Assembly: GCF_007097395.1 (NCBI RefSeq)
Contig: NZ_VKDC01000007.1
Span: 326,810 to 365,039 of the forward strand
Reading direction: 5' to 3'
From: Fulvivirga sp. M361
Lineage (GTDB): Bacteria > Bacteroidota > Bacteroidia > Cytophagales > Cyclobacteriaceae
DNA: 38,230 nt
The position numbers were made by a program, and so were the translations under genes. The notes under the pieces were generated by a model. That model had not been told where the DNA came from, did not search any database, and saw nothing but the letters and a program-made list of their open reading frames with translations. Position 1 is the stretch's first letter. The number at the start of each line of letters is the position of its first letter. Shown piece by piece: positions 1 to 38,230 of the stretch.

Positions 1-44
1 ACGCTATTTTCAGTGTTGGAAAGTTCTCGGCCAGTCAGCAATCT

Positions 45-114
45 GCAAAGGGCAGTAGGCAAAAAAGTGGAAGTTGTCCCGTATTTTTTTGCCTACTGCC
101 CTTTGCCTACTGCC
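45..114. repeat. Intergenic inverted repeat built on GGCAGTAGGCAAA units
   Basis: Bases 45-66 and 85-106 are perfect 22-base inverted arms around an 18-base loop. The right arm continues with a second direct copy of GCCTACTGCC ending at 114. The arms hold an internal A/T run next to the GGCAGTAGGC unit. It lies just past the 3' end of the IF2_N gene, but the T run sits inside the stem, so it is not a normal terminator. Short tandem or inverted units of this kind look like dispersed intergenic repeats; that is inference, since only one locus is visible here. Confidence 0.7.
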
Positions 115-172
115 GACTTTAAGAATGAGACCTAAAAAATAGTGTAACCGCCATTTGAGCATTAACACGACA

Positions 173-1024
173 TTAGTAATTATCATAAGCCCCATTTAGC
201 CATGCCCAAAACCTCTTAATGGGATTTTTATGTTTGACGACTGGCTTAGAGCGGGATGGTGGTAAAGTGCCTGGGTGCTTTGGCTCATCTGTCACCTTTT
301 TCTTTTTAGGCTTTGCCTTAGTGCCATCAGGCAATTGTCTTTTTTCAACGTAGAACTGTTTACGCCGCTCTTTTTTTTGTTTTTCTTCTTTTCGTTTCTG
401 CCGATCCTTTTCTCGGGCTTCTCGCCGGCGTTTCTGTTCAGGAGTTTCTACACGCCTTCGCTTTCGATCCAATTGACGTCTGTCACGATGTTGGCGTGCA
501 TTTGACTTTTCCTGCCCTTGAGTTTCAGTTTCTGTTTTTGGTTCGGTTTTTTCCTTTTTTACGGGTTCAGGGAGGTCAATTTTCCCTAACACCTTGGGCC
601 CTGAAAGTTTTATCTTTTTTACCCGTATGACCTCAATTTCGTCTTCCTGCTCCTCATCGGCTTTTGCTTCCTGCTCCTCATCGGGTGTTGATGTTCCGGT
701 TAAGGCATCATCTGCCCCACTTAATTCTGGTTTAGCCCCAACTACTTCTTTTTCTTCTTCTTTCGTTTTACTCTCTGTTTCCACTACACTTTTCAATACT
801 TCTTCGGTTGCTTCCGCAATCGTGTCCCGGTCTGATATAAGTTCTTTCGGAATTTCTTCCACCTGATCTTCAGGGGTTTTAAATTGCTGAAGAATAAGCG
901 TTACGTGTTCTTCTTCTAACTTAGTGTTGGAACGGGTTTCAATTGAAATGTCATGCTCTGACAGGTAACTAACAATAGACTCAGGGGATATTTCTAACTT
1001 CCGGGCCAGTTGAAAAAGTCTCAT
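173..1024 (-). CDS. Stand-alone IF-2 N-terminal-domain (IF2_N) protein with long charged tail
   Basis: 283 residues. The first ~50 (MRLFQLARKLEISPESIVSY onward) match the small helical IF2_N domain found at the N-terminus of translation initiation factor IF-2. The GTPase and later IF-2 domains are absent. Residues ~55-130 are Glu/Asp-rich; ~150-265 are strongly Lys/Arg-rich and low in complexity, as in a nucleic-acid-binding linker. The last residues (KRFWAWLNGAYDNY) are an aromatic tail. No signal peptide, so presumably cytoplasmic and perhaps ribosome- or RNA-associated (inference). The ATG at 1024 places IF2_N at the extreme N-terminus and follows a good -7 element at 1050-1057. The domain match is fairly sure; the function is unknown. 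Confidence 0.85.
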   Translation of the reverse strand: MRLFQLARKLEISPESIVSYLSEHDISIETRSNTKLEEEHVTLILQQFKTPEDQVEEIPKELISDRDTIAEATEEVLKSVVETESKTKEEEKEVVGAKPELSGADDALTGTSTPDEEQEAKADEEQEDEIEVIRVKKIKLSGPKVLGKIDLPEPVKKEKTEPKTETETQGQEKSNARQHRDRRQLDRKRRRVETPEQKRRREAREKDRQKRKEEKQKKERRKQFYVEKRQLPDGTKAKPKKKKVTDEPKHPGTLPPSRSKPVVKHKNPIKRFWAWLNGAYDNY

Positions 1025-1049
1025 TAATGCTTGATTGACGTTAAAGCTG

Positions 1050-1057
1050 CAAATATA
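1050..1057 (-). promoter_or_regulatory. Putative -7 element (TATATTTG) of the IF2_N gene
   Basis: On the minus strand this reads TATATTTG, an exact fit to the Bacteroidota -7 consensus TAnnTTTG, 25 bases before the start codon. A clear TTTG -33 element is not visible; the spacer is T-rich. Confidence 0.5.
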
Positions 1058-1582
1058 TTTAATTAAAAAAAAAGGACATCGACTTGATCCGTTATTTAAG
1101 GAATTTGAGCGGTATATTTAACAGGCGATGCGCTTGATACGTGGTGTTTTGTAAACAAAAAAACTTTCCATAAGGGTACAGGCAATAGTAATGTTGGATT
1201 TATTCACTAACTTTACGATTATGATAAAGTAAATAGGGATGTTAAACCTATTTCTTTCTCATGCGTTAAGGTGCTTTATTAGTCTGATAAAGATTTGATA
1301 AAGTTGCCTACACAGTTTTAAAATGAATAATAGTAAGCACATCACAGGGCAAATACCCTCCTCTCAGGAAGGTTTTCTTCACGACGTTATTGTTAATACT
1401 AATCTGAATAAGTTTTCTGATCCGACTAATATTCAGGATCGGTTCCGTTCAAAGGTTGGTTTGATACATTTACAAGTAGGCCAATATTCGGGTCAGAGTA
1501 CTATGGAGTACATTGTTTATCCCAATTTTGTTTAATGTTAACATGACTTCCCTGCTTTGCTACCTGTTATTATCTATGTTGA

Positions 1583-1609
1583 ATTTATCCACGGTTTACC
1601 GTGATAAAT
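1583..1609 (+). promoter_or_regulatory. Hairpin in the cold-shock gene leader
   Basis: ATTTATCCACGG (1583-1594) pairs with CCGTGATAAAT (1599-1609) around a TTTA loop with one bulge. It ends 24 bases before the cold-shock start codon, so it probably lies in the 5' leader. Cold-shock mRNAs often have structured leaders; a thermosensing role here is only inference. Confidence 0.45.
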
Positions 1610-1633
1610 ATTTATAATTAATACACAATTAAA

Positions 1634-1828
1634 ATGAAAAAAGGAACAGTAAAATTTTTCAACAGTACCAAGGGCTTCGGATTCATCAAGCCAGAAGAAG
1701 GCGGAGATGATATTTTTGTACATCAAAGTGGTTTGATCGATGAGATCAGAGAAAATGATGAAGTACAATACGAAGTAGAGCAAGGCAGAAAAGGCCTGAA
1801 TGCGGTTAATGTAGAAGTAGTAAGCTAA
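1634..1828 (+). CDS. cspA: Cold-shock domain protein (CspA family)
   Basis: 64 residues, the usual size for a single cold-shock domain (a five-stranded OB-fold binding single-stranded RNA or DNA as a chaperone). The N-terminus MKKGTVKFFNSTKGFGFIKP contains the RNP1 motif KGFGFI, and DIFVH is RNP2; both carry the expected aromatic residues. It acts in the cytoplasm, melting RNA secondary structure in the cold or during growth transitions. The gene is monocistronic: a hairpin leader precedes it and a strong terminator follows 22 bases after the stop. Family assignment is secure; whether it is cold-induced cannot be told from sequence. Confidence 0.97.
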   Translation: MKKGTVKFFNSTKGFGFIKPEEGGDDIFVHQSGLIDEIRENDEVQYEVEQGRKGLNAVNVEVVS

Positions 1829-1850
1829 CTATAAAAACATCGACAATTGC

Positions 1851-1882
1851 AACGCGACCCGTTCAACGGGTCGCGTTTTTTT
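1851..1882 (+). terminator. Rho-independent terminator of the cold-shock gene
   Basis: AACGCGACCCGTT at 1851-1863 and AACGGGTCGCGTT at 1865-1877 form a GC-rich stem (about 11 bp with a small TTCAA loop), followed directly by a run of T to 1882. On the other strand the stem lacks a T run, so it should mainly stop plus-strand transcription, though it sits between convergent genes. Confidence 0.9.
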
Positions 1883-1961
1883 ATGGCAATTAACCAATCG
1901 ATGAATAACCTGGACTAATCACTTTTTTGGCACAAAAGCATAGAACCATCCTTTTTATTTT

Positions 1962-3158
1962 TTATTCTATTATTTCTAACCAGAAAAATCTTGGCCGATA
2001 CATGTGTGGATGTTTTAAAATATCATTGAAGTAATCCATTGAAATGGTATTGTAACTTATCAGTAGTCTGTCAGTACTTGATAAAACAGGATGTGCTTTG
2101 GCATTGTAGGGTATAATACCGGGAGGTGCTGTGATTTCAGGTGCTTTCCAGATATTTTGTAAAGGTCCGAATGGGCCGATTGGGCTTTCTCCTATTCGTA
2201 TGGAAGTGTATTGACCAATTCCGTCAGATTGAAATACGAGCAGGTACCGCCCATCCTTCATAGGGGTCAGGCTTACTTCATTGGACACACGATTAGTTAC
2301 AGGCTTTACGTTTTCAATTTTCTCATCCCATTGTTTGCCATTCCAAAACCGCCAGGTGGATACTTCTTTGATGTTTTCAGGTTTTACCCTGGCTACAACC
2401 AATTGCTTATTAGGGTCAAGTAAACCATATATGTATAAATAACCATCCGGGTTTGGGGCTCCGGCTTCTTTTGTGTTTACATAAATTCCTGATCCGAAAG
2501 TGCCTTTCCCCAAGCTGTCAATCTCCATAAAAAGCGGCAGGTCTATTTGCGTATGTTCTGAAAAAGAGGCCCCTGCCGGAATGGTTATTAAGGTTACACC
2601 CCTCACTTCAAAATCCCATGACGCTCTGCTGTTATCGAAAACACGATATCCAAATATGTTTATGGAATTGTTGTCTTGCTGATTCACAAATCCATCTCCA
2701 AACCAATAGTATTCACCTGGTTGGGTGTTGGGTGTGTTAGGTTTAAAATGGTTCAGGGGCTCATTGTTAATTCCCTGACGATAGAACAGCTTTACAGTTT
2801 CCTCTGAAGGTTCCAGGCCTGTGACCCATGCAAAAGAGTTATTGATCATTTTGAAATTAGCAACGGCTGTATCGGCAAGTACCGTGCCTGTCATGGTATC
2901 TGAAAAATACATGAGTACGGAATCTTCAGCCCCAACCCCAAATGACTCTTTTCCAGTGAGTGCCATAGTGAAAACCCCATCGGCTCCAAACCATCCGTTT
3001 TTACGATAAAATAAGTTCGTCCATTCCTGGGCAGCTGTGACAGAATAATTGACAAGAGTGTCAGCAAAAGGTTTTTGTGTCTCCTTTTGTGGTGATGAAC
3101 AAAAGTATAAAATGATCAGTAATCCTGATATGACGATAAAATTCAGTGTCTTTTTCAT
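1962..3158 (-). CDS. Propeller-like lipoprotein, DUF4185/DUF5005-type (third of three paralogs)
   Basis: About 398 residues. The N-terminus MKKTLNFIVISG leads to a lipobox with Cys20 (LYFC-SS), so an exported lipoprotein. I start at the ATG at 3158; a TTG two codons upstream is possible but would follow the previous stop by one base. Repeated motifs (GWFGADGVFTMAL, YYWFGDGF, YNAKAHPVL, LLISYNT) align with the two paralogs at 3166-4269 and 19453-20562, giving the blade-like pattern of a small beta-propeller. This copy is the most diverged: GGD is replaced by GAD and FGDTF by FSDTM, so its active site may differ. DUF4185 proteins include enzymes now classed as GH183 endo-D-arabinofuranases; whether this belongs there is uncertain. 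Last gene of the PUL run. Confidence 0.85.
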   Translation of the reverse strand: MKKTLNFIVISGLLIILYFCSSPQKETQKPFADTLVNYSVTAAQEWTNLFYRKNGWFGADGVFTMALTGKESFGVGAEDSVLMYFSDTMTGTVLADTAVANFKMINNSFAWVTGLEPSEETVKLFYRQGINNEPLNHFKPNTPNTQPGEYYWFGDGFVNQQDNNSINIFGYRVFDNSRASWDFEVRGVTLITIPAGASFSEHTQIDLPLFMEIDSLGKGTFGSGIYVNTKEAGAPNPDGYLYIYGLLDPNKQLVVARVKPENIKEVSTWRFWNGKQWDEKIENVKPVTNRVSNEVSLTPMKDGRYLLVFQSDGIGQYTSIRIGESPIGPFGPLQNIWKAPEITAPPGIIPYNAKAHPVLSSTDRLLISYNTISMDYFNDILKHPHMYRPRFFWLEIIE

Positions 3159-3165
3159 AGTCAAA

Positions 3166-4269
3166 TTAGTTTTCTCTCCAACCTCCCACTTTCACAAAAT
3201 AAGGGCGATAGTTATCTGCACTCTTGAATAAATCGCTAAAATCAAAGCTGTTAACATTGTAAGAGACCAACAGCGAATCTTGGTAGATGTGATGGTGTGC
3301 AAAAGCATTGTAAGTGAAAATATCTCCGTCGGTTTCCGGCGTACAATAGACCACACGTCCATTCTGAAAAGGCCCTTCCGGGGCGATTGACGTATGAAGA
3401 TTGATTTCTTTACCGAGGGCTCCCTGTTGCGTCAGGAAGTAATAGGTGCTTTCTTCTTTGAAAAGGGAGAATTGTTCCGAGACCCCATTAAAAATGGAAT
3501 GAGCTTTGGTCGGGTCGGTATGCCATTCGGTGCCTGTAAAATACTCCCAATTATCTGAAAGGTCAGCACTGGTACGGGCTATGTACAAATGTTTATCAGA
3601 GCTTTCGGAACGGACGCCATATACATAGGAGTAGTGATGGTCCTCCATAATCGCCGCACCCCATGAAATGGATGGGGCGTCAAATAATCTATCATTACTT
3701 TCTATTTCCAATGTTTCAAGGTTCAGTGTGAGCAGGTCGATGGATGTTCTGAAGAAATCCCATGCACCTTGACCACCTGTTCCAAAACCATGCATAAACA
3801 GCAATAACTTTCCATTCACCACTGTTGCATCTCCTGGCCAATACCAGTTGCCTGATTCTGGTGGTTTTGCAAAAGCATCAGGCCGTATTGAAGTGCCACC
3901 ATGATAGGTTTTTAGCTCTAACCCCTCTTGCAACACTAATGTGTTGTTAACAAGCCGGGCAGAAGGTCTGGAGCGATCTTCACTGACCTGGTCGATAAAT
4001 GTATCACCAAACATCCAAAGCGTTTGCCCGTTTTTCAGGTCGACAGAATATGTGGCGTCACCCCCGGTCCACCCTTTGTTGCGTGTAAAAAGATCGATGT
4101 AGGTGGAATCCCGGCATACATGAAAGTCTGTATGCCAGCATTGGCTTTGCTCGCAAATGACAATTTCTTCTTCGACAAGCGATGGAGTACTTACATCATC
4201 CCTTCCTTCCTTTTCACAGGAAAGAAATAACATAAGCGGAATGATCCATGTCGTTTCATGCACGCTCAT
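3166..4269 (-). CDS. Propeller-like lipoprotein, DUF4185/DUF5005-type (second of three paralogs)
   Basis: 367 residues from the ATG at 4269. A GTG one codon upstream overlaps the stop of the preceding gene, so translation is probably coupled. A hydrophobic start ends in the lipobox LFLSC (Cys18). Shared motifs are GWTGGDATYSVDL, LWMFGDTFID, WYWPGDA, SEQFSLF, YNAFAHH and LLVSYNV, ending NYRPYFVKV. The repeated aromatic and acidic pattern suggests a five-bladed propeller glycosidase fold, with the Asp residues of GGD, FGDTF and PGDA as candidate active-site or metal residues (inference). Its place downstream of GH92 and next to a paralog suggests cleavage or binding of part of the same glycan. 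The exact family needs a profile search. Confidence 0.87.
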   Translation of the reverse strand: MSVHETTWIIPLMLFLSCEKEGRDDVSTPSLVEEEIVICEQSQCWHTDFHVCRDSTYIDLFTRNKGWTGGDATYSVDLKNGQTLWMFGDTFIDQVSEDRSRPSARLVNNTLVLQEGLELKTYHGGTSIRPDAFAKPPESGNWYWPGDATVVNGKLLLFMHGFGTGGQGAWDFFRTSIDLLTLNLETLEIESNDRLFDAPSISWGAAIMEDHHYSYVYGVRSESSDKHLYIARTSADLSDNWEYFTGTEWHTDPTKAHSIFNGVSEQFSLFKEESTYYFLTQQGALGKEINLHTSIAPEGPFQNGRVVYCTPETDGDIFTYNAFAHHHIYQDSLLVSYNVNSFDFSDLFKSADNYRPYFVKVGGWREN

Positions 4270-4271
4270 CA

Positions 4272-7253
4272 CTATTCTTTAAGGTATTTTTTGATCACTT
4301 CTACCCATTTCAAATAGCCTTCTCCATTTAAATGCAATCCGTCAATGCTGTATTGCTTATTCAGTTTGCCATTTTCATCTGAAAAAACCGGGACCAGGTC
4401 GATGTAAGTCAGGCCTATCTCATCGCAGTACGACTTTAACTGTTGGTTAATGTCCCGAATGCTTTCATTTGGTCGGGAGGAATGAATGGCATCTTCAACT
4501 GGCAATATGGATTCCATAAAGATATTTGTAGCCGGTGATTCATCCTGTATTCTGCGAATGATCTCCTTTAAGTTTGTTACTACATGTGCTACAGTTTTGC
4601 CATAGGCCAGGTCGTTGGTCCCTATCATAACGAATACTTTGTCCGGTCTTGAGGCAGTTACTTCTTTTAAGCGCTCTAACACCCCATCCGTGTCGTCACC
4701 ACCTATTCCCCGGTTTTTGATGTTTGGATTACCATCAAATAACTCGAACCATTCCGCACCATCCGTGATACTGTTCCCAAGAAATATGATCTCATTCGGT
4801 GTATCAGGCAGGCTTTCAAAATGTTCCTTTTTGTGATAGTAATATGCTTTTACCGCACGATTCCATTCTTCTAACTCTTCTGTGACTCGATCATATTTCA
4901 TGATCGAGTCTATTGCGCTCTGACTCAGTTGATTGCTCAAAGATGGCGGTGCAGCCTTTGGTGAAATGCCCCATTTTTTGTTAGGCTTTGGGCCCATTTT
5001 AAGTATTAAAGAACCTCCATTGACAAGTTCTTCGTGATAGAACCAGGGCTTATTCAGGACATTGCCATTGAGTTTTGCGGACTGAATATATATATTCTTG
5101 TTGGATACGTTTTTGGCTTCGATGGTGAACGTTCCTCCTTTATAAAATGCAGGGTCAAGATGAATCGTTACTTTGTCAAATTTGGGTGTTCCTATTTCAT
5201 AGATAGGGTTCACTGAAGCGCCTCCATCCATTTCGAAAAGGCCCGTAGCGCTCATTACAAACCATGCCCCCATCTGTCCCTGGTCTTCATCGCCCAGCCA
5301 ACCGTCTTTAGGAGTACTGCCGTAGTATTTATTCATGATTTCATTGGCCCATTTTTGAGTGAGCCACGGTTTTCCGGAGTGGTTAAAAAGATAGGCTGCC
5401 TGCATATTAGGTTGATTGCCATGATTGACCGGTAGCACGCCCATTCCTTCAAGTGAATTGGAACCCAGATGCTCTGAATTGAAATTATGTTCGGCGGAGG
5501 TTTCAAAGCCCTTCTCCAGGCGATCGTTAAAAGTATCACGCCCCATCAAATTTAGCAGGCCACTTATATCGTGCGGAACAAAATAGGTGTATTGCCATGC
5601 ATTTCCTTCTACAAAACCCGGACCTAACCATGCAACGTGACCGAAGGGTGAGAAATCTGCCCACGAACCGTCCCGGTTTTTCCTTCGCATATAGCCGACT
5701 TCCGGGTCAAAAACATTTTTATAGCTGAAGGCGCGTTTTGTATAGCTTTTATAGTCCTTTTCTTTCCCCAGTGCGAGGGCGAGCTGGCCTACCGTCCAGT
5801 CGTCATAGGCATAAGCCAATGTGTTCGAAACCGGTCCGGCATCGTCAGGTACGTAACCCAACTCCTTGTAATCTTTCAAATTTCTATTGCCTACATAACC
5901 ACCGGCGTCATGAGCTTTACCCTGATCGGTTTGAAGTTTTGAAACGGCTTTATACGCCTTGTTCACATCAAAATTCCTGATACCCTTATGATAGGCATTG
6001 GTGAGAAGGGAGATCTGATGGGAAGCAACCATGATGCCTGAGTATTCAATGCCTGTTGGTCCTCTTGGCAGCCAACCTCCTTTGTCATAGATCTCAAGCA
6101 TACTCACTGCCCAGTTATTGGCGATTTTCGGTGTGGCAAGTGACCAGAGTTGATTGAGGTTCCAAAATGTGATCCAATATCCGTCACTACCATAGATAGG
6201 CTGACCGGGTTTTGACATTTGCTGTACTTTTTCATACATATCTATGTACTTGCCATTGACGTCACTCCACGTGGTTCGTCCTGCGTAGGCCCGATACATG
6301 TTGGTATAGAATTTCGTTTTTAACGTTTCGTCTTTTGATTCAACTTCAATGGTGGAAAGGAGCGTGTTCCACTCATTTTTACTATCTGCTACTACCTTTT
6401 CAAAATCCCAGTTGAAAGGGTTTAGCTCCGTTTCCAGGTTCAGCCGGGCTTGTGCTATACTTACTAATGAAATACCCACCTGAACCATTATCTGCTCTCC
6501 TTCTTCCGTTTTGAAATTTAAAAATGCCCCTACATCTTTATGACCAAACTCAGATGAAATGACGTCCTTATTTCGGATAATTTCTTCTTTTACCCACCCA
6601 TTCATAGCGTCAAAAGGCTTGCTAAATCGCATGGCAAAGTGTAGAATGTATTCGTTGTAATTGGCTTTACGCAGCGCCTGTTGATAGGATATTCCTTCAA
6701 TTTCTCTGTTACTCACTTTCTTGATGTTGGTATAGGAGATCTCATACCCGTATTCAGAAGGAGTAAGGAGATCAACCAGTATGCGTGCGGAATCACTTTT
6801 TGGAAAGGTATACCGATGGAATCCGGCACGTTTGGTACTGGTAAGTTCTGCCTTGATATTATAATCATCCAAAAACACAGAATAGTATCCTGCTTCTGCA
6901 ACTTCATTGTCATGGCTGAAGCGTGACCGGTAACCTCTATCGGGATCTTTCTCCGTTCCAGGAATCGTTTTGAGTCTTCCTGTAGTGGGCATGGTAAGTA
7001 GGCCCGCCATTGTCCAGGAATGTAAATGACTGAATCCGGCAATGTTATTAACATTAAATTCATAACCTGCTTTCCATCCCAATTCCTGGTTGTCGGGACT
7101 CAGTTTCACCATTCCAAAGGGCCTTGTTGGCCCTGGGAAGTTGATCCAGCGAGAATCATGCGACCCTATAAGCGTATTTACGTAATCCACCGGCTGTTTT
7201 TGTCCGACTGCCGGAAGTGTGAAAATGATCAACAGGTAGGCCAATTTTTTCAT
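4272..7253 (-). CDS. GH92 alpha-mannosidase fused to a C-terminal SGNH/GDSL hydrolase
   Basis: 993 residues with a signal peptide (MKKLAYLLIIFTLPAVG) and no lipobox, so probably periplasmic. Residues ~22-765 are GH92: PVDYVNTLIG, PGPTRPFGMVKLSPD, GFSHLH, YGSDGYWITFWNL, EGNAWQY (Glu549, candidate catalytic acid) and GDEDQGQMGAW (Asp655 and Asp657, candidate base residues). GH92 enzymes are calcium-dependent inverting exo-alpha-mannosidases. A linker at ~766-818 leads to an SGNH hydrolase at ~819-993: GNSITDG (Ser828), GIGGDD, GTND (Asn880) and DGLHLN (Asp971, His974), a complete catalytic set. GH92 proteins usually end after the barrel, so the esterase is an addition. The fusion should remove acyl groups and mannose from the same substrate. 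It starts 12 bases after the upstream glycosidase gene ends. Confidence 0.96.
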   Translation of the reverse strand: MKKLAYLLIIFTLPAVGQKQPVDYVNTLIGSHDSRWINFPGPTRPFGMVKLSPDNQELGWKAGYEFNVNNIAGFSHLHSWTMAGLLTMPTTGRLKTIPGTEKDPDRGYRSRFSHDNEVAEAGYYSVFLDDYNIKAELTSTKRAGFHRYTFPKSDSARILVDLLTPSEYGYEISYTNIKKVSNREIEGISYQQALRKANYNEYILHFAMRFSKPFDAMNGWVKEEIIRNKDVISSEFGHKDVGAFLNFKTEEGEQIMVQVGISLVSIAQARLNLETELNPFNWDFEKVVADSKNEWNTLLSTIEVESKDETLKTKFYTNMYRAYAGRTTWSDVNGKYIDMYEKVQQMSKPGQPIYGSDGYWITFWNLNQLWSLATPKIANNWAVSMLEIYDKGGWLPRGPTGIEYSGIMVASHQISLLTNAYHKGIRNFDVNKAYKAVSKLQTDQGKAHDAGGYVGNRNLKDYKELGYVPDDAGPVSNTLAYAYDDWTVGQLALALGKEKDYKSYTKRAFSYKNVFDPEVGYMRRKNRDGSWADFSPFGHVAWLGPGFVEGNAWQYTYFVPHDISGLLNLMGRDTFNDRLEKGFETSAEHNFNSEHLGSNSLEGMGVLPVNHGNQPNMQAAYLFNHSGKPWLTQKWANEIMNKYYGSTPKDGWLGDEDQGQMGAWFVMSATGLFEMDGGASVNPIYEIGTPKFDKVTIHLDPAFYKGGTFTIEAKNVSNKNIYIQSAKLNGNVLNKPWFYHEELVNGGSLILKMGPKPNKKWGISPKAAPPSLSNQLSQSAIDSIMKYDRVTEELEEWNRAVKAYYYHKKEHFESLPDTPNEIIFLGNSITDGAEWFELFDGNPNIKNRGIGGDDTDGVLERLKEVTASRPDKVFVMIGTNDLAYGKTVAHVVTNLKEIIRRIQDESPATNIFMESILPVEDAIHSSRPNESIRDINQQLKSYCDEIGLTYIDLVPVFSDENGKLNKQYSIDGLHLNGEGYLKWVEVIKKYLKE

Positions 7254-7265
7254 ATCCGTGTGTAC

Positions 7266-9596
7266 TTATTGATTAAATTTTTCTTCTTCTTTCATCACCA
7301 TTTTGTAGGCTGTTGCATCAAGGGTGTAGTACTTGCCTTTGTATTTTACATGGTGTAGCTTACCATTGAAACTCCTGTCTTTGCTGGGGTTGAAGGGACT
7401 TCCGTCTACCATAGGGTAGAAACCAAAGAAGTTTTTCAACATTACCTGGGACATAGCAATGCCTGAAGATGACTCACGATTGTGCCACCCTCTCTTGGCA
7501 ATACGTACTTTGCCGTTCTTTTTCCATTGATTATCTCCCCAGATCTCATGGGCTTGTGCCCAAATACCTTCATGTGTTACGGGTTCGATGGTATGATAAA
7601 AGTCCAGCGCTTTTTCCGGATAGCCAAGCTGGACCAAAGCATCCATTGTTCCTGCCGGCCAGCCATCAAATGCACCCAGGGGCCCATGGTCAGGACGGTC
7701 TGAGTCTTTGGCAGCTACGTCTTCCATGGACTGAGCACGCATCCAATGGTCTGTGATGAGTTCACGATAGACAAAAGCCACCATCTCCTCTTTCATATTA
7801 CTGGGAATATCATTTGCCAGGTATCTGCCCAGAAACATAAAATCAAGACAATGACGCACCTCGATTTTGCTTCCATCGGGATAGAGACTATACCACACAC
7901 CATTTCCGGCGTAGAGTTTCAAGAGCCGTTGGATCATGCTTTCCGCTTCGGCTCTTAGTTCTATTGCCCGTTCTGCATTTCCCGCTTGCTCGTGAAAGGC
8001 TGCTGTTTCACGCATCATCCAGACATACCCTGCGTTGAACGAAGGCACGATATGCTTGTAAGTGGGGACACATTCCAGCAGGTTCCATTCATCATCACCG
8101 AAATCAGCAAGTCGGTACCTGTCATCCATGCCTTCTTTGTAGATAGAAATTCTCTGCCAATGAGTAGCATAGTGCTCAAGATGTTGAAGTACTGTTTTTC
8201 CATCTATCTTCTGCGTTAGAAAATCAGTGTCACCGGAAACGGTTAAATAAGCACGTATCATTTGAAACAATGCCCAATAGTTGGCAGAATAGCCATTGCC
8301 AACTCCATCACCGTTGAAATTATCCTGTCCGAAATACTGGCTCGGGTCGATACTTATCCATGAGGTCAGATGATCTTTCATCATGTCCGGGTCTACCACA
8401 GCCCAAAGAGTAGACCATTCGGTGATATCCCAAAAGAAGGTAATGGAGGCTCCCCACCTTGGCCCCCCGGTTAAAAACACTTTACTGTGTTGCGGTAAGT
8501 TTGTGTTCATCAAATACAGCATGGTCAAAGGGCCGGTATAGTATACCTTATTGGCTTTGACATCGTCAGATTCCAGAATGGGGAATGCACCTGACAAAAT
8601 ACTGTTGTTGGGTTTAAAGATCTCCTTCCATCGATTTTCCCAGTGGGTCTGAACATCTGACCAACTTTTTTCAAAGTCTACTTCTGCTTTTTTCAGGTTT
8701 TCTTTAATGTGATTGATATTATCTCCCCAGGCCATCGCGAAACGAATGGTTTTTGTTTCGTTTTCGTCAAGGGAAAAAGTCCAGTTGGAAGTACCACCCG
8801 AGTGGTTGAGTATAAGGTTGTCAGGAGTAGTTACTACGGTATAACCTGAAACGGCTTCAGTTTCCGAATCGGAAATGATCAATTGGTTGTTTAAAACCTC
8901 TGTGCTGTATTTTGTGCTTTGCAAAACCTCTTTTTCAGACGGCCACAATACTTTTTTTACGGTTTGAGTAGGGCGGCCATCGATCAACTCTTCCACCATT
9001 TTTTCAATACTGGTTTTGTCCGTTCCTATGTAATCCCGCATGTTTTCTATAACATCATCCCGTTTAGTGGTTTGTCCCTCTAACGTTGGATAAGGATACC
9101 ACCACTGCCATTCCTGGTTGGGGTATTTGCTGATAAAGCCTATATGATTGGTCTGTACATGGTATTCCCGGGGTTTTGAAGTTTTGTTCCTGATTTTTAC
9201 TTCCCATAAAATAATGTTTTCATCGACCAGCATACGGGTGGAACTATTCACTTCCATCGTTTCGGAAACGGACCTTCGCAATGCCTGGTAAGGTTGCCAT
9301 CTGAAGTGTGTGACGATGGGCGTTTTTCCATTCACTTTCATCGTGCCTGTATGATACCCTCCTGCATATGGAGCAGAAGCCAGCCAGCTTAATGAGGTCA
9401 TATCTTTATTTACCAGGGCCTGTGCGCGGAAATTTCTCAACGACGGTTCCATATCCACGGTATCTACGGATACCCATTCACCTGAAAGCGTTTCTAAATC
9501 AGGAATAAAGTCTTCTGGGTTGGTTTCCTCAGGCTGCTTTATTTCGCAGGAAACCAAAATGGACAGTATAATAAGAATGACGATCGACTTACGCAT
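7266..9596 (-). CDS. Unassigned (alpha/alpha)6-barrel glycoside hydrolase lipoprotein
   Basis: 776 residues. MRKSIVILIILSILVSC is a lipoprotein signal (Cys17). The first ~330 residues are rich in beta-strand and aromatic residues (RWQPYQALRRSV, WQWWYPYPT), like the N-terminal sandwich of six-hairpin glycosidases. From ~335 on the pattern is an (alpha/alpha)6 toroid: RWGASITFFWDITEW, DPDMMKDHLTSW, GDDEWNLLE, AFDGWPAGTMDAL and IWAQAHEIWG. It resembles the clan of GH37, GH63 and related alpha-glucosidases, trehalases and mannosylglycerate hydrolases, but I cannot place it in a numbered family. Asp and Glu residues in FFWDITEW and in the HEIWG segment are candidate catalytic residues. The gene overlaps the upstream ROK gene by 8 bases. 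Glycosidase role likely; substrate unknown. Confidence 0.9.
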   Translation of the reverse strand: MRKSIVILIILSILVSCEIKQPEETNPEDFIPDLETLSGEWVSVDTVDMEPSLRNFRAQALVNKDMTSLSWLASAPYAGGYHTGTMKVNGKTPIVTHFRWQPYQALRRSVSETMEVNSSTRMLVDENIILWEVKIRNKTSKPREYHVQTNHIGFISKYPNQEWQWWYPYPTLEGQTTKRDDVIENMRDYIGTDKTSIEKMVEELIDGRPTQTVKKVLWPSEKEVLQSTKYSTEVLNNQLIISDSETEAVSGYTVVTTPDNLILNHSGGTSNWTFSLDENETKTIRFAMAWGDNINHIKENLKKAEVDFEKSWSDVQTHWENRWKEIFKPNNSILSGAFPILESDDVKANKVYYTGPLTMLYLMNTNLPQHSKVFLTGGPRWGASITFFWDITEWSTLWAVVDPDMMKDHLTSWISIDPSQYFGQDNFNGDGVGNGYSANYWALFQMIRAYLTVSGDTDFLTQKIDGKTVLQHLEHYATHWQRISIYKEGMDDRYRLADFGDDEWNLLECVPTYKHIVPSFNAGYVWMMRETAAFHEQAGNAERAIELRAEAESMIQRLLKLYAGNGVWYSLYPDGSKIEVRHCLDFMFLGRYLANDIPSNMKEEMVAFVYRELITDHWMRAQSMEDVAAKDSDRPDHGPLGAFDGWPAGTMDALVQLGYPEKALDFYHTIEPVTHEGIWAQAHEIWGDNQWKKNGKVRIAKRGWHNRESSSGIAMSQVMLKNFFGFYPMVDGSPFNPSKDRSFNGKLHHVKYKGKYYTLDATAYKMVMKEEEKFNQ

Positions 9597-10692
9597 AGAC
9601 CTCTAATTTTTGAAGGGCAAGTGCGTAAGCGCCTAATGCTATTGCACGACTTGCTCCAAGTTTTGATAAAGCAATGCCCGTTCTCGGCATGGTGTCGTAT
9701 TTGATAAATTTATCTGTACGAGGCACCGGAAGGTCTACTGTTTTTCCTCTGGCAAACTCGTTGAAGGTGGAGGGATCTTCCAGGTTAAAAACTTTGTATG
9801 AGAGCTTGTTTGACTGCTCTCCTTTGAAGTTTTCAACATTACGATTGATTTCTTTGAACATGGATGGAGCGAACAGTTCCCAGCTGGCTGACAATCCTCC
9901 ACCAATAACGACAATGCCATCTATAAGGGCCAGTACATTCACGATTGAGGCCCCCAGCGCGGTGCCATATTGAATAAAGGCTTCCCTGGCTGCCGTTATA
10001 TTTCCGCCCTTATTTCCTTTGGCAATGTTATAAATGTCTTTTGGCATTAGTTTAGTATTAAAAGGAATTCCTGATCGTTCGGTATAAACACGCTGAATGG
10101 CCCGAGTACTTATGCTTTCTTCGGCATTCCAGTTTTTATTGACCGGGCTGAGCGTGTTGTGAATTTCTGCCCCGCATGAATTGTCTCCTGTTATTAACTG
10201 GCCATTGGATACTATGCCGCATCCAAAGCCGGTACCGAGCGTAATACCTATCAGGTGATGGAATCGTTTATCGCTACCTTCTTCCGTTAACCGGGCGTTC
10301 AACGCCGGAAGATATCCTGCATGCGCAACTCCGGATGCAAAAAGGTTGCCGTCATTGTTAATGAAAACCGGGACATTGAAATAGTTTTCAAGCATCGGCC
10401 CCAGAGGTACACCTCCGCGGAACGCTTTGAAATTAGGTAGGTTGCCAATGATGCCCAAAACATAATCTGCCGGTCCGGGAAATGCGAAACTAATGGCATC
10501 AAAACTTTTAACCCTACCAGCTATTTGCTCAAAACCAGAAATAATAGCAGATAGACATTGTGCCAGATTTTCAGCTTGGGCAGGTAATGTAATAGGGGAG
10601 GTAAGCTCTTTAAAATCCCGGATTACCGAAAATACAAAGTTAGTGCCTCCTGCATCGAGTGTTAGAACGGTGGCTGAACGCTGATCGGACAT
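9589..10692 (-). CDS. ROK-family sugar kinase (probable hexose/mannose kinase)
   Basis: 367 residues, cytoplasmic. ROK kinase motifs in order: phosphate-binding DAGGTN (13-18), FPGPAD (71-76), the catalytic-Asp motif NNDGN (Asp114), GTGFGCG (153-159), GAEIHN (174-179) and GGGLSAS near 280. ROK enzymes phosphorylate hexoses at C6 using ATP. There is no N-terminal helix-turn-helix, so this is a kinase rather than a NagC/XylR repressor. The CxCGxxGC zinc motif that normally follows the GHE-type motif is missing, and only His178 remains. Between an MFS sugar porter and PUL glycosidases, and near a mannose-6-phosphate isomerase, the likely substrate is mannose (inference). The start is 9 bases after the MFS stop. 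Confidence 0.93.
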   Translation of the reverse strand: MSDQRSATVLTLDAGGTNFVFSVIRDFKELTSPITLPAQAENLAQCLSAIISGFEQIAGRVKSFDAISFAFPGPADYVLGIIGNLPNFKAFRGGVPLGPMLENYFNVPVFINNDGNLFASGVAHAGYLPALNARLTEEGSDKRFHHLIGITLGTGFGCGIVSNGQLITGDNSCGAEIHNTLSPVNKNWNAEESISTRAIQRVYTERSGIPFNTKLMPKDIYNIAKGNKGGNITAAREAFIQYGTALGASIVNVLALIDGIVVIGGGLSASWELFAPSMFKEINRNVENFKGEQSNKLSYKVFNLEDPSTFNEFARGKTVDLPVPRTDKFIKYDTMPRTGIALSKLGASRAIALGAYALALQKLEVYA

Positions 10693-10701
10693 AGCTGGCT
10701 T

Positions 10702-12063
10702 TTAGTAGTTTTTCTTCCAATATTTTTCTATTTCCTCCAGCGTCTTTCCTTTTGTTTCCGGGATCATCTTTAGCGTAAAGATCAGTAACAGGATGGTGTT
10801 TGCTCCGAAAATCCAGAAAGTAATAGCGCCTCCCACTCCTTTTAGCAGGACGGGAGTAAGTTGGGTGACCAATACTACCCCTATCCAAAGTGAGAGTATG
10901 GCAAATGACATAGCTGTTCCCCGCGTTTTTGTTGGGAATATTTCTGAGATCAATACCCATGGAATGGGCCCCAGGGAAGAGGCAAAACTGGCAATAAACC
11001 CGAGTATGAAAATAAGCAGCAGCGGCCCGGAGCTAAGTTGAAAATGAAAAACAATGCCTACACCAAAGAGACAAATTACCATGCCGGATATACCCCATAA
11101 GAGCAATTTTCTTCTTCCTGTCCGGTCAATAAATTTGAGGGCTACAAAAGTAAAGAGTGTATTGATAAGGCCAATAATAACCGTTTGCGTTAAGGCTGAA
11201 TCTGTTCCAAACCCTACGCTTTTAAAAATCTCAGGAGCGTAATAAATAATGGCATTGATGCCTGTGATCTGAGAAAATAACGCCAAAAACATTCCAATGA
11301 CCATGGCGGTCCTTAAACCAGGTGCAAATAGTTCGCTAATGGTTCCTTTTTCCTCTTTCAGTGTTTCTTTTATTTCTGCCATGACAGTACTTGCACCTGC
11401 ATTTCCGTTCACTTTTTTCAGAACATCCATTGCTTCTGCATTTTTCCCTTTGCTTGCCAACCATCTTGGGCTTTCAGGGACGCAAAACAGTGTAAAAAGG
11501 AATAGCATGGCAGGAAAGACCTCTGAACCTAACATATACCTCCAGCCGTAATCAATATTCCATTGGTCACTCCCGGATCCTGCGATGAGTAGATTGACAA
11601 AGTAGATGAGGTTGATGCCAATGACAATGGCCAGTTGATAAAGTGTAACAAGCATGCCGCGTTTGTCGGCTGGGGCGATCTCAGAAATGTACATTGGAGA
11701 TAACATAGAAGCTGCACCTACGCCTACACCTCCAACGAATCGGGCAATCACGAACTGGTTGAGGTTTTGTGGAATGGCAGAACCGATAGCGGATAGAGCA
11801 AACAACAAGGCAGTGACAATCAATATTTTCTTCCTTCCAAATTTGTCGCTCACATATCCGGCGCTCATTGCACCCAGTATACAGCCCCAGATAGCGCTGG
11901 AAGCTGCCCAACCTGTTAGGACAGGGGAGAGGTTAAATTTGACCTCTATGGACCCAATAGCTCCTGCAATAACCGCTGTGTCATACCCAAATAATAAACC
12001 TCCAATGGCCGCAATGGAAGAAACAATGTAGATAAATTTTATATGTATTGTATCTTGGCTCAT
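10702..12063 (-). CDS. Sugar-porter-family MFS transporter
   Basis: 453 residues, about 12 membrane helices, inner membrane. Sugar-porter signatures are all present: LLFGYDTAVI in helix 1, DKFGRKK between helices 2 and 3, RFVGGVGVG, PMYISEIAPADKRG, PESPRW before the central loop, DRTGRRK in the second half, and PETKGKTLEEIE at the C-terminus. Members (XylE, GLUT and relatives) import hexoses or pentoses, usually with protons. In this operon it should bring mannose or another monosaccharide freed in the periplasm into the cell, just upstream of the kinase gene. The start ATG at 12063 is 4 bases after the upstream stop. The exact substrate is not decided by sequence. Confidence 0.97.
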   Translation of the reverse strand: MSQDTIHIKFIYIVSSIAAIGGLLFGYDTAVIAGAIGSIEVKFNLSPVLTGWAASSAIWGCILGAMSAGYVSDKFGRKKILIVTALLFALSAIGSAIPQNLNQFVIARFVGGVGVGAASMLSPMYISEIAPADKRGMLVTLYQLAIVIGINLIYFVNLLIAGSGSDQWNIDYGWRYMLGSEVFPAMLFLFTLFCVPESPRWLASKGKNAEAMDVLKKVNGNAGASTVMAEIKETLKEEKGTISELFAPGLRTAMVIGMFLALFSQITGINAIIYYAPEIFKSVGFGTDSALTQTVIIGLINTLFTFVALKFIDRTGRRKLLLWGISGMVICLFGVGIVFHFQLSSGPLLLIFILGFIASFASSLGPIPWVLISEIFPTKTRGTAMSFAILSLWIGVVLVTQLTPVLLKGVGGAITFWIFGANTILLLIFTLKMIPETKGKTLEEIEKYWKKNY

Positions 12064-12067
12064 AGGG

Positions 12068-13804
12068 TCAGGTTCTTACATAAGCTTTCAAAGTGGCTAT
12101 TTCCTTGCCTTTACTGGCCCCGATGGGTCGAATGGTATACTCCCTTATTTTAGCTGGAATTATGAAAGCCTCGGCATAATTGACAACGAAGGGCTGGAAC
12201 GAGTCTGTTGGGCTTTCAACAACGGCTTGCTCACCCTCTACCACCATCAGTACGTTCACTCTATCTTTTGTTTGATGAAGTACGGTGCCCGAGTGCCAGT
12301 GCCTGCGGGTTTCAATGAACTCCAGTTGATGAAGCCCTGTTCGTTCTTCCCGCCAATCTTCTCCCTCTGCTATGACTCCTATGTTGTTAATCAAATGCTG
12401 CTGCGTCCATTTGGATTGTCTGTTCCATTGGATCACTTTTTTTCCATGCTCAATGTTGATAGGGCGGGGTTTCCCATCCATACCTAAGCGACCCCAATCC
12501 CAGAGTTTGAAGGTAAATATGTAAGGTGTTGCGCTGATTTCCAGTACCATACAACCTTCTCCTGAACAATGTACCGTTCCTGCGGGGATCAGGAAATGAT
12601 CATGTTTTTTTGCAGGCCATTTTTGCGTGTATTTATCAGCGTCAAAAACGTGCCCATTGGATTGTGCCTTTGTCAACGCTGTGATCATCCCTTTGCGGTC
12701 CACATTTTCTTTTAAACCCAAATACACGGTGGCCTTTTCATCAGTATCCAGCATATAGTAGCTTTCATCCTGAGTATAGGTCATTCCGAATTTTTCCCGA
12801 ATGTAATCCGTCAATGGGTGTACTTGCAGGCTGAGATTCCCTCCACCCATTGTATCCAGAAAATCAAAACGAATGGGGAACTCATTACCGAAGATATCCT
12901 GTACCTTTTCGCCTAAGAGCTCTTTAGGTTTGAAAAAAACGAGATTGATAGAGGGCGTTTCGAAAGTCACACCATCAAAATCAAGTAGCAAGCTGTTCTC
13001 TTCGGGAACACAATTGAAACACCATGCAAAATTTGAAGGCTCGGGATCCAGGTCAAATTTTTCACGCATCCACTGTCCGCCCCATGGACCGGGATCAAAA
13101 AAGGGAACCACACTGAAAGGTTGATTCACCGCCTGGTCTATTCCGTCGTGAAACATTTCAGCGGTGATCATCTTAGGGCGAGACCTGTTATTGGTGTCTA
13201 AAACATAGTCCCAGTCGGGCATCCATTTCTGTTTATGTTGATCACATATTCGCCAATCCAGAAAATAGCCACGTTTGTATTGCGTTTCAAAAGGATCCGA
13301 AGTATTGTTTAATCCTACATTTGAGACTTCTTTTTTCCGCATCCTTTGCTGTATCTCCCAACGGGCCATATCCGCGTAGATATAAATGTCCGGGTTTAAT
13401 GCCAGGAAGGATGCACCTGTCCCGATAACAAAAGTCAGTTGTTCACTTTCTTCAATGGACTGTCGTGTTTTAGAAATTTTGTTTAAGTGGAAAAATTCCA
13501 GGAGGGACCGTTGGGTCATGACACCAAAAATCCGATCATCGGTAACGTCAGGGGCCGTCAATTCCCTGATCTTTTCTTCGCTTTTTAATGCTATCGATGC
13601 ATCGATTACTTGTGATCCGGGAAAATTACCCTGGACCCAATTTTTAATATCTTCCACAAAAACACCCTGATAACACTCAATTACCACCTTTTTGGCCGAC
13701 CTGGTCTCAATTGCTTTTGATATTTCACCTGCAATATCCGGCCAGCCTACTAAGCAACGCTTCGGGGTGTTCACCTTAACAGATGGGAATTTATTAAATG
13801 TCAT
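12068..13804 (-). CDS. manA: Class I mannose-6-phosphate isomerase-like protein with extra N-terminal domain
   Basis: 578 residues, cytoplasmic. The C-terminal ~330 residues form the cupin-type mannose-6-phosphate isomerase: LQVHPL (Gln327, His329), DESYYML (Glu347) and TVHCSGEG (His412) supply the expected zinc ligands. It would interconvert mannose-6-phosphate and fructose-6-phosphate. The N-terminal ~230 residues are extra compared with the ~300-residue short enzymes. The segments VIECYQGVFVEDI, FVIGTGAS and IYADMARWEIQQR resemble the kinase-like N-terminal domain seen in some long ManA-type proteins, but I see no complete Walker A motif, so it may bind rather than phosphorylate. Located 14 bases after susD, which is unusual for a housekeeping isomerase and ties the locus to mannose use. 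Confidence 0.92.
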   Translation of the reverse strand: MTFNKFPSVKVNTPKRCLVGWPDIAGEISKAIETRSAKKVVIECYQGVFVEDIKNWVQGNFPGSQVIDASIALKSEEKIRELTAPDVTDDRIFGVMTQRSLLEFFHLNKISKTRQSIEESEQLTFVIGTGASFLALNPDIYIYADMARWEIQQRMRKKEVSNVGLNNTSDPFETQYKRGYFLDWRICDQHKQKWMPDWDYVLDTNNRSRPKMITAEMFHDGIDQAVNQPFSVVPFFDPGPWGGQWMREKFDLDPEPSNFAWCFNCVPEENSLLLDFDGVTFETPSINLVFFKPKELLGEKVQDIFGNEFPIRFDFLDTMGGGNLSLQVHPLTDYIREKFGMTYTQDESYYMLDTDEKATVYLGLKENVDRKGMITALTKAQSNGHVFDADKYTQKWPAKKHDHFLIPAGTVHCSGEGCMVLEISATPYIFTFKLWDWGRLGMDGKPRPINIEHGKKVIQWNRQSKWTQQHLINNIGVIAEGEDWREERTGLHQLEFIETRRHWHSGTVLHQTKDRVNVLMVVEGEQAVVESPTDSFQPFVVNYAEAFIIPAKIREYTIRPIGASKGKEIATLKAYVRT

Positions 13805-13818
13805 GGATGTATAAGAAA

Positions 13819-15312
13819 TTAATAATCGTCGTTTTGGGAAAGTTTGGGATTTAGGTCACGCTCGCGCTGTGGAATAGGCAATAGATTATGAAAGGGTTGT
13901 GGGTTGACATTCAGTTTTCCTGAAGTATTTACTGCTTCCACGAGCTTTCCCATCCGTACCAAATCATGATACCTTTGCCCTTCCATTACAAATTCCCATT
14001 GCCTTTCCTGCAAGATGGCGTCTTTGAACTGCTGGTAGTCTAAACCCGCCAGGTCAGGTAAGATCGCCTGCTCGACAGTTCCATTGAATCGGGCGCGTTT
14101 TCTGATGTCATTGATCATTTGATAGGCTATTGCCGTAGGACCGTTGTTCACTTCATTGAGCGCTTCTGCATAGATGAGCATGATGTCTGCGAGGCGCAAA
14201 TACACTACATCCTGGTCCGTATTGTTGCCGAGTGGCTCGTTTTCCCGGTCCCAGAATTTGCTGATGTGGGGATCAAATGTGACCGTTGAGTTGTCAGAAT
14301 AGGTAAACGAGGTGATAAAGGTGACCTCGCGCCTTCTGTCCAGTGCGTCATAACTATTGTAGAGTTTAGCAGTAGGGACCTCCCAGCCGAAAGCATTTTC
14401 AGGCCCTTCTCCGTCTTTGTGAAGGTTTGGAGGTAGCAGGCGTACATGGTACTGGTTGGGCTTGAATCCCTGACTCAGTGTTCCACTATAGTTTACAGCA
14501 AAAATAATCTCACCGGAATTGGCATTTTCCAGTTTGAAAAGGTCTGCAAAATCATCAAAAAGCCTGTATTCATTGGATGTAATAACTATTTCCGCCTGAT
14601 TAGCGGAAAGTTCGTGTTCTCCCATTTCCAGGTAAACCTTTGCCAGCAGTGCAGTACAAGCCATTGGAGTAGGCCTGCCTGATCCTACACGGTAGGTACT
14701 GCTCAGGTGGTCACGGGCCCATTCCAGGTCACCCACAATGGCTTCATATACATTGTCTTTTGCAGATCGAGCTACTATGGCATCGTCCAGGTCTACAGTT
14801 TCTTTTAGGATCAGGGGTACATCTCCGAATAGCCTCACTGCTTCAAAATACATCATTGCCCGAATGAAATGGGCTTCTGCCGTGAGATGATCACGCCTCA
14901 TTTCATTCATATCAATTAAGGGAACTCTGTCAATCACCACGTTTGAAGCATTGATGGTTTTATACAGATCTTGCCAATACAGCTCTATCCTTTCATTTTC
15001 AGCAGTAAAAGTGAATTCATTGAGTGTCCTGTATTCTTGTGACACGATGGTTTCAGTGCAGTTATCGGACAGGATGTCTTTGAATACCCAATAGTCATTG
15101 AAGAATATACCGCCAAAGCCTCGGTCGAAAATTCCTTCAGTCCCTACCGTGAGATATTCGTAAAGCGCGTTGGTAGCAGCAACGGCATCACTCTCCGTTT
15201 TATAGAAGGTCGCTGAGTTTATAAAAGATTCAGGTTCTTCATCCAGGAAGTCGCATCCGGCAGGAATGAAAAAGAAGCAGATAAGATAGAAGGGATAAAT
15301 CAATTTTTTCAT
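13819..15312 (-). CDS. susD: SusD/RagB-family outer-membrane glycan-binding lipoprotein
   Basis: 497 residues. The signal MKKLIYPFYLICFFFIPAGC gives a lipid-modified Cys20 followed by DFLDEEPES, an acidic patch expected to send the lipoprotein to the cell surface. Typical SusD features follow: the FLDEEPE-type start, NATFY-like SATFYKTESDA, a run of TPR-like helices (EAHFIRAMMYFEAVRLFGDVPL), YLRLADIMLIYAEALNE and the C-terminal LLPIPQRERDLNPKLSQN. SusD forms the lid on its SusC channel and binds the glycan on the surface. The susD start codon shares one base with the susC stop codon, so the two are translationally coupled. Confidence 0.98.
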   Translation of the reverse strand: MKKLIYPFYLICFFFIPAGCDFLDEEPESFINSATFYKTESDAVAATNALYEYLTVGTEGIFDRGFGGIFFNDYWVFKDILSDNCTETIVSQEYRTLNEFTFTAENERIELYWQDLYKTINASNVVIDRVPLIDMNEMRRDHLTAEAHFIRAMMYFEAVRLFGDVPLILKETVDLDDAIVARSAKDNVYEAIVGDLEWARDHLSSTYRVGSGRPTPMACTALLAKVYLEMGEHELSANQAEIVITSNEYRLFDDFADLFKLENANSGEIIFAVNYSGTLSQGFKPNQYHVRLLPPNLHKDGEGPENAFGWEVPTAKLYNSYDALDRRREVTFITSFTYSDNSTVTFDPHISKFWDRENEPLGNNTDQDVVYLRLADIMLIYAEALNEVNNGPTAIAYQMINDIRKRARFNGTVEQAILPDLAGLDYQQFKDAILQERQWEFVMEGQRYHDLVRMGKLVEAVNTSGKLNVNPQPFHNLLPIPQRERDLNPKLSQNDDY

Positions 15313-18300
15313 CAGAATATTGTATTTAAGCCTACAGTGATAATTTTAGTGGTTGGGTAAGAGCCAAAATCCGCTCCAAAGGCCCTGGGGTTATTAATGA
15401 ATCGGTTTACCTCCGGATCATAGCCTGAATAATCGGTAAGTGTCCAAAGGTTCTTACCGCTCACGAATACCTTCAATGTACGTACAGGAAACTTTGTATC
15501 CTTCAGTAGGTTGACAAAATCGTATCCAATAGTAATGTCTTTCAAACGCAGGTAAGAACCGCTTTCCACCTGGTGGTCGGAAAGTGTATTCACCCTGGGG
15601 GATACATTGGCCCTGGGGTATGTATTACTTGGATTTTCCGGCGTCCACCGGTTGAGCGCTGCAGTTGAATTGTTTTGGTTCCCATCGAAACTTTCCAGTC
15701 CGAATGTGTTAAAGTTCACGATTTCATTACCAAGTACTCCCTGAAGGAATACTCCCAATGAGAAGCCTTTAAAAGTTACCGTATTGTTGATCCCGAAGGA
15801 GAAATCAGGGTTTGCATTGCCTAAAACGACCCTGTCCTTTTCATCCAATACGCCATCATCATTTTGGTCTACGTATTTCCGGTCTCCGAATGTAGGTGTG
15901 AAATCGTTGAAATAAGGAATTTGGCTTGGGTCTTCATTGGATTGAATAATACCGTCGGTCTCATATCCGTAAAAAGTGCCCAAAGCTACTCCCTGTTCTA
16001 TAGAGGTCCATCCGTTGATTCCCAGGAGAGGATCGGCGGGGATACCTTCATCACTATTAAGGTTCAATACTTTATTCTCATTCATGGCGATGTTGAATGT
16101 GGTGTTCCATTCCACCTCAGTGTCAATATTCACAGAAGTCACTGCCAGCTCCCAACCCCTGTTTTGTAATGACCCTACATTAAAAAAGGCTGAGCCAAAT
16201 CCTGATGTATAGGGTACGGGAGCATCTAAAAGCAGGTCTTTGGTCTCTTTTAGATAAAAATCCGCTACCAATGTGATTCGATTGTCGAAGAATGCTGCGT
16301 CAATGCCAATGTTTAACTGGCTGGTAGTTTCCCATTGAAGCGCATCATTTTGTCGTGTAGATGGGCCGGCCCCCTTGGCTATTTCATTTTCTCCGAAATA
16401 GGCTTCGGTAGTCTCTAATAGTCCGAGTGAACTGTAAGGAGGGATGCCTTCATTTCCAACTATTCCATAACCTGTGCGGATTTTGAGATCGGTTAAAAAA
16501 GATACGTTTTCTAAAAATGCTTCATCCTTAATTCTCCATGCAGCTGCAAAAGAAGGAAAGAAGCCATACTTATTACCTTCTCCAAACTTGGAAGAACCAT
16601 CCATCCGTGCGGATACTGTGAAAAGGTACTTTTCCATAAGGTTATAATTCACTCTACCTAAAAAGGACTGCAATTGCCACCCACTGGTTCCATTGAAAAT
16701 CAATGTTTTATCAGCCCCCACCTGGATAGCGTTGAATCCCAGTCGGTTGTCATCAAAATCGGAAGTAGCGGTAAGTAAAAAATCATTGTCGTACTGCTGC
16801 ATGGAGTGACCGATGACAGCTTGAATGGAATGGGATCCGAATTTTTTGTTGAAACTCAGCGTGTTTTCAAGTAGCCAGTTTATTCCTTCCTGTTCGGCTA
16901 TTGCCGCCTGCCCGTTACTGGCCTGTCCCCGTTTTATGTCATTGGGAACGAAAGATTTTTCCTTTACAAAAACAGCGTCTGTCCCTATCGAGGTTTTAAA
17001 ACTTAAGTTGTCTAATATATCCCATTTCAAAAAAACGTTCCCTAAAAGACGGGTGGAAGTGTTTACCTGTTGGGTCCTTGCAGCGTCGGCCACCGGATTT
17101 CCCACAGAGGGCTGGGCGGTGTTGTTTTCAAAAACAAATTCGCCATTTGAATCAAAAACATCCAGTCCGGGATTGAATATTAGGGCCCATGAGGTAATAC
17201 TGGAAGGAATGGCTCCCTCAGCATCGGTAACCACTCCATTGAGGCTGCCTCTGTTGATGTTGATACTGGTACCTATGCTGACGGCTGAGTTGAGGTATTG
17301 GTCAAGGTTCACTCTGACATTTCCTTTACTGTATCCGGAATTGGAAATGATCCCCTCCTGATCAAAATAATTTGCTGATAATGAATAAGTTCCTTTTTCG
17401 TTGCCACCCCGTGCAGAAGCCTGGAAGTTATGAATAGCAGCTACTCTGAATATTTCGTCCTGCCAGTCGGTTCCTACGCCCAGGTTGGTGGGACTGGCAT
17501 AAATGGTTCTTCTGGGCGCACCGGCATTGTCAGTGGCCTCATTGCCAAGTATGGCCAGTTCGGCGGCGTTCAGTAGTGGGATCTTTTTGCGTAGTTCCTG
17601 CGTGCTGGTACTATAATTGAAAGATATTACAGCTTTACCTGCCTTTCCTCTTTTTGTGGTGATCAGGATGACCCCGTTAGCACCCCGTGTACCATAAATG
17701 GCCGTAGCAGAAGCATCTTTGAGAATTTCTATCGATTCGATATCCGCCGGGTTTATGCTTTCAAGCGGATTAAGAGAGGGGCCGGTTACCGCTCCAATGT
17801 TTGCTTCAGGTTCTATGAACATGCCGTCAATGACATACAAAGGCTCGTTGTTCCCATTAATTGAGCTGGTTCCACGAATTCGTATGGAAGATGGCGCTCC
17901 GGGTTGCCCTGAACTCATACTCACCACTACCCCGGCCGCTTTTCCCTGAATTCCCTGGTCTACGGAAGAAATGGCTGTATTCACAATGTCGGCGGATTTG
18001 ATGGAAGCCACTGAGCCAGTCAGGTCGCTTTTTTTAACAGCGCCATATCCTATCACAACTACTTCTGCGAGCTGATCTATGTCCAGTTCAAGGGTAATGG
18101 TCAGCTCCTGCCCGGAATCAATAACGTACTCTTGCGTAACGTACCCCAGGTAGGAAATTTCCAACGTACTTCCAACCGGGACCTCAATGCTGAATTTCCC
18201 GTTTATGTCCGTGATCATTCCGTTGGATGTGCCTTTTTGCACCACTGCGGCTCCTGTGAGTACATCGGTTTCATCATAGACCGTACCGGAAATAACAAAT

Positions 18301-18374
18301 GTTTGAGCATTGGCTAGTTGTACGCATAGCAGAAAAAACATGCTGCCAAGCATTCGAAGGATAAACATATTCAT
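15312..18374 (-). CDS. susC: SusC/RagA-family TonB-dependent outer-membrane transporter
   Basis: 1020 residues. A signal peptide ends near NAQT (residue ~24). Residues ~27-110 form the carboxypeptidase-regulatory-like domain (ISGTVYDETDVLTGA, GMITDINGKFSIEVP). Then come VVVIGYGAVKKSDLTGSV, the plug domain (VVSMSSGQPGAPSSIRIRGT, DPADIESIEILKDASATAIYG-like sequence) and a 22-stranded barrel ending TTKIITVGLNTIF. It imports oligosaccharides across the outer membrane using TonB energy, with SusD as lid. Two possible starts exist (ATG 18374 and 18368). A hairpin lies between it and the upstream lipoprotein gene and could set the relative level of the two. Confidence 0.98.
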   Translation of the reverse strand: MNMFILRMLGSMFFLLCVQLANAQTFVISGTVYDETDVLTGAAVVQKGTSNGMITDINGKFSIEVPVGSTLEISYLGYVTQEYVIDSGQELTITLELDIDQLAEVVVIGYGAVKKSDLTGSVASIKSADIVNTAISSVDQGIQGKAAGVVVSMSSGQPGAPSSIRIRGTSSINGNNEPLYVIDGMFIEPEANIGAVTGPSLNPLESINPADIESIEILKDASATAIYGTRGANGVILITTKRGKAGKAVISFNYSTSTQELRKKIPLLNAAELAILGNEATDNAGAPRRTIYASPTNLGVGTDWQDEIFRVAAIHNFQASARGGNEKGTYSLSANYFDQEGIISNSGYSKGNVRVNLDQYLNSAVSIGTSININRGSLNGVVTDAEGAIPSSITSWALIFNPGLDVFDSNGEFVFENNTAQPSVGNPVADAARTQQVNTSTRLLGNVFLKWDILDNLSFKTSIGTDAVFVKEKSFVPNDIKRGQASNGQAAIAEQEGINWLLENTLSFNKKFGSHSIQAVIGHSMQQYDNDFLLTATSDFDDNRLGFNAIQVGADKTLIFNGTSGWQLQSFLGRVNYNLMEKYLFTVSARMDGSSKFGEGNKYGFFPSFAAAWRIKDEAFLENVSFLTDLKIRTGYGIVGNEGIPPYSSLGLLETTEAYFGENEIAKGAGPSTRQNDALQWETTSQLNIGIDAAFFDNRITLVADFYLKETKDLLLDAPVPYTSGFGSAFFNVGSLQNRGWELAVTSVNIDTEVEWNTTFNIAMNENKVLNLNSDEGIPADPLLGINGWTSIEQGVALGTFYGYETDGIIQSNEDPSQIPYFNDFTPTFGDRKYVDQNDDGVLDEKDRVVLGNANPDFSFGINNTVTFKGFSLGVFLQGVLGNEIVNFNTFGLESFDGNQNNSTAALNRWTPENPSNTYPRANVSPRVNTLSDHQVESGSYLRLKDITIGYDFVNLLKDTKFPVRTLKVFVSGKNLWTLTDYSGYDPEVNRFINNPRAFGADFGSYPTTKIITVGLNTIF

Positions 18375-18397
18375 TGCTAACTGTATTGAAGAGAATG

Positions 18398-18437
18398 AAA
18401 AGCTGTTTTAAAGGATATACACTTTAAAACAGCTTTT
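18398..18437 (-). promoter_or_regulatory. Perfect 16-bp hairpin between the surface lipoprotein gene and susC
   Basis: AAAAGCTGTTTTAAAG (18398-18413) and its exact complement (18422-18437) flank an 8-base loop. It lies in the only large gap (75 bp) of the ten-gene run, just upstream of susC. Read on the minus strand, the stem ends in only four T residues with no long U tract, so it may be a partial terminator, an attenuator, or a processing or stability element. Confidence 0.7.
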
Positions 18438-18449
18438 AACCATGTTTGA

Positions 18450-19358
18450 TTAATCGTTTTCGAGAACCACGTCTCTGCATACACCGGGGCCATCATCATC
18501 AGTGGCGCCGGTTTCTTCATTGGTTACTTCATTTCCGGCATTATACGGGTCGAAACTATCAGTTTTGGCGACAGCTACGAATTGTTTTTCATAGTCCTCG
18601 ATCGGTAGATATGGCACTTCTTCGCCTTCTTCATTGAATTCATCTAAGCCATAATAAGTTACATCCGCATGTAACTTGGTATCATCTAACACAATAATAT
18701 CAAGTGTATCCACAGCATCGGTACCCAAAAAATTCTCGCTGGTACTCATGAGCAATCTCATGGTAGTCTCATTAAGGTCATAGAAACAGTAATTAGTGAT
18801 CAGGTCACGAAAATTATCGGCTTTAGCACCAATACTTTTCTGATAAGTACCATTTTCATTAAAACGATAAACATCGTCGTTATAAAGGTCGTTAATATCG
18901 CTTGCATTGGTTCTTGCTCTGATCTCATCATTAAGTCGCCAGTCATACTTCAAGAGAATCTGAAGAGGAGTAAGTTCGACTGTAATCACTACATCAACAG
19001 AAGCAGTTCTTCCCAAATCGTCGGTAACCGTAAAGTTAAGCGACAACACATGGTCAGCGTCATCATCTATTATCGTATAAGTATATTGAAGCTCATTTCC
19101 GGTGGGCTTGTCAAAATTCTCCGTTCCCTGGGAAGCTCCATCCCAGAGCTTTGTCACTACCAGGCTTTTGAAGGCTGCGTCGGTGGTGACTGTTGCAGTG
19201 ATGGTGATGTCCTCACCCGGAGCAGCTGTTACCGCTGTTTCCGAAAGTGATAACGTAGGGTCCAGGAAGGTTTCATCATCGTCTCCGCAAGACGTTAAGC
19301 ATCCGACTCCGGCTAACATACCGGTGAAGATCAAGAGAAGGTAGAACTTATTTTTCAT
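18450..19358 (-). CDS. PUL surface lipoprotein with Ig-like N-terminal domain (putative SusE-position glycan binder)
   Basis: 302 residues. I take the ATG at 19358 because it gives a lipoprotein signal (MKNKFYLLLIFTGMLAGVGC, then LTSCGDDDE) and because upstream codons would lie in the promoter. The acidic run after Cys fits the Bacteroidota surface-export signal. Residues ~30-125 look like an Ig/PKD-like strand domain (TLSLSETAVTAAPGEDITIT, FTVTDDLGRTASVDV). Residues ~130-290 (LLKYDWRLNDE, YRFNENGTYQKS, LDIIVLDDTKLHADVTY) resemble lipocalin-like domains of Bacteroidota PUL lipoproteins. First gene of the ten-gene run, directly behind the palindromic operator. Surface glycan binding is inferred from position; no specific family is recognised. 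Confidence 0.88.
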   Translation of the reverse strand: MKNKFYLLLIFTGMLAGVGCLTSCGDDDETFLDPTLSLSETAVTAAPGEDITITATVTTDAAFKSLVVTKLWDGASQGTENFDKPTGNELQYTYTIIDDDADHVLSLNFTVTDDLGRTASVDVVITVELTPLQILLKYDWRLNDEIRARTNASDINDLYNDDVYRFNENGTYQKSIGAKADNFRDLITNYCFYDLNETTMRLLMSTSENFLGTDAVDTLDIIVLDDTKLHADVTYYGLDEFNEEGEEVPYLPIEDYEKQFVAVAKTDSFDPYNAGNEVTNEETGATDDDGPGVCRDVVLEND

Positions 19359-19382
19359 ATCGTGTTTTTTTGGTTTGCATAT

Positions 19383-19390
19383 CAAATATA
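19383..19390 (-). promoter_or_regulatory. Putative -7 element (TATATTTG) of the PUL operon
   Basis: On the minus strand the sequence is TATATTTG, matching TAnnTTTG exactly, 25 bases before the ATG at 19358. It overlaps the edge of the 36-bp palindrome, so a protein bound there would block or contact RNA polymerase. A good -33 TTTG is not visible, which is common for promoters that depend on a regulator. Confidence 0.65.
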
Positions 19391-19420
19391 CTATGTTCAT
19401 ATGTATGAACATAGTATATT
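19385..19420. promoter_or_regulatory. 36-bp palindromic operator candidate for the GntR regulator
   Basis: Two perfect 17-base arms (19385-19401 and 19404-19420) are separated by TG. The inner half-sites are TGTTCATA and TATGAACA. The core ATATGTATGAACATA (19399-19413) recurs exactly at 21375-21389 upstream of the gntR gene. It sits between the coupled gntR pair and the ten-gene run and overlaps the -7 element. Two-fold symmetry fits a dimeric GntR/HutC-type repressor. Confidence 0.75.
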
Positions 19421-19452
19421 GTCTTTTTTTTACACGCTTTATGTGGTAGTAG

Positions 19453-20562
19453 CTATTCTATGATGTTCTCTATTGGAACTCGAATAAACCTGGGGCGGTA
19501 GATGAGGGCATTGTCATAATGGTCCTGCAATACCATGCTGTTCGTATTATAAGAGATGAGCAACATATCTTCTTCGGTAAATTGCGGGTGGGCGAGTGCA
19601 TTATAGGTCCAGCAGTCTTTACAGTTATCCAGCAGAGGTGTTTTGTAGATCATCTGTTGATTGGTCCACGGGCCATAAGGCGTCTTAGCGATGAAGGAAT
19701 AGATCTTTCTGCCCAGTCCGCCTTCCTGCATAATCATAATAAACGTTTCGTCCCATTGAAAAACACTGAACTGTTCGGAACCTGAGAACTTCACCATAGG
19801 AACGGCTTTTTTAGCGTCACTGACCCAGGAAGATCCATTGTAAAATTCCCATTTGCCACGTACTTTTCCCTTGGGTGCGCGAGCTACATATGGAAATTGA
19901 TTCTTCAATCCATATATATACGTAAACGTTTCCGTAGGGCAAACGGCATGTCCGAAATGGATACTGTCCAGGTCTCCAAAATCGTTAACTCGTAATTGTT
20001 GAAAATCGGGGAGAGAAAATTCAAATAGCTCAGTTTCTACGAATCTGAAACCCCACATGTCTTTTTCCTTTTGATAAAATTTAGAGACAAAGACATTCAA
20101 ATTTCCCTCTTCTATAAAAGCATCTCCCGGCCAGTACCAAAGGTCAAGCTCACTAAATCCCGAACTTCCGTCTGCCACTTCAGGGGGTATCATCATAGAC
20201 TTGTATTCATGTGGTTCACCCTGATGGAAGGTGGTCAGCTGCCCCTCTTCAGGGATTACAAAACTATTTCTGATGTAAAGCGGGTCGGTTTTTATTCTGC
20301 GGTTATCCGGGGTAACATTTCCCAGAAAGGTGTCGCCGAAGATCCAGACCGTTCTACCGTCAGGCAGTTTAGCAGAGTACACGCCGTCACCCCCTGTGAA
20401 TTGATCTCCCCGCGGCATATACATGTTGGTGAAAGCAGAATCGACCACCACTTGCCGATTTGGCCACTTTGAAGTCTTTGTGCCGTTTGAATCTGGTTTA
20501 CATGCGGTCAGTACAAAAAACAGTACAGTTGCTATGGATAGTTGATGGTATAAAGGGTTCAA
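19453..20562 (-). CDS. Propeller-like lipoprotein, DUF4185/DUF5005-type (first paralog, coupled to gntR)
   Basis: 369 residues. The start is a TTG at 20562 overlapping the gntR stop in the string TTGA. The next ATG would remove the lipoprotein signal (FFVLTAC, Cys21), so TTG with translational coupling is preferred. Motifs are GGDGVYSAKLPDGRTVWIFG then DTFLG, WYWPGDAF, SEQFSVF, TYNALAHPQF and LLISYNTNSM, shared with 3166-4269 and more weakly with 1962-3158. The fold is probably a five-bladed propeller with glycosidase-type acidic residues; DUF4185 includes GH183 enzymes, but assignment is uncertain. Co-expression with the regulator suggests a basal scout enzyme that produces the inducing sugar (inference). 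Confidence 0.87.
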   Translation of the reverse strand: MNPLYHQLSIATVLFFVLTACKPDSNGTKTSKWPNRQVVVDSAFTNMYMPRGDQFTGGDGVYSAKLPDGRTVWIFGDTFLGNVTPDNRRIKTDPLYIRNSFVIPEEGQLTTFHQGEPHEYKSMMIPPEVADGSSGFSELDLWYWPGDAFIEEGNLNVFVSKFYQKEKDMWGFRFVETELFEFSLPDFQQLRVNDFGDLDSIHFGHAVCPTETFTYIYGLKNQFPYVARAPKGKVRGKWEFYNGSSWVSDAKKAVPMVKFSGSEQFSVFQWDETFIMIMQEGGLGRKIYSFIAKTPYGPWTNQQMIYKTPLLDNCKDCWTYNALAHPQFTEEDMLLISYNTNSMVLQDHYDNALIYRPRFIRVPIENIIE

Positions 20563-21290
20563 AATTCTCTTTCGCTTTCTACAGTATACACTATACTGTC
20601 TGATTTATAATATCCTATGTTGTATTCTATGGGGCGTCTACCCGGGTCAAAAACAAATCTCTTTCGCTTCAAAATAGGTTCGCCCACATGAATGTGCAGG
20701 CGTTTGGCCAATAGAGGGTCTGCAGCCAGAGCAGTAATTTCTTCCTTACTTACCTTGGCGACAATGGAAAAATCCTGTTCAAGTATATCGTAAAGCGGAC
20801 GACTAAAGTCTTCTTTTCCGGTGAGGCCTATCTTAGGGTTAAAGTAAGAAAGAAAGTATACAAACGGGCATTTCTTATTCCCTCGTACACGTTCCATCTT
20901 CAAGATTTTCACCTCTTCTTCACACCCGAAAAAATTTAGTACTTCACTCGGAGGGACCACCCAATTCAGATCAATGGTGTAATTCACGATCTCAATCCCT
21001 TTGGATTTCATTTCCTGGCTAAAACTCATCCAGTTTTTCGCTTTGCTGTCTACAGGTTGTGAAACCACGGTTCCCACTCCCTTTTTTCTCAATAAGAGTC
21101 CCTCATACACCAATTTATTAGTAGCCTGGCGTAAGGTGTTCCTGGAAATACCGAGCTGTCTGGCCAGATTAATTTCTTTGGGAAGCAGTTTACCCTCCTG
21201 GTATTCAGGCATTGCTATCATTTTTCTGAGGAGTTCCTCAGCCTGTATATGTAAAGGGATTAAGCTATTATGATCGATTTCCAATTTCAT
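20559..21290 (-). CDS. GntR-family transcriptional regulator, HutC subfamily (wHTH plus UTRA)
   Basis: 243 residues, cytoplasmic. Residues ~10-78 are the GntR winged helix-turn-helix (PLHIQAEELLRKMI, LPKEINLARQLGISRNTLRQ, GLLLRKKGVGTVV). Residues ~90-238 are a UTRA ligand-binding domain (ILKMERVRGNKKCPFVYFLS, LHIHVGEPILKRKRFVFD, PIEYNIGYYKSDSIVYTV). HutC-type regulators usually bind a sugar, sugar phosphate or amino-acid derivative and leave DNA on binding. Here it heads the sugar locus, overlaps the next lipoprotein gene, and has a motif upstream matching the palindrome before the PUL run. It is therefore the probable local regulator, in place of the sigma/anti-sigma or hybrid two-component systems common for SusCD loci. 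Confidence 0.96.
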   Translation of the reverse strand: MKLEIDHNSLIPLHIQAEELLRKMIAMPEYQEGKLLPKEINLARQLGISRNTLRQATNKLVYEGLLLRKKGVGTVVSQPVDSKAKNWMSFSQEMKSKGIEIVNYTIDLNWVVPPSEVLNFFGCEEEVKILKMERVRGNKKCPFVYFLSYFNPKIGLTGKEDFSRPLYDILEQDFSIVAKVSKEEITALAADPLLAKRLHIHVGEPILKRKRFVFDPGRRPIEYNIGYYKSDSIVYTVESEREF

Positions 21291-21323
21291 GGGGCACTTT
21301 ATGATTCCGTTAGTTCAATAGAT

Positions 21324-21331
21324 CAAAGTTA
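21324..21331 (-). promoter_or_regulatory. Putative -7 element (TAACTTTG) of gntR
   Basis: The minus strand reads TAACTTTG, fitting TAnnTTTG, 33 bases before the gntR ATG. No clear -33 element is seen. The operator-like half-sites lie roughly 40-60 bases upstream. Confidence 0.45.
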
Positions 21332-21369
21332 GGCCTTACACTAAGGAAGGGACTAATTTATTCATTTCA

Positions 21370-21395
21370 TTTTAATATGTATGAACATATGAACA
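21370..21395. promoter_or_regulatory. Second GntR operator candidate upstream of gntR
   Basis: Contains the 15-base core ATATGTATGAACATA (21375-21389) shared with the palindrome at 19385-19420. Here TATGAACA is present twice in direct tandem (21380-21387 and 21388-21395). The left inverted half is degraded (TTTTAATA, 6 of 8 matches to TGTTCATA). Fits autoregulation with weaker or differently arranged binding. Confidence 0.6.
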
Positions 21396-21734
21396 ATATA
21401 TTTTAAGATAAGTTACCTAATGGTCATAAGGGTTACAGTCTTATAAGTAGTATGATGATCCTTGATATTTTATATAGATCAGTGTGAGGAAAATGGGCTG
21501 GCAGTAAAAGCCGGATGCTGCACCTGATGGATTGGGCCGACTGTATCGCTATTATTGCTATCTATTTCCCTGATTAGTAACTAAATACTGACTAAAATCA
21601 GTAAAACCGATTATTGCTTGCGGTGTAATGTTTTGAGTTGTATTTGATTTTTCAATTCATTGAAATGGCTTCAGGTTAGTTTTTTTATTTTGGATCAATT
21701 AAGGGCGATGTAAGTTTTAGTGTAATTCAGCACG

Positions 21735-21763
21735 TTTTGATTATTAATATTTATATAGTTTTG
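21735..21763 (+). promoter_or_regulatory. Possible promoter of the Skp/RHS cluster
   Basis: TAGTTTTG at 21756-21763 fits the TAnnTTTG -7 consensus, with TTTTG at 21735-21739 upstream. The 16-base spacing is shorter than the usual 19-21. It lies 30 bases before the start codon of the chaperone gene. Confidence 0.4.
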
Positions 21764-21793
21764 GACATTGTTTATAGGTGATTTAATACTTCG

Positions 21794-22330
21794 ATGTTTA
21801 AGACAATTTCGTTGGCTTTATGGTCAATTTCCTTTTTAGGATTAGCCCTTCTTTACTATTTTCATTTTTCCGCACAGAAAATCGTTTACGTTGATTCAGC
21901 CCGATTGGTCAATAGTTACCAGGGCATGGTGGATATGCGAAAGGACTATCAGCAAAAAGCCAAGGTATGGCAGGCCAACGTAGATACGTTGGCAAAAGAG
22001 GTGCAAAAGACGATTCAGGATTATGAAAAGGAGAGCGGCCGGCTTTCCGCTAAGGAAAAGGCACTTTCCCAGGAGTTGATCCGTACCAAACAACGCCAGT
22101 TGGCCGATTATCAAAAGGTAATCGGCGAAAAAGCTGTCCAGGAAGACGGAAAAATGACCAGTCAGGTATTGGAACAGATAAATGCTTTCATCAAAGAGTA
22201 CGGCCAACAAAAAGACTACCGTATTATTATAGCCGCTACGGAATATGGCAACATCGCCTACGCTGCTGACGGATTGGATATCACAGATGAAATATTGGAA
22301 GAGTTAAATAAGATGTATGCAGGGCAATGA
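21794..22330 (+). CDS. skp: Skp/OmpH-family periplasmic chaperone-like protein
   Basis: 178 residues. Residues 1-26 are a hydrophobic signal or anchor (WSISFLGLALLYYFHFSAQK). Next comes the OmpH-type start KIVYVDSARLVNSYQGMVDM, then a long charged coiled coil (~45-135), and a short C-terminal strand region (YRIIIAATEYGNIAYAADGL, DITDEILEELNKMY). This is the usual Skp layout: a trimer with helical tentacles that holds unfolded outer-membrane or exported proteins in the periplasm. The lack of a clear cleavage site may leave it membrane-tethered. It heads the plus-strand cluster and overlaps the next gene by 14 bases, so it may be a dedicated chaperone for the giant exported proteins downstream (inference). 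Confidence 0.9.
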   Translation: MFKTISLALWSISFLGLALLYYFHFSAQKIVYVDSARLVNSYQGMVDMRKDYQQKAKVWQANVDTLAKEVQKTIQDYEKESGRLSAKEKALSQELIRTKQRQLADYQKVIGEKAVQEDGKMTSQVLEQINAFIKEYGQQKDYRIIIAATEYGNIAYAADGLDITDEILEELNKMYAGQ

Positions 22331-22973
22331 TTATAATTATCGGATGTTTGAATGGTCCGGCATTTTCCCACTCATGACCGTTCTAATGCTGCTATTGGCT
22401 TGCACACCTGAATACCTGTCAGAGGAGGCACTGAAAGCCTGGATAATAGAACAAGAAGCACTCACCAAAAGTCGTGCGTATAAAGGCTTCACAACGCAGG
22501 TGACCTACCGACCTACTGATCTTTTGATTGCTCAGGAATTGGGAGGTGAAGAAGCTTCTTCAACTGAAGAGCTTCAGCGGCTGGAAAATAAATATAGTGA
22601 ATACTATTATTTTATCCTGGCGCTGTCAAGAGGAGATAAGGAAGCTCTCTACCAGGCAGAAGGCGGCTATGAACAGTTCAGTGATCTGGTGCAAACCTTG
22701 TCGTTTCGCATGGGACAGTACCTTAACATGACTACTTCGGGTCAGGATACTATTGAAGTAGCCGATTACGTATTTCCGCGCACCTATGGGATGGGTGGGG
22801 CCACTAATCTCATGTTTGTTTTTAACAAAGAAAACGCCTGGGATGATGACTGGATACAACTCAACCTGAAAGAATTTGGTATGGGGTTGGGCAATCAAAC
22901 TTTTCGCTTTAAAAGAAAAGATCTTGAAGATGTGCCAAGGATAAAATTCAAAGTGTTGTCAACTATTAAATAA
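22317..22973 (+). CDS. Small lipoprotein of unknown function between chaperone and RHS genes
   Basis: Up to 218 residues. The ATG at 22317 overlaps the chaperone gene. An internal ATG at 22344 gives a neater lipoprotein signal (MFEWSGIFPLMTVLMLLLAC) and may be the true start. After Cys comes a helical region (EEALKAWIIEQEALTKSRAY, ELQRLENKYSEYYYFILALS), then a strand-rich C-terminal half (YVFPRTYGMGGATNLMFVFN, RFKRKDLEDVPRIKFKVL). I recognise no family. Its place in the cluster, with only 62 bases before the first giant gene, suggests an accessory role in export or surface attachment (inference). Confidence 0.85.
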   Translation: MQGNDYNYRMFEWSGIFPLMTVLMLLLACTPEYLSEEALKAWIIEQEALTKSRAYKGFTTQVTYRPTDLLIAQELGGEEASSTEELQRLENKYSEYYYFILALSRGDKEALYQAEGGYEQFSDLVQTLSFRMGQYLNMTTSGQDTIEVADYVFPRTYGMGGATNLMFVFNKENAWDDDWIQLNLKEFGMGLGNQTFRFKRKDLEDVPRIKFKVLSTIK

Positions 22974-23035
22974 GAAATCCTGGGTGAGGCGTACCTTTCA
23001 TGTTCACGACTTGACCTTAAAAACACTCAGAAAGT

Positions 23036-26000
23036 ATGTTTAGAAAACGAAAACTAACACGGATCGTTGCTTTGTTTTTTGTTATGGAAATTGGGATGGA
23101 TATGACCTTTCCTTATATGGTGCAAGCTCTGACTTCAGGTCCTACGGCTCCAGAGGCTAGTAGCTTCGAGCCGGTCGACACTACCGATATGGTCAGTTTA
23201 ATAACCGGAGATTTTACCTATAATCTGCCTTTGTTGGAGGTGCCTGGCCCCTCTGGAGGATACCCTTTGTCTTTATCATATCATGCCGGCATTCAACCAA
23301 TGGAAGAAGCCTCCTGGGTAGGACTAGGTTGGTCCTTAAACCCGGGTTCTATCACCAGAATCGTTAATGGGTATGCCGATGACCATGAAGGAGTAAGTAA
23401 TGCACAAAGGACCTTTTGGGAAGGTGGCTCTACCAAAACCACTTCGGTTGGTGTCTCAGTGGGAATTGCCAATACGGCGACGGTAAGTGCAGGCTTAAGC
23501 TTTTCCCAAGATACCTATCGTGGCTTTGGTATTGGAGGATATGTTGGAGCGGGCGTAGGGATAGGTTTGGGAAAGGACAGTCCCTTAGGAATTGGAGGTT
23601 CTGCTAATTTAAGTTTCATGGATTACGACGGTGACAGTGAGAAAGGAAAAGTTAGCGCAGGGGTGTCCGTTGGGATTTCTATTAGCCAGGCACTTGCACA
23701 AGATATTGGTGCAGGTGGTTTTGTAGGACTAAACTACAACACTCAAAGTGGTTTTGGAGGAGGTGTTAGTGCAGGAATAATCGCACAGAATGCTGAAACA
23801 AATCAGAGCGTTTCATTAATGGGAGCCAGTATTTCAACAGGTGGAGACGGTACTTCAGGTAGTGTGGGAATAGGTGGAGGTACAGCCTCAGTTAACAACG
23901 CTAAATCTAATAATGTCAGTACGCACTCAAGTGGTTTTTCTGTTGATATTCCCACACCCATACCCGCGGTGAATCTACGTCTCAGCAGGCATTATACTCG
24001 GTATTGGATTGATCAATTAGAAACAGTGAGTATTTACGGAGGGTTGTATGCACCTGATTTTAATAGCGATAAGCCTGTGGCAGATTTTAAAAATGCAGCT
24101 TATGACAGTTATGACCTGGCTGACCTAAGGCTGCCTAACAGCAAATTCAAAACTAGTGCAAAAATATTTGGCGGAACATTTCCGGACTACGATATATATT
24201 CGGTCAATGCCCAGGGAATAAGTGGTAATATAAGGCCTTATCATATACAAAAAGCTGTTTATCGACAAAACCTTGAGTATGAAACAGGCGACGTTGGTGG
24301 TGAGTACTACAATTATTCCATGCCCGGAAGAAACTGGCCTGTGCTTTTTCGCTTTGTAGGCGATTTTTCTAACAGCTATAGTGCTGTTTCAGACAATATG
24401 ACCTACAACAGTACAAATAAAGAACTTACATATAATTTTGAAGACATAGAATATACAGAAAAAGTAAAAGGGGCAAAACACATTGCCTACTTTACCAATG
24501 AAAAGATCAAGGAGAATTCAATATCAGCCAGCGGTTTTATAGATGGTAATTCTGTGGGCTTTGAGCGGAAAACCAATAGTCAGATCGGTGGTTTTCAAAT
24601 TACGAATGAATCGGGAGTTACTTATCATTTTTCATTGCCAGCCTATAGTAAAAATGAATGGACTTATTCTGAAAATACAGATGATAAACAAAAGAAATCA
24701 TTCAACAGCCTCGAAAAAGCGGACGAATATGCATATACGTGGTATTTGACCGGCATTACAGGGCCGGACTTTGTAGATAGAGGGACCATTGGGAAATTAG
24801 ATGACCAAGACTGGGGATATTGGATAAGCTTTGAATATGGGTTATGGACAGATATGTATGGATGGAGAAACCCGGGCACAGGTTTCCATAAAGATCTTGA
24901 TACCCGGTTTAGAGGGTTTTCTAAAGGGGATAAAGAGCTGTATTATTTGAATTACATCCGTAGCAAAACGCACACAGCTATTTTCTCTAAAGAAATACGA
25001 AATGACTCAAAGGGAGTAGTTCATGATTTTGATGATAACGCCGTTCGTACTACCACAGCTAACGCCGTAGAAAGTGTTGACGCCGGAGGCTTTGAATCCG
25101 TTGAAAAAAGTATGAGCTGTGAAAGCTCCCAGGTTATTGCTACCATACATCCAAGAAGTACTCTTAAGTTGAATAAAATCTATTTAGTGGCTAATAAGGA
25201 TTTTTCGCCGGCTCAAAGAGAGGCATTGTTAGCTTCTGATGATACCTATCAACATGCTATTGACGGTACCGGTTGTTATTTCCACTATGGTAACCATGTA
25301 GTAGATGTTCATGATGTGAAACAAAACTTTGAAACAACTGCAGTAATAAGGTCAATTGGTTTCAATACCAATTATTCATTGACCACCGGTATGCCCAACA
25401 GTTTTGTATCGCCAATTGATGTTAAAAATAATACGGAATTACAAGCCTCATCTCAGCGAACCGGTAGATTGACTTTAAAATCAGTCTCATTTAATGGAAA
25501 GGGTGAAGTGAACCTTGTCCCTCCTTTGAATTTTAGGTATGGTAAAAATCCAGTCTATCAAGAAGGTGATTGGTCTGACATCTGGGGGTTTTATAAGTCC
25601 GATATGAATATTGCTCTTCGTGAAAAAAATGAAAATGAAGGAAGGGCGGTGACCGAAAACTCAGCCCAAAGTGTTGATGCATGGTCCTTAACCAATATTA
25701 CAACCAGCCTGGGGGCTTCTATCAATATCGACTATGAATCGGATGACTTTCGCTTACCTGATGAATTTAAAAGCTTTGATTTTAATATCGTAGGGGCAGA
25801 GGCACTTAATGAAGATAAGGTGAAGATTACGTTTGACAATGAGTTAGACCCATCAGAATACTTTAAGGTTGGGGAAGAAATTGAAAGCATATTTCTTCAT
25901 CGAAATCATCATTCAAACTATAGATGGCGTTGCGATACCGAGCCAGGCGATCCAAATAATGAGGAGGGTGAAATCTTATGTAGCTATGAGCAGGGGTATG

Positions 26001-28951
26001 ATAAGGTTCTGAATGAGTGGTCTACGGATGACGTGAGAAAATTCAACAGTGTGATTGAGAGCGCCACAGCAGAATATATAATTGTCAATGATCGCCAGTT
26101 GTCTTTCACCGTAGATGGTTTTGATACAAGCGGTGCAATAAGCAGAGAACATCATCGAAATATTTTGATCGCTGATTTAAGGGCCGGTGTGATTTCCAGA
26201 GCCGGGCAAAATACTGATGTATTAGGTGGTGGATTACGTGTTAAAAAAATTAATGTAAAGACTTTAACAGATGAGAGAAGTACATTATATGATTATACTG
26301 TAACTGGTTACAGTTCCGGAGTTACTTCCTATGAACCTACCAAGGTTGAGAAGGTCCTGTTGAATTCAGAAGCAGTAGCGATTGATGGTGTGAACAGCAT
26401 CGATAATGACGGCAACCCGGTGGAGACAAACTTTGACCACGGAGCGTTAGAATTTATAAAACAGGTTTACACGGACCGGGTATCACGAATTTTAGCCATT
26501 TCTCGAGATATACCAGGTCCCGGGGTATATTATAGCCAGGTGAAAGTAAGTGAAGAGGTGAAAAAATCTCCATCTCAAACATTTTCAAGACTTCCGGCCT
26601 ATTCTGTGTACAAGTTTGAGGTATTTCACCCTGGGATGATAGGGACTATGAAAGAAACTGACCCAAAGATTTATCATGAAACAGGTACCTTTTATAATAA
26701 CCTGAGTTATCAAAAGGTAGCAACCCAAAAAGTAAACCTTGAAGATTACACCTCCAGGATAGGAAACTTAAAAAGTATATGCCTCTATGATGGTAACGGA
26801 AAATTATTGAATGAAACTATAAACCATTATTTGCACGATGACATCATTCGTAATGACAATAATGTTCCGCCAACCTTTAACGAGAATGTTGATCAGTATG
26901 AAACGCTGGTAAAAAACAAATTTGATGGTATTGGTATACAAAGTGAAACGTACATTAATGCCCGCTATGTTCGCCAGGGTCAAGATGGACTACTGGATAA
27001 CTTGAATGAAAATGAGCATTACCTTGCCGGCATTGTCTCTGAACGTAAGCATTACCCTAATATCCAAATCGGTCAGACAAGTAAAAATTACAAGACGGGT
27101 ATCATCACGTCGTCAAAAACATTGGCATTTGACAAATATTCAGGTAGTCCTGTAAAAACACTATCAAAGGATGGTTATGGGAATTATTATGTTTCCGAAA
27201 CCACCCCTGCTTATCATAAATACCCTGGCATGGGATTAGTTATGGACGGAGGGGTCAACATGCTTATCCAGGAGGCCGAAACAAAGACGTACAAGGTGGA
27301 GGCCCCCGAGAATCTTACTCCAAAGGGACTTGTTTCTGCCTCTGTTCAAACGTGGAATGATCAAATGCCCTTGATTAACTATGGTAAAAGGAGTGATCCC
27401 ATGACGATTAGGTATGTTGGGAATTCTACCCGCAGTAAAATTTTTGATGTCGTAACACCTAATGTCCTATTTAATGTAGGCGATCAATTAAAGTTTGAGA
27501 CGGATTTTGTAGGGATACATTTTCAGGGAAGTGTAGTAAAAGACCTGGGCAACCGGAGGTATGAAATAGTTGTGCCTACAGTTAAAGTATCCGGCTTTTA
27601 CCCTAAGACTATTGATTTTCCGAATCATCCCGATCAGGTTGTCTGGTTCAAGTCATCACCCTATAAACATCGTTCTTATACTTTTATTGGAAATGACAAC
27701 CTTCAGAAAGATGGGCTCTATGACTACGATACTTACAACTTGAATCTTTTTAATACCTGGCATCACGATCTGGAACCAACTACTTCTTTTTGGCAGAAAA
27801 ATAGTGAGATTACCCTTTATGACGCTCAGTCACATGCCTTAGAAGCCAGCGATGTGAATGGCAATCAGGCCTCTACCCGGTTTGATAGCCGTCAAGAACA
27901 TGTGGTCGCTACGGTAGCCAATGCCGGTTACGAGGAATTTATGTACTCGGGAGCGGAAGATCTAGCACTGGATGATTTTATTGGAATGGCAAATGAAACG
28001 GGGAAGGTTTCAACAGATAAGGCTCATACCGGGATAAAAAGTGTTAAAACAACCGGTAACACCTCTAATGGCTTCAAATATAACCTGACTACAAAGAAAA
28101 GCAGACGCTTGGCGTTGAGTGTTTGGTCCGATAACCGGAATGCTGCCTTAAGTTACCGGATAGGTGAAGGTACGGTAGTACCATTGAATGTTGATCTGCC
28201 CATTCAGCAGTCAGGCGACTGGTACATGTTGAAAGCTACCTTGCCGGCCGTACCGGCAAACAGCAGTATTGAGGTCGCGTGCGCTGCGAATGGGCAAGTG
28301 ACTTATTTCGATGATTTTCGGGCGCATCCGGTAGATGCGACGATGACCAGCTATGTATATAATGAATGGGGTGAGCTGTCTTATATTCTTGATGCGAATA
28401 ATATATACACTAAGTATGAATATGACGCTATGGGCCGATTAATAAAAACGTATCGGGAGAGCTTTGATTACGCAGAGACACTAACCTCTCATATTGTATA
28501 TAAATACAACCCTCCTAAAGCAAATTTAATTGCCCAGCTAGCTTTATTACAGACGTCATACCGGGAAGGTATACAGGGAATGTTAAATGTGAACGCTAAT
28601 TATACACACCCTGATTTACAATATGAAGTATATATAGATAATAGTAGAGTGCTAACTTCTGATACTCCTTACATCTCATGGACCCCTTTGTCAAGAGGCT
28701 CTAAAATCGTTTATGGCGTCGTAAGAGATACACAAACTGGCATATTTGTCCGAACTGAAGAGAAAACGATCAATGTGCATGGTCCATGTCCGCCATACGG
28801 CACTTACTTATATGATCATTGCCGGTATACTGATACCAGTTTCTGTACATTTTATATCGTAGGGGTCTATGCTGATGGCAATTGTGGTACGTACGACGGG
28901 GTGGCTACCGGAGATGTAACCACATGTCCGGTTTCTATCGATTGTGAATAA
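23036..28951 (+). CDS. Giant exported RHS-associated protein 1 (SpvB-like start, Gly-rich insert, Cys-rich end)
   Basis: 1971 residues. An N-terminal hydrophobic segment (~9-30) probably directs export. Residues ~51-115 hold the motif set that opens many Bacteroidota RHS/YD proteins: DMVSLITGDFTYNLPLLEVP, GPSGGYPLSLSYHAGI, ASWVGLGWSLNPGSITRIV, similar to the SpvB/TcdB start. A Gly/Ser-rich strand region follows (~134-290), then YTRYWIDQLETV and a long YD-type body. Near the end are a jelly-roll-like segment (~1690-1765, ending VTYFDDFRAHP), one clear YD repeat at ~1770-1810 (YEYDAMGRLIKTY) and a C-terminal tail with six Cys after residue ~1900. I see no toxin domain and no clear type IX sorting domain. 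It lies 39 bases upstream of the second RHS gene. Confident as an RHS-type secreted protein; role unknown. Confidence 0.93.
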   Translation: MFRKRKLTRIVALFFVMEIGMDMTFPYMVQALTSGPTAPEASSFEPVDTTDMVSLITGDFTYNLPLLEVPGPSGGYPLSLSYHAGIQPMEEASWVGLGWSLNPGSITRIVNGYADDHEGVSNAQRTFWEGGSTKTTSVGVSVGIANTATVSAGLSFSQDTYRGFGIGGYVGAGVGIGLGKDSPLGIGGSANLSFMDYDGDSEKGKVSAGVSVGISISQALAQDIGAGGFVGLNYNTQSGFGGGVSAGIIAQNAETNQSVSLMGASISTGGDGTSGSVGIGGGTASVNNAKSNNVSTHSSGFSVDIPTPIPAVNLRLSRHYTRYWIDQLETVSIYGGLYAPDFNSDKPVADFKNAAYDSYDLADLRLPNSKFKTSAKIFGGTFPDYDIYSVNAQGISGNIRPYHIQKAVYRQNLEYETGDVGGEYYNYSMPGRNWPVLFRFVGDFSNSYSAVSDNMTYNSTNKELTYNFEDIEYTEKVKGAKHIAYFTNEKIKENSISASGFIDGNSVGFERKTNSQIGGFQITNESGVTYHFSLPAYSKNEWTYSENTDDKQKKSFNSLEKADEYAYTWYLTGITGPDFVDRGTIGKLDDQDWGYWISFEYGLWTDMYGWRNPGTGFHKDLDTRFRGFSKGDKELYYLNYIRSKTHTAIFSKEIRNDSKGVVHDFDDNAVRTTTANAVESVDAGGFESVEKSMSCESSQVIATIHPRSTLKLNKIYLVANKDFSPAQREALLASDDTYQHAIDGTGCYFHYGNHVVDVHDVKQNFETTAVIRSIGFNTNYSLTTGMPNSFVSPIDVKNNTELQASSQRTGRLTLKSVSFNGKGEVNLVPPLNFRYGKNPVYQEGDWSDIWGFYKSDMNIALREKNENEGRAVTENSAQSVDAWSLTNITTSLGASINIDYESDDFRLPDEFKSFDFNIVGAEALNEDKVKITFDNELDPSEYFKVGEEIESIFLHRNHHSNYRWRCDTEPGDPNNEEGEILCSYEQGYDKVLNEWSTDDVRKFNSVIESATAEYIIVNDRQLSFTVDGFDTSGAISREHHRNILIADLRAGVISRAGQNTDVLGGGLRVKKINVKTLTDERSTLYDYTVTGYSSGVTSYEPTKVEKVLLNSEAVAIDGVNSIDNDGNPVETNFDHGALEFIKQVYTDRVSRILAISRDIPGPGVYYSQVKVSEEVKKSPSQTFSRLPAYSVYKFEVFHPGMIGTMKETDPKIYHETGTFYNNLSYQKVATQKVNLEDYTSRIGNLKSICLYDGNGKLLNETINHYLHDDIIRNDNNVPPTFNENVDQYETLVKNKFDGIGIQSETYINARYVRQGQDGLLDNLNENEHYLAGIVSERKHYPNIQIGQTSKNYKTGIITSSKTLAFDKYSGSPVKTLSKDGYGNYYVSETTPAYHKYPGMGLVMDGGVNMLIQEAETKTYKVEAPENLTPKGLVSASVQTWNDQMPLINYGKRSDPMTIRYVGNSTRSKIFDVVTPNVLFNVGDQLKFETDFVGIHFQGSVVKDLGNRRYEIVVPTVKVSGFYPKTIDFPNHPDQVVWFKSSPYKHRSYTFIGNDNLQKDGLYDYDTYNLNLFNTWHHDLEPTTSFWQKNSEITLYDAQSHALEASDVNGNQASTRFDSRQEHVVATVANAGYEEFMYSGAEDLALDDFIGMANETGKVSTDKAHTGIKSVKTTGNTSNGFKYNLTTKKSRRLALSVWSDNRNAALSYRIGEGTVVPLNVDLPIQQSGDWYMLKATLPAVPANSSIEVACAANGQVTYFDDFRAHPVDATMTSYVYNEWGELSYILDANNIYTKYEYDAMGRLIKTYRESFDYAETLTSHIVYKYNPPKANLIAQLALLQTSYREGIQGMLNVNANYTHPDLQYEVYIDNSRVLTSDTPYISWTPLSRGSKIVYGVVRDTQTGIFVRTEEKTINVHGPCPPYGTYLYDHCRYTDTSFCTFYIVGVYADGNCGTYDGVATGDVTTCPVSIDCE

Positions 28952-28990
28952 GTTGTCAAAGTGAATTTTGATTAAAGAAAGTGTAAAAAA

Positions 28991-31900
28991 ATGAAAGTTT
29001 TCGTATTAATATTATCCTGTAGTCTCTGCCTGATCTATACGTTATCGGCACAGACCAATCAAATAGAAGGGGTGTTTACTGCATGCGAAAGTGACCGGCT
29101 TTCACAAACTTACAGTTCAAAGAACATTTACTACAAATATTTATGGACAGTGAGTGGCGGTGTGATCACGTCCGACGATGATGAGCAGAGCGTTACGGTT
29201 GACTGGAGTATAACAGGTACGCGTAGAATAACTTTGACCACCTGGGGCCCGGCTGGCCTTGAAGGATGTTTTCTAGAGGTAGGTCAAGTGCCGGATGATC
29301 CAAATGCTCCCTGTGGGCCTGCTAATGCCCCGATTGATGAGTATGTCAGTATTGAAAGTGTGGGAACATTGTTATTGAGTAATTATAGCGACACGAACAT
29401 CTGTTCAGGTAATAACGTTGGTTCTTCGCAAGCAATTATCACCTCACCAGCGGTTTTTTTGAGATGGGAAAAAAGACTGGGTAATGGTACATATAGTACG
29501 GTCACTAGTAGTTTTGTGCTCAATTACACAAATTTAACAGAGAACACGACTTATCGGGCAGTAGCTAAAAGGAACAATAGTACTTCGGTGAATTGCGGTT
29601 TGCTATATCAATCATTTAGTACCACTATTCACGTACCTGCTTCAGCAGGTGTGGTACAAGGTGATCGGCAGGTTTATTCACATCTGCCCGCTTCGGGAGA
29701 AATCAAAATGGGAAATGGTGGCATCAATTACCAGGTGGATCACTGGGAAAAGAAAATTGGTGATGAGAATTGGGTAAATATTAATAATCAAGACAATGCC
29801 ACTTATGCCTATGATGAAACTTTTATTAAACCTACTCAGTTTCGCGTGGTAATGAAAGATGAATGCGGGCCGCAAGGGACCATGTCAAATAGTGTTGTCA
29901 TTACAACTCTCGGACAAGATCCAAATTTTATCATGACGACCTCATTAGATAATAATGGCAAATATGCTGAATCAATAAATTATTTCGATTATGCCGGACA
30001 ACCATTACAATCACAGACAAAAGTGTTTTCTGGCGCTAAAGATAATGCTACGATACAAGTATTGAGTTCTACTACACTTAAGGATAGGTATGATCGTACG
30101 GTGATTTCCACACTACCGGCCCCTCTAAACCAATCAGATTTTGCCTACAAAGAAGATTTTGTTACCGGACCATCGGGCGTGGTGTATAATTATGACAATT
30201 TTGACAATTTTGACGATAAAGAATTACCTGATCCTATTAACACCGGTGAACCCGGTACCTTGGGCTGGTATTATAGTAATAATAATACACTTGAGGACCA
30301 TGTTCCAGCCACTGCCTATCCATATTCACGTGTTGAATTTTACGAAGATGGCACAGGTGAGATCAAACGATCAGCTGGGCCAGGAGAGGAGCTCAGGATG
30401 GGGTCAGGTCATGAAGTCTACACGCGAACTTTCGAAGTATCCAGGGAATTAGATCAGTATGTTCAATTCAGAAACAAGCTTTTCGGATTGACTAGTGGCC
30501 CAAACACGCTTGCTCATGAAGCCGTACAATCTGTGGTCATTGACGAGAATGGAAATATGGCCGTTTCTTTTGCAGATCGTGGAGAGAATGTATTGATGAC
30601 TGCGAGGTCGGGTGATTGGCTGTTATTTGGTCCGAATACCGGCCCTGAATTCAGCATTGAAGAAGGAGTAGGGTCCTTTTACCTAATAGAGCCTGCTACG
30701 GTGGATTTAGGTACAGGCGCTGAACTTAGAAATGTAAAAGAAGAAAGCCTGGTACCTTATTCCGCAGGTACTACATCCTTATTAGGTTCAGGGCTGTATG
30801 AGGTAACGGCCCCGTCCACGCTTACGGTGACGCCTTCAAGTCTGCAATATGGTTTTGGGGATATCAGCTGGAATTTTTACAATGATGCAGGAAGGTTGAT
30901 GGTGAGCATAGCGCCTAATGGAGTGAAAGAAATCTTAACTATGGGTATTGATAACATATCTGATATAGAAGATCTACCCTTTGCAACTTACTATACCTAT
31001 AACCACCAGGGCTGGTTGCTGTCAACGCGGGAAACAGATGCGGGAAAGACCAGTTATGCTTATAGAAGAGACGGAAGTATACGCTATTCACAGAATGCTA
31101 AACAAAATAATACAGGAGATTTTTCCTATACAGATTATGACCAACTAGGTCGTCCGCTTGAATCCGGTGAAGTTACCTTTACCCATCAAGGTTCCGGACC
31201 ATATGATTTTTCATCTCTTGACCCTAATGCTGAAGAGTATTTTAAAACAGAGGCGCTTGTAGCTTATTTGAGTAGTTTGTCCGGTTATTCGGCTGCCAAA
31301 AAAGATTGGATCTATACCCATTACGACATTCCTGCTACGAATTTACCCTCTATGCCCGGACAGTCACTCATTCAGGAATTTGTGATGGGAGCCGTTAGCT
31401 GGACGGAGAATGAACACATTACCACCTGGTACAGCTATGACGAACAGGGAAGGGTCACCTGGATGGTGCAGGAGCCCAAAAGGCTGGATGCACAAGGTAG
31501 TAACGTATTGAACTACGTATTCCTTTTATCATATGAATATGACTTTTTAGGCAATGTGTTGGGGGTAGGTTTCAAGAGCTATACGAGTGGTATAATGCAG
31601 GATGAGTTCTACCACTATTACCGATACGATCAGGACAAACGGCTTTCCCAGGTATTCACTGGTTTGGAAGGCGGTCTGGCCCGGGCCTCCCTGCCGGGCA
31701 ATCATGAGGTAACATTACAAGCCAGTTATAGCTATTACCTTCACGGCCCTTTAAAAAGGATAGCGTTAGGTGGAGACTTACAGGGGATCGATTTTGTATA
31801 TAACATCAACGGCTGGCTGAAACAGATCAACCACCCTGATCCCGCTCATGATCCGGGAGGAGACGGACAGAACGAATTTAGTGAAGATGCTTTTGGCATG

Positions 31901-32185
31901 ATCCTCAACTACTATGAAAAGAATATGAATAGTCTTTTCGAAGTATCGGCTACCACTAACAGGCCCAACCCAGCGGAATTCCATGGATTAAAAGAAGGTG
32001 AATTGAGCCCTGTGAGGCTTGCTTCTCTTTTTGATGTGATCAGGCCACATCAACCGCAAATGGTCAATATTCTCAAACAATACAGCGCTGAAAGCCCTAT
32101 GTATCTCGAACAACTTAAAAGAATAAAGCCTCCGGATGTGACCAAGGCAAAGGGATATGAACAGAAAGGAGGGGTGGATCGATGA
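28991..32185 (+). CDS. Giant exported RHS protein 2 (Ig-like repeats plus first half of YD shell)
   Basis: 1064 residues with a signal peptide (MKVFVLILSCSLCLIYTLSAQ). Residues ~25-310 are PKD/Ig-like strand domains (KYLWTVSGGVITSD, YQVDHWEKKIGDENW, TQFRVVMKDECG). From ~315 the DUF6443-type RHS start appears (ESINYFDYAGQPLQSQTKVF, YPYSRVEFYEDGTGEIKRSA, GPGEELRMGSGHE). YD repeats follow (YTYNHQGWLLSTRETDAGKT, YSYDEQGRVTWMVQEP), then YYLHGPLKRIALGGDLQGID, YNINGWLKQINHP (~937) and FGMILNYYEKNM (~968). In single-chain homologs this last motif is followed by the second half of the shell. Here the protein instead ends with an unrelated ~90-residue tail (LFDVIRPHQPQMVNILKQYS). Its stop overlaps the next start as ATGA. 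Confidence 0.93.
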   Translation: MKVFVLILSCSLCLIYTLSAQTNQIEGVFTACESDRLSQTYSSKNIYYKYLWTVSGGVITSDDDEQSVTVDWSITGTRRITLTTWGPAGLEGCFLEVGQVPDDPNAPCGPANAPIDEYVSIESVGTLLLSNYSDTNICSGNNVGSSQAIITSPAVFLRWEKRLGNGTYSTVTSSFVLNYTNLTENTTYRAVAKRNNSTSVNCGLLYQSFSTTIHVPASAGVVQGDRQVYSHLPASGEIKMGNGGINYQVDHWEKKIGDENWVNINNQDNATYAYDETFIKPTQFRVVMKDECGPQGTMSNSVVITTLGQDPNFIMTTSLDNNGKYAESINYFDYAGQPLQSQTKVFSGAKDNATIQVLSSTTLKDRYDRTVISTLPAPLNQSDFAYKEDFVTGPSGVVYNYDNFDNFDDKELPDPINTGEPGTLGWYYSNNNTLEDHVPATAYPYSRVEFYEDGTGEIKRSAGPGEELRMGSGHEVYTRTFEVSRELDQYVQFRNKLFGLTSGPNTLAHEAVQSVVIDENGNMAVSFADRGENVLMTARSGDWLLFGPNTGPEFSIEEGVGSFYLIEPATVDLGTGAELRNVKEESLVPYSAGTTSLLGSGLYEVTAPSTLTVTPSSLQYGFGDISWNFYNDAGRLMVSIAPNGVKEILTMGIDNISDIEDLPFATYYTYNHQGWLLSTRETDAGKTSYAYRRDGSIRYSQNAKQNNTGDFSYTDYDQLGRPLESGEVTFTHQGSGPYDFSSLDPNAEEYFKTEALVAYLSSLSGYSAAKKDWIYTHYDIPATNLPSMPGQSLIQEFVMGAVSWTENEHITTWYSYDEQGRVTWMVQEPKRLDAQGSNVLNYVFLLSYEYDFLGNVLGVGFKSYTSGIMQDEFYHYYRYDQDKRLSQVFTGLEGGLARASLPGNHEVTLQASYSYYLHGPLKRIALGGDLQGIDFVYNINGWLKQINHPDPAHDPGGDGQNEFSEDAFGMILNYYEKNMNSLFEVSATTNRPNPAEFHGLKEGELSPVRLASLFDVIRPHQPQMVNILKQYSAESPMYLEQLKRIKPPDVTKAKGYEQKGGVDR

Positions 32186-35100
32186 AACCTGACCTCCTGA
32201 CCTTCTTACGGATACCCCATCGAATAAAGTACAATGCTACATTGTTAGTCTTGTTTTTTACTTATGGAGCTTTCACGACTGTCAAAGCAACAACCGATAT
32301 TGAGCTGCTCCATTCACGACTGGCCATTGGGAATAGATATTATAGTCATGTGGATGTGGATAGCATGAAAAATCTGTTACAGCATGATGTCTTTACCTTA
32401 CGAGCAGATAACTCGTCTTTATGGCCTTCTGGTACAGAAGACCCCGGGATGAGTAACATTACTTCTGGTCTTCATACCCTGATGACTAGTGCAAAATCAG
32501 GTGTAGTTACCCATACATATACTGAGTTTTCAGACGCCACAAGCTATGATTATGCAGAACGGAGCATAAATAGGCAGGAGAACGCTATCTATAGCCCCGG
32601 AGCAGTTGCGCTGACAAGTAGTTCTTCCCCCCCTTCATCACAAACGTTACGTATTTTGGCCCCTTTGGCATCAGGGCAGGCTTCCTCCCAATATTTTCCG
32701 ATCCAGCATGGGTTTGACGGTCCCCCTACCTGGGATGCTACAGCTCAAATGCCAACAGGTGGTAGTGGCGGTAGCGATGTGCCCGGATATAGCAATCGTA
32801 CGGGGTATATTGATTTTGGTCCCGATTATGCAGACCTGCGTATTACTTCTACCTGGACACAATATCGTCCTAACAGCCAGGGAGATCAAACTCCTTATGC
32901 ATTGGTCTGGTGGGATGATGACAACGATGATGTCAATGATAATGGTGTGGTTACTACTGCGATCAATTTTAATACGGCCCAGGGGTTAGCAAATGTTGGA
33001 TCACTTCTATGGGTTCAGGATACGGATCACAGCAACGCACCCATTACCCCTCTGAGGCGCTACCTGGTGCTGCGGTCCGCAGACCCGATGGGTTGGAGGG
33101 CACGGGAATATGCCATAGTAGGTTACAGTGCAACGGATGAAGGTAATGTGCCGGATCAACTGGAGCTCCAGGCACTCCGAGATCTGTATGAGGATACTAA
33201 CGGAGCCAGTTGGACGAATAATACAGGCTGGCCTTCTACTCCAACGGAATGGGATGCGATCACTTCGCTCGCCCAGGTGAGTAACTGGCATGGCGTACAA
33301 ATAGAAGGTGGCGATGTGACAGGCCTGTTACTGTCCGGTAATAATCTGGTGGGTGCGTTGCCTTCCGGTTTATCCGCAATGGCGGGACTAAGAGAATTAC
33401 AGCTTCATAACAATACATTAAGTGGTCGTTTACCTTCACTAAGTAACCTGACTGAGCTGAAGAAACTACGTTTGGAAGGAGGGAATAACCAGCTGTCCGG
33501 CCCATTACCTGAGGGTCTGGATAACTTAGCCAAGCTGACCAGCTTCCAGGTGTCCGGTAACAATTTTACCGGTACTATTCCAGCTTCTTTTAACGCCTTA
33601 TCCTTGTTAAGTTATTTGGGGTTGGAGGATAATGCATTCACGGGGCTTACAGACTTTACCGCTCACCCTAATGCCACGAATTTGCAGTTGCATGTGGCCA
33701 ACAACTACATTCCACAGTCGGATATTGACGCTAATACCACAGGTACGTTCCATACATTTGTATACTCCCCTCAGAAGTCCATACCTGTCAACCAGGGGTC
33801 TGTATTGGATCAGGTTGAAATAACGGCCTTGAGAGACTTGTACGAGTCTACAGATGGTGCGAGTTGGACGAATGATACCGGTTGGCCCTCAACCTCGGTG
33901 GCATGGGATGCGATTACCTCAACAGATCAGATAATTAATTGGCATGGTGTAACTATTGAGGGAGGTGATGTGGTTGAACTCAGTCTGTCACACAATACTA
34001 TGGAGGGAGAACTTCCGGTGGGTATATTTTCGTTGTCAGGTTTACGTAAGTTAGATGTAGGAGTAAATAATTTGAGTGGCGATTTATCGCAAGTTGATTT
34101 GAGTGATTTAACGGAGTTGTTTCATCTTTCTCTTCAGTTTAATCGATTCATTGGTGATGTGCCGGTAAGTCTGACTACATTGCCAAAGCTTACAGTACTC
34201 AGTATTTCAAATAATTTATTTCGTTCTTTTCCTGATTTTACAGGTCACCCGCGTTCATCCAGCCTTCAGATAAACATCTTCAATAACTACATTCCACCAT
34301 CTGACATTGCATTGAATATGCCAGGTGGTTCACACCCTTACCTTTCGTTCAACTATTCCACTCAATATATTTGGGACCGGGTGGACGATTCTGCTGAAAT
34401 AGCTTTTCTTCGTACACTTTATGAGAATACGGGAGGATTAAACTGGACGAATAATACAGGGTGGCCCTCTATCCCATTGGAATGGGATGGAATTACCGCT
34501 TTAGACCAGGTGAGCGATTGGTATGGCATCAAAACCGAAGGTGGTGATGTGATTGAGTTGAGCCTGCCAAATAATAATATGGAGGGAGAGATGCCATTGA
34601 GTTTGTCTTCCATGACGGGTTTGCGCAAGTTAGCTGTGGGGGCAAATAAGCTTGAGGGAAGTTTTCCCTCACTGGAGCATTTAGTGGAATTAGTTTTGGT
34701 ATCTATCGGTAACAATCGTTTTGAAGGTCCCTTACCTTCTGAGCTTGGTAATTTAACCAAGTTATCTCAGTTCTACCTCCCATCGAATCGTTTTACAGGT
34801 GATATTCCGGCGAGTTTGACCACTTTGCCTAAGCTTAATGTATTGATTGCGTCTAACAATTTGTTTCGTTCTTTTCCTGATTTTACGGGCCACCCGCGTT
34901 CTTCCATCTTTCAGATACATATCTTGAACAATTACATTCCAGCTTCTGATATTACGTTGAATATGCCCGGTGGCTCACATCCATATCAGACGTTCAACTA
35001 TGCCCCCCAGTATATTTGGGACCGGGTAGACGATTCTACTGAAATAGCTTTTCTTCGTGCACTTTATGAGAATACGGGAGGTGCAAATTGGGCAAATAGT

Positions 35101-38100
35101 ACAGGGTGGCCTTCCACTTCAATGGCATGGGATGGGATTACCACTTTAGATCAGGTTAAAGACTGGTACGGGATCAAAGTGGAAGGGGGCGATGTAATTG
35201 AGCTGAGTCTGTCGCACAATAACCTGGAAGGAGTAGTGCCTTCAAGTATGTCTTCCATGACAGGGTTGCGCAAGTTGATCCTGGAGGTGAATAAGCTTCA
35301 AGGAAACTTTCCTTCGTTGGAGCATTTAGTGGAATTAATTTTCGTATCTATCGGTAATAATCGTTTCGAAGGGCCTTTACCTTCTGAACTTGGTAACTTA
35401 ACCAAGTTATCCCAGTTCTATCTCCCATCGAATCGTTTCACAGGTGCCGTGCCTGAGAGTTTAACTACTTTGCCCAAGTTGAATGTATTGATTGCTTCGA
35501 ACAATCTGTTTAATTCCTTCCCCGATTTTAGAAATCACCCTCTCGCGTCTGCTCTTCAGCTCTGTCTTATCAATAACTATATTTCAGCTTCTGATATTGC
35601 ATTGAATATGCCCGGCGGATCACACCCTTACCATACCTTTCACTATATTCCACAAAAAATATTGAATGGCGCTGTGATTGATGAGTTGGAAATTCAGGCG
35701 CTTCGTGATCTTTATGAAGGCACCAGTGGAGCGAACTGGGCCGATAATACAGGATGGCCGGCTACGGCAGCAGCATGGGATGCTATTACTTCAGTGGATC
35801 AGTTGATTAGCTGGTATGGGATTACGGTAGAAAACGGTGACCTGTCTGAAATTGCCTTGGACGATAATAGTGTTACAGGCTCTATTCCATTATCTCTTGA
35901 GGCTTTGTCATTGAAAAAATTGTTTTTATCGGGCAACCAAATCTCAGGAGAGATTCCCGGTTTTCTTTTTCAACTACCTACGTTGGTCCAATTGTCCCTG
36001 ACGGATAACCAGTTTACCGGAGCTTTACCCAATACCCTTAACTTGCCCTGGATAGAATATATTGACATAGGCAGTAACAGGCTGTCAGGAGAAGTCCCGT
36101 CATCCATTTCCACACTGGGCAGGCTCAAAAGGCTTACATTAAATTCGAATAACTTTGAAGGTGATTTCCCACCGTTTGATTTGGCCGGGCAGGTGTATGA
36201 TATGAATATTGCTGATAATCAATTCACCTCTATTCCTTATTTCGAACGTGTGGATGAATTGCGTGTTCAGGGCAACCTACTCACTTTTGAAAGCCTGGAG
36301 ACCCAACTGGCTGGCGGAACACCCCCAAGAGTTTTTTCCTATGCTCCACAAAACAACCCTGTTCCTGTGATAAATATAGGGTTGGGAAGTAATGTGCCTG
36401 TCGTTAATGACCGTTCCGGAGGCTCTAATACGACTTACCAATGGCAACAATGGAATGGAACCGCCTGGGCAGCGATTTCCGGAGCTGTCCAGGAAGACCT
36501 TACCCTTACAGGAGTGGACCAAACGTTCATAGGGAACAAATACCGTTGTGAGATGAACAACACGTTGCTCACAGGGATGACCATTTATTCCTCAGAATTC
36601 GAAGTGACACAAATTTTTGATGGTATCCCTGAAAACTACCAGGTCAAACCCATGCACAATGGTAACATCACTTCTATGCAATGGCGCACTACAGCGCCGG
36701 TAGATACGGAAGCATCAGATTTTGAAGGGATCTACCTGTTTGACTATGACGATAAATATCAACTGACTCAGGCCCTCTGGGGAGAAGCCACACTCACAGG
36801 AGGGGTAAATATAAATAGCAATCGCTACCGTGTTACCGGGCTGGAGTACGACCCTAATGGCAACATTAATGCACTTAAGCGCTATGACGAAAAGGGTCAC
36901 TTTAAGCATAATTTCAAGTATCATTATACATCGAACACGAACCAGTTAGATCGTGTAGAGCAACGCGTCAGCGGTACGGATTATGCCAATTACCATTACA
37001 ACAAAATCGGCCAGTTGAATGAAGAATTGAGCGAAGACGGTAAGGACAAATACGTCGAGTATGACGTAACTGGAAAAGTGGTGGCTGTTTATGCAGAAGG
37101 CACCGTTGACTCCGTGACTAAAGAGGCAACCTTTGTAGAAAATAGTAAAAAAGTAAGTTATACCTACGATGATCGTGGGTTCCGGCTTACCTCTAAAAAC
37201 CATGACACGGGCATTACCACCTGGTACATCCGTGATGCCTCGGGAAATGTGATGAGCATCTTTGAAGAAAAAGAAGCCACTGCCGGTAACCTCGTGCAAA
37301 AAGAAGTACCGGTGTACGGATCAGGTAAAATAGGCACCTATTATGCCGACCAGGACGGCTCGATGGCCTATGAAATGACAGATCATTTAGGGAATGTACG
37401 AGCAGTGGTAAGCCGGCGTAACGTGACGTTTGAAGCTACCATGGAAGACTCAGGCCTGGCTGATTTTACAAACCCCAGGGTAGAAGAGATGCAATACTTT
37501 CAAAACCTGGAGACTACTGAATTGACCAATGCCGGTCCGTTCCTTAATCATACCGCCGGAGGAGACATAGTGGCCTATCTTACCGGAGATGGAAACCGTA
37601 TTATAGGACCCGCTACCACATTGAAAGTGAAGGAAGGGATGAAGATTAATACAAAAGTATACGCCAAATACGAAAAGCAGAGCAGTTACGCTTCTCCATT
37701 AGGGATCCCCTTTTTAGCGGACCTGTTAGGGAGTACTTATGTTGGTCAGAATGGTCGTGAGGTGGTTTCAGAACTCTCAGATCTATTTGAAGGAGCATTG
37801 ACAGGGTTTGCCAACACAGGGGCAGAGAACACCAGACCATTGGCTTTTCTGAACATCATTTACTTTGATGAACAGTTTACCATGTTAGATGCTCAAAAGG
37901 TACAGATAACTTCCGAGTCAGGTTTTGCTACCGGGCAGGAAAGTACGGTGAAGTTTGATTCCATTAAAAAGGACATAACTATTAGTTCTTCTGGTTATAT
38001 TTATGCCTACGTTTCTAACCATACTCCCGGAAGCAAGGTGTATTTTGATGATTTATCGGTGACATTGACAGAAGACATCGTGACGCAAGCCACAGACTAC

Positions 38101-38230
38101 TATGCAGGCGGCTCGGTCGCGAGAAGGGCCAATACACCGAATAGTTATTTTGAATCACCCACTGATACAGTAAAAAGGAACTTCGGACAATATTACCGCT
38201 GGGGTTTTCAGGGACAGTTTGCAGAAGAGG
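32182..38230 (+). CDS. Giant exported LRR-RHS protein 3 (second half of YD shell; truncated by window end)
   Basis: At least 2016 residues; the frame is open to the window end. ATG at 32182 overlaps the previous stop (ATGA). Residues ~15-36 are a hydrophobic signal. Residues ~37-320 are strand-rich and unrecognised (YIDFGPDYADLRITSTWTQY, WWDDDNDDVNDNG). Residues ~327-1395 hold five leucine-rich-repeat modules, each starting like LRDLYEDTNGASWTNNTGWP and continuing with plant-type LRRs (SGNNLVGALPSGL). An Ig-like segment follows (~1396-1480, YQWQQWNGTAW). From ~1482 RHS sequence resumes: MHNGNITSMQWRTT, FDYDDKYQLTQALWG, YDPNGNINALKRYDEKGHF, YTYDDRGFRLTSKNHDTG, YEMTDHLGNVRAVVS. The last residues, YYRWGFQGQFAEE, open the RHS-associated core. 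Any C-terminal toxin and immunity gene lie beyond the window. Confidence 0.95.
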   Translation, partial: MKPDLLTFLRIPHRIKYNATLLVLFFTYGAFTTVKATTDIELLHSRLAIGNRYYSHVDVDSMKNLLQHDVFTLRADNSSLWPSGTEDPGMSNITSGLHTLMTSAKSGVVTHTYTEFSDATSYDYAERSINRQENAIYSPGAVALTSSSSPPSSQTLRILAPLASGQASSQYFPIQHGFDGPPTWDATAQMPTGGSGGSDVPGYSNRTGYIDFGPDYADLRITSTWTQYRPNSQGDQTPYALVWWDDDNDDVNDNGVVTTAINFNTAQGLANVGSLLWVQDTDHSNAPITPLRRYLVLRSADPMGWRAREYAIVGYSATDEGNVPDQLELQALRDLYEDTNGASWTNNTGWPSTPTEWDAITSLAQVSNWHGVQIEGGDVTGLLLSGNNLVGALPSGLSAMAGLRELQLHNNTLSGRLPSLSNLTELKKLRLEGGNNQLSGPLPEGLDNLAKLTSFQVSGNNFTGTIPASFNALSLLSYLGLEDNAFTGLTDFTAHPNATNLQLHVANNYIPQSDIDANTTGTFHTFVYSPQKSIPVNQGSVLDQVEITALRDLYESTDGASWTNDTGWPSTSVAWDAITSTDQIINWHGVTIEGGDVVELSLSHNTMEGELPVGIFSLSGLRKLDVGVNNLSGDLSQVDLSDLTELFHLSLQFNRFIGDVPVSLTTLPKLTVLSISNNLFRSFPDFTGHPRSSSLQINIFNNYIPPSDIALNMPGGSHPYLSFNYSTQYIWDRVDDSAEIAFLRTLYENTGGLNWTNNTGWPSIPLEWDGITALDQVSDWYGIKTEGGDVIELSLPNNNMEGEMPLSLSSMTGLRKLAVGANKLEGSFPSLEHLVELVLVSIGNNRFEGPLPSELGNLTKLSQFYLPSNRFTGDIPASLTTLPKLNVLIASNNLFRSFPDFTGHPRSSIFQIHILNNYIPASDITLNMPGGSHPYQTFNYAPQYIWDRVDDSTEIAFLRALYENTGGANWANSTGWPSTSMAWDGITTLDQVKDWYGIKVEGGDVIELSLSHNNLEGVVPSSMSSMTGLRKLILEVNKLQGNFPSLEHLVELIFVSIGNNRFEGPLPSELGNLTKLSQFYLPSNRFTGAVPESLTTLPKLNVLIASNNLFNSFPDFRNHPLASALQLCLINNYISASDIALNMPGGSHPYHTFHYIPQKILNGAVIDELEIQALRDLYEGTSGANWADNTGWPATAAAWDAITSVDQLISWYGITVENGDLSEIALDDNSVTGSIPLSLEALSLKKLFLSGNQISGEIPGFLFQLPTLVQLSLTDNQFTGALPNTLNLPWIEYIDIGSNRLSGEVPSSISTLGRLKRLTLNSNNFEGDFPPFDLAGQVYDMNIADNQFTSIPYFERVDELRVQGNLLTFESLETQLAGGTPPRVFSYAPQNNPVPVINIGLGSNVPVVNDRSGGSNTTYQWQQWNGTAWAAISGAVQEDLTLTGVDQTFIGNKYRCEMNNTLLTGMTIYSSEFEVTQIFDGIPENYQVKPMHNGNITSMQWRTTAPVDTEASDFEGIYLFDYDDKYQLTQALWGEATLTGGVNINSNRYRVTGLEYDPNGNINALKRYDEKGHFKHNFKYHYTSNTNQLDRVEQRVSGTDYANYHYNKIGQLNEELSEDGKDKYVEYDVTGKVVAVYAEGTVDSVTKEATFVENSKKVSYTYDDRGFRLTSKNHDTGITTWYIRDASGNVMSIFEEKEATAGNLVQKEVPVYGSGKIGTYYADQDGSMAYEMTDHLGNVRAVVSRRNVTFEATMEDSGLADFTNPRVEEMQYFQNLETTELTNAGPFLNHTAGGDIVAYLTGDGNRIIGPATTLKVKEGMKINTKVYAKYEKQSSYASPLGIPFLADLLGSTYVGQNGREVVSELSDLFEGALTGFANTGAENTRPLAFLNIIYFDEQFTMLDAQKVQITSESGFATGQESTVKFDSIKKDITISSSGYIYAYVSNHTPGSKVYFDDLSVTLTEDIVTQATDYYAGGSVARRANTPNSYFESPTDTVKRNFGQYYRWGFQGQFAEE
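33160..36366 (+). repeat. Array of five ~580-655 bp leucine-rich-repeat modules
   Basis: Modules begin at 33160, 33814, 34393, 35038 and 35686. Each encodes a cap (LYE-T-GA-WTNNTGWPS, then WDGIT and WYGI, EGGDV) plus several LRRs, and modules 1-4 end in an NNYI-like loop before the next cap. Modules 3 and 4 are near identical in DNA over long stretches, for example around 34680-34800 and 35328-35448, and share in-frame junctions reading YIWDRVDDS. This points to recent duplication and possible copy-number change by recombination. The fifth module is the most diverged. Confidence 0.9.

What the first reader, a model, noticed from the sequence alone, without database searches (positions are those of the whole stretch)
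28991..38230. RHS/YD shell split between two exported proteins, with the break filled by LRRs
Single-chain Bacteroidota RHS proteins run from the INGWLK and FGM-LNYYE motifs directly into a NGNI-MQWRT motif and on to the RHS core. Here the first two end protein 2 (residues ~937-980) and the third opens the RHS part of protein 3 only at residue ~1482, after a new signal peptide and five LRR modules. The genes overlap as ATGA. This suggests two separately exported chains that assemble one shell, comparable to TcB and TcC but without a TcA, with the LRR array as a possible target-recognition or adhesion arm. I know of no described system with this layout.
Basis: partly seen in the sequence, partly recalled or inferred. 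Interest (0 to 1): 0.88.

Follow-up and report, generated by a model that had tools for sequence, protein, structure and literature searches.

The report
Toxin-type shell split between proteins
A Bacteroidota bacterium appears to build a hollow protein capsule, of a kind that often carries a toxin, from separately exported pieces with a probable binding arm at the seam; the same break recurs in related bacteria, so it is a real design and not a sequencing error.

Summary
Protein 2 (P2, 28991-32185) ends soon after INGWLK and FGM-LNYYE. Protein 3 (P3, 32182 to the contig end) has its own signal-like N-terminus, five LRR modules, then NGNI-MQWRT and more of the RHS part; the genes overlap as ATGA. 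It is no local error: of 92 distinct loci, 69 are one chain (joint 8-92 aa), 4 are one chain with a 509-1521 aa insert there, and 19 stop there. In 13 of the 19 the rest is in the next gene; the other 6 are cut by contig or locus ends. P2 ends in a conserved tail. Predicted structures place P2 before P3 on one Rhs/Tc barrel, with some register ambiguity. Distances of the two parts correlate in split loci (r 0.82) as in fused ones (0.78). Two corrections: this seam is not the TcB|TcC boundary but lies inside the TcC-equivalent, with protein 1 the likelier TcB-like partner; and the LRRs are exchangeable (fn3+GDSL in one locus, nothing in another). Three of eight full split P3 scanned end in known nuclease-toxin domains. 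An OmpH-like gene and a lipoprotein gene go with the set. Joint assembly is inferred, not shown.

The parts
21794..22330 (+). OmpH/Skp-like gene, first gene of the recurring set
   Evidence: PF03938 E 1.1e-23; relatives in 37 of 56 distinct loci with P1 and >=1500 nt upstream held
22317..22973 (+). p218, putative lipoprotein (lipobox-like LLLAC, read by eye), no Pfam family; second gene of the set
   Evidence: relatives in 43 of 56 distinct loci; 19 of 22 places in 196 family genomes lie within about 2 kb of a P1 match, a 20th beside a P1 ORF
23036..28951 (+). P1, 1971 aa exported RHS-type protein; DUF6531-like N-terminus, RHS repeat near the C-terminus; proposed TcB-like partner
   Evidence: 9 of 17 P1 proteins match DUF6531 and 6 of 17 RHS_repeat at E <= 0.01
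28991..32185 (+). P2, 1064 aa: signal-like N-terminus, Ig-like domain(s), DUF6443-like and YD shell part, short C-terminal tail
   Evidence: DUF6443 E 7.6e-5, 23.4 bits, below Pfam's 27.8; AlphaFold2 model
29906..31951 (+). P2 residues 306-987: shell part, most likely the middle arc
31928..32182 (+). P2 residues 980-1064: conserved C-terminal tail (YSA..P.Y...L type)
   Evidence: profile of 14 other tails scores 4 held-out tails 9.8-27.0 bits, 0 of 200 own shuffles each; 69 bare joints at most 0.6
32182..32185 (+). ATGA overlap of P2 stop and P3 start
   Evidence: read directly
32182..38229 (+). P3, at least 2016 aa, cut by the contig end
32182..32289 (+). P3 signal-like N-terminus (residues 1-36)
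   Evidence: most hydrophobic block of the chain here and in the 15 other P3 examined
33127..36606 (+). P3 residues 316-1475: five LRR modules and Ig-like linker, the insert at the seam
   Evidence: LRR_4 E 4.5e-33, LRR_8 E 2.6e-28; module starts
36625..37416 (+). P3 residues 1482-1745: shell resumes at NGNI-MQWRT
37417..38070 (+). P3 residues 1746-1963: CBM16-like beta-sandwich before the RHS core
38071..38229 (+). start of the RHS core, cut by the contig end; last 139 nt repeated on two other contigs

Best explanation
P2 and P3 are two parts of one Rhs/YD shell that in most relatives found is a single chain. Each is exported by its own Sec signal, and they probably meet in the periplasm or outside, most likely together with P1, which would supply the opening part as TcB does for TcC. 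P2 forms a middle arc; P3 closes the barrel with the RHS core, whose aspartyl-protease pattern in relatives precedes a ~200-240 aa end that would be the enclosed cargo, in several relatives a nuclease toxin. The seam would be a loop on the outside of the shell where surface modules (LRR arrays, or fn3 plus GDSL lipase) are inserted; opening the chain there lets arm, closing part and cargo be encoded, and possibly exchanged, as one gene. The LRR array most likely binds a target surface. Shown: break, conservation, order in sequence of fused relatives, tail, toxin ends in some relatives. Inferred: physical joining, the loop being outside, P1's part in the shell, recognition by the LRRs, the tail as a docking element, and killing of other cells.
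For: Same break in 19 of 92 distinct loci; in 13 of the 19 the rest is in the next gene, spaced -41 to 450 nt. 21 of 67 P2 homologues in a protein database end the same way (partly the same organisms). The same insert exists both ways: fn3+GDSL is split in L086 (Chryseolinea serpens) and in one chain in L087 (Parachryseolinea silvisoli); LRRs sit in one chain in L100, L129, L147. Distances of the two parts correlate in split loci (r 0.82, 13 loci, 0 of 1000 permutations) as in fused ones (0.78, 68 loci). In both entries listed for both models P2 precedes P3: Tse5 473-853 then 769-1129; 6suq 1257-1811 then 1754-2114. Conserved P2 tail. RHS core TIGR03696 over cut-off in 5 of 5 full split P3 scanned; toxin domains Tox-GHH, WHH, EndoU in 3 of 8 scanned; R-D-D core pattern in 6 of 8, with 204-237 aa after it.
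Confidence: 0.65

Rival explanations
1. P2 and P3 act as separate proteins: P2 a secreted Ig/YD protein and P3 a stand-alone LRR-RHS protein whose part of the shell is sufficient.
For: Each has its own signal-like N-terminus; intergenic gaps of 404 and 450 nt occur (L110, L104). ORFs with the P3 shell part but no YD part in the same ORF were seen in L114 and L149 beside one-chain genes, the first cut by the locus end; not examined. A related LRR protein without RHS exists in the same genome (C56).
Against: No listed alignment of either part covers a whole shell. Distances correlate as in fused chains. The same inserts occur in one unbroken chain.
Confidence: 0.16
2. The assembled shell is a surface adhesin or scaffold, like a teneurin, and not a toxin carrier.
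For: LRR, Ig, CBM-like and LamG modules abound. The window's own P3 end is unknown, and 5 of 8 full split P3 scanned show no recognised toxin domain.
Against: Three of the eight end in Tox-GHH, WHH/colicin-DNase or EndoU domains. Two small contigs of the same genome carry the RHS core followed by different C-terminal parts, as in exchangeable toxin cassettes.
Confidence: 0.16
3. The break is a local frameshift, pseudogene or assembly error.
For: The window lies at a contig end.
Against: The end lies about 6 kb past the break. The same break recurs in 18 other distinct loci, including a second locus of the same genome, with new signal-like N-termini and a conserved tail.
Confidence: 0.01

Closest known systems
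Tc toxin BC component (TcB-TcC, e.g. TcdB2-TccC3, YenB-YenC2)
   Same: Hollow Rhs shell made of more than one chain; closing chain with RHS core and variable toxin end (PMC8765631, passages read); P2 and P3 align to successive parts of TcdB2-TccC3
   Different: The P2|P3 seam lies within TcC, not at TcB|TcC; no SpvB (PF03534) hit in P1, P2 or at the locus; no TcA at the locus; each chain has a signal-like N-terminus; LRR arm
Single-chain Rhs effectors of T6SS (RhsA, Tse5, Tse15, RhsP)
   Same: Same shell fold and RHS core; in RhsA the toxin is cleaved but stays inside the cocoon (PMC8765631, passages read)
   Different: Those are one translated chain with a T6SS-linked N-terminus; here two or three genes with Sec-like signals and no PAAR or VgrG match
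Mosquito SGS1
   Different: One 3364-aa chain; no LRR insert at this seam mentioned in the passages read
Sec-exported RHS polymorphic toxins of Bacteroidetes (PMC3482391, passages read)
   Same: RHS repeats, general secretion, exchangeable nuclease ends such as Tox-GHH and Tox-WHH
   Different: The split shell, the LRR arm and the OmpH-lipoprotein-P1 set do not appear in the passages read; the one use of 'leucine-rich' there concerns an immunity family
Teneurins
   Different: One chain; toxin-like domain outside the shell (PMC8765631, passages read)

Membership tests
Rhs/YD-shell proteins | RHS/YD repeats and RHS-associated core | tested here: met
   Window P3 is cut at the core; full split P3 of relatives carry TIGR03696 over cut-off in 5 of 5 scanned; the A3 profile matches solved Rhs proteins
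Rhs/YD-shell proteins | Predicted fold aligns to the solved Rhs barrel | tested here: met
Tc toxin (ABC) | SpvB domain in the B component | tested here: inconclusive
   No PF03534 match in P1, P2 or at the locus; three matches elsewhere in the genome; a diverged domain is not excluded
Tc toxin (ABC) | TcA translocator encoded with it | tested here: not met
   TcA TcB-binding domain (PF18276) occurs only on contigs C104, C59 and C105, not at C116 or C69
Tc toxin (ABC) | Two-chain shell broken at the TcB|TcC boundary | tested here: not met
   In 10 of 11 listed Tc entries the boundary falls inside P2 (6l7i and 5kis start at P2 517-518); in 4igl P2 lies on TcC 48-507; in neither register is the P2|P3 seam at the boundary
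Polymorphic toxins | Conserved delivery part with varying toxin ends | tested here: met
   In relatives only: Tox-GHH, WHH/colicin-DNase, EndoU in 3 of 8 full split P3 scanned. For the window's own P3 not testable: contig end
Polymorphic toxins | Neighbouring immunity gene | not tested
   Genes downstream of P3 were not examined; they are not in the window
T6SS Rhs effectors | PAAR, VgrG or other T6SS-linked N-terminus | tested here: not met
   Pfam and NCBIfam scans of P1-P3 show none; the N-termini of P2 and P3 are signal-like
T9SS substrates (type A) | C-terminal sorting domain TIGR04183 | tested here: inconclusive
   Not reported for P1, P2, P3 or the complete P3 of the C69 copy; none of 149 genome matches lies in either gene set (150 of 200 candidates scored). 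The true end of the window's P3 is missing

The most novel reading that the evidence does not exclude
A distinct class of secreted, self-assembling multi-chain Rhs shell in Bacteroidota: an OmpH/Skp-like chaperone and a dedicated lipoprotein handle three separately exported chains (P1, P2, P3) that close outside the cytoplasm into one toxin-loaded capsule, with a seam in the shell wall that works as a socket for exchangeable receptor arms and lets an arm, the closing part and the toxin move as one gene.
Probability: 0.4. Interest if true: 0.82.

Novelty: new variant of a known kind. Interest (0 to 1): 0.66.

Why it matters
The Rhs shells of known structure named here are one chain, or two in Tc toxins. 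A shell whose chains cross the inner membrane separately would have to close around its cargo outside the cytoplasm, so enclosure would not depend on one continuous translated chain; that is testable with three genes. The seam also shows where nature attaches recognition modules to a Rhs shell, and the OmpH-lipoprotein pair is a lead to how these giant proteins leave the cell, since no T6SS-type or T9SS tag was recognised on them.

Tried and rejected
Rejected: frameshift or assembly error. Rejected: P2/P3 = TcB/TcC. Rejected: LRRs as the defining feature (L098 has no insert; L113 and L115 have fn3+GDSL). Several independent origins of the split: the YD tree puts L068 apart from the other 22 split/insert rows, but one clade is not rejected (AU p 0.27) and the RHSa tree groups L068 with them; left open. 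Link between the P2 tail and the linker of in-frame inserts: L129 scored above all 200 of its shuffles and L100 above 198, but L147 and L115 did not stand out (16 and 149 shuffles as high); not claimed. P1 in the shell by sequence: the profile gave only E 0.38 to RhsA; P1 alone hit exfoliative toxin C at E 0.004, taken as chance; no P1-like stretch was found in 18 single chains without a P1 neighbour; inconclusive.

Literature: nine searches, some with capped listings, showed no paper describing this layout; PMC8765631, PMC7073777, PMC3482391 and PMC9935623 were opened, in passages only; the rest were seen as listings.

Limits: 110 loci were examined; 13 duplicates and 5 without a YD end were dropped, leaving 92. 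The sample was found with split P2 sequences and capped (best 80 of 96), and the HMMs were seeded from the same loci, so 19 of 92 is not a prevalence. Several split loci are near relatives (L102/L105; L107/L120/L121) or paralogues (four in P. silvisoli). L120 holds runs of X. In one search only proteins of 0.55-1.75 times P2's length were candidates, which favours split ones. The genome searches scored few candidates per genome (4, 2), so their counts are lower bounds. One search used a wrong query row and was redone; searches failed to give the tail counts, done; one search's core pattern was too strict and was redone.
Full report
OBSERVATION. The window is G000:C116:326810-365039 and ends with its contig. 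On the + strand, in order: an OmpH/Skp-like gene (21794-22330), a 218-aa putative lipoprotein (22317-22973), P1 (23036-28951), P2 (28991-32185) and P3 (32182-38229, open). P2 has INGWLK at residue 939 and FGMILNYYE at 968 and stops at 1064. P3 starts in an ATGA overlap, has a signal-like N-terminus, five LRR modules (cap motifs at 331, 549, 742, 957, 1173), an Ig-like linker, and NGNITSMQWRT at 1493. The finding is accurate; it could not see that P3 is cut by the contig end.

IS THE BREAK REAL? A second set (OmpH-like, lipoprotein, P1, P2, complete P3) lies on contig C69 of the same genome, with the same break and LRRs in P3. P2 has relatives in 34 of 196 family genomes (4 candidates scored per genome); 20 stretches from that list and 10 of the own genome were fetched. 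A scan with eight split P2 sequences gave 79 named loci from the best 80 of 96. With HMMs for the part before the seam (YD) and after it (RHSa), 110 loci were examined; 13 duplicates and 5 without a YD end were dropped. Of the 92 left, 69 are one chain with a joint of 8-92 aa, 4 one chain with a 509-1521 aa insert, 19 split. In 13 of the 19 the rest of the shell is in the next gene (spacing -41 to 450 nt); in 3 (L099, L102, L105) the next gene begins with a signal-like N-terminus but is cut by the contig or locus end; in 3 (L101, L103, L112) the contig ends within 513 nt. Organisms with split loci include Fulvivirga kasyanovii, F. aurantia, Ohtaekwangia koreensis, Chryseolinea serpens, Dawidia soli and Parachryseolinea silvisoli (four loci). 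This is not a prevalence, because the probe was made from split sequences. In a protein database, 21 of 67 P2 homologues end 57-86 aa after the seam, 42 run on, one has an odd 622-aa end and three could not be scored; three of the 21 end like L101, L120 and L103, and the length limit of that search favours split proteins.

WHAT FILLS THE GAP. Of the 13 split P3, 11 carry LRRs before the shell part, L113 (C. serpens) has fn3 + GDSL lipase, and L098 has nothing: signal-like N-terminus, then shell. Three of the four in-frame inserts are LRR arrays and one is fn3 + GDSL. So the seam is an insertion site, used with and without opening the chain. In the YD tree the 18 split rows other than L068 and the 4 insert rows group together among the one-chain rows (SH-aLRT 90, not starred). 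L068 falls elsewhere in that tree but with the group in the RHSa tree (86). One clade for all 23 is not rejected (AU p 0.27).

THE TAIL. Split P2 proteins carry 39-87 aa past the YD profile end, often with YSA..P.Y...L. A profile of 14 tails outside the window's clade scores the four tails of that clade (window 9.8, others 19.5-27.0 bits) above all 200 shuffles of each; all 69 bare joints score at most 0.6; the best of 1800 shuffles scores 8.6. A docking role is a guess.

CO-VARIATION. Tree distances for the two parts correlate at r 0.82 in 13 split loci and 0.78 in 68 bare ones (L077 left out), 0 of 1000 permutations reaching either. Neighbouring genes share history, so this supports but does not prove contact.

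CARGO. Five full split P3 scanned with NCBIfam all have the RHS-associated core over its cut-off. Of eight scanned with Pfam, three show a toxin domain near the end: Tox-GHH (L079), WHH/colicin-DNase (L084), EndoU (L104); five (L068, L085, L086, L120, L127) show none. The arginine-aspartate-aspartate core pattern (residues named as catalytic in PMC9935623, passages read; the text pattern is mine) is present in 6 of 8 full split P3, with 204-237 aa following, and in 59 of 78 complete ORFs of distinct loci. The window's P3 ends before this; its last 139 nt are identical on contigs C113 and C123, which carry the core with different C-terminal parts. This looks like exchangeable toxin cassettes; what follows P3 is unknown.

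THE SET. Relatives of the OmpH-like gene and p218 occur in 37 and 43 of 56 distinct loci with P1 and at least 1500 nt upstream (both in 37), upstream of P1 in many and downstream of the RHS gene in Hymenobacter rows, and in 0 of 19 loci without a detected P1, many of which are contig fragments. In 196 family genomes p218 has 22 places: 19 within about 2 kb of a P1 match (compared by eye), a 20th beside a P1 ORF, and two (G127:C44, G019:C60) without one seen, though the P1 search scored only two candidates per genome. P1 is wider (33 of 196). TIGR04183 is not reported for P1-P3, and none of 149 matches in the genome lies in either gene set.

KNOWN SYSTEMS. It works like a Tc BC or T6SS Rhs shell and shares the fold, but fails the Tc test on the break position and on a local TcA. 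Three TcA-like and three SpvB matches lie on other contigs, so this genome seems to hold Tc-type loci besides. Nine literature searches showed no description of the layout.

Noticed in passing
window 21794-22973: OmpH/Skp-like gene and a putative lipoprotein gene overlap and precede P1, as in many relatives; possibly a dedicated export or folding pair for these giant proteins.
   Followed up: partly
L068 (G000:C69) 424-14842, minus strand: Second copy of the five-gene set in the same genome, with complete P3, the same break and LRRs.
   Followed up: yes
L073 (C123) and L074 (C113): Small contigs with RHS core plus different C-terminal parts; 139 nt identical to the window's end. C123 holds repeated core copies; C113 has genes downstream that look like recombinases by eye (no domain search).
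   Followed up: partly
L069 (G000:C56) 2606-18583: LRR protein 62-68% identical to P3's N-terminal and fifth-LRR parts but without RHS, just upstream of another OmpH-like/lipoprotein/P1-like set.
   Followed up: no
G000 contigs C59, C104, C105: Three TcA C-terminal (PF18276) and three SpvB (PF03534) matches: apparent Tc-type loci in the same genome.
   Followed up: no
window 37417-38070: CBM16-like beta-sandwich before the RHS core; LamG-type domains are found between shell and C-terminus in L084, L085, L127 and L120.
   Followed up: partly
L071 (G000:C138) 9969-18548: Single-chain RHS protein with LRRs between its DUF6443 and YD parts, i.e. inserted at a different site of the chain.
   Followed up: no
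L114 2-1639; L149 13071-14216: ORFs with the P3 shell part but without the YD part, near one-chain genes; the first is cut by the locus end.
   Followed up: no
window 15312-21290, minus strand: TonB-dependent receptor, DUF5005-like protein and GntR/UTRA regulator: looks like an unrelated nutrient-uptake cluster.
   Followed up: no
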